From Schizochytrium sp. TIO01 (taxonomy: Eukaryota; Sar; Bigyra; Thraustochytrida; Thraustochytriidae): a stretch of DNA of 64,000 nt. The first letter of the stretch is position 1; every line of letters starts with the position of its first letter. The stretch is from contig SMSO01000004.1 of the NCBI GenBank assembly GCA_004764695.1, forward strand, positions 833,501 to 897,500, in the 5' to 3' direction. The notes beneath the pieces were generated by a model. It was not told where the DNA came from and ran no database searches. It saw nothing but the letters and a program-made list of their open reading frames with translations. Made by a program: the position numbers and the translations under genes. Shown piece by piece: positions 1 to 64,000 of the stretch.

Positions 1-423
1 CCAAGAAAAGCTTCATATAGACTCAGGTTTCAGTCTTCTTATATCCAAGAGTCGCTGATTTTTGACATCTCTTAGTTATAGCTTTCTTTCTGTTTGAATT
101 TATACGGTGTGTTTGCCTTCGTAGGATTGCTAAGAAGATTTTATTCCGTGCTTAAATCTCGCATCAGAACGAGCGAGTTTGCATTGCAAGATCAACTTCT
201 GAGTCTAGTTTTGACTAATCAGATTATCATCGGTTGGACAAACTTGGCCTTGCTGCCAAAACTAAAACTATATTGAGGCTGCCTCCTCATCAACGAGGTG
301 GCAGGCGTATTGGGAGGAAAAATTAAGACTAACTCAGGCCGCCGCAGACGCACGTCGTCTCGGGGAGACCTTCGTGCCTTAGATCCTGAGAACCCTGGAA
401 ACAGCCCTTTTGAGGACGAGGAG
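1..423 (+). promoter_or_regulatory. Upstream / 5' UTR region of the glycosyltransferase gene
   Basis: There is no ATG on the plus strand anywhere in positions 1-423. The reading frame of the following gene is closed by TGA at 274-276. The stretch is therefore read as promoter plus 5' UTR. A short 5' exon to the left of the window cannot be excluded. Confidence 0.5.
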
Positions 424-1989
424 ATGCCGAATGAGAATTCCTCAAGCTCTAGGCGGGCCCATCGCCCGCCCCGCCGCGTCAACCACCGTGGCGTGATTAT
501 TCTTGCAACGCTCACAGTTATGCTCATTGTTCTCTTGCAGTTTATTGAGGAAGGTTCAATGCAAAGCGGCAGCAGCAACCAATCACCATCTGCCACTGGT
601 CGCGTGTACAAGTTCTTGCAAGATGCTAAAAAAGCAGCAGCTGCTGCTGGAGTAGGTCAACGATCAGAGCGCCCGCTTCTTGAGAGAGCAGAGGAGGCTA
701 AGAACATCAGTGCTTTTGTCAAGGTGATCTCAGAAGGCGAGCCTGTTGCTGTCCTTACTTATGTATCGTATTCGTACAAGTCTACGCTGTTAAATTGGCT
801 TGTTGCCATGGAGCGTGCCAAGGTACGCGGAGTGGGTGTAGTCTGCCTTGATGAGGACTTGCGCAATTACTTACGTCAACGTGGTATTCCCTGCTACGTC
901 CCAGCACAAGCTCCGTCAAGTTCTGGAGATAAGAAACGTGGCGGACAACTCAATCTAAAAGCCATCAACAAGCTCTGGATCATGCGTCTCGTTCATTTAC
1001 TTGAGGTTCTTCGATCTGGTGTAAGTGTGATCTTATCTGATGGCGACGCCATTTGGGTTGATAATGCTATCACCTCAGGTCTCTTGCATGAGCGCACAGG
1101 TGATATTGTTGCCTCCCGCGGAAAGTATCCGTGGGACATTGCAGAAGCTTGGGGTGCCACCCTGTGCATGGGCGTGGTTTACTTTCGCTCTATTGGCCCA
1201 GTCATCACTATGTTGGAGCATGCACTAGAAGAAGCTGTGCAGGCCAACGATGACCAAGTGGGCCTTAACAATGCACTCTTCAATTCGTTTGGACATGATC
1301 CAGTGCGAGTCTTCGGCCGGCGCCTGGATGTATTTGAGCGGGAGATTGCTGTTGCTCCAGCCTCTGCTACCTTGCCTCGTCTTGTCATTCTTCCGAACCA
1401 GGTCGTCCCGCGGTTCTGTAATCATCTCAACGACAAGGATTGGAGCGACTCAGTATCTATTGCTCACTGCCACGCGCTAGAGGGGCAGAAGGCAAAAACT
1501 TTTAAAAACTGGGGCAACGCGAAAAACCGGCACAACATCATGTCAAAATACCAACTTTGGTGTGACGCTGTGGAGGAAAGCACATTGAGTGACAGCTCAG
1601 GTTCCTCTGGGAATAAGCGTTCTGGCAATACGGGCGCAGACGTCGACGGTCTACCAAGTACACCAGCTGCCTTTCAGACCTGGTTGGAAAACACAGCTCA
1701 AACATGCGAATTTATGCAATTTCGTCAAAAACATGTTAACGTCAATATGAAGGACGGAGCTAGCGGAAACCTCCGCGCGTCCCCGTCGTCATCAGAGTCG
1801 TCATCGCCATCATCCTCTTCAGGGGAAGACGGGGCCACGAACAGTCAGCCTAGTCTAGATGAGTACGAGGGACGTCAACAGGAACGTGAGGAGCGCCAGT
1901 CTGAAAAAGAGCTCGCCCAAGCTAGTGAGTCTGAAGAGGGCAGAGATTCCGAGCACTTTAGGAAGATGGAGTCGCAGGACGAACCATGA
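424..1989 (+). CDS. Type II membrane nucleotide-sugar glycosyltransferase (GT77 / nucleotid_trans-like)
   Basis: Predicted 521-residue Golgi or ER glycosyltransferase. The frame is open from 277, but the only usable initiator is the ATG at 424, which is also the first ATG in the window. A short basic N-terminus leads to one hydrophobic signal-anchor (about residues 24-42, core VIILATLTVMLIVLL), giving a lumenal catalytic domain. The motif LSDGDAIWVDN places D206-G-D208 at the metal/nucleotide-sugar DxD site. DDQVGLNNALF further on matches the DQ...N block of the nucleotide-diphospho-sugar transferase family (PF03407, plant RGXT and arabinosyltransferase relatives). The C-terminal ~130 residues are Ser/Glu/Gln-rich low complexity, probably a disordered tail. 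Donor and acceptor sugars cannot be read from sequence. The family call is from motifs and topology only. Confidence 0.75.
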   Translation: MPNENSSSSRRAHRPPRRVNHRGVIILATLTVMLIVLLQFIEEGSMQSGSSNQSPSATGRVYKFLQDAKKAAAAAGVGQRSERPLLERAEEAKNISAFVKVISEGEPVAVLTYVSYSYKSTLLNWLVAMERAKVRGVGVVCLDEDLRNYLRQRGIPCYVPAQAPSSSGDKKRGGQLNLKAINKLWIMRLVHLLEVLRSGVSVILSDGDAIWVDNAITSGLLHERTGDIVASRGKYPWDIAEAWGATLCMGVVYFRSIGPVITMLEHALEEAVQANDDQVGLNNALFNSFGHDPVRVFGRRLDVFEREIAVAPASATLPRLVILPNQVVPRFCNHLNDKDWSDSVSIAHCHALEGQKAKTFKNWGNAKNRHNIMSKYQLWCDAVEESTLSDSSGSSGNKRSGNTGADVDGLPSTPAAFQTWLENTAQTCEFMQFRQKHVNVNMKDGASGNLRASPSSSESSSPSSSSGEDGATNSQPSLDEYEGRQQEREERQSEKELAQASESEEGRDSEHFRKMESQDEP

Positions 1990-4900
1990 AGCACCAAATT
2001 GTAGGATTGTATCAGTGCAATCACCAGATATCTAAATGACTTTTATATGCAATCAGTGCTCTGAGCTTTGTCTTAGATTGTGCGCCAGAAAGATGCTAGT
2101 AGTAGTGAATCCAGTATACACAAATTCTACTAAAAGTGCCCAGAGTATGTGCGTTATCATTCCTTCAGTAGTCTTCTCATGCTAAACATGATTCCGCTTG
2201 CAACAATTAATATTAATATCAGCAAGCGGGAGGTAGACCAGGCTAAAACGCTTCGAGGGACAAGCATGCATCAGCAACTAAAAAGAAAGCAGGACGAAGT
2301 TCTTGTGTTGCACGATAGCCATAAGTCATTAGTGGCCTCGCAAATAATGCAGATCTTACCTGTCGATATTAGAGCTCTAGCCCACAGGTTTTAGCAGAGT
2401 CAAAGTTGGCGATCGATTTCTTTTTCTATTTCTTAAAAAAAAAAAAAAAAGATTTTGAGAAAAATGAAAAGAGAAAAGAAAAGAAAAAGGAGGGGGTTCC
2501 ATCTTGGACGCGGCGCGCCATGACTCTAATTTCATTTATAATCATGTTTCAAGAACACTAGGTACTAGTAAGGCGCTTACAATCTAGCAAAAACCAAATC
2601 TGATGATGTCTAAGTAGAAAAAACGAAGAAAGCGAAATAACAAATAATTTGATAATAAATAGAGAAACTTAAAAGAAAATAGAGTTGCAGAGTTGCTTGA
2701 AAGCTTGGAAAAGATAAAAACAAACATTCTCCTTTACTTTTTTATTTAAAAATAAAATAAAACTTGAATTTAAAAAGAAAAAGAAGAGGTGAGCCAGATT
2801 TGGAGAAGCAACGTCAGTGATGAACCTGAAGGCGACCATCGTAGACAGTCCGGTCTCCGTACGCATACAGGTTGCGGTGCTGTGCACCTGGGGCGAAAAG
2901 CCCGATTTTAACACTCCGTCGTTATCAGGGCGTTTACCAGATCGCTCTTGCGTGCTGAGCAAATTGGCTTCTTAGCCTCTCCTGCAAGATTTTGGTTGGC
3001 CTACGGGGTCTGTAGCATACGTGCCTTGTCACAAGTAGCACACTCCACCCTGTGCTTTATTAGTGCGAAAAATAGAAAAAAAAAATGCGCTAAGAAAACA
3101 TGACGCATATTGTAATTTCAGGTGAAGTGGCTGGCGATGATGAGCCACCGGCTCCCCAATTACGCGCCTGACGCTCGCCTGCATTGCGCACATCTATTGT
3201 AATATCGCATGGTACATGACTGGATTGATGATGATACTACTCGCCATCCCTGAAAATGACCACGCACGATTCTACTCTCAATACCAGAGCTACGTGCACC
3301 ACTCGCATACGCCCGAAGCAAGGTTCAGGCTACAATTCATTGGAGGTGCTATTCCCAACGCTCACTTTATCCACTTAGTCGTTCGATTGGGCAACATAGA
3401 AGGGAGTACTCAGGTGCTTCGAGTTCTGCGGGATTGTTTTTCTTTCTTGTAAGCATGCGTAGATTATTTACCCGTCATGAAGTAGACACTCTGGCCACAA
3501 GTGAGAATACTTTTAGCCCCATTACTAAAACTGGCCATTCCAACACTGAGCAAAGATCGGCGACTCGCTTCGCCAACACCTTCAATATCTTGCCTTGACA
3601 GACAAGTTTTTATTAATCGTACGCATTCTCCGGCCTACACTTAATAGATCATGCTACTTGAAGAGTATGCATCACCGCGGGGACGATTATTAAAGCTATG
3701 GTGGTGCCTAGGTACCTACTATATCACGTCCTCTGGCTGATAAGCTGCTGATGGCGACGACGATAATGATGATGATGCGGCGGCGCCGTTTCAATCTTCG
3801 CCCGCCACTTGTCCCATATCCGAAAGAAAGAACTTTGAGAACTTTGAGAACCTTGAAGTAGGCGGCCTTCTTCCTCATACACCTACAATAACACTTAGGT
3901 ACTTTCTAGTTAAGAGTGTACTGCATAGGTACTAATTATTAATTGTGAAAATGATGTTTCTTCTTCCATGGTAGGGTACGTAGTTGTATAACATCATTGT
4001 GAGGTTCAAAAAGTTGAATGACAGCGCTGTCTTTCTTGATTTTTGTTTTCTTGCGATTCGCTCTACGGTGACTTGCTCAGGAGAAACGTCCTTTGGAGAT
4101 TCGGGAAGACGTAGGACCACCAGAAAGGCCGGGCTTTGGAGATCTTGAGAGCCATTCATCAAGCTTGAGTCAGGACTTCCCTCATTTACCTGGAGCTGTA
4201 TGTAATCTTGAACGCAACGAATGATGCTACGAGTGCTCGAGCAACATTCTGCGCGTCAACCGATGAGGTGAATGTGATCGCAGCGAGCGTGGAGACTACC
4301 CCTCCGTCGTAGCACCAACCACGGGACTGGTCGGGCTCAAGCTCAAGCAAGCTCTGGTTCAAGATCGCCGCCGCGTGCTACGGATTATAGAGCTACAAAT
4401 CCGAGCGTCGATGCTCCATATCCAGGATTCAAAATTGGCCAAATCTTCAAGTCCAACTTTGCTGCAATCGAACGCGATGCGCCTCAAATGAGCCCGAGCT
4501 CCTGCCTCGCCTTCAATTCAACACCACGCCATGATTCATTCCAATCGCCGAATAGCCACGGGCGGCGGCTCGTTGCTCGTGGCCAGGGCGGGCGGCTCTC
4601 CAGTTTGGGTGCTGGGGAGATCTCATCGACGTCGATCCCTCTTCCCGCAATCCCCCGCGGGTTTTTGCCGCTGGCACCGGTAAGAACTTCCGTCTCTGCC
4701 TGCTCCGCCTGCTCGTTCTCTCTTCGACACGAAGCGAGATCTATCCAGCCTGGTCCCAGGTTCAACCAAGTTCTGCGACCTCGCGCAAGTATGCTTTCTG
4801 GGCAGCCATCACCATCATTGGTGATTCGATCGTTTCTGCTCTTTCCAACAACTTCGAAGTTTCAAATTCAGTTTTTCCCCTTTAAGGAAAAAGAAAAAGG

Positions 4901-7339
4901 TTCTGTATTGGTAGCTGAGGTTAGTTCGAGCGTAGTTTGAAAAGGCGATGGAACATGAAAATGGAAAACCCTTCGAATTCTGCAAAGAAATCGACGACGG
5001 CCATCGACAGCTCCAGGCCAAGCTTGGAGCGTATATCGTGCTTCCTCGAACCATTTTTTTCAATCTGGCACTGGTATGATCGCGAGAAAAATGCCTCCTA
5101 TTGCGATGGGGCGGGTTTCAGGGTGCCCGTCGTTTGGTGAGTCGAGAGTGGTTTTGGTTGGTTTCTTGAATTATGGACCGAGCAATGGAAAATAATCATC
5201 AAATGTTGAAAATACTAAATATAGGCCCAGGTTCACATATAAATATGTATATATCCATATCATCGTAAAAAAAAAATATGTGTTTTGTTTTGTTCGTTGG
5301 GGCGGCCACTAAAACAGGCCACTTTGGGTGGGCCATGGGCCACGACCGTGGGCCACGACAAACGGGACGCGACCAGTGGTGCAGAAGTTGCTTTGAGGTA
5401 ATATGAAAAGAGAAGAGAAGTCCAGGGACGACACATCCTGACTTAGAAGATAGGTTTCGCACCGTTTCCGCCAGCTTCTTCAAGAGGCAGCTCAACTTGG
5501 AAAAATGCCAAATAAACTTCTCCTTCCGCAACTTTTCAAAGTTAGTTTTTAGAGAGAATGCTCCGTGAAAACTTATCAGAAAAAAAAAGAAAAAAAAGAA
5601 AAAAAGAAAAAGATTGCTCACATTTTAGAGCCTCTATAAAACATACTTTCTTTTTAATTTAAATATATATAAATATATATATAATATAATATGAAAATAA
5701 AAAGAAGTCCTAGTTATGCGAGAGAAAGCTAATATTGTTTTAAAATTAACATTACCTTTTAAGATGCTCTGACTCCGGGTCCGTTTTTTATTTAAAATAA
5801 AGTGAAGAACTTGCCGTGGCAAATCCATCGTTAAGAGAATTAACATTTGAGATAAATTCGTGCATGCGAGGCAACCTTGATCCTCAGCATTGGTTGTATG
5901 TGAAGGTGCCGCAATTTTTTTGGGATCAAAATACGATCAGCTTGTACAATCTTTACGGCAATCCTTATGAATATTTGCGTTTTGAACTCGCCTGCGGAAC
6001 TTGGCACGTTCCCCAAATCCATGCCATTCAAACTGCGCCTCGACGGTTGATTTTCGCTTAAGGTTTGACAGCAAGTTGCCCAATCTATTCGGACCATCCA
6101 GGCTTTGCAATATCTTGGGACCTTTGCTTTTTCAAATCAACATAAGTAAAAATCAACATATCAATATCACATTTATCAAGGTTGTTCGCAACAAAATGCC
6201 CCGGCAAACTTCTTCGAAAGACAAAAATATGATCGGTGAATCCAAAGATTTAGTTCATAAGAATATTAGGAGTCGTCGCTCAAAGGAGTTGCTGCACTCA
6301 ATAAAACCAATGCAATGATCTTGATCTTTGAACACAGCTGTGAGCATCCATAAATTACATCCATACCTTAGGGGTCTTCTTGCCTTTTAACGCCATAGGC
6401 AAATTTAAGCATTCTTAAGGCGTATGGTATACACTGAAAGAGACAATCTTGGAGGAGGTGTTACTTCCTATCTGCCGTCATCAATTCCAACTTTAGCAAG
6501 ACTTTGGAGTTCTTTTATCACTTTGCTAGAAATCCGGGAGTAGCGTTGTGCACCCAAAAGTTAACAATAATTTATACACCGCAAGTAGGTTTTAGTACAA
6601 CTCTTAGGGCGCTCCCCGAATGGAGCCTCGTCATCACCGCATGGCGAGCCTCCTCATGTCCGCTGAGCCCGCGAGATCTCAGTTCCATGCACCTGGCCAA
6701 TTGGCGGATTCTCAGAAGGCCCAAAGTACTGGCACGAACCTCTTTCGCTATAATCAGGGCAAGCGAGCGGGCGGGCGTCTCCGCGAGGTGATAGAAGATG
6801 AAGAGAGATGACATTCATTCACCAAGCGCCGCTAAAAGGTGATTCGCTAGAATTGCGGGGAGTAGATCTAGCCGAGTTTAAAGAACGGAAGCCTGTATCT
6901 ATTGTGCATGGGGATCGACTGGAGCACCTTTTCGAAAGCTGCCCTGAGCGTGTAGTTTATTCAATTGATCATCGTAATTCATCACTCGAGAATTCGCAGT
7001 GTGTCTTTGTCTTCCACCACAGATGGTCCTACCGTGACATAACAGATTTCTACTGCTACGCGCATTACCAGTCTGATAGACGCGCCTAGTACCACGCGGG
7101 TCAATCTCTCGACGAACTTCGATGAAAGCAAAATCGTTCGAATCAAAGAATCGAAAAACCTCTGCTCTGCGCACCGCGTCGTAATGTGAATTGCCCAAGC
7201 GGTCGATGCAATTTGAAGAAAGCTCGCCCCGAATGCGGCTTGGCTTGGCCCTCGACTCGCAGGCCCGAGTGCACAAATGGACACGGATCGTGACTTTGAT
7301 CACAGTCTCCATTGCCTTCAACCGCGAGCGCGTGAGAGA
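1990..7339. other. Gene-poor spacer, first part
   Basis: No convincing gene. Open frames here are short, mostly start at GTG/TTG, or give low-complexity peptides on both strands at once. The ATG-initiated 150-codon frame at 4488-4940 has no recognisable domain and is overlapped by an equally good antisense frame. The stretch holds long A/T runs (2435-2500, 5265-5275, 5580-5620, 5640-5700). It alternates between AT-rich blocks and GC-richer ones (4200-4800, 6600-6800), which could hide small exons or noncoding transcripts that I cannot resolve. Confidence 0.5.
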
Positions 7340-7359
7340 ACGACGGTGGAACGGCGAGG

Positions 7360-7410
7360 GACTGACTGACTGACTGACTGATAACTGACTGACTGATGAC
7401 TGACTGACTA
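7360..7410. repeat. (CTGA)n tetranucleotide microsatellite
   Basis: Tandem GACT/CTGA units, interrupted twice (ATAACTGA, GATGACTGA), running directly into a short ATGATGATGG stretch. Confidence 0.9.
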
Positions 7411-8118
7411 TGATGATGGTGATGCCGCCGAGGTCAGCGATGTCTCGCAACCCCAACCTCCCAAACTGAGCAGGCCGACTGTCTGAATGACTGACTGCCA
7501 GCTACTGAGGGGAGGGCGCCATGGCTGGAAAGGCACCTTTGGGCGGCATTACGATGAGGTCCGCCATCCAAGAATTATTCAATCGCCGCCGGAAGCTTTT
7601 TCCTATCTTACGAAAGCATGGCATGACATACATCGATACATACACAGAGAGACACATATGAAGGTACATCGCACTACATTTGGACAGAGAGACATCATCG
7701 GTAACTACCTCCAGAGACACACAGATTCCATCAAAAACGTTGCGCAGGCTCTGCTATTGCCTGCCTGCCTTTTACAAGTGCTGCCTGCTGGCGCCTGGAG
7801 CTGCAGGCACTGCGCTCGCTGGAGGCGGTGGCTGGAGGCTTGACAGACATCATATGCGTATGCACGTCTCAAGCGAGTCGCCTGTGCCGTTGTACCTTGT
7901 GGTTGTGCACGAGACACCGCCGCGGCGTACGTGGCGATAATGCCTTCTTCTTCTTGCCATTGTTGCCTTGGACTGGATGCGCGAATCACTGGTCCTGGGC
8001 CAAAGTAGCACATCTGCGTCCTGCGCCAGCCAGCCGGCAGCTTGCTTCTCGAGACAGCGAAAGCCGCGGTCGCGCAGGAACTGGCAGCGGTCTGCTTGGA
8101 TGCGCGAGCTGCGCGGCC

Positions 8119-8153
8119 TCGTCGTGGTCGTCGTGGTCGTCGTCGTGGTCGTT
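8119..8153. repeat. GTCGTGGTCGTC trinucleotide-type repeat
   Basis: Imperfect GTC/GTG triplet array inside the GC-rich part of the spacer. Confidence 0.8.
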
Positions 8154-8267
8154 TCCAGGAATCCATCCGCTCCCATCTCAACGCATCAATCGCAGCTCCT
8201 TCATGCTCCTCCTTCTCCTATTCGTCGCACCTGTACGTCCAAAACGAGCCTCGCATGACCACTGCGA

Positions 8268-8299
8268 GCATGCATGCATGCATGCGTGCGTGTGTGCGC
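8268..8299. repeat. (GCAT)n / (GCGT)n microsatellite
   Basis: Alternating purine-pyrimidine GCATGCAT units grading into GCGTGCGTGTGTGC. The composition is compatible with Z-DNA formation (inference). Confidence 0.85.
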
Positions 8300-9138
8300 T
8301 TCTGCCCTCGCTCAGGAAGGAGCGGACGGCGGTCTGCCTCTAGGCTGTTTGTTTCATCGCGGCGCGGAGCCATGACAGCGAGCTCGACCTCATGACATTG
8401 AAGCCCTCCTCATGTCGCGAACTGATGAATTCCTCTGCGCATCTGAGAACCAAGAACCAAGAACTGAGAACCGACTCGCGGTGCTTCCCATTGTCGCCTG
8501 AGGCGATTCCGTCAGCCACGATGGTGGAGGCTCTTATCGCGAGCCGAGGACAACGACGACGAGGAGGCGTTTCCGCGGGTGCTCCAGGCCACGGCTTGGC
8601 ATTCGCTCGCTCGGTCGCCCGCTCTGACCGGCGAGGCGAACGAAACCAGGTCTGGTCTGCAGCGTCGGCGAGGATCTCCAAGTCCAGAATGGGGCACCTC
8701 AGTCAGCCGCAGCGAGAAGCTGACGTCAGACTGGCCGGTAGCTAGCCTCTCGAGCGAGCTCGTGTACTCTTACGAGGCAGTCGAGAGAACTACAGCACTT
8801 CTCCACCTTCTTCGGGTTCAACTTCCGTGCGATCTTGAAGTCTTGCGATCCTGAATCAACTCCTGCAACCTTGAATTCTTGCCTTGCGCGTCTTGATTTT
8901 TTCTGTGGAATTCTAGCGATTGAGAATTCCAGAGACCACAGAACCCAGCGAGATCAGCTCGTCTGGCGATTCAGGGGTGGCGTTTCCATGCGAGCAAAGC
9001 TCGTTCCTCGCTGATGGCCGGCGTCTGCGAGCTCTGGCAGATGAAGAAGGCCTTGTTCGCTCACGTTGCTGTGCTCGCTCGCTCTCGGTAGGAGATCCAC
9101 GCGAGGGTCAGCGACTCCTGCGACGCTCAGCCTGCCTG

Positions 9139-9196
9139 CAATGAATGAATGAATGAATAAATGAATGAATGAATAAATAAATAATTTAATGAATGA
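9139..9196. repeat. (GAAT)n / (AATA)n microsatellite
   Basis: Tandem GAAT units with interspersed AAATA units ending in TTTAATGAATG. Confidence 0.9.
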
Positions 9197-10387
9197 TAGG
9201 AGAAACTAACAAACTACGCTCGCTGCGGAAGCGCTCAACCCCAAAGTTTCCATGGTTTCCAATCTCACGCACGACCTTCTTCAGGGAGTTGAGCTCGAGC
9301 TTGAGACGAAGACCGTGAATGGAGAGGGGTGGCCTGCCTATATGTCGAGCGAGTGGATTTGAAGCGATTGAATTCATTCCGAAGGCAGAGCTCGTTGATC
9401 TATCTGCGTCTAGAGCTGCGATTTTATTTCATGGTAGGTTGATTGATCATCGATGATGTTCACACATCTTCCTCCTTCCACTGGCGAAAGAAGAAGAAGA
9501 AGAAGAAGAAATGAATTGTTCTTCCTTGCGGTGCTGGTGTTCAGTTTGTTAGATGGGTATTTTTTCCCCCCATGTTTTTTCATTTCAAATCCATCACTTT
9601 AAAAATAAATATTCTATCTGATACCATACCTCTTGTTAAAGTAGGTAGAATTCCTATTTTTCTTTTTACCTTTATTTTATATCTAACATTTAAAATTAGA
9701 AAACAAATCCTATCTATAACTTGAGAAGTGAGCCCTTTCTATTTAAATACTCTGGGAGGCTTACTTAGTCCTTACCTGGTGCCTCCTTACTGCCATGCAG
9801 TGTGCTTCTTCTAACTCTCGACGATCTTCGAGTTCGCTCGAGGAAACTCGAAGAAAAACACCATGTTTTACTGTCTTTCTTCGAGGATTGAGGTATGCCA
9901 ATTTTGCTCCACACCGTGTCCCTTATTTAAAGTTTTGAACTACCAATAGTATAATACAATTAGTAGGTATGAGTTGAAAGAATATCATTTATAAAGACAA
10001 GAGGAGGGTTATTTTATCCAATTATGTATACGAATAATACTTCATAAATAAAAAAACATTCGTTTAAATTTATTTATTCTCAATGCTGATTGCTGATTGA
10101 CATAAATGGCGGATTATAATACATCGACATTATGGAAGCAAGGGAAATAGAGGCAGAAAGCCAGGATGATCATAGGTAGAAGATGAAGACCATAGCTCGA
10201 AGAAGTTTGTTCTTCGTACTTTGATTACCTAGAGTTTTGGGTTTGTGCTGATGTTTTAATTTTTAATTTTTAATTTTTTTTAATAAATGTTTTTACATTT
10301 AACTTTTGTTTAAATGAATAAACAAATGTGTTGCTGCTTCCTACTAGCGCCTCTGTTGAATTGTTCATCAGCAGCGACATTTCATTG

Positions 10388-10440
10388 ACGATGATGTTGA
10401 TTGCGATGGTGATGATGATGGTGATGATGATGATGATAAT
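10388..10440. repeat. (GAT)n trinucleotide microsatellite
   Basis: GATGATGTTGATTGCGATGG followed by uninterrupted GAT/GGT triplets. A degenerate continuation reaches about 10495. Confidence 0.85.
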
Positions 10441-10898
10441 AAGTATAATGATACTGTTAATAGTAAGTAGTATTGTGATGAAATGATGATGAGAGACTCA
10501 CCAACACTTTTTGGAGCAAAGTGCCAGGAACAACATCATCAATGCCTTAGCTCCTCTCAGTCTCTCAAAGTCTCACTCACTTACTCACTCGCTCACCGAT
10601 ATGTATGTCGAGGTATTCTCCCTTGGTTCAGAATCGAAGTTTTCATGTGTTTCGGAAGACATTTTTAGTAGCACAGTGCGGGCTGAGATTAGGTGGTAGT
10701 AGTGTTACTTAAGAGCTTGATAGGTCTCATGTATTAGATAGAAATGGAGGCGTCAGATCTTTGCAAACTCAAATCGATTCTTGCTACAGCAAAACCTTAA
10801 CGTTTAAGAGGCCAAGTCCTTGGCACCAAGCTTTGGCAAAGTGCTCTCAGCAGTGAAACCCATTAATCACAGGCAGCAATAGCCAAGAGTCCGTCACG

Positions 10899-12431
10899 AT
10901 GTCGCTCATGCAGAGGATGACTCTAGCTAGCGATGCCAAGAACTGGGCGCAGAAGAGCTTCGGAGCTGTGAGACAGTTCTTTGGCAGCGAAAGCAGCCTT
11001 CAGAGCCTGCCGCCCCAGAGGCGTTGGATGAGTGATCTTGTTCAGGACTCCAAGTACAGGAAACCTGTGCGTCTGATTAGCTCCAGATCCCTCAAGAATG
11101 TCAAGCCGCGTATTCTCGTCATTGGTAGTGGCTGGGGTGGCTACTCGTTTCTGTCCTACATTGACAGGAAAAAGTACGATGTTCAAGTCATTAGTCCCTC
11201 AAACCACTTTCTCTTTACGCCACTCCTTCCCAGCTCCGTGGTCGGAACCCTTGAGTTCCGCGCCATTCAAGAGCCTGTTCGTACTGTGCGTAACCTCGGC
11301 GCCTATTACCAAGCCAAGGCCACCTCGGTGGACTTTGAGCGCCGTTTTGTTGAGTGCAAGGGTCTCTTCTCTGGCGACGACTTTCGCGTTGAATATGACT
11401 TTCTCGTCCTTGCCTGTGGAGCTAAGACCAACACTTTCAAGACTCCTGGTATCGCTGAGCGCGAGGGCAAGGAGGTCTTCTTCCTCAAGCACCTGTACCA
11501 CGCCCGCCAGATTCGCAACCGCATTCTCGAATGTTTTGAACGAGCTGGTTTGCATCTCACGGACGATGCCGAGCGTAACCGCCTTTTGACCTTCGTTGTT
11601 GTTGGCGGAGGCCCCACCTCGTGCGAACTTGTTGGCGAGCTTCGTGACTTCATCACCAACGATGTTGCCAAATGGTACCCTGACCTTATGCCGTACATCT
11701 CCATCCACCTCATCGAAGCTCAAAGTCGCCTCCTTGGCTCCTTTGACCCGTCTGTCTCCAAGCTCGTCGAGAGCCGCTTCCGCAACCGCAACATCAATAT
11801 CCACCTTGGTGCAGCCGTAACTAGCTTCGACCATGAAACAAACATCACCACTCTCTCTGACGGAACCACCATTCCCACTGGTGTACTCGTCTGGAGTGGC
11901 GGTCTTGAGCAGACCAAGTTCGTACAGGAGGGCCTTGAAGGTATTAGCAAGGGTCCCGGTAAGCGTATTATTATTGATGACCACCTTCGTGTTCCGGATC
12001 CGGAGAACAAGTTTGACAATCGTCTTTTTGCTTTTGGAGACTGTGCCGTTAACAAGGAGGTCCCTCTCGCCCCTCTGGCTCAAGTCGCTGCCCAGCAAGC
12101 CAAGTACCTCGCCAAAGCTTTCAACTCTGCTCCTGCTGGCGTCGGAATTACCGAGTCTCCTGACAAGGTATTCAAGCCCAATTCTGACCCGTTCGCCTTC
12201 TTCTCCCTTGGTAGCATGTTGACTTTTGGTACATTCCAAGGTGCCGTTGATTTTACTCAGGTCGGCAAGAAGAACCAGCCTTCCAACCTCGGAATTCTTA
12301 CGGGTGTGCTCTCCTGGGCTATGTGGCGTTCCGCATACCTGCTTCGCCAGAACTCCTGGACCAACCGTATCCTGATTCCTATGTACTGGTTCAAGTCTTT
12401 TGTCCTTGGCCGCGACATTTCTCGTTTCTAA
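10899..12431 (+). CDS. Mitochondrial type II (alternative) NADH dehydrogenase
   Basis: Rotenone-insensitive single-subunit NADH:ubiquinone oxidoreductase (NDH-2 family) that passes electrons from NADH to quinone without pumping protons. 510 residues, normal for the family. The ATG at 10899 has A at -3. The Arg/Ser-rich N-terminus (about residues 1-70, with RRW and SSRSLK) looks like a mitochondrial presequence. The first Rossmann motif GSGWGG (76-81) binds FAD; NHFLFTPLLPSS follows, as is typical of NDH-2. The second dinucleotide motif VVVGGGPTSCE (233-243) binds NADH. FAFGDCA is the second FAD-contact motif. The C-terminus ends in the membrane-anchor style segment SFVLGRDISRF. No EF-hand insert is visible, so this is not a Ca2+-binding NDB-type form. 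Matrix or intermembrane-space orientation cannot be decided. Single exon. Confidence 0.93.
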   Translation: MSLMQRMTLASDAKNWAQKSFGAVRQFFGSESSLQSLPPQRRWMSDLVQDSKYRKPVRLISSRSLKNVKPRILVIGSGWGGYSFLSYIDRKKYDVQVISPSNHFLFTPLLPSSVVGTLEFRAIQEPVRTVRNLGAYYQAKATSVDFERRFVECKGLFSGDDFRVEYDFLVLACGAKTNTFKTPGIAEREGKEVFFLKHLYHARQIRNRILECFERAGLHLTDDAERNRLLTFVVVGGGPTSCELVGELRDFITNDVAKWYPDLMPYISIHLIEAQSRLLGSFDPSVSKLVESRFRNRNINIHLGAAVTSFDHETNITTLSDGTTIPTGVLVWSGGLEQTKFVQEGLEGISKGPGKRIIIDDHLRVPDPENKFDNRLFAFGDCAVNKEVPLAPLAQVAAQQAKYLAKAFNSAPAGVGITESPDKVFKPNSDPFAFFSLGSMLTFGTFQGAVDFTQVGKKNQPSNLGILTGVLSWAMWRSAYLLRQNSWTNRILIPMYWFKSFVLGRDISRF

Positions 12432-14263
12432 TCACTTTTGGACTTTCCCACAGCAACACATCGCAAGAATAAGCACACCGCCACTACTTCCTCTCGTGCT
12501 TCATCGGCACATTGTTAAGATTATCAGCGCTGCAATTCGTACTGGACAAGGCTTTAATCCTACTATGTATCATGGAAACTGAGGTCTTTCAAGTGCTGTT
12601 ATATTACGCATTGCGAGCTGTGGTCCTTCCGAAGGCATTGTTAATATCGAGAGCGAGGGAGACCTCTGTCGTGACGTGCACCAGAAGCAAGACGTGACCT
12701 GCACTCTTTTAGAATTGTTCGGAAATGCTTGCAGTCCAGACCCGACGTACCATTGAACCTTGAATATCGCCCGATCTCCTCTGCTTTAACACCAAATTTT
12801 AACGAACTCACGGCATACACAAAACATCCAAACAAACATTGCCTGACATTTCATACTCAAATGTAGATCTGCGCTAGACAAGAATGACTTCTCTAGCACA
12901 CTGATTTTTTTACTACTACGTCTATTTCTACTACCCTAGTAATCTCAATTCATGCACAAAATTTTCGTCTGTCATACTTCATCTGTTTAATTGTCTACTA
13001 AAGTGCTAAGGTGGTACCTAGGTTTATTTTGACATGCTGACGTCCAAGAAGGCTCTGAAGGTCTTCAATGACCTCCACATTTTTCCGAGCGCATTGAAGC
13101 GCGACGACATTTATAATTTAGATCTTAAATTTCTTATTTCATTTCATTTGGAAATTTTAAGAAACAAAGCAAACCCTCCATCCTTATCTATTTGGCATTC
13201 ATTTTCTCCATGTAGACAATGATGCCTCACATCAAATTCACTACGCATCTGTCTGGAAGGGTAGAACATGCAAGACAGCATCTCTCCATACTTTCGCTTT
13301 ACATCTGCAGAATACTGAGTCATGAAACTCACAACTCACAAAGAGATCTCCTGGATAGGTTTTTGTCTATTGCATTGGTCACCCAGTAGCTCGTTTTCCT
13401 CACTCTCTCAAATCTAGGACGCGGCCTAAACGAAGATATATTTTTAAGTACTACGTTCAGAAACCTCAGCAGAGATTCCTAGACCTTGATTGATCTGCTT
13501 TTTCTTGGCCCTCATACAAGCATGTCTGCATGTCCAGCTTGCGATCTCCTCGCACAACCATTTCTTCTTTAGCCTAAAGGCATTCTGTGTTTCAACCTTC
13601 ACGGATTCGTGCTCTGATAGATCATTTACAAATTGCCCTCCTTCGTGGCACACAAATCGAAAAATCGAATTCACATAGTCAAGGCTTCGTTTAGATCCTC
13701 CTACCCTTTACACTAACCCTGCACTAGCACCGTGCTTCGGACAAAATTAACCCTAAGAGACGGAGGAAAGGAAGGTATTGAGAAAAGAGGAGTTAGAGAT
13801 GGCTAGGAGACCCTATGTACTTATAGCACTTCCTAAGTTATTTCGAATAAATTTTAGTAATGAATTAAAAAGCCTTCTCCCTCTTTTCTGTAAGAGCCAA
13901 AAAGCTCTTTCTTTTCTGATAGAGCAGCAAAGCTTAAACGAGGTAGGCGTCCGCGTGCTGGCGGAGCACGAGGCGGAGCACGAGCCACTGCGAGGAAAGG
14001 CCGACTGTCTGTCTTGCCTGACGCGAGGGTAAGAACCCACCGGCAAGGGAGGAGGAACAGATCGACGCGGGCTTCATCGATTCCGTTTCCGTCTTCGAAG
14101 CGCTTTTTCGTGAGGCTGATCCTTGTTCATCATCGTCTCATCGTCTATTCTACAAAATTCAAGTATTGAGGAGAGAATTGTCAACAGGATACACGCAGTG
14201 TAGGGTCTCTGGGGCTGAGGAAGTGGGATAGGCAAGCGGTTCGAGCATTTTTGTCTGGTAAAA
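12432..14263. other. Intergenic region, no gene seen
   Basis: About 1.8 kb between two plus-strand genes. Frames are short and lack domains. It contains a GGTACCTAGG motif copy (13013-13022), AT-rich stretches, and near 13970-13995 a short direct repeat GCGGAGCACGAG. The right end is presumably the promoter of the following gene. Confidence 0.5.
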
Positions 14264-16186
14264 ATGGTGCGGCTGGTGCTTGTCTTGCTGGCTGTGGCAG
14301 CTCTTGGGGTAAGGGACATTGCCGCCGAGGGTGAGACAAAGGCCTACTGGGATGTCCCTGAAGTAGACCTTGCGGCAATTATCGAAGGTCGTGAGTCAGC
14401 GATTCCAGATATACGCCGTGCACTCGCTAAAGACGGTATTCTAGCCATCACAAATATTCCCGCAGTGACAAAGCTCCGAAAAGAGACCTTTCATGCTGCT
14501 GCTGAGTGTTTACCAGAACTTTCTGATGCTCCTCGAGCAGAGTTTGCTGACGGGGTACGCCGTGTCAGTGTGGGTGCTCGTACAGTATATCATGCGCTGC
14601 AGGATTGGCAGGATGAGAGCCTCCAGCAGTCTAGCAACCCAGCTTGCAAATCTTTCCGTAACCTTAGCCAGAAGCTCCGCCGTGCTGTTTTGTCTACTCA
14701 GCAGCTTTTCGTCTCGCGTCTAGACAAGATCTGCGACCTCGATACCGATGCGTCTGCTCCATTAATTTCTTTGCAGAACTCTCTAGAAAATGGAACTGAG
14801 GCTGCACAGCTCTCAAACCTGCAAAGTGTTGTTGATAACGGTAGCCAGCTTGAACATGTCCACATTTATCAGGGTGCTTCAAAATCCGTCGACTCAGATG
14901 ACTCCTCTTTGGACCTCCATCTGGATGCAGGTCTTTTCATTATGTTCATCCCTGCCTTGCATACTGAAGCTGGAAGCACCCCTCGTGAAACAGATTTCAC
15001 ACTGGAGCTAGCGAATGGTGAGCACGTAACACCCGTTTTCCCTGATGATGGTAATGCTATCGTGATCATGATTGGGGCCGCGTTTGAGCGCCTTCTCAAC
15101 CCGCGTGCGCGCATCCCGTTGCGTGCCGCGCCTCACGAACTTCGAGTCTCTCAAAATGCTACTCGGGTTTGGTACGGCAAAATGTTTCTTCCTTCAGAAG
15201 ATGCACACTATACCGCAGAGAACCAAAGCTTTAAGCAAATCCATGCAGCCCAAGTGGAGGCCTTTCGTAGCGAACTGGCATCCTCGCCTGCATATGTGAA
15301 AGCTACGACTGCCTCAATGGGTTGTACTGATGTTTTCGCCATGGTAACTGAACAATCTAAGCAGTGTGGCAAAAACGAGCTGTTTTGCTGGATGAAATGC
15401 ATGCAAAAGCCTGCCAAGCAATGCTCCAAAAACGAGGCAATGGTATGCGCCAAACCGAACGGAAACCCATGGGAACCGAAGACCCACTGCACTGACTGCC
15501 TTCCCCGTTGTGTTGCACAAGCACCGGAAGTCGTGGGCAATGACTTTTGCAATGGTTATGGCACTGTTATGTACATGGAACGTTTGGTTGGCTGGGCTGA
15601 CCCAGATGAAGCTTGTCTCGTTCTCTTTTTTGATGCACTGAAGTTGGATACGCGCACCAAATATGTATCAGCGCTTGTCGCCGTATTCTTCTTTGGTGTA
15701 TTGACCGACTACTTAAGCAGTCTCCGCCGCAAGCTCGAAACGCATGCGCGTGAACAAAAGGGGAAGAAGACACGATTTATGATCATCCGGGGGCTCATGC
15801 ATTTTGTACAACTTTCTTTTGCTTATATTGCCATGCTTTTCGCAATGACATATTCTATTCTAATCATGGTATCAATTGTCGCTGGGTTGGCTACGGGACA
15901 TGTTTTGTTTAACATGAAACACCATGTCAGTGAACATGTTGAACCCTGCTGTGCAATTACATGTGACGATTCAGCATCTTCTACCTCGTATGACGATACT
16001 TTCGAAGACTGTATGTATTCCTCGACGAATGAAGAGCCACTGTTATCCCATACCCAGCACTCGTCCCCAGCTGCTGGTGGAAGCTATGATGCTACCTTGC
16101 CTTCTAGAGAGCTGTCTGTGCCGGTCCAGCAACCCCAGGCGCAACCTGAGCACCACTGTTGCGGAAATAGTCCTCACAATATATAA
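14264..16186 (+). CDS. Secretory 2-oxoglutarate/Fe(II)-oxygenase-like domain fused to a Ctr copper transporter
   Basis: 640 residues, single exon, ATG at 14264. Residues 1-21 form a signal peptide (MVRLVLVLLAVAALG core). Residues ~28-310 resemble non-haem 2-oxoglutarate/Fe(II) oxygenases of the isopenicillin-N-synthase type. The N-terminal part has the DGILAITNIP strand, then H219-x-D221 (LHLDAGLFIMF), distal H291 (APHELRV) and R301 ten residues later, the expected metal triad and 2-oxoglutarate Arg spacing. The R-x-S serine is replaced (R-V-W). Residues ~345-430 are a Cys-rich segment (CWMKCMQ, CTDCLPRC). Residues ~440-560 match the Ctr family: TM1 with CLVLFFDAL, TM2 with M524-x3-M528 (MLFAMTY) and TM3 with G541-x3-G545. 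The tail has CC and HH pairs plausible for copper delivery. Predicted role: copper uptake at the plasma membrane or an endomembrane. Whether the extracytosolic oxygenase-like domain is catalytic is unknown. Confidence 0.8.
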   Translation: MVRLVLVLLAVAALGVRDIAAEGETKAYWDVPEVDLAAIIEGRESAIPDIRRALAKDGILAITNIPAVTKLRKETFHAAAECLPELSDAPRAEFADGVRRVSVGARTVYHALQDWQDESLQQSSNPACKSFRNLSQKLRRAVLSTQQLFVSRLDKICDLDTDASAPLISLQNSLENGTEAAQLSNLQSVVDNGSQLEHVHIYQGASKSVDSDDSSLDLHLDAGLFIMFIPALHTEAGSTPRETDFTLELANGEHVTPVFPDDGNAIVIMIGAAFERLLNPRARIPLRAAPHELRVSQNATRVWYGKMFLPSEDAHYTAENQSFKQIHAAQVEAFRSELASSPAYVKATTASMGCTDVFAMVTEQSKQCGKNELFCWMKCMQKPAKQCSKNEAMVCAKPNGNPWEPKTHCTDCLPRCVAQAPEVVGNDFCNGYGTVMYMERLVGWADPDEACLVLFFDALKLDTRTKYVSALVAVFFFGVLTDYLSSLRRKLETHAREQKGKKTRFMIIRGLMHFVQLSFAYIAMLFAMTYSILIMVSIVAGLATGHVLFNMKHHVSEHVEPCCAITCDDSASSTSYDDTFEDCMYSSTNEEPLLSHTQHSSPAAGGSYDATLPSRELSVPVQQPQAQPEHHCCGNSPHNI

Positions 16187-16319
16187 AGGAGAGCACCGGA
16201 GTAGCTCTCTCTTCTAATAACATCTTGCTCACTTGCTCGAGTATTTTAGCCGGCCGCTGCCCGTCATGCAGATGAGCTCTCCACTCTACATTTCCACTTG
16301 AAGCCATGCACTTCAACTG

Positions 16320-16343
16320 TCCTGGTACTTTAAAAAAGGTACC
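16320..16343. terminator. Inverted repeat between convergent genes
   Basis: CTGGTAC and GTACCAG arms flank an A/T-rich loop in the 258-bp gap between the convergent 3' ends of the Ctr fusion gene and the TatB-like gene. A role in 3'-end formation is only suggested by position. Confidence 0.35.
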
Positions 16344-16444
16344 AGCTAACTCACCACGCGCACTTTCCTTCTACATTTTCCCTAATTTTAATCAAATTAT
16401 TTCTGGAACGTAATCTTTTACAACACCTTTTCGCAAGAGAAAAA

Positions 16445-17386
16445 TTATGTGCTTTTACTTGAACGTGGGAGCCCAGCAGATCCACCACCACCGCCAAACT
16501 GTTCATACGCTTTGACAAGTTTGTGGTACTCAAGACCACGGTGCAAGAGGTCAGCACCACCACCCATGGCCTCAGTTGTAATGCGCATGCTCGAAGCTGG
16601 AAGCCTCTGTGCAGCTGTCCTTCGCATCTCTTCCAAAGAAAGCATGTCAGTCTGGACCTCAGCAAGTGGTGCAGACTGTGTTTGATGATGATGTGAAAGA
16701 GCTGGGTTTCCGTCTAAGAACGATGCATGGTGTGGGCTGCCACCACTAGAAGCTGAAGCAGCAGGAGTACCATGATGCATTCTAGCGTACGCCATACCTC
16801 CACTTGCAACTGATCCTTGAGCACTTTCCTGGAGCCGTTTGCGAAGAGCAGAGGAGCCAGGGTGGCTTGTTGCTGTAATTTGTGGCTCACTTGGAGCACC
16901 GTTGCGGCTGAGCGCCTCATTCATCACGGCCTCTGTAAGTCATAACGTAGAATACCATCCCAAGGAACATATACGCAAAGAATAACGTGGAGAAAAAATG
17001 TTAGTACATCAAGAATGGCATATAGAACACATGCTTGAGCAAGCATGGGCAGTTATGTGCTTATTCCAGTATCCTTGCTGACTCTTGACCGATATTGATC
17101 AAAACTTACGTTGTACTGAGTGAACAGGGTTCAGGCTTGCAGATCGAATTTCGTTTTGCAGCTCCATAAGGCTCTGAAAACCATCACGAAGCTCAGGGCG
17201 AAGAGATGAAAAGTTTTCAGATTGCAATGCTTCGATTGCGCGTGACCTGTAGCTATTCACGCGCACCACAGATCGGCCCAGCACTTTGCCTAAAGACCTC
17301 GCGCCAGCCACCATCTCATTGCGACCCAGCATGAAGTACATCGTCGCGCCGATCATAACCATCTGGCTCAAAGAAAGGTCAAACAT
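16445..17386 (-). CDS. TatB/TatA-like translocase subunit, two exons, probably mitochondrial
   Basis: Exon 1 is 17386-17110 and exon 2 is 16932-16445. Splicing out a 177-bp intron joins them in frame to 254 residues. The N-terminus MFDLSLSQMVMIGATMYFML followed by LGRNEMV reproduces the TatB layout: short periplasm-side start, one helix, then a hinge where bacteria have FG/LG plus a conserved Pro (here Arg). An amphipathic helix follows (GARSLGKVLGRSVVRVNSYR), then a Glu/Arg-rich helical region (SSLRPELRDGFQSLMELQ) like the TatB cytoplasmic helices. The rest is Ser/His/Gly-rich low complexity. With no plastid expected in this lineage, a mitochondrial Tat role beside mtDNA-encoded TatC is inferred. 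The frame stays open to 17497 and encodes an Arg/Ser-rich, presequence-like stretch without ATG, so an extra 5' exon or non-AUG start is possible. Confidence 0.6.
16933..17109 (-). other. Intron of the TatB-like gene
   Basis: Minus-strand donor C|GTAAGT at 17109 and acceptor TTACAG| at 16933. Removing these 177 bases joins codon parts C + AG into CAG and keeps the frame, with no stop until 16445. Confidence 0.8.
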
Positions 17387-18013
17387 TCTAGATCTACAAA
17401 GCGAGTAAGATCTAGCCACCAAAGAGCCCTGGCTCAAGCGTACTCGTATTCTTTGCGCCGCCGCAGTAGAATAATGCCATGCAAAATGCAAAACTATTTA
17501 CCGCGATCCCTTTTCCCTGAAAATCACTCATTTGTTTATTTATGCTCAGGCTCATCACAACATTTTTATTATTATACTTAGAATGGTACCTAGTACCTAT
17601 TCTAAAATATTCCTTTCAACTTTCTTTGTTTGTTTGTTTGTTGTTTGTTTTATAGCTGGTAGGTAGATACGTAGTAGTAGCCTGAGGTATGTTACTATTT
17701 CTTTTAATAATATTCCTATAGGTTATTATCCTGATCAATAGTAATATGTTCTGTATAGAAGAATGAAATGCATAAGAACTATTGTCTATTGTTTGTTACA
17801 TATACAGTAATAACAAGTAAGCAAGTATTTATGATCACGCATCATATCCTAAAACACAAGCAGGATGGACCTCGTTCTTGCATGCGTTTTGCGTTTCTAC
17901 GTTTCTAAGTATTTGCATTTTCGCTGCGTATTCTCTTCTATTTTTCTAACGCTATAGCACGTGTGGTGCCTCGCATAGTGGCTTTAAGGTTTCACGATGA
18001 TTGCCCACCCACG
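17387..18013. promoter_or_regulatory. Divergent intergenic region
   Basis: About 630 bp between the minus-strand TatB-like gene and the plus-strand small ORF, so it should contain both promoters. It holds a GTTT microsatellite (17626-17650) and a GGTACCTAGTACCTATT motif (17585-17601). No recognisable core promoter. Confidence 0.4.
17626..17650. repeat. (GTTT)n microsatellite
   Basis: TTTG/GTTT tetranucleotide units ending in GTTTGTTTTATAG. Confidence 0.85.
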
Positions 18014-18319
18014 ATGGCTAAACCGCTGCCTCAATCCACGTCTACTACCACTCCAGCACTCAGGCGCGCCGCCGCGGCATTACAAATAGAGTATTCGCAA
18101 GACAGTTATAGGATATGCAAGTGGGCTATCCAATGCAACAAGTGGGTTAAAGAAGGGTACAGGGCAGTATCTCTGGTGTATAGGGGTAAGCTAAGATACG
18201 CAAGAGTGCTTCGAGCGCAGTATCAAAGCAGGATTACAAAGCTTGCACATCTGCGAGAACTCGCAACAGACATCGACGCAGAAGTGCTTAGAGCCTGTTG
18301 CAAGGAGCATTGCTTGTGA
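18014..18319 (+). CDS. Small hypothetical protein, or 5' exon of the downstream kinase fusion
   Basis: ATG at 18014 with A at -3 and G at +4 opens a 101-codon frame. The product is basic and helical, with Trp/Tyr/Cys-rich and Arg-Tyr-rich stretches (KLRYARVLRAQYQ), and ends in CCKEHCL. I recognise no family. It stops only 55 bases before the kinase ATG. A GTAAGC donor at 18186 and a CTGCAG acceptor ending at 18368 would remove 183 bases and fuse residues 1-57 in frame to the kinase (junction codon GTG). So this may be an N-terminal exon, a separate small gene, or an alternative transcript. Confidence 0.4.
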   Translation: MAKPLPQSTSTTTPALRRAAAALQIEYSQDSYRICKWAIQCNKWVKEGYRAVSLVYRGKLRYARVLRAQYQSRITKLAHLRELATDIDAEVLRACCKEHCL

Positions 18320-18373
18320 GCCTAGCTGCGATAGACAGAGGACGCGTTGGTGTAGGTGAGGTCTGCAGTGACG

Positions 18374-20320
18374 ATGGCGGCTTCCTCGGGTAAGCAAGTG
18401 TGGGAATGGTTGCTCAAGCTCCCCGGCAAACTTGTTGAAGCAAATGTGCTTGAAATAGACCTGGAGCTGAGTGGCCTTTTGGAGCGCGTGAAAATCACGA
18501 ATGAATTCGTTGACAATGTGTTGTTTCCGGCAATTGAGCTAGTCCGGGCTGAGCTACGCGAGACGGAGCTTTCGGGGGAGCGCAAGATTGTGGCCATCGT
18601 TGGTCCCCCGGGAGTAGGCAAGACTTCGCTGACAAACTTATTGACATTATACTTTCAGGAGCATGGTGAGGGCCAGCGTGATGGTGAACAGCGGGTTGCA
18701 TCATTAAGTATGGATGCGTACCATCTTCCAAATCTTGTACTCGAGGCGAGGGGCCTGCGAAGCCAAAAAGGTCAAGCAGCAACCATGGATGGTGAGTCAT
18801 TGCGTCAGGATATTGATCGGTTGAGAATCAGCCCACGCATCAACGTCTCGCTACCAGTATATGACCGGTCTAAGCATGAACCCGTGGCGGATGCTCTGAG
18901 GATTCATAAGTCAATTGACGTGGTCCTCATCGAAGGCATTCACCTAATACGCTCTGAGGAACCGTGGCAGTCTCTATCATTTGATGCGTGGATCTTCCTT
19001 TCCGCTGACGAGCAGCAACAAATTTGCCGCGAACGAGTCATTGCTCGGAAGGTTGGCAACAAAGTTCCAGAGAATGAAGCAGAGCAGCATTATGAGCGAG
19101 TTGACGCAGAAAACTTTAGACGTTTCGTTTCCGATGCTCGCAAGGCACTCTCTCTTGTAGACCGTCCGCGTCGTATCTTGAATATTTTTCTTTCCATGCA
19201 TGGACCACCCATCACCATGTGGCATGGCAAGCTTGTGCAGAATTTTTGTGGCGATGACGCCTTTTTGAAGCTACCGAGCAATGCTGATGCCGAATCATCG
19301 ACAACGGCTGGAGCATCCCAAATACCCAAGCTAGTGATTTTGGGTCCGAACCCTGCTTTGCAAAAGACGATGGTCTTCACAGATGGACTTCATATTGATG
19401 AAGTTAACCGAGCTTCACAACTAGAAAAGTCTGTGGGTGGCAAAGGCCAGCAAGCAGCCCGTGCTGCAACAAATTTTAATGCTCTTCACTCTCAGCCTGT
19501 TACCCGAGTTGAACTTGTGCATTTTCTTGGCGGTGCTAACGGCCTAGTAGTAGAGACAATGCTGCAAGACAAGGGTGTTCCCATGCGCACAGTCCATGTT
19601 AGCGCCGAGACACGTACATGCCTCACGATGGTTGATAAGCGCAAGAATCAAGCAACCGAGGTTATCGAACCCTCGGGAGAAATTTCGCCTGAAGAGTACT
19701 TTCAACTCATTGACACCGTGCAAGAGATTTCCAAAGATGCTGCAGCTATTGCAATTTGTGGAACTTCACCACCTGGTGCTGCAACTATCTATGAGGATAT
19801 TGTTAACTCTGCCACGGCTCCTGTTTTTCTTGATGCCTATAAAGGCGTAGAGACTGCTTTGCACAAAGTATCTCTCCTTAAAATTAATGCAACGGAGTTG
19901 CGTAGCCTTGCTAAGGAATGCAATAAGACGGTTGATACTCACTGCCTTTTTGCGTGCGCAAAGACACTTTTTGCTCACTATCAAGGCTTGCAATCGATGT
20001 GCGTTACAGATGGTCCTTTCATAGCCAACGCATTCTCTCGTAATAAACCGGACAGCTACACGGAATTTACGATTCCGTCGCTAAACAAGGATGAATTGGT
20101 GAATCCTATTGGTGCAGGTGACACAGTTCTTGCTGTGACCGCAAGTTCACTTGTTCATGGCTATGACATGATCCAGAGCTTTGCCCGTGGATTAGCAGCT
20201 GGCTCAGCTAGTTGCATGGAGCTTGGAGGTGCTGACTTTGCCGAGCGCAGTCTCCGTATGCTTCTTCCCCGCGTCGCGTATGCGGAGGTTTCTCTTGCGA
20301 CGCGTCCATACGAATTTTAA
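18374..20320 (+). CDS. Bifunctional kinase fusion: uridine kinase/PRK-like P-loop domain plus PfkB sugar kinase domain
   Basis: 648 residues from the ATG at 18374. Domain 1 (about residues 70-300) has a Walker A motif GPPGVGKT (77-84), SMDAYHLPN, MDGESLRQDIDRL and a Walker B-like VVLIEGIHL. This is the layout of the phosphoribulokinase/uridine kinase/pantothenate kinase superfamily and most resembles YFH7/YggC-type sugar or nucleoside kinases. Domain 2 (about 318-648) is a PfkB/ribokinase-fold kinase: the LGPNPALQKT start and VGGKGQQAARAA are typical of the 1-phosphofructokinase/tagatose-6-phosphate kinase branch, and the anion-hole motif G580-A-G-D583 carries the catalytic Asp. Both active sites look intact, so two successive phosphorylations of a sugar are plausible (inference). 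Substrate unknown. The N-terminal extension may be longer if the upstream exon is used. Confidence 0.8.
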   Translation: MAASSGKQVWEWLLKLPGKLVEANVLEIDLELSGLLERVKITNEFVDNVLFPAIELVRAELRETELSGERKIVAIVGPPGVGKTSLTNLLTLYFQEHGEGQRDGEQRVASLSMDAYHLPNLVLEARGLRSQKGQAATMDGESLRQDIDRLRISPRINVSLPVYDRSKHEPVADALRIHKSIDVVLIEGIHLIRSEEPWQSLSFDAWIFLSADEQQQICRERVIARKVGNKVPENEAEQHYERVDAENFRRFVSDARKALSLVDRPRRILNIFLSMHGPPITMWHGKLVQNFCGDDAFLKLPSNADAESSTTAGASQIPKLVILGPNPALQKTMVFTDGLHIDEVNRASQLEKSVGGKGQQAARAATNFNALHSQPVTRVELVHFLGGANGLVVETMLQDKGVPMRTVHVSAETRTCLTMVDKRKNQATEVIEPSGEISPEEYFQLIDTVQEISKDAAAIAICGTSPPGAATIYEDIVNSATAPVFLDAYKGVETALHKVSLLKINATELRSLAKECNKTVDTHCLFACAKTLFAHYQGLQSMCVTDGPFIANAFSRNKPDSYTEFTIPSLNKDELVNPIGAGDTVLAVTASSLVHGYDMIQSFARGLAAGSASCMELGGADFAERSLRMLLPRVAYAEVSLATRPYEF

Positions 20321-22236
20321 TTAGCGACAAGATAGAATAACCAATTTTGATCCAGGTCTGTTGGGACGATCTATTCATGCTCAAGTTCTGACAAGGAATG
20401 CTTGAAGAAGGAAGTTAAGACCAATCACATGTATTTGCAGGTCTTGACAAGGCTATTCTTATTCGAGCGACCACCTTAAGATGAGATCAATGCGTGCATG
20501 CGCGCATTATGATCTGTTGTCTTCCCAACATATACGATTATTTAGGCAGCAACTTTCGCCACAGTCAATCAAGAACTAACTAACAAACTAAGTTTAACTT
20601 TGATTTTGGTTTGTTAAAAATCTAACGAAGGATCCTTCACAAAGGATAGATACCGTCTCAAACTCTGCATCATCCCTTGCAATCATTTTGTCACTTGCAC
20701 CAACCTCGGCTATGCCAAAGTCAATTACCCACACCGCCGCTTCTTTGTCGTTTCTTACGGCTTGCCGTACTGATAAGGCAAAACCTTGTGCTTTGAACGA
20801 CACGGTGGTGGTATACAAGGTAGCTGAACGCTCTAGAGCAGGATTTTGTTCTGAAATCACCAAGAGTCAAACATGTAATTTATAAAACCATCTTCATTTG
20901 AATTCTTGGTAGTTTGGCCTCTAAATTTCTGGCTAATTTGCTCATTTACTCGAATATGTGATGGTTTAATGCAGCTATCATGCTCTATCTAAATTCCCTT
21001 CACAGAACTGGGAGTCTGTTATTATACCACCTCACACATGAAATAATAACACTTTTCAAATTGTGGTTTTTTCAAACTTTGCGAGTGATATCCAATCAAC
21101 AAACCTACTATACATGTAGGCCTTCGAACTTTCCTGGCTAATTAATTAATTATTATCATGAATTAATGTTATGTAGTTATTACAAAACGATTCAATGTGA
21201 GTCATATAATTCCTCTAACTGATGGTCCTCGAGTCAGCATGACATATCAAACCCTCTGTAACTTGGTATTACTTCTCTTTTGTCTTTTCTTTTCGGGCTC
21301 CTAATTTAGTTACTGCATATGTGCTCGAAGCAAGCTATTATTCCTATCTAACAGCTTTTTGCTCGTTTCAACTCGCACATCGAACATTTGTATGCTAATT
21401 AGAAGTAAGCAAAATCTGCGTTAGCTGTAGGATAGTGGCCGAGTCTGTTAAGGGTTTCCATTACCGACAACATCAAAATCGTGCATGACGCAAGACACAC
21501 CAACCCCATGACACCAAGCAATCTCATTGGTCAGGACGAACATCCATTTAGGGTGTGTACCCTCTCTCTCATATTCTTCATCAAATTGCTCTCTTTTTTT
21601 TATTTTTCTTCCTAATATTTCCCTTGCCAGATCTTTTTCAGTTACGCCTGACCATCATATTCTGACCTTTGATGGGATCCTGTTTGTTGATGCGAGTGAT
21701 GGGGTACGAAGATGGGTTCCTCTGATTCATTGAGCTATATAACCGAATTGTAGGTCTAGTAGTCTATATGTGCTTGCACTTTTAACCGGAATTGTTAGTA
21801 CTTTTAAGAGAATAAAAACAAAAGATGGGGCCAGGGAGTCATTTGCCGACAGAGGACGCAAAAAATTGAGTTGAGATTTTTGCTGTGAGTCAAGTACCGA
21901 TGACACCATCACTCCGAAGGTTCAGATGGTGTCGCAATCCGCAATTATACCAGTGGACTATTTTCTCAAGGGCCTTGGCCATTTTGCATCGCATGAAAGC
22001 AAAGCGGAATTGCCCGAGCCTTCTTTATAGCAGAGGCTTCGCCTGTACTTGACGTATTGACCTTTTTTATTTCAAACTAGGTTATACAATAGCATCGTTC
22101 TGCTTCGTTTTGTCGTTCTGCTTCGTTTTGTTCTCTTTAGCGTCACCAAAATCTGCGTCTAGAATTATTCGAAGTACAATCCTGTTTTGATAGTAAGGAG
22201 TAAGCCCGAAATTCTTCGAAGGTGAAAAGTATCGAA
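20321..22236. promoter_or_regulatory. 1.9-kb AT-rich region upstream of the polyketide synthase
   Basis: No coding frame with a recognisable domain. It contains an A-box-like tRNA fragment without a B box near 21431-21450 (rejected as a gene), several A/T runs and, ~105-140 bases before the synthase ATG, a perfect tandem 18-bp duplication (listed separately). It presumably holds the kinase terminator and the synthase promoter. Confidence 0.45.
22096..22131. repeat. Perfect 2 x 18-bp direct repeat upstream of the synthase
   Basis: Two adjacent identical copies of CGTTCTGCTTCGTTTTGT (22096-22113 and 22114-22131), about 105 bp before the ATG. Could be a 5' UTR or promoter element; function unknown. 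Confidence 0.85.
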
Positions 22237-25200
22237 ATGATGAGTTTTTCAATCCGTCATGCCACTGATGAAGATCTTCCTGCGCTGCAACATCTGCAGC
22301 AGTTTACGAATCCGAGCTTTCAAGTCTCTGATGGAGAGCTCTTGCACCGAGTTAAGCTGAGTCATGAAGCAGGGGGTGCCCTTGTACTACTCGTTCCCCG
22401 CGCAGAGCTCGATGACAGCTCTGAAAAGGAACATAAAAGCAGAAGCAGTAGTCTCGAAGGGGAAGAGATTCAGACAGCTCAGGTAGACGATGACAGTAGT
22501 ATAGAATCTACTATTAGTGCAGGAGGTTCGTCTGAATTTCGCATAGCTGGCGTTCTGTATTATGTTCGACGGCCCGATAGGGACTGCGAAATACTTAGAT
22601 ATGATCAAGTTTTTGACCAGTCGAATCCTCTCGCTGATACCATTTATTGGATCCATTTGGTCATTGACCCGCAAAGCCGTTCGTTGCTTGACCAATTTCA
22701 CAAAGCAGCATGCAGATACTGCTTTGAAGAGCTTTGTGCCGATCGAATTTGTGCGCTTACGCATTGCAGTGATCCTGTTGAGGGACAAATCACCTCTCTC
22801 GAAACTTTAAAGGAATATATTTCTTCAATGACTCGAACTGATCGGAATCTTTTTCTTCATACTAGCCATGGAGCAAAGTACACGAAGCTGATTCCAGGAT
22901 ACAACCCTCGAGATAGCCGCAATGCTGGATATGCGGTATGCATGGAATATCTCCGCGAGCCTGTGCAGCAGCCAGTGCGTCAGGTACGAACCACTACTGA
23001 GAAACTCTCAGCCCAACAACTTCATGATCTTGTTTGTACAGCACTTGGACGCTCAGAAAACACCAACCTCGATGAAAATCAGCCATGGTTTGACCTTGGG
23101 TTTGATTCTGTCTCTCTCATGGACTTGCATGGAATGATTGAAGCCAACGTTGGACAATCGATGGATGTTTCGTTTTTATTCGCAACCAATACGCTATCAA
23201 AACTCATTCAGGAGCTTGCTGTTGACGAGAAGCTTGTTCAAGACTATGCATCCGAAGTCTCGGAAAAGACGGAGGCATCAGCCCCTACGTCTGATCTTGG
23301 AGTCCTTGGGATTGGCCTTCGTTTCCCCAATGTCGATGATTCCGCGTCCGATTTAGAATCCCTGGAAGCGTTCTCGCATGCTCTTTACAATGATGACTGC
23401 AAACCTGATTCGTATCGACGATTAGTTCAACGTGAAAGATTTAGTCTTGAACTCTTTTCTCGAGGGGTTACGCTGGAGCAAGCTCGGTGCATCCCACTTT
23501 CTCAGCGTGTTGCCCTCGAGGTTTCAATGTCAGCAATTGCGGATGGGCCACCTGGCCTGCTTGATTCGATTAATCGCTGTGTGGGCGTTTTTGTAGGGGC
23601 ATGGGACGGAGGGTGCAGTCAACACCCTAGCGCTGCCTGTTTGCGAGCTTCATCGGCTCACTCCGCTGCCGCATTCTCAAATTCAATTCTTGCAAATCGA
23701 GTTTCGTATTATCTTGATTTGACCGGTCCAAGTGTAGTAGTTGACACAGCTTGCTCAAGCTCTCTTGTAGCTTTGGATTATGCAATGAAGTCAATTGAAG
23801 CAGGCGAGTGTAAGGCTGCCCTAGTTCTGGGTGTAAATATCATTGATGACGAACGCACAGTACTATTACGACAGGGTGGCTTTCTTTCATCTACAGATGC
23901 GTGTCATGCTTTTGATGACCGCGCGGATGGTTATGCAAGGAGTGAAGGTGCAGGGGCTCTGCTAATTGCCCCAATGCAGCTCTCAGAAATTACCACGAGC
24001 TTCACCCGAGCTAAGATTTGTTCTGTGGCTGTTAACCAAGATGGAAAAACCGCTAACTTGCATGCACCTAATCCAAACGCCCAGTCTAATTTGATTCGCA
24101 AAGCATGCGCAAAGGCAGCAATAGACCCTATGTGCGTAGCCTTTGTCCAGACGCATGGCACTGGAACCCGCCTGGGGGATCCTATTGAAGCCGCTGGCCT
24201 ATACTCTGCATTAACTGCAGCCTCTCAACGCTCGAGGCCACTTTATCTGGCGTCAATCAAATCGCAATTTGGGCACCTCGAAGGAGCTGCAGGTATGATT
24301 GGTCTCATTTCAACAATTGTTTCGTTGCAAACACAAGAATTACATCCGAATCGGCGTCTCTGTCAACGCAACCCCGCCATTCGATTTAACGAATACCAAA
24401 TGGAACCGGTACCTCAAGAAAGCCCAGTTGATCTCACACCCTTCACGAGAGAGGGTGGAAAATTGATTGCTGGTGTGTCCTCTTTTGGTTTTGGCGGTAC
24501 AAACGCGCATGCACTCCTTCAAGCATTTGGTTCACGAATTTCTCAAAAGAGTATCTGTTCTCGCAAGCTTATTAATTGGAATGAAGACGCTCGAGTTATC
24601 CCTTTCTCGCCGGCACTCGAGGAGCCCTTAGATCAGTTTTATTCTGACAAGATTATGTTGAAGCTAGAAGATCACAAAGTAGGTACCTTGAAGCTTATCC
24701 CGGGATCATTTTGGGTTTCTCTGCTCTCTCAGCAATATCCAGGCTGTTATATTGAGCAGCTGGAGTTTCTAGCAGCAACTACTCTCCCTGTACCGTCAAA
24801 TTGGAGTTTAACATTGAGACAAGCTACTCACAAAGCTTACCTTGTTGACATGACAGGCAAAAACCTTTGTGCAGCAACGTTTGCACCAATGCGTTCAAGA
24901 CCAGAAGAAACTAAGTCCCTCAAAGAAGCAAGAGAGCAGTGTGCTGAGCCGATAGATCTTCGATCATTTTATGCAGAACTAGGAAATCAATACGGCCCAC
25001 ACTTCCAAGCTATGCGGGATGCTTGGAAAGATTCGAATGGAACAATTGTTCTCGCTCGTCTTGAGGTAAATGTCAATGAAGTGGAAAATAATCATGGAGC
25101 ACGTTGCCTCAGTCAAGCTGTAATTATCGATGCTGCAGCTCATGCTTGCTTCTTAACGCTAAATAAAGGCCAAGGAGAAGTCGCATCCTTACCTCACTAT

Positions 25201-28200
25201 GCAAAAGGATTTGGTTCGTTTTGGTGCAGCGCAGACTGGATTGAGAGGGACCTAGCATCAATTTCCTGGTGGTGCTTGGTGACGAAGAGCAAAAGCTCAC
25301 TCCAATTCGACTGGAAACTTTTTTCAACAGACGGCCAAATCGTCATGGATGCTTGTGATTTCACAATGGCATGCTCTCGTAATACTCGGTCACAGCCTCA
25401 GAGTGAACTAACCTTTGAAGGTGTAACTTGTGCAAATATAGTGTGGGAACGTTTATCAGAGAATCAATTAGGCGCACTACGCAAAGTGCCTGCGGACAAT
25501 GTCATCGATACGCCAACATGCGAAAAACTTCACGACTGCATTGTTGGAATATTGAAGCAGGATGAGAGGCCCCCACGCATTTGCATCAGGATCAATGAGC
25601 CTGGACAGGAAGGTTATGCTCGCTCATTAAGACTTGAAATGCCAGATTGGCAAATTCATACTTGGTGTGGTCCTCGCAGTCAAGACGTACAAATCCTAGA
25701 AAGTGAACACGAACTTTTGTGCACCGAAGACGGCCACATAGCTGTACGTCGTCTCAGGAGAATAAAGAATTCATTGAATTCTGAAGAAGCACAATTGCTT
25801 GTGGCCGTGAAAAAGAACGCCACGTATATTATTACGGGTGGAGCTGGGGCACTTGGAAGAAAATTTGCGGCAGAACTAATTAAAAGGGGTGCTGGAAAAG
25901 TTTTATTGCTAGGGCGCGCATCAACTTTCTCCGCGTCAAAGTCCGAACTTACAGAAAAGATCGAATACCAGCAATGTGATATTACTGATAGAAACGCTCT
26001 GAAGAAGATTGTCAAACCTGTGACGAACAATCTTGCCGGTGCTTTCCATTGCGCTGGAGTGCTGCGAGACGCAACTATTCCCAACCTTGAAGACTTTGAT
26101 GAAGTCTTTGCTGGCAAAGTAAGCGGAGCAGAATGTCTAATCCAGGTTTTCCATGAACTCCATGTGGAACTCGACTTTCTTATTTTGTGCTCTTCAGTGA
26201 CTGCATGCTTCGGAAGTGCAGGTCAAGCAAATTATGCCGCTGCAAATTCTGTACTTGATGCCCTGGCGGAGCAAAATGCTTTTAGGAACACTACTAGTAT
26301 TCAATGGGGCCCATGGCAGGGAGGAAGCAGTATGGCCGCCGCTTCCTTGGCGCGCTGGCAGCGACTTGGACTTAACCCAATGGATCCAAAAATGGCATGC
26401 AATAGTCTGTTTTCCTTACGAAAAAATTGTGGACCTGTTATATGTATCACTCACCTTGACCATACTGCTCCTGGGGCGCAATCAAGCTGGGCCAAAAGTC
26501 CACTTGCTTGTGATCTTGTTACGGAATCAAAAAATCTCAGCCAGGTCAACTGTAGCACCGACATTAATTTCAATGGATCGTTCTCTCAGCAAATTGTAAA
26601 AACTGTTGCCTCATCATTCTTGAACACTGAGAACTTAGTACTAGAGACACCATGGAGAGAAGCTGGTTTAGATTCACTTGCAATGGTTGAGTTTAAGAAT
26701 ATGCTCCGAACCGCTATCCCAGATCACATTCCTATGCGTGATACCGTACTCTTTGACTATCCAACGCCTCAAGCTCTTATCGAATATCTTTCAGAGTTTG
26801 ACGAAGCTAGAAATCCACACACAGAGAGTTCTGGAAAGCAAACTACCATAGAGCCGAACTTTGATCAATTAGGTTCAACAACTCTCGAAGTCACGGGTGC
26901 TGCGTGTCGCTTACCTGGCGGAGTAGATTCCCCCGAGTCATTCTGGAGATTACTAGAAGCAGGTACCGACACAATGACTGACATACCCATAGGGCGGTTT
27001 GATTGGGAAAGCAGCGCAGACCGTATTTATGCACGAAAGGCGGCATTCGTTGATCATGTAGAGCGCTTTGATTACTCACGATTTAATATCACTGAAGTTG
27101 AGGCTTCCAACATGGACCCACAACAACGATTAGTTCTTCAGGTTGCAGCTGACGCGATTGAACAGGCTGATCTTCAACCTAATACCCGTGTTGGTGTATT
27201 TGTGGGTGTTATGACGAATGACTGGGCACGAATGATGGATCCAGCAACACCGACTGCATATTCTGCAGCAGGACAGATTCCATGCATCCTCGCAAATCGT
27301 GTATCTTACATACTTGGTTTGCAAGGACCATCGATGGCGATCGATACTGCTTGTAGCTCGGGACTAGTCGCTCTTGACACTGCGGCAGCATCGATTCAAA
27401 GAGGCGACTGCAATGCAGCTTTGGTGATAGGTGTAAATCTAATTCTTGATCAGGGTGTTCATAGTGAAGAATGCGCTGCGCGTATGCTATCTACAGTTGG
27501 TCGATGTGCAACATTCTCTGAGGATGCTGATGGCTACGCTCGCGGAGAAGGCTGCGTGGCCTTGGTGTTGGAGCCAGGAAGCGCATTGAGCAGCAATCGA
27601 AAATCATGGGGAACAATTCTAGGCACTGCTGTAAACCAAGATGGTCGCAGCGCAAATCTTACATCTCCAAATGGTCGTGCTCAAGTAGATGTAATTCGCC
27701 GCGCCCAAGCGCGTGCAAAGGTCAGTCCAAGTGATATTTCATACCTAGAAACCCATGGAACTGGCACCCCTTTGGGTGATCCAATAGAAGTCGGAGCGAT
27801 TGTTGATGCTTTCAAAGGGCATAGTCACAAGCTTTGTCTTGGTGCTTTAAAGACACTGATCGGTCATGGCGAGGCTGTGGCAGGCCTGTCAGGCGTTTTA
27901 AAAGCATTGCTTTGTTTGAACCATCGCCGTGTCCCATCAGATTTACACCACCATAAAACGAATCCCAAAATACTTGATATTATAACACCATGGATTCATT
28001 TTCCTCAACATGAGCCCTTTCCTTTACCAGAGGAGCCTATCGCTGGTGTATCAGCATTTGGATTCGGAGGAACAAATGCTCATGTTATCGTTAAAGCGTC
28101 TTTGGCACCGTCTCCGCTAGACTTTCAAAGTGGGTTGTTGTATAACAACACAATATCACGCTGTCCACGTCTTCAGTGGACAAGGGATGAACTGGTGTAT

Positions 28201-31200
28201 TCTGTCGGTTGGGTTACATTGCCGAATGAACAAACCAAGAACTGGGCAAGCCAAAGTAACTCATTTCATATTAAGAGTTATCATGAACTGCAAGAGGTTA
28301 TCTCAACATTTTCTGAAAACGAAACTGTTGAGCTTAACCTTCTGACAACTAGCGCTTCTGTTGCAGCACTTATTCGTTGTCTTCGTCTGAGCAGGCCAAG
28401 ATGGAGCGTAAAGCTTGTTTATATTTCGGCTCCAGAGAGTAAGAATCACGATTTGGATTTACAAAACATGCAGGTTGACTCAAGCGCTCTTGAACAAAAG
28501 ATTGATCAAGATGGAATGATTAAGGTACCACGTTTGCACAAACAGCCAGGATTCCTTCCGTATAGCCTGCGTTTGGAACGTTGTGGTCCTATTCTCCTCA
28601 GTGGTGCATCGGGGGGGCTCGGCACAGCCATTCTGGAAAGTTTACTTAGTGCAGGTGCCACTAAGATCTATGCTATATCTCGTCAAGGAAAGCCCAGTAC
28701 AGAAAAACTACAGCCACTACTTGCAGTAGCGTTATTGTCAGGCGTTCTTGAGTACTTACAATGCGATGTTAGTGTGGAAATAGATGTGAAACAACTTGCT
28801 GAGAAGCTGAACTTTGAAAACATCACAACAGTTCTACATGCAGCCGGAATATTGAATGAGAAATCAATTGATCAGCTGGACGATGAAGTACTAAGTACTC
28901 ACATGAATGTCAAAGTACTTGGCACTCAGAATCTTCTTAGGTACTTTCCGAAGGCTTCCTTTATGGGCTTTTCCTCAACTTCTAGTATATTTGGTATGAA
29001 AGATGCACCAGCATATGCTATGTGTAACGCAGCCATGGAGTTTGAAGTTGACAAGGCTCGGAATCAAGGCCGGCATGCAGTAGCAATTCTGTGGGACCTT
29101 TGGAAAGAAACAGGTATGGCTAGTGACCGTGCTATGGGAAGCGAGCACCGAGGTCTTAGTACACGACGCGGTTGTCAAATCTTGCTTGGTATTTTGCAAA
29201 TTTGGCACGAGCAAGACTCGCATATGCTTGTAATTCTTGCGGCGAACCTCCAGCGCTTACGTAAAACAATTAGCGAACCTGCTCTTCTAGACGATTTAAC
29301 AACAGCTGAGTATGTATCGACCTCACAGTCTGCAAATGTGACACACTTTAAAGCAGCATCAAGCTTACAGCTCACTCTTGCTGACCAAACTTTGGAAACT
29401 TGGCCAAGTTTGATTGAAGAATGGATTTTGAAAAAGTCCAAGCAGCTGCAAGCAAGCCATACTAGTGAAATTGATTCTCTGACTCCTTGGCAGCAAGCGG
29501 GATTTGATTCCCTATCCATGACTGAATTCACTGCTTCTCTAAATACATCGCTTGGGCTGAAAGGCACCATGGACGAACTTTCTGACACGGTTATGTTTGA
29601 TCATCCCAATCCAAACGATCTTGCCAAATACATTGCAGAATTGTACAAGACTACAGCAGCTGCTGCAAGCACACGCACTACTGAACCCCCCATGCGAGAC
29701 ACCAGAACTAAAGGATCAGCAGAGGCAGAGGCAGAGGCTGCTATTGTCAGCATCGCTCTTCGTTTTCCTGGTAGTCGGGAAAATTCAACTCCAGCTGGTT
29801 TTTGGGATTTCTTATGCAGTGGGAAAGATGCTATTGTAAATATCCCGCGAGCGAGAATTCCTGATCTAGCAACGGCACCAGGAGAGAATCTTCATCAAGT
29901 CTATGTTCGCAAGGGTGCTTTTCTACACCCAGATCTTTTCCATGCAGATATTAGCAAGAGTGGGTTGTCGCTCTCAGATGCCGAGTGTGAGATCATTGAT
30001 CCACATCAGCGCCTGTCACTACAGGTTGCAGCTGAAGCACTTGCTTCGGCTGAAAAAACTGGAGCCGATATGACCTGCGTAGGCGTCTTTGTTGGAGCAC
30101 AAAATACGGAGTATATCCTGTCACAGGCTCATAAAGTGAGCACTTATACTGCTACAGGTACAGCGCTCTCCATCATTGCAAACCGCATTTCGTTTGTCTT
30201 TAATCTTACAGGGCCCTCTATGACTGTTGATACTGCCTGCTCGTCATCACTCGTAGCACTGGACGCAGCTTTGAAAGCCCTACATGCAGGAGATTGTACA
30301 AGTGCCTTAGTTCTTGCAGTTGACTTAATGCTCTCACCTCATAGGTTTGAAACAACATGTGCAGCCCAAATGCTTTCTCCCCAAGGTCGCTGTGCAACAT
30401 TCTCTGATCAAGCGGATGGCTACGCCCGCGGTGAAGGCTGTGCAGCCCTAGTAATAACGCTTGATTCAACTTGCAATCTTCCTGCATGGGGGGTTGTTCG
30501 CGGAATTGCCTTAAATCAGGATGGTCGAAGTGCAAACCTCACTTCGCCACGGGGTCCGGCACAAGTTGCCTGTATTGAGCGTGCACTTCAAAGAGCAAGC
30601 CTTAATAGTATTGAAGAAGTGTCCTTTATTGAAGCACATGGTACAGGAACAAAACTTGGCGACCCCCAAGAGATGGAGGCTTTATCAGCAGTCTTTAAAA
30701 CTCGTACGAAACCTTTGCCTGTTGGTGCTGTGAAATCCTCCATTGGTCACCTCGAGGCTGCTGCTGGCCTAGCAGGTATCATCAAATCGCTCTTGTGTCT
30801 CAAAAATGGATCCGTGCCGGCGAATTTACATTGCAATAACCTTAATCCAAGACTTTTGCGGATTCAAGGTCGTTGCCCTCTTGTATTTCCTAAATGCAGT
30901 GTAGAGCTTAATGCAAAGGCAGAAGGCCGTTTGGCCGGAGTATCTTCGTTTGGTTTCGGAGGCACAAATGGCCATGTGGTGCTTTCAGGTGTCTCAGAGG
31001 AACGCTCCTCCCGCGCGGAGATGTGTTTTGTGTCTAAACTTCTTCCTGCTAAAGTGTTCAAGCTCCAGCAACAATTAACAGGGTCTTCGTCGCATGCTTC
31101 GCAACAACGGTGGAAGTTCAAGATGCTCTCGGAGATGACAAACCTGATTCGCAATCATCGTGTGGGCGATCTTTCTGTACTTCCAGCAACTTCTTACATG

Positions 31201-34200
31201 GAAATAGTCCAGCCACTTTTTGAGGGGAAAGCTTTGTCGTTCTCAAATCTTGATTTGCGAAGCATGTACTTTATTCCAGACAATGAAGAGGAATTAGAGT
31301 TTGATGTTACTTATGACCTTTCCAGTGAAATTGTGTCAATCATTTCCTCGAGAGATCATTGTCTACGAGCTCAAATGAACGTCAAAACAAACCAGTCTTT
31401 GGTTTCAAGAAGAGTTGATTTACCTGTGATCCAGCAACGGTGTACCATTGAGCTGCCAGGTGGGGATGACCTTTATCAAGGAGTTGGTAATCAGTATGCT
31501 GGTCCTTTTCGTAGCCTCAAGTTTGCATGGGCGAACCAAGATGGCAGTGAGCTGTTAGGCAAGCTTTCAGTTGATCAAAACGTTGCCCTTGACGTTCTTT
31601 CTTCAGCCTGGCTAGATGCAGCTAGCCATGTTGCATTAGCTGCACTTCAACCTAGTGAGAGAAAACAGCCAGTATACGCTGCAAAAGTTATTGGATATGA
31701 GCTAGCAGATGTTCAAACCAAGCAAAACGCTGCCAAAGATTCCTTTCTCTGGACTTACATCAAACAGGTCTCTCTAAATACCTTTGACATGCAAATTTTT
31801 CGTAAAACAGGTGAGGTATTGGCTGAGGTTCATAACTTTAGCTTTGGGTTTTTCTCACGAGGAGCATCTCTGAATTCCGGGATGGCAAATGAGCAAAACT
31901 TGTTGTGGAAAGATAACTGGGAGAGTATACTTACCACGAGTAATAGCTCGGATTTCGTCTCAAATGAGAAGATGGAAATTCTGGATGTGAATACGACTCC
32001 GAAACTTCTCACCCAGCTGACCCATATACTAAGCCAACATTCTGCTGCTTCCTTGTTGATTCCGATTCGAGACCCTGGGCAGCGGGGATTGGTTGCCTGT
32101 GTCCGCCGAGAATACCCGCATGCCACACTTTCCACTATTGGCGGTGAACAAATTGATTTGCCAACTCTTCAGAATATCTTGCTCATCGCACAGGGTCTTC
32201 CAGGAAATGTTGATCTACGGTTGAAAAGTGAAGACCGGGACTCGAGCAACCCGAATTTAGAAATATTGCGAGGGCTCGAGCCAATAATTACTTGCGCTGA
32301 TGAACTCCCCCTTGTGCAAATCATCAAAGGTGCCACCTACATTATTACTGGTGGTGCTGGGGCACTTGGACAACATTTTGGCTCATATATTGCTGCATAT
32401 GGTGGTATTGTTATCCTTCTTGGGCGAACTAAACCTGAACACGAAATCCCGGAAGGTTGTACATTTTTAAGTTGTGATATAACTTGCAATGATGCAGTGA
32501 AGGAGGTCGTTCGCCGCTGTAAAGATTTAAGAGGCATTATTCATTGTGCTGGACTCCTCAAAGACGCTACTCTTCAAACTGCCAGCGTAGCAGACTTTGA
32601 CATAATCTCTGCACCCAAGATCTTCGGAATTAAAACCCTTTTGCAACAAGCAGATTGCAAGTCCTTGGATTTTTGTGTGCTTTTCTCCTCGATAGCGGCA
32701 TCGGTTGGATCTGCCGGGCAAAGCATTTATGGGTCAGTAAATGCAGAGCTTGACATGCTCGCACATGAACTTCATTGTAGCGGAATGAATGTTGTAAGCA
32801 TTCGATGGGGCCCCTGGGCGGGTGCTGGAATGGCATCTTCTCTAACAGAGAAGTGGAGACGTATGCAGCTAGTCCCTTTGAAACCAGAGGATGCAGTGCG
32901 AGAACTCTTTAATATTCCTCGAGGGATGCCTGTGGTAACTATTTGTGGATTCATTCAAGAGAACAAAGAAATAAAACTTGAGAAGCAAGCGAGAGAATCA
33001 ATAGATTACCAATCACCCCGTACGAAGGAAGAACTAATTAACTTGGTTTTGAACATCGCGCAAGAAGTAAGCCCTGACCATTCTTCATTCGAACTGGATG
33101 ACTCCTGGAGAGAAGCTGGGCTAGATAGTCTTGCTATGGTTGAATTTCGAAACGTTCTTCAGAGTCGTTTAGGTGGCTCCTCTATTATTGAAATTGAAGA
33201 CACAATACTCTTTGACTACCCAAATGCATCGTTGCTTGTTGAGTGGTTGACAGAGAAACTCCCAGTTCAAATCCAGGGTGAAACTACAGGCGCTGCATCT
33301 CCTCAACAAAACGATGACGATTCTCATATTCAATCGTGGCTTGTTACAGGGGCTGCATGTCGCCTTCCAGCTGGCGTAGACTCTCTTGAGAAATACTGGC
33401 AGCTTTTGTGCTCTGGAGAACATGCCATGCAAAAAATTCCCAAGTCGAGATTTGATATTGAGGCTGCCTTCGATGCAGATCCATCAACACCATTTAAATC
33501 CTATGTTGACCAAGCAGCTCTCGTTGACGACATATACTCATTCGATAATAGTAAGTTTGGAATCTCCGATCAAGAAGCCATTCGCATGGACCCTCAGCAA
33601 AGACTTGCCGTGGAGTGTGCATATGAAGCAATGGTTAGCGCTGGCCTTGCCGAAGAACCCACGAAAGCCGGTACAAAACTTTCTTTGCGAAACATTAAAA
33701 TGTCGGAAGTTGGAGTCTATGTTGGAATGATGACGAATGACTGGGCTAAAATGAATCACGGTGCCCCTTCACCATTTACAGCCACAGGACACTCGCCCGC
33801 AATTGCAGCAAATAGGATTTCTTATCTTCTAGGGCTGACTGGCCCAAGTATGACGGTTGACACCGCCTGCAGCTCTTCAATTGTTGCACTTGACGCTGCT
33901 TGCCGGGCCTTAAGCAGTGGTGATTGTGACGCTGCAATTGTAATTGGGGTCAATCTCATTCTGACGTCAGATCTTTTCATAGAAGAATGCGCTGCACGAA
34001 TGCTTTCTCCCCGTGGTTTCTGCTCAACATTTTCAGCTGAAGCTGATGGATATGCCCGGGGTGAAGGGTGTGTTGCTTTAGTGTTACAGCGAAAAAAACA
34101 CAATCATGTAGAGGACTCCCAAAGAGTATTAGGAGAAATCTTAGGTGTTGCTGTGAACCAAGATGGTCGCAGTGCAAACATTACATCCCCAAATGGGCGT

Positions 34201-37200
34201 GCACAGGAAGAGGTTATTCGTATGGCACTGAAGCGAGCCCATGCTACGCCACAACAAATTGCGTATGTTGAAACACATGGTACTGGAACCGCGCTAGGAG
34301 ATCCACTTGAAATTAGCGCCCTAGCAAGAGTATTTGCTGACCGCGAAACTCCTCTGATCATAGGTGCTGCAAAGGCATCTATTGGACATACTGAAGGGGC
34401 ATCTGGTTTGGCTGGACTTCTCAAAGCACTCCTTTGTGTGTATTTTAAAGAAGTGCCTGGCCTGGCAAGTTTAGCGAAAAAGACCGATCTTAGTCCTAAA
34501 GTGCGCAACGCTGCTCTGGAACACATGGTGTTTCCTGTTCGTGGAAATTTGCAAAGCCTCCCCAGCAATTCTCTTGTAGGACTTTCAAGCTTTGGCTTCG
34601 GAGGAACAAACACGCACACAATTCTGAGAGCTTCTTCAGGTAAAGCTAAGTTTGATTTGTCTCTAGCATCTAGGTCAATCGTATGGACACGAAAAACATT
34701 TTTACCTCGTGTTACGAGTGTCAAGTCCCATGGTGGGTGTAACAAAGTGCAGGAAACGTCTACGCGAGTCGAGAACCAACTTAATCCCTCGAATCAGAAA
34801 GACGTTCCACAAAGGCATGCCCTCCTATCAGCGGGTTCGCTACCGGAAAATGAATGTCCAACCATGTTTGGGGTTAAATCAAAGCTCCCAACATACGCAC
34901 TTTTGGATCTTTTAATTTGGTGTCAACATGACACTCATAAAAACACAAGTGGCTACTTGACTTGGGCCTCACTAAAGCTCCAATCTAGTACAGTAAAGCC
35001 CTCACATAAGGTCAAGGTTGGCATGTCAAAGATTACAAGTGGAAGCACCATATTATGTGAGTTTGAAAATGTAACACAATTGCAGCAGTCTCTGTTTGAT
35101 GATGGGACGCTTCCAATTATCGTTTCGCAGAATTTTAATTGGGTATCAAGATCACCTGCATGGCTGAAACATTGTCTGGCTCAAGTAGGATGGCGTAAAC
35201 CAGACTGGCTTGTTACCGATGTGAAGTCTTCTCTAGACGAAAGAATGCTGCGGCTAACATTTTCAAAGCCACTTCCTCGGCCGAGCGGGTACTTCTGGGT
35301 TCCCGAGCTACTGGGCGAATGCGTTATGGCACTTGGATTAGTTCAGGCCAGGAGGCACGAGGTAGACAGTCAATCTAGAGTTGATGTCCCTCCATCGCTG
35401 AGTTTTGTAGAAACAATGGTTTGCTCACTTTCCAATATATTATTCCACGTGCAAGATTCTTCATTCGTTGGGCCGCTGGAGTGCACCATTGAAGCAACTC
35501 GTGGCCTTCTTCACATTACTAGCTGTGAAACTGGTCACGTACTTTTTTATCTTAAGGGTGCTCGCTGCGAGTTTGGAAAGGAAATTGGAGAAACAACCTC
35601 CTACGTCCGGCGTTGGATTCCCCATGTGAGGCCATCATTTCCCCGACAGATCACTGGCGATAGCAGATTCACCATGAACGATGTCAAGAAGTATGTACAT
35701 CCTCGGGAGGTGAAAGACAGGGTGGGAGATGAGGCGCTAGAGGTTTACTGCGCACATTATATTAGGCGCGCCCTTTCAATGCTGCCAGCAGGATTTATAC
35801 CCGCCGAACCGCATCTCCAGTTCTTATTAAATAGATGGAAAGATCAATATTCCAATGCTCAAAGTTTTGAGAGTTTGAAAGATATTGAACCCACAGGGGT
35901 GGAATACGAATTTGCTCAGAATTGTGTAGAAGCTCTACCTGAAATCATGCAAGGAAGGCGACCCGCTTTGGATGTCTTATTTTCTAAGCCGGATCTTACA
36001 ACGCGACTGTATAGTGAGTCAACTCCTTCCCTCACCTGCAACAACGCAATTGCACAAGCTGTAAAGGGCATTGCTCAGTCAAAGTATTCATCTGAGGGCG
36101 ATTCAAAGGTTCTCCGCATCCTTGAGTTGGGCGCAGGAACAGGAGGCACAACTATGCATTTGGTCAAATTTTTGAAGTTGCATCAAACGGAATACTTCTT
36201 CACAGATATTTCAGATTACTTCTTACGGCAAGCAGAAGAAACATTCTCAGCATACTCAGACATGATGCGATACACGCTCTTGAATGTCGAAAATTCCCTT
36301 CATGAACAAGGATTTGCAATGCACCAATTTGATGTGATTATTGCATCCAACATCATCCATGCAACACAAGAGCTTCATGTAACTCTTGGTCATATTGCTG
36401 ACCTTTTAGTTCCTGGAGGTTGCTTTCTATTAAATGAAGCCACAATATCAACCGCGTTTCTAGATGCCACGTTTGCGCTCACAAGTGGATGGTGGCGATT
36501 CGCAGAAGCTAATGATCCGGCTCGACCAGAACGTCATGGCCCGCTTCTCTCTCCACAGAAATGGTTTTCTGTCCTAAAAGAAAATGGATTCACACAAACG
36601 GAAGTCATTCATGAGGCTGCTCAAGGTCAAGCTGTAATTTGTGGCATTCGTAATTCAGTGTTTTCGACTCCAACCATATCAACATCGTATTCAAATGAAC
36701 TTTGCGTTATTGGGAATGGCTCACTTGCTAATGCCCTTAAAGCTTCATCCGACGGTCATGAAGGAGTTGAGCCAGTATATGTTTTGGTACCTCCTGCTGA
36801 CAACAGCTTTGAATTGCAGAAGTTCTTTGATGTCCTAAAGTCCTTAGCTTCAGGAAAACTTCGTACCAGTAAATTAATTATTGTGACGCGCCGCGACAAA
36901 AACCCATGGCATGGTGCTCTTTGGGGAATCACGAGAAGCATGATGCTTGAGAGTATAGACATTCAGCAACTAATTTGCATGGATATCGATGACCACACTT
37001 CATTTCCAAGCGTTGTCCAAGCGGTGCATTATGAAATTAATGCGCCACAATGCCCCTCGCATATCCTGCAACTCCGTTTCATTCGTGGAGAACGGCATGA
37101 AGCAGAGCTCCATGGATTGAAAGCTATCGCATCTCCTAGTGCTTCGAAATTGCGAGGAACGTATGTAATTACTGGTGGTCTTGGAGGTCTCGGGCTATTG

Positions 37201-39159
37201 ACGGCTGCAATCCTACTGCGCCAAGGTCTGAGAAATTTGGTTCTTGTATCACGATCCGGTAAACTCCGACGAGATGACGCAAGCGCCTGTATCGAGAAAC
37301 AGCTCCTTGAGGAGATCAAAAGCTACAACGATGCAACGGTGCGCTTTATCGCATGTAATGTCCGTTCTCGGGAATCATTAGAAGAAAACGTTTTTGATAT
37401 TATTGATAGAGATACCAAATTGCCTCCAGTGAAGGGCATTGTACACGCGGCTGGTATTTTAAGTAACCATTCATTGTCAGCCATGGACTGGTCAGAAAAT
37501 TTCTCTCCAGTTTATGAAACAAAAGCAACATCGGCATGGAATCTTGATATAATTGCACGTGAACGACAATACGAACTGGACCATTTTGTTTTGTACTCAT
37601 CAGCTGCAAGTACGTTTGGATCTGCTGGTCAGTCGAATCATGCAGCTGCAAATGAGGTTATGGACGCAATCATAGAGAAGCGGTGCTTGAATGGTCTCTG
37701 TGGAGTTTCTGTCCAATGGGGCGGCTGGGATGATCTCGGAGCTGCCGTGGCTTCTAGTAAAGCTCAAAGCACCATTTTGGCACGTGGTATGGGGCTCATT
37801 TCCATTGAAAATGGCACTCGATCAATTATAGATTTGTTCTCTTCCGCATTTCAGGAGCCTGTCTTTGGTGTAAGTATTGTATTTTGGGACTCTTTCGGGC
37901 CTCAGCAGGTTGATCGTTTGTTTCTCAAGAGATATGCGAAACTACCAACGTCTGAAAAAGGTAGGAAGGAAGCTCTTGCAACAGAAGATACAACGACGTT
38001 TGAGCATTCTTCATCTTTAAGTGCCACAACTGAACTTGTTGCAAGTCTACTTCAGGACTGTGGTATCGCTGACATGGATGTACCCCTGTCTGATCAGGGG
38101 CTGGACTCTCTCACTTCTATTGAGTTAATAGGCTTGGTTCAACAGCACAAAGGCGTTAAGCTCTCGCCCACGTTCTACTTAGATTGTGTAAATGGTCACG
38201 GACTGGCTCGTATGCTTGAAAACTTGTGCAATTCATGCTCCACAACCTCCAACAAGGCTTCCCAAAACATTGGAGATTCAGTACCAGCAACAGCAACAAG
38301 CAACAAGCAATCAACTCTAGAGAACTCTTTGTGGATCGAGCCTTTATTTGCTCCGACAATGAGATTGTACTGTTTTGCGTATGCTGGAGGCCACCCCAAC
38401 GTCTTTCGTGAATGGACATTTCACATTCCTGCAAACGTACAGATTTGTCCAATCGCAATGCCAGGGTATGGCAAACAAACCAACCGCGCGTTCTGGAAAT
38501 CTGTGAGGGAGCTTTCTGCAAACATCACCTCTTCAATTCCCACAGATGTTCCCTTTGCCCTCGCAGGTTCTTGCCTTGGAGCTATCATATCATTTGAGGT
38601 TGCAAGATCCTTGCGAAATGCTGGAAAGCGTCTCCCTTTACACCATTTTGCCATAGCTTGCAGTGCACCACAGGACTACTCTCGAGCATTACGCCTGCTC
38701 TATAGTAACCGTCTCAAAGAGAACGCATTTTTCGTACCCTCTGAAGAATCGGATGCTGCGGTGAGATTTCAAGACCTGTCGATTCAAGAGCGGGACGACA
38801 CTGTTCGTGACCTACATCAGCTCGGTTTCTTCAAAGATGAAGAAACTTTAGCTAATTTAACTCAGAATCAGGTCTATTTTGAGTACGTTATGGCACAGAT
38901 TGCAGGACAAATGCAACTTGCGGAACGATATGTATACGACCAAACAGTCCAGCCGTCCAATATACCTGTTACTGCAATCAGTGGAAAGCTTGATGACACA
39001 ATTCCTGAAGACTGGCCAAAGTCATGGGAAACGCATACACGAAAAGCTAGCTCGTTTCGACATGTTGAAATCAAGGATGGTGGGCACTATATTATTCAGA
39101 CGCATGTGCAGGAAGTGACAGCGATCATTTTAGAAGATCTTTCTAAATACCACTTATAG
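22237..39159 (+). CDS. Giant acyltransferase-less (trans-AT type) modular type I polyketide synthase
   Basis: One exon, 5,640 residues, first ATG at 22237. Order: GNAT-like domain (~1-240) with a Ser/Glu-rich insert; ACP0 (S291). Module 1: KS C506/H640/H680; DH H813 and D965-x3-H969; KR GGAGALG 1201-1207 with S1320/Y1333; ACP S1480. Module 2: KS C1706/H1840/H1877; KR GASGGLG 2123-2129 with S2247/Y2260; ACP S2425. Module 3: KS C2668/H2801/H2838; DH H2974 and D3127; KR 3372-3378 with S3485/Y3498; ACP S3631. Module 4: KS C3878/H4014/H4051; a DH-like stretch without catalytic residues (~4165-4470); C-methyltransferase with ELGAGTG (4630-4636); KR GGLGGLG 4980-4986 with S5122 but His5135 for Tyr; ACP S5291; thioesterase with C5446 (GSCLG), Asp5586/5587, H5617. 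KSs are followed directly by DH or KR, with no ~300-residue AT. Cytosolic; needs an external malonyl transferase and PPTase. Confidence 0.95.
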   Translation: MMSFSIRHATDEDLPALQHLQQFTNPSFQVSDGELLHRVKLSHEAGGALVLLVPRAELDDSSEKEHKSRSSSLEGEEIQTAQVDDDSSIESTISAGGSSEFRIAGVLYYVRRPDRDCEILRYDQVFDQSNPLADTIYWIHLVIDPQSRSLLDQFHKAACRYCFEELCADRICALTHCSDPVEGQITSLETLKEYISSMTRTDRNLFLHTSHGAKYTKLIPGYNPRDSRNAGYAVCMEYLREPVQQPVRQVRTTTEKLSAQQLHDLVCTALGRSENTNLDENQPWFDLGFDSVSLMDLHGMIEANVGQSMDVSFLFATNTLSKLIQELAVDEKLVQDYASEVSEKTEASAPTSDLGVLGIGLRFPNVDDSASDLESLEAFSHALYNDDCKPDSYRRLVQRERFSLELFSRGVTLEQARCIPLSQRVALEVSMSAIADGPPGLLDSINRCVGVFVGAWDGGCSQHPSAACLRASSAHSAAAFSNSILANRVSYYLDLTGPSVVVDTACSSSLVALDYAMKSIEAGECKAALVLGVNIIDDERTVLLRQGGFLSSTDACHAFDDRADGYARSEGAGALLIAPMQLSEITTSFTRAKICSVAVNQDGKTANLHAPNPNAQSNLIRKACAKAAIDPMCVAFVQTHGTGTRLGDPIEAAGLYSALTAASQRSRPLYLASIKSQFGHLEGAAGMIGLISTIVSLQTQELHPNRRLCQRNPAIRFNEYQMEPVPQESPVDLTPFTREGGKLIAGVSSFGFGGTNAHALLQAFGSRISQKSICSRKLINWNEDARVIPFSPALEEPLDQFYSDKIMLKLEDHKVGTLKLIPGSFWVSLLSQQYPGCYIEQLEFLAATTLPVPSNWSLTLRQATHKAYLVDMTGKNLCAATFAPMRSRPEETKSLKEAREQCAEPIDLRSFYAELGNQYGPHFQAMRDAWKDSNGTIVLARLEVNVNEVENNHGARCLSQAVIIDAAAHACFLTLNKGQGEVASLPHYAKGFGSFWCSADWIERDLASISWWCLVTKSKSSLQFDWKLFSTDGQIVMDACDFTMACSRNTRSQPQSELTFEGVTCANIVWERLSENQLGALRKVPADNVIDTPTCEKLHDCIVGILKQDERPPRICIRINEPGQEGYARSLRLEMPDWQIHTWCGPRSQDVQILESEHELLCTEDGHIAVRRLRRIKNSLNSEEAQLLVAVKKNATYIITGGAGALGRKFAAELIKRGAGKVLLLGRASTFSASKSELTEKIEYQQCDITDRNALKKIVKPVTNNLAGAFHCAGVLRDATIPNLEDFDEVFAGKVSGAECLIQVFHELHVELDFLILCSSVTACFGSAGQANYAAANSVLDALAEQNAFRNTTSIQWGPWQGGSSMAAASLARWQRLGLNPMDPKMACNSLFSLRKNCGPVICITHLDHTAPGAQSSWAKSPLACDLVTESKNLSQVNCSTDINFNGSFSQQIVKTVASSFLNTENLVLETPWREAGLDSLAMVEFKNMLRTAIPDHIPMRDTVLFDYPTPQALIEYLSEFDEARNPHTESSGKQTTIEPNFDQLGSTTLEVTGAACRLPGGVDSPESFWRLLEAGTDTMTDIPIGRFDWESSADRIYARKAAFVDHVERFDYSRFNITEVEASNMDPQQRLVLQVAADAIEQADLQPNTRVGVFVGVMTNDWARMMDPATPTAYSAAGQIPCILANRVSYILGLQGPSMAIDTACSSGLVALDTAAASIQRGDCNAALVIGVNLILDQGVHSEECAARMLSTVGRCATFSEDADGYARGEGCVALVLEPGSALSSNRKSWGTILGTAVNQDGRSANLTSPNGRAQVDVIRRAQARAKVSPSDISYLETHGTGTPLGDPIEVGAIVDAFKGHSHKLCLGALKTLIGHGEAVAGLSGVLKALLCLNHRRVPSDLHHHKTNPKILDIITPWIHFPQHEPFPLPEEPIAGVSAFGFGGTNAHVIVKASLAPSPLDFQSGLLYNNTISRCPRLQWTRDELVYSVGWVTLPNEQTKNWASQSNSFHIKSYHELQEVISTFSENETVELNLLTTSASVAALIRCLRLSRPRWSVKLVYISAPESKNHDLDLQNMQVDSSALEQKIDQDGMIKVPRLHKQPGFLPYSLRLERCGPILLSGASGGLGTAILESLLSAGATKIYAISRQGKPSTEKLQPLLAVALLSGVLEYLQCDVSVEIDVKQLAEKLNFENITTVLHAAGILNEKSIDQLDDEVLSTHMNVKVLGTQNLLRYFPKASFMGFSSTSSIFGMKDAPAYAMCNAAMEFEVDKARNQGRHAVAILWDLWKETGMASDRAMGSEHRGLSTRRGCQILLGILQIWHEQDSHMLVILAANLQRLRKTISEPALLDDLTTAEYVSTSQSANVTHFKAASSLQLTLADQTLETWPSLIEEWILKKSKQLQASHTSEIDSLTPWQQAGFDSLSMTEFTASLNTSLGLKGTMDELSDTVMFDHPNPNDLAKYIAELYKTTAAAASTRTTEPPMRDTRTKGSAEAEAEAAIVSIALRFPGSRENSTPAGFWDFLCSGKDAIVNIPRARIPDLATAPGENLHQVYVRKGAFLHPDLFHADISKSGLSLSDAECEIIDPHQRLSLQVAAEALASAEKTGADMTCVGVFVGAQNTEYILSQAHKVSTYTATGTALSIIANRISFVFNLTGPSMTVDTACSSSLVALDAALKALHAGDCTSALVLAVDLMLSPHRFETTCAAQMLSPQGRCATFSDQADGYARGEGCAALVITLDSTCNLPAWGVVRGIALNQDGRSANLTSPRGPAQVACIERALQRASLNSIEEVSFIEAHGTGTKLGDPQEMEALSAVFKTRTKPLPVGAVKSSIGHLEAAAGLAGIIKSLLCLKNGSVPANLHCNNLNPRLLRIQGRCPLVFPKCSVELNAKAEGRLAGVSSFGFGGTNGHVVLSGVSEERSSRAEMCFVSKLLPAKVFKLQQQLTGSSSHASQQRWKFKMLSEMTNLIRNHRVGDLSVLPATSYMEIVQPLFEGKALSFSNLDLRSMYFIPDNEEELEFDVTYDLSSEIVSIISSRDHCLRAQMNVKTNQSLVSRRVDLPVIQQRCTIELPGGDDLYQGVGNQYAGPFRSLKFAWANQDGSELLGKLSVDQNVALDVLSSAWLDAASHVALAALQPSERKQPVYAAKVIGYELADVQTKQNAAKDSFLWTYIKQVSLNTFDMQIFRKTGEVLAEVHNFSFGFFSRGASLNSGMANEQNLLWKDNWESILTTSNSSDFVSNEKMEILDVNTTPKLLTQLTHILSQHSAASLLIPIRDPGQRGLVACVRREYPHATLSTIGGEQIDLPTLQNILLIAQGLPGNVDLRLKSEDRDSSNPNLEILRGLEPIITCADELPLVQIIKGATYIITGGAGALGQHFGSYIAAYGGIVILLGRTKPEHEIPEGCTFLSCDITCNDAVKEVVRRCKDLRGIIHCAGLLKDATLQTASVADFDIISAPKIFGIKTLLQQADCKSLDFCVLFSSIAASVGSAGQSIYGSVNAELDMLAHELHCSGMNVVSIRWGPWAGAGMASSLTEKWRRMQLVPLKPEDAVRELFNIPRGMPVVTICGFIQENKEIKLEKQARESIDYQSPRTKEELINLVLNIAQEVSPDHSSFELDDSWREAGLDSLAMVEFRNVLQSRLGGSSIIEIEDTILFDYPNASLLVEWLTEKLPVQIQGETTGAASPQQNDDDSHIQSWLVTGAACRLPAGVDSLEKYWQLLCSGEHAMQKIPKSRFDIEAAFDADPSTPFKSYVDQAALVDDIYSFDNSKFGISDQEAIRMDPQQRLAVECAYEAMVSAGLAEEPTKAGTKLSLRNIKMSEVGVYVGMMTNDWAKMNHGAPSPFTATGHSPAIAANRISYLLGLTGPSMTVDTACSSSIVALDAACRALSSGDCDAAIVIGVNLILTSDLFIEECAARMLSPRGFCSTFSAEADGYARGEGCVALVLQRKKHNHVEDSQRVLGEILGVAVNQDGRSANITSPNGRAQEEVIRMALKRAHATPQQIAYVETHGTGTALGDPLEISALARVFADRETPLIIGAAKASIGHTEGASGLAGLLKALLCVYFKEVPGLASLAKKTDLSPKVRNAALEHMVFPVRGNLQSLPSNSLVGLSSFGFGGTNTHTILRASSGKAKFDLSLASRSIVWTRKTFLPRVTSVKSHGGCNKVQETSTRVENQLNPSNQKDVPQRHALLSAGSLPENECPTMFGVKSKLPTYALLDLLIWCQHDTHKNTSGYLTWASLKLQSSTVKPSHKVKVGMSKITSGSTILCEFENVTQLQQSLFDDGTLPIIVSQNFNWVSRSPAWLKHCLAQVGWRKPDWLVTDVKSSLDERMLRLTFSKPLPRPSGYFWVPELLGECVMALGLVQARRHEVDSQSRVDVPPSLSFVETMVCSLSNILFHVQDSSFVGPLECTIEATRGLLHITSCETGHVLFYLKGARCEFGKEIGETTSYVRRWIPHVRPSFPRQITGDSRFTMNDVKKYVHPREVKDRVGDEALEVYCAHYIRRALSMLPAGFIPAEPHLQFLLNRWKDQYSNAQSFESLKDIEPTGVEYEFAQNCVEALPEIMQGRRPALDVLFSKPDLTTRLYSESTPSLTCNNAIAQAVKGIAQSKYSSEGDSKVLRILELGAGTGGTTMHLVKFLKLHQTEYFFTDISDYFLRQAEETFSAYSDMMRYTLLNVENSLHEQGFAMHQFDVIIASNIIHATQELHVTLGHIADLLVPGGCFLLNEATISTAFLDATFALTSGWWRFAEANDPARPERHGPLLSPQKWFSVLKENGFTQTEVIHEAAQGQAVICGIRNSVFSTPTISTSYSNELCVIGNGSLANALKASSDGHEGVEPVYVLVPPADNSFELQKFFDVLKSLASGKLRTSKLIIVTRRDKNPWHGALWGITRSMMLESIDIQQLICMDIDDHTSFPSVVQAVHYEINAPQCPSHILQLRFIRGERHEAELHGLKAIASPSASKLRGTYVITGGLGGLGLLTAAILLRQGLRNLVLVSRSGKLRRDDASACIEKQLLEEIKSYNDATVRFIACNVRSRESLEENVFDIIDRDTKLPPVKGIVHAAGILSNHSLSAMDWSENFSPVYETKATSAWNLDIIARERQYELDHFVLYSSAASTFGSAGQSNHAAANEVMDAIIEKRCLNGLCGVSVQWGGWDDLGAAVASSKAQSTILARGMGLISIENGTRSIIDLFSSAFQEPVFGVSIVFWDSFGPQQVDRLFLKRYAKLPTSEKGRKEALATEDTTTFEHSSSLSATTELVASLLQDCGIADMDVPLSDQGLDSLTSIELIGLVQQHKGVKLSPTFYLDCVNGHGLARMLENLCNSCSTTSNKASQNIGDSVPATATSNKQSTLENSLWIEPLFAPTMRLYCFAYAGGHPNVFREWTFHIPANVQICPIAMPGYGKQTNRAFWKSVRELSANITSSIPTDVPFALAGSCLGAIISFEVARSLRNAGKRLPLHHFAIACSAPQDYSRALRLLYSNRLKENAFFVPSEESDAAVRFQDLSIQERDDTVRDLHQLGFFKDEETLANLTQNQVYFEYVMAQIAGQMQLAERYVYDQTVQPSNIPVTAISGKLDDTIPEDWPKSWETHTRKASSFRHVEIKDGGHYIIQTHVQEVTAIILEDLSKYHL

Positions 39160-39327
39160 TTTCCTTATTATGGCGCTCCTGTCGCAACAAGTAACTGCAG
39201 AGTAAATTTCTAAAATTGATCAAAACAGTTTTTAAAAAATTCTACTCCAAAATTTAGCAAGAGACTTTATTTTACTAGAAATCATGGAATTAGTTCGACA
39301 CTTGATACTTTAGATCACAACTAAAAG
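39153..39327 (+). repeat. Tandem direct repeat, copy 1 (covers the synthase stop codon)
   Basis: Starts at the last codons of the synthase (CTTATAG). The unit TTATAGTTTCCTTATTATGG ... CACAACTAAAAG recurs ~184 bases later with scattered substitutions and small indels. Confidence 0.85.
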
Positions 39328-39336
39328 TAAATACAG

Positions 39337-39510
39337 CTTATAGTTTTCCTATCATGGCTCCTGTCGCTACAAGAAACTGCAAAGTAAATTTCGAAAATTG
39401 ATCAAAAGTTTTTTACTCCAAAATTTAGCAAGAGACTTTGTTTTACTATATCTGACTTTAGAGAAATCATGGAATTAGTTCGATGCTTGATACTTTAAAC
39501 TACAACTAAA
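39337..39510 (+). repeat. Tandem direct repeat, copy 2
   Basis: Second copy, also starting CTTATAG. It shares CTCCTGTCGC, CAAAATTTAGCAAGAGACTT and ATCATGGAATTAGTTCGA with copy 1. Some of the differences are indels. Confidence 0.85.
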
Positions 39511-39679
39511 CATTTTTATGACGAAGATATACAACATGATGAAATATCGGTTTATAAAATGTAGTTGGAATAAGATTCTATCAAATGAAAGGATATGAAA
39601 CGCATATCAAGATATATAGCCTTGTTTGTGACTGTATGTGAAATGGTAGAGAGTGTGTTTCGCTTTTATGAAAAGTCGC

Positions 39680-40963
39680 TTATCCCTCCTGAGCGACAGG
39701 ATCATTCGCAGGCTTTGCTGCTGCTGGTTTGGTGGATGATTTTGACGGCGCAGGCATATCCATAGCTGCAAGCGATTTGCGCATTCGTGCAACAGCTTTA
39801 ATACCATTTACAGCGTTCTTGAACTTGCGTGTAGCATTATATTCCCGAAGTTTGTCCAGGTTTGCTGTAAGGTTGGAGTTGGAGTCGCCTACGAGCCATT
39901 TGTGTTTGAGTACCTCTGAGATAGTAGGACGCTCGACCGGATTTGTGACAAGCATAAAGTCGATAAAATCCTTTGCATCTTTGGAAACATTGTCCCAATA
40001 TGGCGAGGGAAACTCGTACTTGCCACGCTTAATTTGACGAAATAACTCGGCATTATTTGGGTGATAGAACGGCGGAAACCCACAAAGAAGAATGTAGGCA
40101 ATAACACCAAAGCTCCAGACGTCGACCTTGAAATCATACTTGTCGCCCTGAAGGATTTCTGGTGCGACGTAGCCAGGGGTACCACATGCTGTCTTCATGA
40201 AGGGCTCTTCCTTACAAACTTTAGCGAGACCAAAATCTGCCAGCTTGACAACAGCATCATCTGTGTTGTCCGAGTACAGAAGATTTTCGGGCTTAAGGTC
40301 ACGATGAACCACGTCCTGGGAGTGACAGTACTCTAGAGCTTCTGCAATACGGGTCAGGTCTCGACGTGCCATACGTTCTTCATAGTGCTCCTTCTCCACA
40401 ATTCTATCAAACATTTCTCCGCCCATCATTAGCTCCATCACAAGATATACATTTTTCTTGGAACGATATGTTTCATACAGTTTGCAAATGTTTGGATGAT
40501 CCATATCATATAGGATCTGCATCTCAGTTTCAAGAGCTGCAGCATCCTCTGCTTTCATTGTCAGCAGGTTCATAATTTTCACAGCTCTGACAACATTTTT
40601 GTCTTCCTTAAGGGTGCAAATTTTAACTGTTGCAAAGCTGCCGGTGCCCAATGTCTTACTAACACGATATCTTTTCGAAAACTCCTGCATATAGAATGTC
40701 ACATAGAATACAGCAAATTTAATCATTGTTGATTTCATTGAACACAGTTAGTTTAACCCTTATTTCATGCTCAAGTTATTGCACTAGTGTTGGCGATCAG
40801 TCCAATTGCCAATTCAGCCTCGCGCGTTGCTCCCTTTGTATGAATTGGCAAGTCCTCGAGTGCATTTATTTTTCGTAGATACCTGCTGTTTGACCCCAAC
40901 CTCAATCGGTCCACACAAATTGCTGCAAGAACTTACATCCGTGTTGAAGAAGAAGGAAGGCAT
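39680..40963 (-). CDS. Calcium/calmodulin-dependent protein kinase (CaMKI-like), two exons
   Basis: Ser/Thr kinase of the CAMK group. Exon 1 is 40963-40937 and encodes MPSFFFNTD; exon 2 is 40684-39680. Removing the 252-bp intron gives 343 residues. The first 18 residues of the uninterrupted exon 2 frame (hydrophobic, starting at 40738) are therefore probably intron. Kinase landmarks: glycine loop GTGSFATV, VAIK-type lysine in VRAVKIM, HRDLKPENLL, DFG in ADFGLAKV, the activation-loop threonine in ACGTPGYVAPE (the CaMKK site in CaMKI), and a DVWSFG helix. The C-terminus (ATRKFKNAVNGIKAVARMRK) matches the CaMKI autoinhibitory/calmodulin-binding helix, followed by an Ala/Pro/Lys tail. Regulation by Ca2+/calmodulin and an upstream kinase is expected for the family. 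Confidence 0.88.
40685..40936 (-). other. Intron of the CaM kinase gene
   Basis: Minus-strand donor GAT|GTAAGT and acceptor TATGCAG|GAG. Both exons join at codon boundaries, and the resulting N-terminus runs smoothly into the kinase domain (NTD-EFSKRYRV). Confidence 0.75.
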
Positions 40964-43693
40964 TGTTTACCTTCAGCCGCCCGAGCTGTGAAACGACCAA
41001 GTTCCTAGTTTGTAGCGCAGCCCCTGCTGCGGAGGACGATCACGGCCGATGCCAGAGTCAACGAAGTCTTCGCTCTCAGGCAATGAGCTCACAATGCTAC
41101 TTTGCTTCCTATTTATGGAGGCCGTGGGCGTAGTAGCGTCGGTACTGAAACTACGCTACCCTCACTTTGATATTGTATTTATTATTGTCCGAAAATATGT
41201 ACAAAAAAATCACTCGCAAGGGCAACGATCACAGTGCGAGAGGCGCCCTGTTCTGCATACGTTTAAAAATAGCTTAACCTGCTGTAACGGAGGAATTGTT
41301 TGATGCTTGCCATAAATTTGCTTACCAAAGCTTATAATTTAAGATGCCGCAAGGAATTGAATTTAACAGTATGTCTCCTTCTTGAAAGGGCCTGAAAAGG
41401 TGTGAAAGAACGAAAGAAGGATTTAAAAAAGTTAGAATGGATTTTGGTAAGCATTTAGCTTAGTATAAAGCTTGTTAACAACTATGAAGGACAGTGCTGT
41501 CCACCCAGGAACGTGAACTCAGCACTGTAATTCTTTTGCAGAGCTGCTTATGAAGGTAAATTGATCAAAATCGGTATTGCAATAATTGAATATTCCGCGC
41601 CGTAGTATAGATCGTCACCAGCTGATTGATTTCCGTCGACCTCCGCGCTCCTGAAGCAGTACACACTTTTGAAAAAAGCCTTCTCCCCTACAAATCCGTT
41701 GACCTGTATTGTTCGCGGTCGTGTCGCATCTCACATTTGCATGAAAAACTTATAATTTACTTTAATTTACTGCTAGGTATTTTGTTATTCGTTCATTCTT
41801 ACTTTTAGTTATTATTATATTATTTATTGAAAGAAAGTTGATTTTACGCTTGGCAGTGTAAACCTGCAGAATTTCACTTGATTGTATTATAGATTAACCA
41901 GGTTGCAAAGCGTGCGTCGATATCAGCAAAACAAATGTTGTTCATTCATTCATTCATTCACTTATTCATTCCAATTCCGATTCCAGAGCCTGTTTTTCCT
42001 CCCGAAGATGGATTCTGACCCACGAGAATGTCCAAGAATTGGTTCTTCTGGACATCTTGGGATACTTATCATTTGGAGTGTCATGAATGGGTCATCAAGC
42101 CCTCTAGGGAACAAAGCAAAGAAGTAAGCTTTAATAGAGGGATCTCCGGATGCAAAGCTTCGAAACTTCGATTTTGGTGTTTTGGAAACTGCAATTAGAA
42201 CATCCAGTCTGAGGTGGAGTTTACTGCAAGCAAGTACGCAAATAGTGTTAAGTATTTCGAAGGCTATCGATTGCCTTAGTGAACTAAGGCCGGGGAGAAA
42301 AAGAATAATATGCTATCTCAAATTTTTCAGGAAGCTGCGTGGGTGATTAAAGGTTCCCTACACTTGGAAACAAGCGGCGACCCTGTACGAGAGGCGGGGG
42401 ATCTGCATAACATCGCTCACTGCGAGTATGGCTTCTGATGACATCATGCTGTGATTAATGAAATCTCCAAACATTGCTTAGAGCATCCGTTGCAGCATAG
42501 GTCACAGCAGGTGAACCTCTCCCAGATAGTAGGATAGTTCCGTTGAGCTCTTTTGTTAGTCCAACCGAAGCATTTGATGTTTCGCATCTGGCAAACCAGC
42601 CGTGTATTTATGTGCATGCCTCATGCCTATCATTCATTGCACTGTGCACCAGCTTTTGATATGAAATTGAACGTGGATTCATCCTCTACTTCAGCATGAT
42701 TGTTTGTTTTCTTTTGGTTGGCATCCCACTCCAAAAGTTTTGTAGAAGAATCCTCCTCTTGAAAATAAACTTTCTCGTAGTAATTAGAACAGGTCGCATA
42801 GACTGGCGTTTCAATATCTCTTTTGGAAACACAGCTGCGTAGATCCAGAGGGACAGAGATTAGGTAATCCTAATGGATAACCATGATGTCTGAAATAAGC
42901 CAGAAATATTTAGTTTGGTCAGTTCTTTAATCAACCAAGACTGACAATGAGTTAGTCCACTGTTGTGGATAGAAAGCTATCATATTTGATCCATGTTTTT
43001 CACTTATCAGAACAACCTTAATGATATCAAAGTTTCCTGTCTCTTTTGCGATAATGCGAGCACATATCTTGGTAGGTCGCCAACATTTCAACACCCTTCT
43101 GCCTGCAAAAGATACCTCCTGTACTACCTATGAGATTATTACTCAGGCTATTCAACTATACATTTAAAAAAGAATAAATGGAACCACTGGCGACTACAAA
43201 ACCAAATAAAAAAATAGGAATTGAATCCTCAAATTGTGAAGCTTTATACAATTTTGAAAGGTTAGTAAAACAGTGGTGAGTATCAGCCGCTGATCCTAAC
43301 GAGTAAATTGGGAAATGCTTCTTCGTCAACTCACTGCGGTTGTAGCCGGCGTGCGCGCAATTCTGTGGTTTAAACATTCCTTCCCAACCTCTATTATTAT
43401 CATAATAACAATGACTAATTTGATTAAAAACAATTTTCTTTCCTTTTTTAAATTAAAATCCACATCAAGTTGCCCAAATAAAAAAGTTTTCAAGTCAATT
43501 GTTCTTTATACATTGACGTTCTCTAGGTTGCAAGCGCCGACTCTATCATGTCAAGCCCAGATGAGCCTTGCTGAAGCCACGAGTCACAAGCGAGTTGAGA
43601 GAGCTTTGAGAAAAAAAAATACGAGTGCAGCAGCAACCTTCCCGTGGTGTCCAGATCACGGCAAGCTCAACTTTGAGATCTCCGGGTCAAACG
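40964..43693. other. Intergenic region, no gene supported
   Basis: 2.7 kb between the divergent CaM kinase and nucleotide carrier-like genes. An ATG-initiated 84-codon frame at 41049-41303 has one hydrophobic stretch and no recognisable domain. A CATT microsatellite (41941-41970) and an imperfect hairpin at 42028-42053 (TGTCCAAGAA / TTCTTCTGGACA) are present. AT-rich near 43380-43500. Confidence 0.5.
41941..41970. repeat. (TTCA)n / (CATT)n microsatellite
   Basis: Tandem TTCA units with one interruption (CTTATTCATT). Confidence 0.85.
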
Positions 43694-45394
43694 ATGTCTT
43701 CCTTCAGCGTTCGCTCAGTATCCTCCTCGCCAGTGGCACGAAGGCCTGCTCCAAAGAGCTCTTTGGTTCATAGTTCCTTTGAGAAAATTGCAAACAACCA
43801 GAGCAGCAGTGTTGTTGACAAAACAGAGGGTGTCAAAAGAAATGAAACCAATGAGTATCACCAAAGTGGTCACAACAAGAATGCCAGACCTGAGACGCCT
43901 GCGAACCGGCTAAGCCAGGACGAATGCGGTGCTGACTCTACAACTCGATCTGCTGCGTTAAGAATGTGCGTATCGTTCTCAGCGCTCATGGCAGCGAATT
44001 ATATGCTACAGTCTGTGCGGGATGCGCAGTTAATGTTCGTTGGTAAGAGCCTGAGCTCCAAGCTCCTTACGCTCTCTACGGCCTTCTCCTTCTTTGTCGG
44101 TCCTTTTGCAAAAGTAAGTCAAGATACCAGCCCTTTGGCCCATGATTGCGCCATGCTAAATGTGGGCAAATAAACTAATCTGTTTAGCTTTCGTACATAA
44201 AACGTCTCGTAGCGAATTGCGCATCCTACAATTGAAGCAACAGCTCATGCAATAATGCACTCGTACAGGCTGTATGCTGTGATTTTAATTTGTGGAACCT
44301 TGATAGATATGAGCTCGCAGCGCGTACTTGAGGAGAAGGGAAATTCGATTAACATTTTTGTTTCAGCGTTTTATGTCTTAACCCAGACTTTGAATAATCT
44401 TTCGATATCTGTCCTTTGGAGCTTCTCGTCAGATATTCTACCTATCAAAGGTGCAGTGGTTTATTTTAGCATGTTTGGTGCCGCATGTACAATTGGACAA
44501 GCGTTCGGATCACTGCTCGCCCAAACACTTCTCGAATACTTTGACTTTCCTGTACGATTTTTGCTCCCTCTTATAGCCGTCTTCCTAGAGATATCCTCGC
44601 AGTGTGCAATGCTTGCTGCACAGTTTCACAAACACCAAACAAAGACCAACTCTAATAAAGAACATGCTACACCAGACATCACAAACCGCCCTTCTCTAAT
44701 TCCCATCTCAGCATGGGCTTCGTCCTGGCTCATCGAAACAAAGCATGCAGTACGTATTTTAACCGTGGACCCTTTCAATATTTGGCTAAGCATAAGCACA
44801 GTCTGCTACTCCGCCACACTCTCCTTCATCTATCTTGAACGTACTGTGTTGGCAAGTTCAAACAACCTCTCTGTAGAAGACGGGGCAGCCCTCTCCGCGC
44901 GAATCAGTTTAGTTGCTTCAATCTTAACCTTTGGTCTACAAATCGGGTTTTCAACAAGTACTTTTGCAAAGTACTTAGGCGTACAGTGGGGCTTGCTTGC
45001 AGGCCCTGTAGTTACAATCTTGGGTTTTTTGCTACTTTACACCCAGGTTATTCCCCCACTCCAAGCAATCGTCATTTTTGAGCTTTTCCGTCGTGTTACT
45101 TCCTTTGGCATTAGTAAGCCTGTGCGCGAGTCACTTTACGCCATCATGCCCCGAGAGTCAAAATTTGCTGTGAAAAGTGTAATGGACACAGTTGTATACC
45201 GCGGTGGAATGGGTCTTGGCGCTATGGTTTTCGACTGGGTTTCCCAAAACAGTCACAACGATGTCTCCAACCCTGATTCCACGATGACCACTGCCGAATT
45301 GGCCCTGCATATCATCACCTTCTTATTGTGGGCTTTTGCTGCGCAGAGTCTTGCTTCCACTCACGCACGCAGAGTCTATGCAGCACATGTCTAG
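43694..45394 (+). CDS. ATP/ADP-carrier-like (TLC/NTT-related) MFS transporter, two exons
   Basis: Exon 1 is 43694-44113 (ATG with A at -3) and exon 2 is 44213-45394, giving 533 residues. The N-terminal ~90 residues are hydrophilic and Ser/Arg/Asn-rich (SSFSVRSVSSSPVARRPAPK), possibly an organelle-targeting or cytosolic tail. About a dozen hydrophobic segments follow. YMLQSVRDAQL corresponds to the LR.vRDa motif at the first helix of bacterial and plastid ATP/ADP translocases (PF03219 and related MFS). ELFRRVTSFGISKPVRESLY and MPRESKFAVKSVMDTVVYRG match conserved blocks near the C-terminal half. Bacterial relatives include free-living forms of unproven substrate, so nucleotide exchange is a family-based guess. 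The expected membrane (plasma, mitochondrial or endomembrane) is not clear. Confidence 0.7.
44114..44212 (+). other. Intron of the carrier gene
   Basis: Donor AAA|GTAAGT at 44114 and acceptor TCGTAG|CGA ending at 44212, phase 0, 99 bp. The joined protein reads FVGPFAK-RIAHPT, continuous across the junction. Unspliced, the frame stops at 44171-44173. Confidence 0.85.
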
Positions 45395-45659
45395 CAGTCT
45401 CCTCTATTACAACCCTCACGCCCACACCATCGCTTCTGTCTAATCCAAGTGACCACCTCCCCCGTAGGTCCTCCGGTACCATAAAATAGTACCTAGTGTA
45501 AATCTCTATTTGCTATTCCGTCCTATTACTTTGTGATCACTGCAGTAGTAGAAAGACGAAACCAAAGCGAAAGCGTCATTTCGAAGCTTGCTGCGCTTTG
45601 CTGGGTGGCATTGAAGGAGGTTGATTGTCAGTGTGCGAAGCAAAGACCGTCTTCTGAAA

Positions 45660-46403
45660 ATGATGGGAAGGTCCTCGGCCCTGGGTCGCGTCCTGGTTTT
45701 TGGCGCAAACACTGATGTGGGCAAGACTGTAGTCACCTCAGGCGTAGTAAGGGCGGCCTGTGCAACTCTTGAAAGCGTATATTATGTGAAGCCATTGCAG
45801 ACTGGATCTGAGCACGGCCACTCCGACGAGCGGACTGTCCGGCGCACAGTTGGTACTGATCACCTGGAGAAGCTGCGAAGCGCTACCCTATACTCTTGGG
45901 CTCCCGCGGTGTCAGCACATGTGGCTGCAGAGTCAGGACCTGCCGTCACCAAGAATGGCATCATAGAGGCAATCCCGTCGGACGAAGAGGTCTGCGAGAG
46001 CATTTCTAAAGCACTTGAAGATCATGCAGATGCCAAGTTGTCACTTGTGGAGACTGCTGGTGGAGTTCTCTCACCGGGGCCATCTCGCACGCTGCAGGCG
46101 GATATGTATGCTGGACTTGGCCTCCCGGTGCTGCTCGTGGGTGATGGCCGCCTTGGAGGCATCTCAAGCACGCTGTGCGCCGTTGAGTCCTTGCAGAAGC
46201 GAGGTTTCAACCTTGCAGCTCTCGCGTTGATCGAAGATGAGTCTGGCAACTACGGAAATATTGAATTTTTGCAGAGATACCTTAGTGATACGACGTCACT
46301 CTTCGCGTTCAGTGGCCTGCCTCCTGAGCCTGAGCCACTCCAAGATTGGCACGAGAAGTCGCGCCCACAGTTTGATGCACTCGTTAAGCACCTTGTTCGC
46401 TAA
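45660..46403 (+). CDS. BIOD: Dethiobiotin synthetase
   Basis: ATP-dependent synthesis of dethiobiotin from 7,8-diaminopelargonate and CO2, the step before biotin synthase. 247 residues from the ATG at 45660; a second ATG follows at 45663. P-loop GANTDVGKT at 15-23, the substrate-binding KPLQTG, the ETAGG motif (VETAGGVLSPGPS), and the VGDGRLGGISSTL block all match BioD. In plants and many fungi this activity is fused to diaminopelargonate aminotransferase; here it is a stand-alone protein. There is no clear targeting peptide, although the start context leaves room for a short one. The gene begins ~265 bp after the carrier gene on the same strand. It implies at least partial biotin prototrophy. 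Confidence 0.93.
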   Translation: MMGRSSALGRVLVFGANTDVGKTVVTSGVVRAACATLESVYYVKPLQTGSEHGHSDERTVRRTVGTDHLEKLRSATLYSWAPAVSAHVAAESGPAVTKNGIIEAIPSDEEVCESISKALEDHADAKLSLVETAGGVLSPGPSRTLQADMYAGLGLPVLLVGDGRLGGISSTLCAVESLQKRGFNLAALALIEDESGNYGNIEFLQRYLSDTTSLFAFSGLPPEPEPLQDWHEKSRPQFDALVKHLVR

Positions 46404-47066
46404 CTTTGATGCAGTTTAGAGTCATACATTTTTTCTTTCGTTTCCGCTTTCGGGACCGAGGTTTATGCCATGAACCTCACTACATTAGCTAGTTGCAATA
46501 TCAAAGCAAAATTACAACATCACAAAATATACTCAATCTTCTAGAGGGGGTTAATGCAAAGCCAATCTTGTTCGAACAAGCTCATCAACTTTTATGGTTG
46601 CTCTATCTTCCTGTGGATTCATGGGTCTCTTCTCATGAAGCCTTGTTTCTTAATTAATACCCGCGTAGCTGACAAGTTAATCTTCTTGGTTCTATGTACC
46701 CCTACCTTGTCTGTTCCTCTTTCATTAGACTGCTGAAGGTTGAAGAAGTATTAAATTTAGTAAATCCTACCTATACCTTACATAAAGTTGGTATTTTAAA
46801 ATTTTATATGTAAAAAATTGTAGGGTCTACTCAGTGTGATTTCTGCTACGAGTATAAAACCCACTACGAGTAATATATCGCAGCAGGAAGGAGTGACGCA
46901 AAAAAACGTTAAGCAGTGAAAGCTTGCATGCGCATGCACGCTGCTAAATATGCTGGGCGTGGACTACCTAGCAAACGCATGGTAGAATAATTTGGACTGA
47001 ATAACATTGAAATTCGCATGCCCAGCATGCCGCACGGCTAGGTTCCTAGCGGGAATTGACGGAAAC
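46404..47066. other. Convergent intergenic region
   Basis: About 660 bp between the 3' ends of the dethiobiotin synthetase and Lon genes. AT-rich (46740-46880), no coding frame of interest. Direct CGCATGC/GCATGC motifs recur at 46925-46940 and 47017-47030. Confidence 0.5.
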
Positions 47067-50000
47067 CTAGTTCTCGAAGGCGACTTTGTACACGTCGTTG
47101 TACTCCTTGGCGAAGTGAAAGTCAATACCCTCACGCAAGTAGTCCGGTAGCTCATCAACATCCTTGCGGTTACCATCGGGCACCACGATTGTGGTGACTC
47201 CAGACCGGCGCGCGGCAATGACCTTTTCTTTGATACCACCGACCGGAAGGACACGTCCAATCAGACTGATCTCACCAGTCATAGCAAGATCAGTCTTCAC
47301 AGGCCGCTGCAAAGCAAGAGAGAGGAGAGCCGTTGTCATTGTCACACCAGCGGAAGGTCCATCCTTGGGGGTGGCACCCTCCGGTACGTGCAAGTGGATC
47401 TGGTTAGATTCAAAGAACTCGTTACCAGGGTCAACCTCCTGCAAGAAGAACTTTGCGTTAGTTTGAGCCAAGCGAACACTCTCTTGCATGACATCGCCGA
47501 GTTGGCCAGTTGAATGAACGCTAAATGGGCTGCCAAGACCACCAGAGGACTTAGGCGAAGCGGGCTCGGTGGACTCATTCTGCTCCTTCTTCTTGGGCTG
47601 GCGAATCGCCGTGCTCTCGATATAAAGAGCGCTGCCACCTACCGAAGACCATGCAAGGCCCATAACGACACCAGGAGGCGGGATGGAACCGTAAAGCTTG
47701 TCGCTCTGGAACTTGCGCTTTCCGACGTACTTCTCAAGATCCTTGTCATGAATAACCCAAGACTCACGAGGGGCAGGGGCGTCAGGCTTGCTTGCCTTGG
47801 CCTGTTCTTGAAGGAGCTCAAGAGAAACCTTACGGTAGATGCGTTCAATGTGCTGCTCAAGCTTACGAACACCAGACTCGCGGCAGTACCAGCGAGCAAG
47901 AGATTCGATAGCGGAGTCATCGAGACCGAGATCCTTGGGAACGGTGACAGACTTCACACGTGTAGGATTCTTCTTTAGATCCTCAGAGACCTCGCTGGGT
48001 TCATCAACTGTCTCAAAAACGGTCTCATCTTCTGGCAAAGCAAGACCAGAATCACGTCGGGCACGAGGTTCTAGGTAGCGCTTGGCAATCTGAACCTTCT
48101 CAGGAAGATCATAGCCAGAGAGTCGGAGAACTTCCATGCGGTCAAGAAGGGGACCCGGGATAGTGTCGAGCTCGTTAGCGGTGCAGACAAAGAGAACCTT
48201 GGAAAGATCGATGGGCACATCAAGATAATGATCCATGAACGCATTGTTCTGAGCAGGGTCCAAAAGCTCAAGCATAGCACTAGACGGATCTCCACGCATG
48301 CCACCTTGACCAAGCTTATCGATTTCATCAATCAACACAACAGGGTTCGAAACGCCAGCTGATTTGAGGCACTGCACAAGCTTACCGGGCATACTTCCAA
48401 TGTACGTACGGCGATGACCCTTGATCTCAGAGACATCGCTGAGACCACCAACAGAGAAGCGATAGAATTCGCGATCGAGAGCGTGTGCGATAGACTGACC
48501 AATTGACGTCTTACCAACACCGGGGGGACCAACAAGAAGGATAATCTTGCCTTGTACGGTGCCTCGAAGGTTACCAACGGCAATGAACTCGAGAATGCGT
48601 TCCTTGATATCCTTTAGACCAAAGTGATCAGCCTCGAGGATTTCCTCAGCACGAGTAATATCAAGGTTCTCTACAGAGTGACGACCCCATGGCATAGCCA
48701 TAAGCCAGTCAAGGTATGCACGGGTCACGTTGAACTCTGGGGAGGTCTTCTCGAGGGTGGAAAGCTTCTTCATCTCATCCGAGATAACCTTATCGGCTTC
48801 GGGAGGGAGGCCCTCATAGATGTACTGGCGCTGGGACTCCTTCTTATCCCCAGCTGCAGACGATTTTTTCGATGACTCGAAGTCTTCCTCAGTCTCAAGA
48901 CCCTTAAGCTTGCGGAGCTGCTTTTCGTACTTAGAAAGAAGTGCATCTTTGTCATCATGCTCGAGACCAAGCTCCTTCTTGATCTGCTTAAGCTGCTCAT
49001 TCAAGAAATACTTGCGCTGGTTTGCACTGATGGTTTCCTCGACCTGTCTGGAGATTTCCTGTTGCAGCTCGCCAAGTTGAACTTCCTTCTTAAGGAGGGA
49101 CAACACCTTTTTGAGACGGGTCTCCAGATTAAAGGCCTCGAGAACCTCCTGAAGTTCCTCAGCATCAGCAGAAGTGAGAGAAGCCGCAAAATTGCAAACG
49201 TTGTACGGATCAGACATATCAAAGCGAGTAGAGAAAAAGTGCAGATGTTCACGCATCAGAGGGTTAGCCTTGATTACGTCACGAAGCGTGCTAAGAACCT
49301 CGTTCGTGTAAGCACGGATTGTGTCACGGTCATAGCTTTCGACAGGAAACTCAGTGAGATGCTTGACCTTCACCAAGGGAGGCGGGCCCTCCTTGAGGAC
49401 CTCCTCCAATTGAATCTTGCGGTGAGCCTTCACCACAAGTGTCCATGACTCCTCTTTAGCATTGGCCACTGCCTCAGTTGGCGATGAAGACCGGGCGCGG
49501 TTGAGCTCATCCTCCTCAAAGAGAGCGTTGCGGAGGTTCTGCTTCCTGCGTTGCTGGATCGGGTCCTGAAATTCCATAGTGTTGTCATCACGCATGCCGT
49601 GTTCTCCAAAGGCATCAGATCCGTCCTGAGTTCCAGCTAAGAGCTCACGCATAGGCTCCATTTGCACAATCTGCGCAAATGTGCCTACTTTGTGAACCTC
49701 TTCCATGGTTGCAAAACTACTCATGCTTTCCTCGTCACCAGGATACTCACCCTTCATGCTGCTACCACCATTGTTGCGCAAAAACAGGCCAATGAACGGG
49801 TTCCCGCTAGCGCGGGTGCGCACAAGGGCTTCATAAACCTTACGATCTGTGATCTGAATTGGGTGCAAAAGACCAGGGAAGAGGGGTCTACGATCCAGAG
49901 GTAGGGCAAGGACCTGAGGCTGGCGAGGAGCCCCTTGAAGGTTAAGAACTGGCGTGATGGATGAATTTGAAGATGGTCCCGACCCACTGCTGTTTCCACC

Positions 50001-50363
50001 AGGAGGCGGAGGAGGCGGTGGCGTTGAGCCAGAAGAGTCTTGCGGGTTTTCAGGGTTTGCGCGAGATCCACCCTTGGAGTCGCCGTTGCCGCTTTCTTCA
50101 AACTTTTGTTTTTCGCCTTCAGCGACCTTTCCATTCGTGTTAGCATTGCTGCCATTGGACTCAGTCTTCGGTTGTCCATTGCCATCGACTTCGGCATCGG
50201 TTTTCTTTGCGGATCCTTCGTCTTTGGCTTTCTTATCCCACCACCATGAACTCAGAAGTCTAGGGTGAGCCTGCCCAGGCACAGCTATTCCTCCATTGCG
50301 AGATTCAAGACGCGACCCGAGACCAGCGACGCGCAAGCCTGTTCTACGAGCTGCCGAGAGCAT
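47067..50363 (-). CDS. LON1: Mitochondrial ATP-dependent Lon protease
   Basis: 1,098 residues, single exon, ATG at 50363. Degrades damaged and regulatory proteins in the mitochondrial matrix. The N-terminus [19 protein letters not shown] is a typical presequence, followed by an ~110-residue Lys/Ser/Gly/Pro-rich linker. The LON substrate-binding domain starts around residue 150 ([15 protein letters not shown]). Coiled-coil segments occur around 430-480 ([20 protein letters not shown]). The AAA+ module has Walker A GPPGVGKT at 612-619 and Walker B VVLIDEID. The protease domain has catalytic Ser1004 (DGPSAGV) and Lys1047 (GGIKEK), 43 residues apart as in bacterial Lon. A Glu/Lys-rich insert ([16 protein letters not shown]) lies before the protease domain. 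Length fits fungal and protist mitochondrial Lon. Confidence 0.96.
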
Positions 50364-51263
50364 TATTTAGGTCCAAATCTAACCCTCCTATTGATCGTGA
50401 TTTCCACTGTGGCAAGGCCAAACGATGGAGCTGTTAAATGCACAGGTATCGCAAACACCAGCAAATCAAAGGGTGATCCTGATCTTCTTACAGTCTGTTC
50501 TTGAGAATTGAACTCTCTCAAAAGGAGCCTTGGCAGAGAAGAAGAAATTCGAAGCTGTCTGTCCGGGTTCGGGTCTGGCAATTCGTGCCACCAAGAACCC
50601 GATTTCGAGACGTATCGTACGAGCTTGATCCACGGCCTCTCCGCAAGCTAGGGTCCACTCCCAAGCCAGAGTAAAGATCGATCGATCTCGTATCGACGAT
50701 CTCTACGTAAAGATGCACTACCTACTCTGTCTGTATGACCGAATGAACCTTAAAAGGCGATGCGCCAATGCGGCTCCGAGCCGCGCCGGAAGCGTCAGAA
50801 GAGCTAGATTTGACCACAGCGACACACAAGCAGCCGCTGATCGCTCGCCGGCACTTCGCCAGTGCCGCCGTGCCTCAAAACGCGCTGCCTAGAGCCGCGC
50901 AGAGCGGGTTTGCTGCTTGCTTGCTTGCTCGCCCGCAAGTACGCGAGCAAGCAATCAATATTAATTCAACTACTATGGATAGTTACTACTATGCCTTGCT
51001 CTACTATAAAGCCCTTTGTGCCGCCGCACTCTATGCACTATCTACAAATACGCTACTTTGCGCAAACTATACGCTATTGACATCAGCTCTCACAAATGAG
51101 TTATACGGAGAGTGCTTCTCAGGGTCTGCTTTTCTTCTTCGAGAACTTCACAGAGAACAGTGTTCCAGAAGTTCCCCCCTTGCTTTTGAAGGGAGCGGAG
51201 TCCTCTCTATAGTGCCTCCTATGATAAAGCATAGGGTTCCTTGTTCCCTTATTTCCCAATCGC

Positions 51264-51288
51264 TCTTTCTTTCTTTCTTTCTTTCTTT

Positions 51289-51320
<32 letters not shown>

Positions 51321-51327
51321 TTCTTTC
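51264..51327. repeat. (TTTC)n microsatellite
   Basis: Polypyrimidine TTTC units, interrupted by TTTTC at two places. A strand-asymmetric purine/pyrimidine tract. Confidence 0.9.
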
Positions 51328-51740
51328 AAGTTGTTGGTTTATTTGTAGAAAGTAGAACGTACCTATAATCTTTTGGGACGGCGTGTTTGGGATTAGTTCT
51401 CAATTTGCGACTTCGAGGGTCCTTTTGCGAATGCCGGGTTCGTGGATACTTGCTGTCGTTGTTGGACCCGAGGCCGCTGGGCAGTAGCGGTCTTTGCCTC
51501 CGCTGCTAGTCTGGTCCTTCTGCGAGTTGGTCGCTGCCTGCTTCGTAATCGCCGCAGAGAACGCAGCGGATTCGTTCAATCTCCAATGCCCTCTGCGATG
51601 GCGGCGGTAGGAACCGCCAGAACGGGTTCCTGAGGGTTTGCCGCTGCTCGCAAGCACTGCGCTCGGGCGTGATAGTCTGCCGGTTCCCATCCCCGGTTTC
51701 CTCGAGCGAGAGCTCTGGATAAGCTCTGGAGAGTGATGAG

Positions 51741-51862
51741 TTGTTGTTGTTGTCGTTGTTGTTTCTGTTGTTTCTGTTGTCGTTGTTGTTGTCGTTGTTG
51801 TTTCTGTTGTTTCTGTTGTCGTTGTTGTCGTTGTTGTCGTTGTTGTCGTTGTTGTTGATGTT
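51741..51862. repeat. GTT/GTC/TCT trinucleotide array with higher-order structure
   Basis: GTTGTTGTC triplets interspersed with GTTTCTGTT blocks. The block GTTGTTTCTGTTGTTTCTG occurs twice, about 36 bases apart. Confidence 0.9.
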
Positions 51863-51962
51863 TTGGTCCTGGAGTTTGCTTGTGTTTTCTTGCTCTTCGT
51901 ATCTATATTCACCGCTCCTATATATGTATGAATGCGTTATGGCAAATGTGCTTATCTATTAT

Positions 51963-52109
51963 TGTTTGTTTGTTTGTTTGTTTCACTTTGTTTGTTTGTT
52001 TCACTTTGTTTGTTTCAATTTGTATGTTTCAATTTGTTTGTTTGTTTGTTTGTTTGTTTGTTTGTTTGTTTGTTTGTTTGTTTGTTTGTTTGTTTGTTTG
52101 TTTGTTTAT
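51963..52109. repeat. (GTTT)n microsatellite, ~147 bp
   Basis: The longest simple repeat in the window. TGTTTGTT units are interrupted by TTTCACTTTG (twice) and TTTCAATTTG (twice), then run ~19 uninterrupted units. Confidence 0.95.
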
Positions 52110-53339
52110 TACCCATTGCGTGAATCCTGTAAAATGGCAATCTATCCGCAGGACAACATCTTCGTGGCGACGTTCTGGGTGGCACGAGTTTTCTTGCTCT
52201 GACTAGCGTTGCGTGTGCTTGCAGAGAGTTTGCTTCTTCATTTGCTCGGACTCGGAGTCGAGGATGGGCATGACAGCGGGAGAGTTCTGCGGAAACTCCG
52301 AACTGGGACGTATTCATATTTCATTACATCGACTTGTGCTATGGTACACCTTCGATGCTCTCTCCGTCGTGGGAAGCGACGACCTCCGCACGAGGCGAAG
52401 ATGACCCGTGTCACCTAGGATTGGATACGCTCCCGATGTGAGTGGAATTCTGCTCTCTGCGGAAGTGAAGTTATTGCCAACCCATCGCAAGGGTCAGCAA
52501 CCAACTTCGATCGAACTCCACAGGTATTGAACTCCACTCAGGCTCTCCAAGGCGGTTTCGCGGCTTGCTGTACTTTCTCATTTAGCAGCAGCAGCGCAGC
52601 AATGGCCTGCAGACTCGCCTTTCCCAAGTTCCTTCCTCTCTGTGTGAATATCCAATTCAGAGATGATTCATTCAGACGTTGAGCTATACTAATAAGTGGA
52701 AATAACTTCGGCTCACAAAAAACTAAACTAAACTTGATCACATGGGAGTGAACCGAGGCCGCCTCCCTCCTGCGCAGCAACTCCTAAGCAATGTGCGAAC
52801 CTCGCTGATGATCTTGCTCGCTACCTTGAAGACTTTGGAGGTGTGCGCAGGTAGATGAAGTAGCTCATTAAAAATTATAATAATGGTCAAAGTACAAATA
52901 GATAGCATTGAGAAAGCTGACTTGCTATTGTTCTGAGGGAAAAGCAAGCATAGCTGCGCATTCATTGCAGATTGGGAAGAGGCCGCCATCAAACTACGAA
53001 ACAAATAAGCTATTGGGATGAAGCACAACACTCGTGCGACTTTCCAAATTGATCGCAAGTTCACAACAACAATTTATTGATCCTTAGTTTTCCCTAGGAA
53101 AACGTATTACTAGTAGAATGCACAATCCCCAAGACCCTGTATCCATCATTACAAGAACTCCTGAATTCGTGCGAGTGTGTGGCAAACCTGCTTCACCGTG
53201 GTCCCTACGCCTGTGTCCAAACACCGTTGACCCACGCGAAGCGGAAGTCCTTCCAAGCTAGAGGTAGCGTGCGAAGCCACCGAGACAGTACCAACATTCT
53301 TGAAGTGAGCAAGCTTTCTTGATTGCATACTTCCTGAGC

Positions 53340-54197
53340 ATGCTGACTGCGACTCAGCTGACGAAGCGTACAAACCGCTTTCTCCGGCAAGGAGCGATGC
53401 GAGCAATGTCCACAGGCGCCACGGAGCATATGGGCGCCAACTTCCGCTCAACCATGCCCAACGAAAGGCTCTCCAGCAAGTTCATTGTCACATGTGAGCA
53501 TGCTATGACCAACCTCCCACCTGAAAAATCCTGGGGCAAAGCAGATCTTGCTCGAGATCTTCCTTCGTTACACTGGGCATCTGACCCTGGCGCTCTTGAG
53601 CTTGCCGAAGAATTAGCAGATGCAATTCGGGCCCCTCTGATTCATTCTTTGTACAGTCGACTCTTTGTTGATGTGAACCGACCCGTATCCTCATCAACGC
53701 TTGCACGTTTGCTAGCAGATGGCCAGCCCGTTGAGCTCAACGACGATGTCAAGGTTTCCAAAGATGTTCTTGTGGAGCGTATCATGAAGTACTACTTGCC
53801 TTACCATGGCGAGATCGAGCGAATTGCTTCGCAGGTATTGGCACAAACGGCTATCTCAGTTCACACGTTCACACCAAATTATGAAGGTCAAGTGCGTGAA
53901 ATGGAGGTTGGTGTGCTGTACTCCACGTCAAACAAAATGCTTGTTGAGCGCATGACGGCAGACCTCAACAACAAGGGATTTTCCGCCAAGATTAATGAGC
54001 CATGGAGCGGTCTACATGGATTTATGCACTCTGTGGACTGCTTTACTTACAACGCTCCTTCCCCAGGTGCCCGCAATGCAATTATGTTCGAAATTCGCAA
54101 CGACGTGTGCCAGGACCCGGAATGGCGAGCAAGATTCATAGAAGCTATTCTTCCCTTTTTTCCGGAGCAAGGTTTTGAGCCCGAAGCAAAGCTCTAG
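53340..54197 (+). CDS. N-formylglutamate amidohydrolase-family enzyme
   Basis: 285 residues from the ATG at 53340; the open frame begins earlier at a TTG. The family (PF05013) hydrolyses N-formyl-glutamate or related N-acyl amino acids using a metal. Visible signature blocks: FIVTCEHAMTNLP (49-60), like the VxxCEHxxNxxP start; SRLFVDVNRP (106-115), like SRxxxDxNR; and ISVHTFTPN (172-180), like the HSFTP motif. EIRNDVCQDP near the end matches the conserved ExRxD block. The N-terminal ~25 residues are basic (TKRTNRFLRQGAMRAMS) and could target mitochondria. Eukaryotic members are usually uncharacterised, so a role in histidine-derived formylglutamate breakdown is only one possibility. Confidence 0.82.
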   Translation: MLTATQLTKRTNRFLRQGAMRAMSTGATEHMGANFRSTMPNERLSSKFIVTCEHAMTNLPPEKSWGKADLARDLPSLHWASDPGALELAEELADAIRAPLIHSLYSRLFVDVNRPVSSSTLARLLADGQPVELNDDVKVSKDVLVERIMKYYLPYHGEIERIASQVLAQTAISVHTFTPNYEGQVREMEVGVLYSTSNKMLVERMTADLNNKGFSAKINEPWSGLHGFMHSVDCFTYNAPSPGARNAIMFEIRNDVCQDPEWRARFIEAILPFFPEQGFEPEAKL

Positions 54198-54642
54198 ACG
54201 CTTTGCGCAAGTCATCTCGACACAAATATCTTCGCCGAATCATGTTAGAGAATGGATTCTCCGAGGGTGATTGCTCAGACAAGGGTCTCCCATCAAAATC
54301 ATGGTGTGTAAAGATCCCACGCCCTTGCGCAAGAATGAAACAATAATCGTCCCATAAGTGGGCGCTGAAGTTAATTGCGCTTTCAATTCTCCTCGTCCAA
54401 TCCGCCTCGGCCACTGGCGCAACATATTTCTTTTGTATCCAAGAACAACAAAAAATGCAACAGCCCCTCAAATTAGATGAAAAGCAACAAAGAAAGATCC
54501 ATGAAAAGAATTTTTGAACGTGTTCATCACGTTTTTTTCACACACCAGTTTTATTAAATACTTGTCTCGCTGTGAGTTTCTACCGCTCATTCCACCATGA
54601 ACACTTCAATTTCAGATTGGAGTAGAGAAAAACAGATTGTCT
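54198..54642. other. Convergent intergenic region
   Basis: About 445 bp between convergent 3' ends. No gene or clear element seen. Confidence 0.5.
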
Positions 54643-55987
54643 CTATTCCTTCTGCAAAGAACTTACTTTGTATAATGCTGGTTTAAGAAGAAATGGGTTG
54701 TTTGACCAGCCACTATGAGTTGAATACGAACAAAACCACTGATCCCAGATGGTCTTGCCTTTGTGGCAAGACCAAACAGGACGCTCATCTGTGCTTTCAG
54801 CCCAATATGTGCTTGGATCAATCAACCAATGGACGCTTTCCAAAGCGCTATGGTTAGATATGTAGGGTGTCTCTATGTGAAAAATATCTTTCTCATGGGT
54901 TTTCCAGACAGAAGGGTAAAATGGTTCTCCAGGAACCAGTCTATGACGCAACTTCACAATGTCGGCTTTTCCCGAGCGTAAGAGCACCTGTGCTTCGCGC
55001 AACGTTTGCACAGCCTGACCTGTACCTTCCATTGAATTTACCTGAAAATCCTCTTCAATGAAAAGAACGTGCTCTACGTTTGCTTGTAAAGCAATGTTGA
55101 CGAGGCGATTGAGTGCAGGTCCAATATTTAGTTGGGAGCGAGATCCCAACACTTGAAAATTAAGTTCTTGTGGGAGAAGATCGACTCGGGCATCTCGAGC
55201 CATGTGGTGAGGTATAGTGCCATAAATTTGATCAGGACTGTTTTGCCAATTTTGAAGAAACACATAGCGATGCGTTGCCATGGAAAGCAAACCGCTACTA
55301 GCCCAAGAAGCAGCTGCCTTCTGAAACGAGGCACCACCTCTACTTACTAAGACAATTATTGCTAGCCCTTGCGGTGAAGGGAGCGATGGATCTCTATCGC
55401 GTCTACTCTCTGATTCTAGATCTTGCAGCATCTCCTCCCGCTTTTGCTTAGAGCAAGCCTCAAAGTTTGCATTTTGCCGAATGGTTGGAAGCTCGGTTGT
55501 GACCTGTATCCAGCGGAGTACCCCAGAGCTTTGGCGATGACGCGCCCAAACTACAAGGGCGTGTTCTCCATAGGGAAGATTACGAAAAGTTATTACACGA
55601 GCATCTCTTGCAGGTAAGCAATGGACTTCTGGTCCATCGAACTGCACGGAGATTATTTGTGCGCAAACCTCCTCGTCACTGTTTAAACTAGTGACATCAA
55701 GTTCAAAACTACTCGTAGGAAGCACGAAAGAATCGTCCTTGCTCTTCTCCAAAAACCTAAGCCGAGGACCAATCCCCCGGTTTTAGGCTTTCGAGGGCCT
55801 CTTGGGCTCCCAAAACCTTGCAGGCACTAGAGAGCGGCTCAGAATCTTTGCCAGTTGCGCTGTCAAGCGAATATCCATCGAAGCAGGTTTTTTCCAATGA
55901 TCCTAACGGCGCAGAGGACGTCTTCTCGCAGAGCGTTGTAAGGACAGCTGCGAACAGCGTGAAGCTTACGGTTGTATTAACACGCAT
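54643..55987 (-). CDS. Secretory-pathway glycosyltransferase-like protein, frameshifted in this sequence
   Basis: Two minus-strand frames belong to one gene. The 5' part starts at the ATG at 55987 with a signal peptide or anchor (MRVNTTVSFTLFAAVLTTLC) and a lumenal stretch, then meets a stop at 55761-55763. The 3' part continues in the next frame. Dropping one C/G from the 5-base run at 55774-55778 gives an uninterrupted 447-residue protein reading ESLKPGIGPRLRFLEKSKDD across the joint. The C-terminal ~230 residues look like a GT-A fold: LAIIVLVSRGG start, a VLFIEEDFQV acidic motif in the DxD position, and a Trp-rich end (IWDQWFCSYSTHSGW). Donor unknown. The indel could be an assembly error or a real disabling mutation. 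No intron could account for a one-base shift. Confidence 0.6.
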
Positions 55988-56265
55988 CCGGGGTTTTATC
56001 AAGTAGACTTGAAGTTATGAGTAGCAAACCAAAGCCTTGAGTTGCAAGGGCATGAATGAGATCTAATTTTAATTTAAACAAAAAGTGTTACCTCCAGTCA
56101 TGATTGACCCTTGAAAATGGGCTTTACATCATGTAAAGAGAGGAAATAGACTGTGTTCAAGTGAAGTGGACAAGAAAGTGCGATGGACTGAGTGATATTT
56201 CTACATAAAAGTAATCGATGGTCATTTCTACAATAATCAGGCGCATAGTTGATTTGGTTATACTA

Positions 56266-57087
56266 TTATACTTGAATGATCCCACTTTTGATGTTGTTTA
56301 TGTCACTGGAAGCAGTGAGATCATCGTCGTCTCCCTGAAAGGTCTCTTCTTCGTCACTTCGACAGCAGCGGAAAAAAGCGGCTAGAATGGCCACTATAGC
56401 TGCGAGCACAGATGCAGCAAATCCAATACCGACGCCGAACTGATCCTGGGAAACGATTAGAACGTATGGATTAACACCGTCGCTAACATTTGCAGTTGAG
56501 TTTTGCACAAGAATACCAGCTTGACCTGATCGCAAAGCACTGTAGTAATCCCAGGACAATGCAACAGAGAACTGCGCAATTAAGAGAGCCGCAGAAATCA
56601 GATAAAGTACTGCAGAAAATTTTTTAGTGCCAATGGATGGTTTTGAAGCTGTGAGGCACGTTACAAAAAGACTCCCACTGAGACAGATAATGGCAACGGA
56701 GCCCAAAGCAATGACTGCAGACGCAGATGCAGGAGTTTGGAAATGCCCTTCTTCTCCAGAGCAAAATCCATAAGCACCAAAGCTCTTGTAAGCATCTACG
56801 GGGACAGAGCTTATCACAGGTAATGACGCAGAACAAGCTTCGTCTCCCACGCCGCCCATGGTAAGGCGCATTGAATTTGAAATAACAGTGTTACCAAATG
56901 CTGACGACTCTTCGTAGAGCGATATCCAAATTGGAGACGTGTGCAACGAAACGACGTCAGGTTCGAAGGAGACACTGTCTTTAAGAAGCCAGGAGGCCCA
57001 GATCCATTTAGCAGAAAATAAGGCACACACTGCAAGGATCCAAGAGAATAGCCCGCAAGCAGAGCTTACAGCACGTCCATTTAGCAT
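56266..57087 (-). CDS. Four-helix (claudin/tetraspan-like) membrane protein, paralog A
   Basis: 273 residues, ATG at 57087. Four hydrophobic segments at about 8-34, 121-146, 157-178 and 216-239. A large first extracytosolic loop carries SPIWISL, a conserved Cys (GDEACSASL) and the block FGAYGFCSGEEG. QFSVALSWDYYSALRSGQAG follows TM3. The cytosolic tail is acidic (FQGDDDDLTASS). The topology resembles claudin/PMP22/SUR7-type tetraspans, but I recognise no named family. It has a tandem paralog ~1.6 kb upstream (58700-59510), so the pair arose by local duplication. Confidence 0.65.
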   Translation of the reverse strand: MLNGRAVSSACGLFSWILAVCALFSAKWIWASWLLKDSVSFEPDVVSLHTSPIWISLYEESSAFGNTVISNSMRLTMGGVGDEACSASLPVISSVPVDAYKSFGAYGFCSGEEGHFQTPASASAVIALGSVAIICLSGSLFVTCLTASKPSIGTKKFSAVLYLISAALLIAQFSVALSWDYYSALRSGQAGILVQNSTANVSDGVNPYVLIVSQDQFGVGIGFAASVLAAIVAILAAFFRCCRSDEEETFQGDDDDLTASSDINNIKSGIIQV

Positions 57088-58699
57088 CTTCTATAGTATC
57101 TGAGTGAGTGGTTCGCGCAAACTTAATTTAGTTACAGGTTTCGTGCTTTACGCTTAAATATGCTTGAGAGTTTTGGGTTTGCTGACCAAGTGAGTAAAGG
57201 ACACCTCGAAGCCTTTTGAAAAAAAAAACAAAAAATATCCATGTTTACGACTAATGGCATACCGGAACACTTCGTGACAGGAATTCACCGTTTGCATTAA
57301 TCTTGGCAAGTTGTACGATAAATAAACTGCAAAGTATCGACTTTCTTGCTGGGCCAAATTCAGCTTTCGTGTTCAGAACTCATTATTGAGTCCTATAGTT
57401 TTTATTAGAGTTTGGACCCTTTTTTTTCACTTTTTTTCTTTGTATAATAAGCAGGATCTAATGTAGTATATATTTTTTTAATTACGTTGAGCTAAAGCTC
57501 TCATCGCTCAGCAAACTTAATGCAGTAAACCTATCTTGAAATAAGCACTCCTTGAGATTTCATGGGAGTGAACTCAAGCCCATTCTCACTTTCGCTTATG
57601 CAGTCGTCCAGGCTTTTGGGGTTGTTATAGTCCCGCTTTTTTTTCTTCTTAAAAAATTATATTCCTTCAGCACAACCTTATCTTCTTTAAACAACGATGT
57701 TTACCATATCTGATTTAGCGTATGCAAAAGAGAGGCGAACTTCTTGCAAGTTAACTCTAGAATAGATTAGGTAAATAACACTAGCGTCGGTGTAGCTCTT
57801 GGGTCGTTCCTTCGATATACATTTATCTTTCTATTTTTCAATTTCACCATGTGAGGTGAATCGCAAAAGCCAGCTTTAATAAGACTGAGGGCTTTGAATG
57901 TTCTGAACTATTCAAGGGGGGGCAGCAAAGCCGAATTTAGACATCTTGAACCAACTGCGTCCAAAATTAACATACCTTTATTACATAACATAGATACACT
58001 TGCACGAGCATTCAGCATGAACAGAACTTGTTCCAAGGCTATGAAGAATGTCCGCAAAATTGTCTCCATGAAAGGAAGAGCCTCAACAACTCTTCCTCAA
58101 TCTATACTGGAGCATGGAAATCCTGCTTCTAAGCCACATTATTCAAAAACCGAAGGTCATCAAAATGTTGATCTATCTATATCAGAATTTCCAATAGATG
58201 ATACCGTGGGGCAATATTCGTTGAAATGGAGTTCCATACACTCCGACACCAAATCACAAGCCACTGAATGCAGGATAGCTTCTCCTTGGTATGATTTTGA
58301 AAATTGTGACGACTGCATGACGAGGAAAACTACACAAGTTTTATGCAATTGCCAATGTTTGATCTTTGTTCTAAGTGAATATATGCTCAACATCTTAAAT
58401 GTTGCCGTATACATTATAGCTTCATCCATCAAGAACCTGAGATGTCATTGCTTAGCTCGTAAAGCTAATTAGATTATTTAGCGTTTTTAAGTTTCCATTA
58501 AAATCAAGCAATAAATAAAGACACGTATTAATGATTCCATTCTCATGAACCTAACCAGAATTAAACAACGCGTTGCTATTATAACACAATAATTCTACGG
58601 TTAGCTCTTTTTCAAAAAGTGACTACCCGTTTGGCTTTTCTGTACAATTCTAGAAGTAGAATTCGAAGTATATCCTTACAAATATTTATAGAGACTAAA
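57088..58699. other. Intergenic region between the paralogs
   Basis: AT-rich at 57400-57480 and 57640-57660. The only longer frame is at 58017-58472 plus (entered separately with low confidence). The left end should contain the promoter of paralog A. Confidence 0.45.
58017..58472 (+). CDS. Doubtful hypothetical ORF
   Basis: A 151-residue frame from the first ATG (58017); the frame is open upstream to a TTG at 57894. Ser/Lys/His-rich start, one hydrophobic C-terminal segment (FVLSEYMLNILNVAVYIIAS), Cys pairs (NCDDC, CNCQC). No recognised domain, no paralog in the window, and unusual composition. It may be a chance frame or part of a spliced gene. Confidence 0.2.
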   Translation: MNRTCSKAMKNVRKIVSMKGRASTTLPQSILEHGNPASKPHYSKTEGHQNVDLSISEFPIDDTVGQYSLKWSSIHSDTKSQATECRIASPWYDFENCDDCMTRKTTQVLCNCQCLIFVLSEYMLNILNVAVYIIASSIKNLRCHCLARKAN

Positions 58700-59510
58700 T
58701 CATACTTCCGCCGGCGATTCGAAAGCGCCAGCGGTTGCCTTCCCATCTACATGCTCTGCCTCTGGTGTAGGCTCAGAAGTTTTGATAATGAGTTGTAATG
58801 TAGCAGCAACGAGGGAAAAGAAAGCACCAATGATTGCAGCTGCAAAGCCAAGACCATAGTGAACATTGTCATTCAAAATTCCAACAACGTAGGCGGTTCT
58901 ATTCTCAGAGGAAAAAGAAGAGCTGGATTCTTCAATGTTAGGAAGAAGGAATTCCTGACTTGCCCGACATGAGTCCAGAGTAATAGTCCCATGTCAAAGC
59001 CACCGCAAACTGTGCGATTAAAAGAATACCACCGATTACAAAGCAGGCAGCCGAAATAAGACGCAGTACTTTGTTTGTTGGCCCTGCCCAGGGGGTTGCC
59101 ATTGCAATATTATAAATTGCAGCAGGGGTGAGAAACAGGACGGCAAATATTGCTAGGAGGAAAATAGCAAGCGCGTGGGGAGGGTATTGGAACTTGCCAT
59201 CTTCCTTCGTGCAGAATCCATACGCTCCGAAATAATCGTAAGCCGCGCCATCGTCCATCAATCGAAGGGTTGAGGAACACGCATCATCTGTTATATCGTT
59301 TGATGTGTAAGCAAATGCAGGAATTACAACTCCCAAAATATCGATGTTTCCGTTCATGGCGGAAAACCAGATCGGAGAGGTTGAAAAACTCGGGAGTGTG
59401 AAGCTGTTATCAACAGAAAACGATCCTTGTACCCACGTTTTGCTCACAAGAGAGATAATGGAGAAGGTCCAGGCAATAATGGTCACAATAGCTGCAAGTA
59501 GTTCCATCAT
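58700..59510 (-). CDS. Four-helix membrane protein, paralog B, with a one-base frameshift
   Basis: The intact-looking frame runs from the ATG at 59510 to a premature TAA at 58938-58940, giving 190 residues and only three helices. Dropping one base of the CC at 58948-58949 (minus strand) continues into a frame that supplies the fourth helix (HYGLGFAAAIIGAFFSLVAA) and a tail ending at 58700, 269 residues in all, matching paralog A (273). Shared blocks: TSPIWFS, DDACSSTL, YFGAYGFC, AQFAVALTWDYYSGL, GLGFAA. The restored junction SGIL aligns with paralog A's AGIL. So this is either a single-base assembly error or a truncated allele. Function unknown, as for paralog A. Confidence 0.6.
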
Positions 59511-60646
59511 GGTGCTCTGGTATAGTAACTTGTTTTTATTCGTCTATTTTGTAATTGATTGATTGCAGATCTTGGTTTTGGGATATGTAGTTTGTTTTAA
59601 TTGACCTCCGTAGTTTGGTGTTTGCTGACAAATTGTTGGGCAACCAGTTCGTCAAAACGAGATGCAGCAAAGCTAGATAATCTCCATATGGTGTTCAGTC
59701 AAATATTCCTATGTAAACTTTCATCTGATCTGAATGAAGAGGGTACGCCTACATCTCATCTAGGTAGCATGAGTTTCAGTTACTCGTGAAAAGGTTTCCA
59801 ATAAAAGACTTGCTTTAATGATTTAATATTATATATATTTATACAATATTTCCTGTAATTTTTTTATTAAAAATTTTTTTCTCTCTAAGATGTTTGACAC
59901 ACTTTGGGACTTTTACGAATCCATGTTTCAGTTTTCCAGAAGAGCGGGTTTGAAGAGACTAAATTGGTTTTCAGAGTCAGGACAAGCGCAACCTTTGACC
60001 GCAGCTGAGGGTGTAGACATGTAAGGTAAGTACTCAGAGTCAATGTTCTGAATTCTTATTTCGAGATAGTTACACATTGGGAAAAATTTATATAATGAAT
60101 TCAATGAGATGGAAAAGAGAGAAGTAAGAGCGAAAATGGCCAGCGGCCAACTGAAGTCGGTACATCTCGAAACGAATTGAATCATGATGTCTGACTAGCG
60201 TCACAGCGCGACTGAAATTTGGCCCTACAGCACATCACATTCATGAAGTTTCAGACCTGTTAAAAAATCCCTGTGCCGCGCACCGGATGTAGCATCTTGT
60301 GAGGTACAAGGATGCTGAAAGACAAGATTTACCAAGTCGAATCGAAAGGGTTGAAGACCAAATCCATCCTTTCGACTTGAAGGTCTGACTGAATATATCG
60401 CTCAATTTGCAGAAGCAATACACCAGAATTCGTTGGAAAATTAGCTCATAATCATTATTGATAGTATGTTTAAAATGGTAAACGTCTGGGCATAGAAGGC
60501 TACTGTCTAATTGCTTTTACGCTGGGATATTCAGTTGGTGACCAAAAATGGCAAGACTTTCTTCTGCGGGTCTCACCAAGACAATGACACATTCTAATAA
60601 GAACACGATTTAAGGTTTTGGGATTTCGTAACCTATTGGTACTGAG
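59511..60646. other. Intergenic region, no gene seen
   Basis: About 1.1 kb between two minus-strand genes. AT-rich at 59820-59880. Short frames without domains. It should include the promoter of paralog B at its left end. Confidence 0.5.
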
Positions 60647-63600
60647 TTAAGCCTCAGAGTTCCCCTCCTGCGCGTTCCACAGAGCAGCATAGGCTCCATC
60701 ATGTTTTGCAAGAAGCTCATCATGCGTACCCTGTTCGACAGGAACGCCGTGAGAGAAAACAACAATTTTATCAGCATTCTGGATTGTTGTGAGACGATGC
60801 GCGACTACAAGAGTTGTGGCCTGGAGATCATCGATCATCGTGTCGAGAGCGTCCTGAACAACACGTTGTGATTCGTTATCAAGAGCACTTGTAGCTTCAT
60901 CAAGAAGCAAAATCTTAGGACGGCGCATGAGGCATCGTGCCAAGCAGATGCGCTGACGCTGACCACCACTTAGCTGACTTCCTTGCGGCCCGACATCAGT
61001 TTGGTAACCATCAGGAAACTGCATAATGAAATCATGTGCGTTCGCCTTCTTTGCGGCTGCCTCGACCATCTCTTGGGTTACAATGACGTTTTCACCGTTA
61101 CCATCCGGTCCAGCTGGGATACCATAGGCGATATTCTCAAATACTGTAGTTGCAAAAAGCTGTCCCTCTTGCTGCACATAACCAATCTGCTGGCGAACCC
61201 ATGCCACATTAGCATCCTTAGTTTCTACGCCGCGGATTTTTACGGAGCCACCAGTTGCATCGTAAAAACGTTCTACTAAGCTGATACAAGTAGATTTACC
61301 GGAGCCCGATGCACCAACCAAGGCTACAGTTGTGCCGCCCTTAATGTGCAAAGTCATGTCGTCATAGATGAGTGCATCCGGACGGGTAGGGTAGGCAAAT
61401 GTGATGTTGTCAAAGGTAATATCATTTGACGTGACCGCCTCTTCCTTGAGACCCGACGTGTCTTCGGGGTTGATTTTGGACTTGCGGTCAATTACGCTAA
61501 ACACGTTGCTTACACCAACGCTAGCTTTGGCAACATCTGGTGCCATCGCAGCAGACTGGCCCATACCAAAGCCAACCATCAAAATCGTCATAATAGACGT
61601 AAAGACGTCGAGAAAGGTGTAGCCCTTGTACTCAATGAGACGAGCTGCATAAAAGAATGCAATGGCATAGACGGCAAAAATCACAGCTTGAGAGAATCCA
61701 AAACCAAACCCAGCACTTAGACCCTTCTTAATTCCGAGCTTAGAAGGTCCAACAAGGAACTCATCGTAAAGTCCAACAACACGAGTGCGCAAATTAAAGG
61801 CGGTGACGGTACGAATGCCATAGATGGCCTCGGTGAGTACCTGACTAGCATCTGACAAGGCTTTGTCGTCCTCCTTAGCAAGACCGCTCATAACCATCAT
61901 CTGCATTGCTGCACCAATCACGATAAGGGGCAACATTGCAATCAACACGAGAGTGAGCTGCCAGCAGTAGAAGAAGGAAATAATGATTCCAGCAACGGCC
62001 GTTACAGAGTTCATCACAGCAAGACCGAGACGATCTGTGATGCTCGCTTTCACCACAGAGGCGTCAGTGGCAAGTTTTGAAGTCAAACCTCCAACACTGT
62101 TCTTGCGTTCATCGTAATATCCAATTTCCTGTCGCAACAAAGCCTGGAAGAGCTCAGCACGAACGCGTGAAGTCATACGCTCACCAATGATTCCAAAAAA
62201 GGTAAACTGGCCCCAATAGCAAATTCCGGTAGCAACAGCAAGACCAATGAAGCAGAAAATGTATGTGTGAGACTTCTCTGTCACAAGATCTTGAGACGGA
62301 AAGTAGTACACAGTTGCAATACCGGAAAAGATGATACCAAAAGCAGGCATGATGGCGCCGTTCACAAGGGCAGAAAGAACAGCAGGAATGTAGAGTGCTT
62401 TTTCCGGCTTACTATAGGCGAACAGGCGACTTGTCGAAACCTTGTAGACATCTTCCTTCTTCTTCTTCTTACCGAAACAACCTTTGGCCTCTTCCTCTTC
62501 GGGTCCACTTTCAAGGTCTGCCTCATCTTCCTCTCGAGCTACTGGAAGGGAAGCTGCTGAGCGGCCCAGCCTATCCTTACCATGTGCGCTCTGAGAGCGA
62601 CTCTTTTCGTGGTACATTCCGCTTCCCTCGCGATAAGGGGCCTCTTCTGGCTCACTTGAATTACTGATGTGCGACCCGAAACGCTGTTGCAACTCCTCGT
62701 CTTTCTCCATCACCTTTTGGATGTCAACTTCTCCACTTCCGTCGCCATGACCGTGTTCCTGAGAGCGAGTAGCTGCTGCGACCAGAGCGGAATACATGCC
62801 ATCTAACTTCAAAAGTTCAGAGTGAGAGCCTTGCTCCAGAACTCCACCAGCATTTGCACCAAGAACTACAATCTTGTCTGCGGTGCGAACAGTGGAGAGG
62901 CGGTGGGCAATAACCACAGTTGTACGACGACGTTTCCGCAAGAGCTCATCAAGAGCATGTTGAACAATACGTTCGGACTCCGAGTCAAGAGCTGAGGTTG
63001 CTTCATCGAGAATTAAGGTGTTGGGATCACGAATGATGGCCCGGGCAATGGCGATACGTTGCTTCTGACCACCTGAAAGAGTAGACCCACGTTCACCGAC
63101 AAATGTGTCAAAGCCCTCAGGTAAGTCGCTGATGAAATCATAAGCGTTTGCAGCACGTGCAGCGTCTTCAATCATCTGACGTGTGACTGTGACTCCAGGT
63201 GCAGCACCTTGGGCAATATTTTGCGCCACAGAAGTAGCGAAGAGAACAGGTTCTTGACCAACCAAGCCAATCTGCGCACGAAGTGATGCCACATTGAATT
63301 CACGAATGTCCTTGCCATCAAGAAGAATTCTGCCAGCTTCCGGATCGTAGAAGCGCATCATAAGCTGAGTCACTGTACTCTTTCCGCAACCAGAACCACC
63401 AACGAGAGCAGTCGTTTTGTTTGGCTCAATGTCGAGATTCAGTCCATTAAAGATGATAACCTCTTGACGAGCAGGATAGCGAAAGGTGACATTATCAAAA
63501 CGGTAGAGACCAACAAGCTTGCTAGTCTCTACCTCTTCGCCAGGAGTACCGCTAGAGTCAATTTCAGGTTCACGATCGATCACCTGGAAAATTTTACCAG

Positions 63601-64000
63601 CTGCAGCACGTGCGTTCGTGAGGGATGACATGCTCGGAGCGGCCTGACCAATTGCCATAGAACCAATGATGATGGAAAAAAAACAAGCCAAAATGTCACC
63701 ACCATTAATGCAGCTTACTGTAGCATCAGCGTAATTGCAACCACAATCGCAGGCAGAACATGAGCACACATCTGCAGCCGTATTGAGTGTGAAGACATCT
63801 ACATAGTCGGCAAATTGGCAACCAATCGCAAGACCTTGATTGTATGTCAGAGGGACATTAGTCTGGCAATAGCCCTGGTAAACAGGGTCCACACGAGATG
63901 CATCATATGGATAACGTGCAGCGGCAGTATCCTGGTCATCGAAAACAATCTTGGTACCAAACCAAAAAGCGAGCGCGTAGCAGAGGAAGTAAACTCCAAA
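60647..64000 (-). CDS. ABCB/P-glycoprotein-type full ABC transporter, 5' end beyond the window
   Basis: The frame is open through the right edge (64000), so the N-terminal membrane helices and start are missing. In protein order: TM5 of the first half (LCYALAFWFGTKIVF); a ~75-residue Cys-rich extracytosolic loop before TM6 (CSCSACDCGC near 63730-63765); NBD1 with Walker A GGSGCGKST (~63377-63404), signature LSGGQKQR and Walker B LILDEATSALD. An acidic/Ser linker and a KKKKED patch follow. The second six-helix domain (from ~62430 down) leads to NBD2 with Walker A GASGSGKST (~61295-61321), LSGGQRQR and LLLDEATSALD. Both ATP sites look complete. The family exports hydrophobic drugs, lipids or metabolites at the plasma membrane or vacuole. 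Substrate unknown. Confidence 0.92.
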   Translation of the reverse strand, partial: FGVYFLCYALAFWFGTKIVFDDQDTAAARYPYDASRVDPVYQGYCQTNVPLTYNQGLAIGCQFADYVDVFTLNTAADVCSCSACDCGCNYADATVSCINGGDILACFFSIIIGSMAIGQAAPSMSSLTNARAAAGKIFQVIDREPEIDSSGTPGEEVETSKLVGLYRFDNVTFRYPARQEVIIFNGLNLDIEPNKTTALVGGSGCGKSTVTQLMMRFYDPEAGRILLDGKDIREFNVASLRAQIGLVGQEPVLFATSVAQNIAQGAAPGVTVTRQMIEDAARAANAYDFISDLPEGFDTFVGERGSTLSGGQKQRIAIARAIIRDPNTLILDEATSALDSESERIVQHALDELLRKRRRTTVVIAHRLSTVRTADKIVVLGANAGGVLEQGSHSELLKLDGMYSALVAAATRSQEHGHGDGSGEVDIQKVMEKDEELQQRFGSHISNSSEPEEAPYREGSGMYHEKSRSQSAHGKDRLGRSAASLPVAREEDEADLESGPEEEEAKGCFGKKKKKEDVYKVSTSRLFAYSKPEKALYIPAVLSALVNGAIMPAFGIIFSGIATVYYFPSQDLVTEKSHTYIFCFIGLAVATGICYWGQFTFFGIIGERMTSRVRAELFQALLRQEIGYYDERKNSVGGLTSKLATDASVVKASITDRLGLAVMNSVTAVAGIIISFFYCWQLTLVLIAMLPLIVIGAAMQMMVMSGLAKEDDKALSDASQVLTEAIYGIRTVTAFNLRTRVVGLYDEFLVGPSKLGIKKGLSAGFGFGFSQAVIFAVYAIAFFYAARLIEYKGYTFLDVFTSIMTILMVGFGMGQSAAMAPDVAKASVGVSNVFSVIDRKSKINPEDTSGLKEEAVTSNDITFDNITFAYPTRPDALIYDDMTLHIKGGTTVALVGASGSGKSTCISLVERFYDATGGSVKIRGVETKDANVAWVRQQIGYVQQEGQLFATTVFENIAYGIPAGPDGNGENVIVTQEMVEAAAKKANAHDFIMQFPDGYQTDVGPQGSQLSGGQRQRICLARCLMRRPKILLLDEATSALDNESQRVVQDALDTMIDDLQATTLVVAHRLTTIQNADKIVVFSHGVPVEQGTHDELLAKHDGAYAALWNAQEGNSEA

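Follow-up and report, generated by a model that had tools for sequence, protein, structure and literature searches.

The window, the whole stretch of 64,000 nucleotides that we analysed, encodes a genuine eukaryotic modular polyketide synthase (PKS) without acyltransferase (AT) domains, a type already known in outline. We read it as a nuclear-encoded PKS of a thraustochytrid-like protist in which all ATs, together with the KS-AT linker, were lost inside a cis-AT KS lineage common to a Vibrio plasmid PKS, and we give this reading a probability of about 0.7. New in our analysis are a CurA-type GNAT-like starter, a thioesterase (TE) with a Cys nucleophile, the Tyr to His exchange in KR4 and a candidate free-standing loader, as well as the likely route to AT loss.

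The gene is a single open frame on the + strand, from the first ATG at 22237 to the stop at 39159. Counted from stop to stop (22204-39159), the frame has 5,651 codons and zero internal stops. The window covers positions 833501-897500 of contig C3 (2,322,396 bases) in an assembly of 64,063,054 bases and 37 contigs. G+C content across the gene (0.45-0.47) lies inside the range of the window (0.40-0.51). Eight of the ten longer flanking frames that we scanned with Pfam gave a match, including a pfkB kinase, a protein kinase, a Lon protease and an ABC transporter, and no partner biosynthetic gene was apparent among these ten. The initial annotation had placed the synthase within a eukaryotic contig next to a kinase gene. 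Both points were borne out, the second by a kinase domain at 39683-40747 on the - strand (PF00069, E 1.3e-78). Contamination or a chimeric assembly was ruled out by the single frame within a 2.32-Mb contig, the eukaryotic-looking neighbours and the same domain order in the thraustochytrid Mn4. A viral origin was rejected as well, with identity of at most 32% among the 80 viral-contig loci listed (best E 3e-48 at 29%). Another frame of the window, at 45615-46403, has an AAA_26 domain (E 1.1e-24) and is presumably dethiobiotin-synthetase-like.

Pfam and motif scans gave the domain order GNAT-ACP1 / KS1-DH1-KR1-ACP2 / KS2-KR2-ACP3 / KS3-DH2-KR3-ACP4 / KS4-x-MT-KR4-ACP5 / TE, all on the + strand. 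The Pfam tally was four KS, four KR and five PP-binding domains, one methyltransferase region and one thioesterase. The motifs DTACSS, HGTGT and KxxxGH each occur four times and in register, which makes four intact KS triads, and the five ACP motifs are intact. The single chain thus consists of repeated modules that run from a KS through modifying domains to an ACP, as in a modular type I PKS. The four complete Cys-His-His sets and the multimodular layout described before were therefore confirmed, but the earlier domain list had overlooked the N-terminal GNAT-like domain (22237..22977). This domain is followed by ACP1 (23014..23211; GFDSV; PF00550, E 4.1e-11).

Module 1 contains KS1 (23284..24597; Pfam, motifs), DH1 (24664..25368; HKVGTLKLIPG; PF14765, E 1.1e-12), KR1 (25819..26319; PF08659, E 6e-43) and ACP2 (26596..26790; GLDSL; PF00550, E 1.3e-8). 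KS1 has an eroded N terminus and has diverged strongly, with an end branch of 1.79 in the 82-row tree described below, and its Cys-His-His set is intact. Module 2 is formed by KS2 (26872..28173; Pfam, motifs), KR2 (28591..29109; PF08659, E 1.7e-30) and ACP3 (29464..29634; GFDSL; PF00550, E 6e-7), and module 3 by KS3 (29725..31056; Pfam, motifs), DH2 (31147..31842), KR3 (32332..32820; PF08659, E 1e-34) and ACP4 (33046..33249; GLDSL; PF00550, E 1.6e-7). DH1 scored above the Pfam cut-off. DH2 did not reach them (PF21089, E 1.1e-4; PF14765, E 4.3e-4, against curated cut-offs) and is assigned by its motif, HRVGDLSVLPA, which is kept. The limits of both were set with a DH profile seeded with the two window DHs, so this profile is no independent proof of DH2. 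In module 4, KS4 (33325..34698; Pfam, motifs) is followed by a stretch without detectable AT or DH (34699..35877), in which Pfam found no match and the DH profile was negative; its single-sequence structure model was of low confidence (mean pLDDT 37.7). Next come the C-methyltransferase (MT) domain (35878..36615; LELGAGTGG), KR4 (37156..37734; NHAAAN; PF08659, E 9.4e-48) and ACP5 (38032..38208; GLDSL; PF00550, E 2.9e-6). The TE (38362..39129; PF00975, E 8.3e-18) closes the chain.

No module has an integral AT, as expected of an AT-less PKS served in trans. At E 0.01, PF00698 gave zero matches in all six slices of the PKS. Our own AT profile, made from 60 ATs that are linked to a KS in the fetched loci, gave none in the window frames of at least 200 codons, so the AT absence first seen by motif held in both profile scans. 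Thraustochytrid PUFA synthases carry an integral AT and tandem ACPs. A PUFA synthase was ruled out, since Pfam found neither in this chain.

The same order without AT has been published for another thraustochytrid. Song et al. 2018 list in their Table 4 the 'PKS-like' Mn4_04057 of strain Mn4, with the domains PP-KS-DH-KR-PP:KS-KR-PP-KS-DH-KR-PP:KS-MT-KR-PP-TE (PMC6050695). Compared by this published domain order it equals the window PKS, except that the listing does not include a GNAT-like domain. The contrast that the initial annotation had drawn with thraustochytrids, known for PUFA synthases with their own AT, is thus dated. In that account Mn4_04057 is weighed solely as a candidate for DHA synthesis and has a low expression (FPKM 3.52), and ten 'trans-AT' genes are tabulated as well (PMC6050695).

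To place the four KSs we collected relatives from the best 80 loci of a genome-contig scan, and plasmid searches added L115-L118. The resulting set had 174 KS matches, 133 of which covered more than 80% of the profile; removal of seven duplicate-locus rows (L008-L010, L013-L016) left 126. In a quick tree of these 126 rows, the window KSs and four KSs of Vibrio nigripulchritudo form one group (SH-aLRT 99). It is nested with support 99 in a group of 44 rows (33 cis, 7 AT-less and 4 short), and most of the remaining AT-less rows fall into a 30-row group with a weaker support of 84. Two smaller sets of 82 and 36 rows were picked by name and mostly omit the outer clade. The 82-row tree, in which the bootstrap had not settled, gave 99/84 for the window KSs and 100/99 for their union with Vibrio. 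Its trans-AT KSs lie beyond a 100/98 branch with 39 rows, five of which are cis (three of these being far outgroup rows), so this is a split and not a clean clade. With LG+C20 and 36 rows, the window and Vibrio KSs were joined at 98/99 and the 14 trans-AT rows formed one clade (98/99), while the monophyly of the window KSs was weak (83/40). Within our sample the four KSs sit with the Vibrio plasmid PKS on the cis-AT side. The trees hold no eukaryotic KS beyond those of the own genome, so the link to Vibrio may reflect sampling. In 394 genomes of a single order, searched with at most four candidates scored per listed genome, nothing was closer to KS2 than 43%.

Solved structures led to a cis-AT system as well. 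The curacin PKS is a multi-gene cyanobacterial cis-AT system, and its CurA, CurL and CurJ are the best single-domain solved relatives of the window GNAT, KS and MT. CurL was the best single-KS PDB chain for all four KSs (KS2 340, KS4 316, KS3 285 and KS1 219 bits). Its chain also matches the AT query; CurL carries an AT, unlike the window modules. The next single-KS match was the AT-less PKS 4qyr, with 291 bits for KS2 and 263 bits for KS3. We rejected a special tie to PDB 7zma, which has two KS domains with 251.8 bits each for KS2; for KS1, KS3 and KS4 the rejection is an inference from 7zm9 and 7zmc, which are single-KS chains.

The region behind the KSs was examined with a KS-AT linker profile built from 19 cis rows. 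An initial narrower motif missed 50 of the 126 rows, and the wider motif used for the count made 97 rows countable, including the cis rows L095 and L096 in which it is probably misplaced; of the other 29 rows, 23 lacked it and 6 were of insufficient length. The linker was present in 53 of 65 cis rows, seeds included, in 18 of the 29 AT-less rows (those of the window and Vibrio are among the 29) and in 1 of 3 short rows. It was absent from all four window modules and all four Vibrio modules, two of which still carry an AT. Besides Vibrio there are ten linker-free cis rows, all in the outer 44-row clade of the 126-row tree, and four of them score just above the cut-off of 0.001. Five AT-less rows other than those of the window and Vibrio also lack the linker (L066, L067, L069, L081 and L026 of the own genome), so a missing linker does not by itself prove kinship. 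The short and uncounted L055 and L068 were linker-free by eye.

Among the matches listed, the Vibrio nigripulchritudo plasmid PKS (NZ_AP027051.1, L115) has the closest outside KS, with 48.1% to KS2 and 47% to KS4. It resembles the window PKS in that two of its modules have no AT and all four lack the linker, and it takes the sister position in the trees. It differs in being annotated as a hybrid NRPS/PKS, in having an AT in two of four modules and in its spread over several genes. A further difference is its last protein, which carries flavoprotein-like and FSH1 hydrolase domains.

AT loss inside the cis-AT lineage is the most likely explanation of our results. As a more tentative extension, to which we give somewhat less than an even chance, the protist and Vibrio synthases would represent a separate AT-less origin in this lineage. 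The linker would have been lost first and the AT afterwards, module by module, and the Vibrio PKS, with the linker gone from four of four modules and the AT from two of four, would be a surviving intermediate. The line would also have crossed between marine bacteria and protists. If our reading is true, AT loss in modular PKSs also took place on a path independent of bacterial trans-AT synthases, and the AT-adjacent linker is dispensable too. The synthase would then offer a testable system for the recognition of linker-free modules by a free-standing transacylase, in relatives of industrial oil producers.

The strongest alternative is a protist-wide family of AT-less PKSs whose ATs were lost within eukaryotes, with the Vibrio PKS being derived or convergent. 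It overlaps with the preferred reading, so the odds of the two are not exclusive, and we consider it a real possibility but short of probable. For algae, Shelest et al. 2015 report multimodular PKSs devoid of ATs and suggest that the AT was displaced (PMC4661987), and AT-less modular PKSs also occur in the stramenopile Chrysophaeum (PMC10366177). These synthases are, like the window PKS, eukaryotic and modular, with modules that lack an AT (PMC4661987, PMC7073580, PMC10366177). However, they are described as starting with adenylation-type domains, as in Chrysophaeum (PMC10366177), or with a single N-terminal AT, as in haptophytes (PMC7073580), and not with a GNAT, and the absence of MT is called prominent in most (PMC4661987, PMC7073580, PMC10366177). 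Our searches of an open-licence library, judged by title and opening of the abstract, listed no paper on a thraustochytrid or algal PKS that starts with a GNAT. The Vibrio cluster, with an AT in two of four modules and the linker missing from all four, can also be counted for this alternative.

The starter domain was recognised by homology. The first 258 residues of the frame matched CurA (2ree, E 3.7e-7), 7uci (E 9.5e-6) and GphF (6mfc, E 0.005) in a phmmer search of the PDB, mainly across the C-terminal half. Pfam gave no GNAT match for this N-terminal domain, and its single-sequence structure model was of low confidence (mean pLDDT 40.0). When the domain was aligned with bacterial relatives from three loci (L116, L066 and L117), the Thr in ALTHC and the His in FLHTSHGA proved conserved. 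This Thr/His pair has catalytic roles in CurA. By analogy, the CurA/GphF-like domain of the window is a putative malonyl-ACP decarboxylase. For the related LynB1 it was proposed that an AT loads malonyl and that the GNAT then acts as a decarboxylase, in the way observed for CurA and GphF (PMC10127204).

The synthesis could proceed in the order of the domains. A malonyl-CoA:ACP transacylase acting in trans would load malonyl onto all five ACPs, and the GNAT-like domain would decarboxylate malonyl-ACP1 into an acetyl starter. Modules 1-4 would add four C2 units, with KR and DH processing according to the domain order. Module 4 would add the alpha-methyl and probably leave the beta-ketone, since KR4 has a His where 8g7w has a Tyr in the alignment. 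The MT of this module has CurJ as its best PDB relative (5thy, E 3.5e-46). The TE, with a Cys (GSCLG) where the thioesterase 3qmw has a Ser in the alignment, would free a chain of about C11. We predict a 2-methyl-3-oxo-7-hydroxy-deca-4,8-dienoyl chain from the domain order. A Cys nucleophile is a feature of beta-lactone-forming thioesterases. Together with the GNAT start, this TE provides concrete chemistry open to assay.

The initial annotation had presumed a malonyl transferase encoded elsewhere, and free-standing transacylase genes and PPTase domains were indeed found in other parts of the genome. PF00698 has seven matches genome-wide. One of them, the transacylase on contig C32 (1470772-1471656), lies in a 429-codon frame with the first Met directly before the domain. 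Its best PDB matches are malonyl-CoA:ACP transacylases (2c2n, E 3.7e-53), and DisD is matched as well (E 6.5e-38). Judged by its sequence, this free-standing malonyl transferase without an evident transit peptide is the best candidate loader, though an upstream exon may supply a leader. The transacylase on C34 is in two pieces and has a mitochondrion-like leader, with 7 K/R and 2 D/E in 55 residues. C35 has a divergent free-standing AT of 318 codons. PPTase domains gave three matches, one of them within a 4,151-codon frame on C13 that also matches KS and AT. This frame and the KS and AT frames on C4 are probably the fatty acid and PUFA synthases.

The AT of such a megasynthase (the C13 KS-AT-PPTase frame, the C4 frames or a C35 AT-KS-ACP frame) might load the PKS instead of a dedicated transacylase. 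These ATs are present in the genome and sharing of ATs across systems is plausible. Nevertheless, two genes of the genome encode free-standing transacylases of the malonyl type. The one on C34 has the mitochondrion-like leader, and the leaderless one on C32 appears to have no other obvious client, which makes loading by a megasynthase AT rather unlikely. The C35 frame has 1,947 codons (L022:7199-10000 and L023:1-3042) with an AT match to the first part of the profile, a KS and an ACP. Behind the ACP we noticed a methionine-synthase-like stretch by eye, without Pfam match, and a FAD/NAD-binding region. The divergent free-standing AT is encoded on the opposite strand, about 2 kb beyond this frame.

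A decaying or silent gene without product is improbable. The His in KR4, the eroded KS1, the stretch between KS4 and MT without domain match and the low expression of the Mn4 counterpart (PMC6050695) would fit decay. Against it stand a stop-free frame of 5,651 codons, the four intact KS triads, the five intact ACP motifs and the same domain order in Mn4 (PMC6050695).

The initial annotation had favoured a multimodular trans-AT line that had been transferred or domesticated. The window PKS shares with bacterial trans-AT PKSs the modules without AT and the presumed loader in trans. Those systems can also begin with a GNAT, hold C-methyltransferases within their modules and end in a TE, and the GNAT relatives in L066 and L117 stand ahead of AT-less KSs. 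In the 82-row tree, the KS behind the remaining GNAT relative (L116) clusters with cis rows. Joining the window KSs to the trans-AT rows was rejected by AU tests whose groups were defined after inspection of the first tree, marginally with 82 rows (p 0.0437 for all four KSs, 0.0279 for KS2 and KS4) and more clearly with 36 rows (p 0.00184). The residual linker is kept in 18 of the 22 AT-less rows outside the own genome and the Vibrio cluster and in none of the four window modules. Since 4qyr, which speaks for trans-AT kinship of KS2 and KS3, is a close second and the 82-row trans-AT group includes cis rows, our confidence in AT loss inside the cis-AT lineage is slightly reduced. The KS trees, the AU tests, the missing linker and the best single-domain relatives CurL, CurJ and CurA nevertheless make the transfer of a bacterial trans-AT line very unlikely. 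On the Vibrio plasmid (2-21160) we also observed that the annotated gene breaks fall inside modules.
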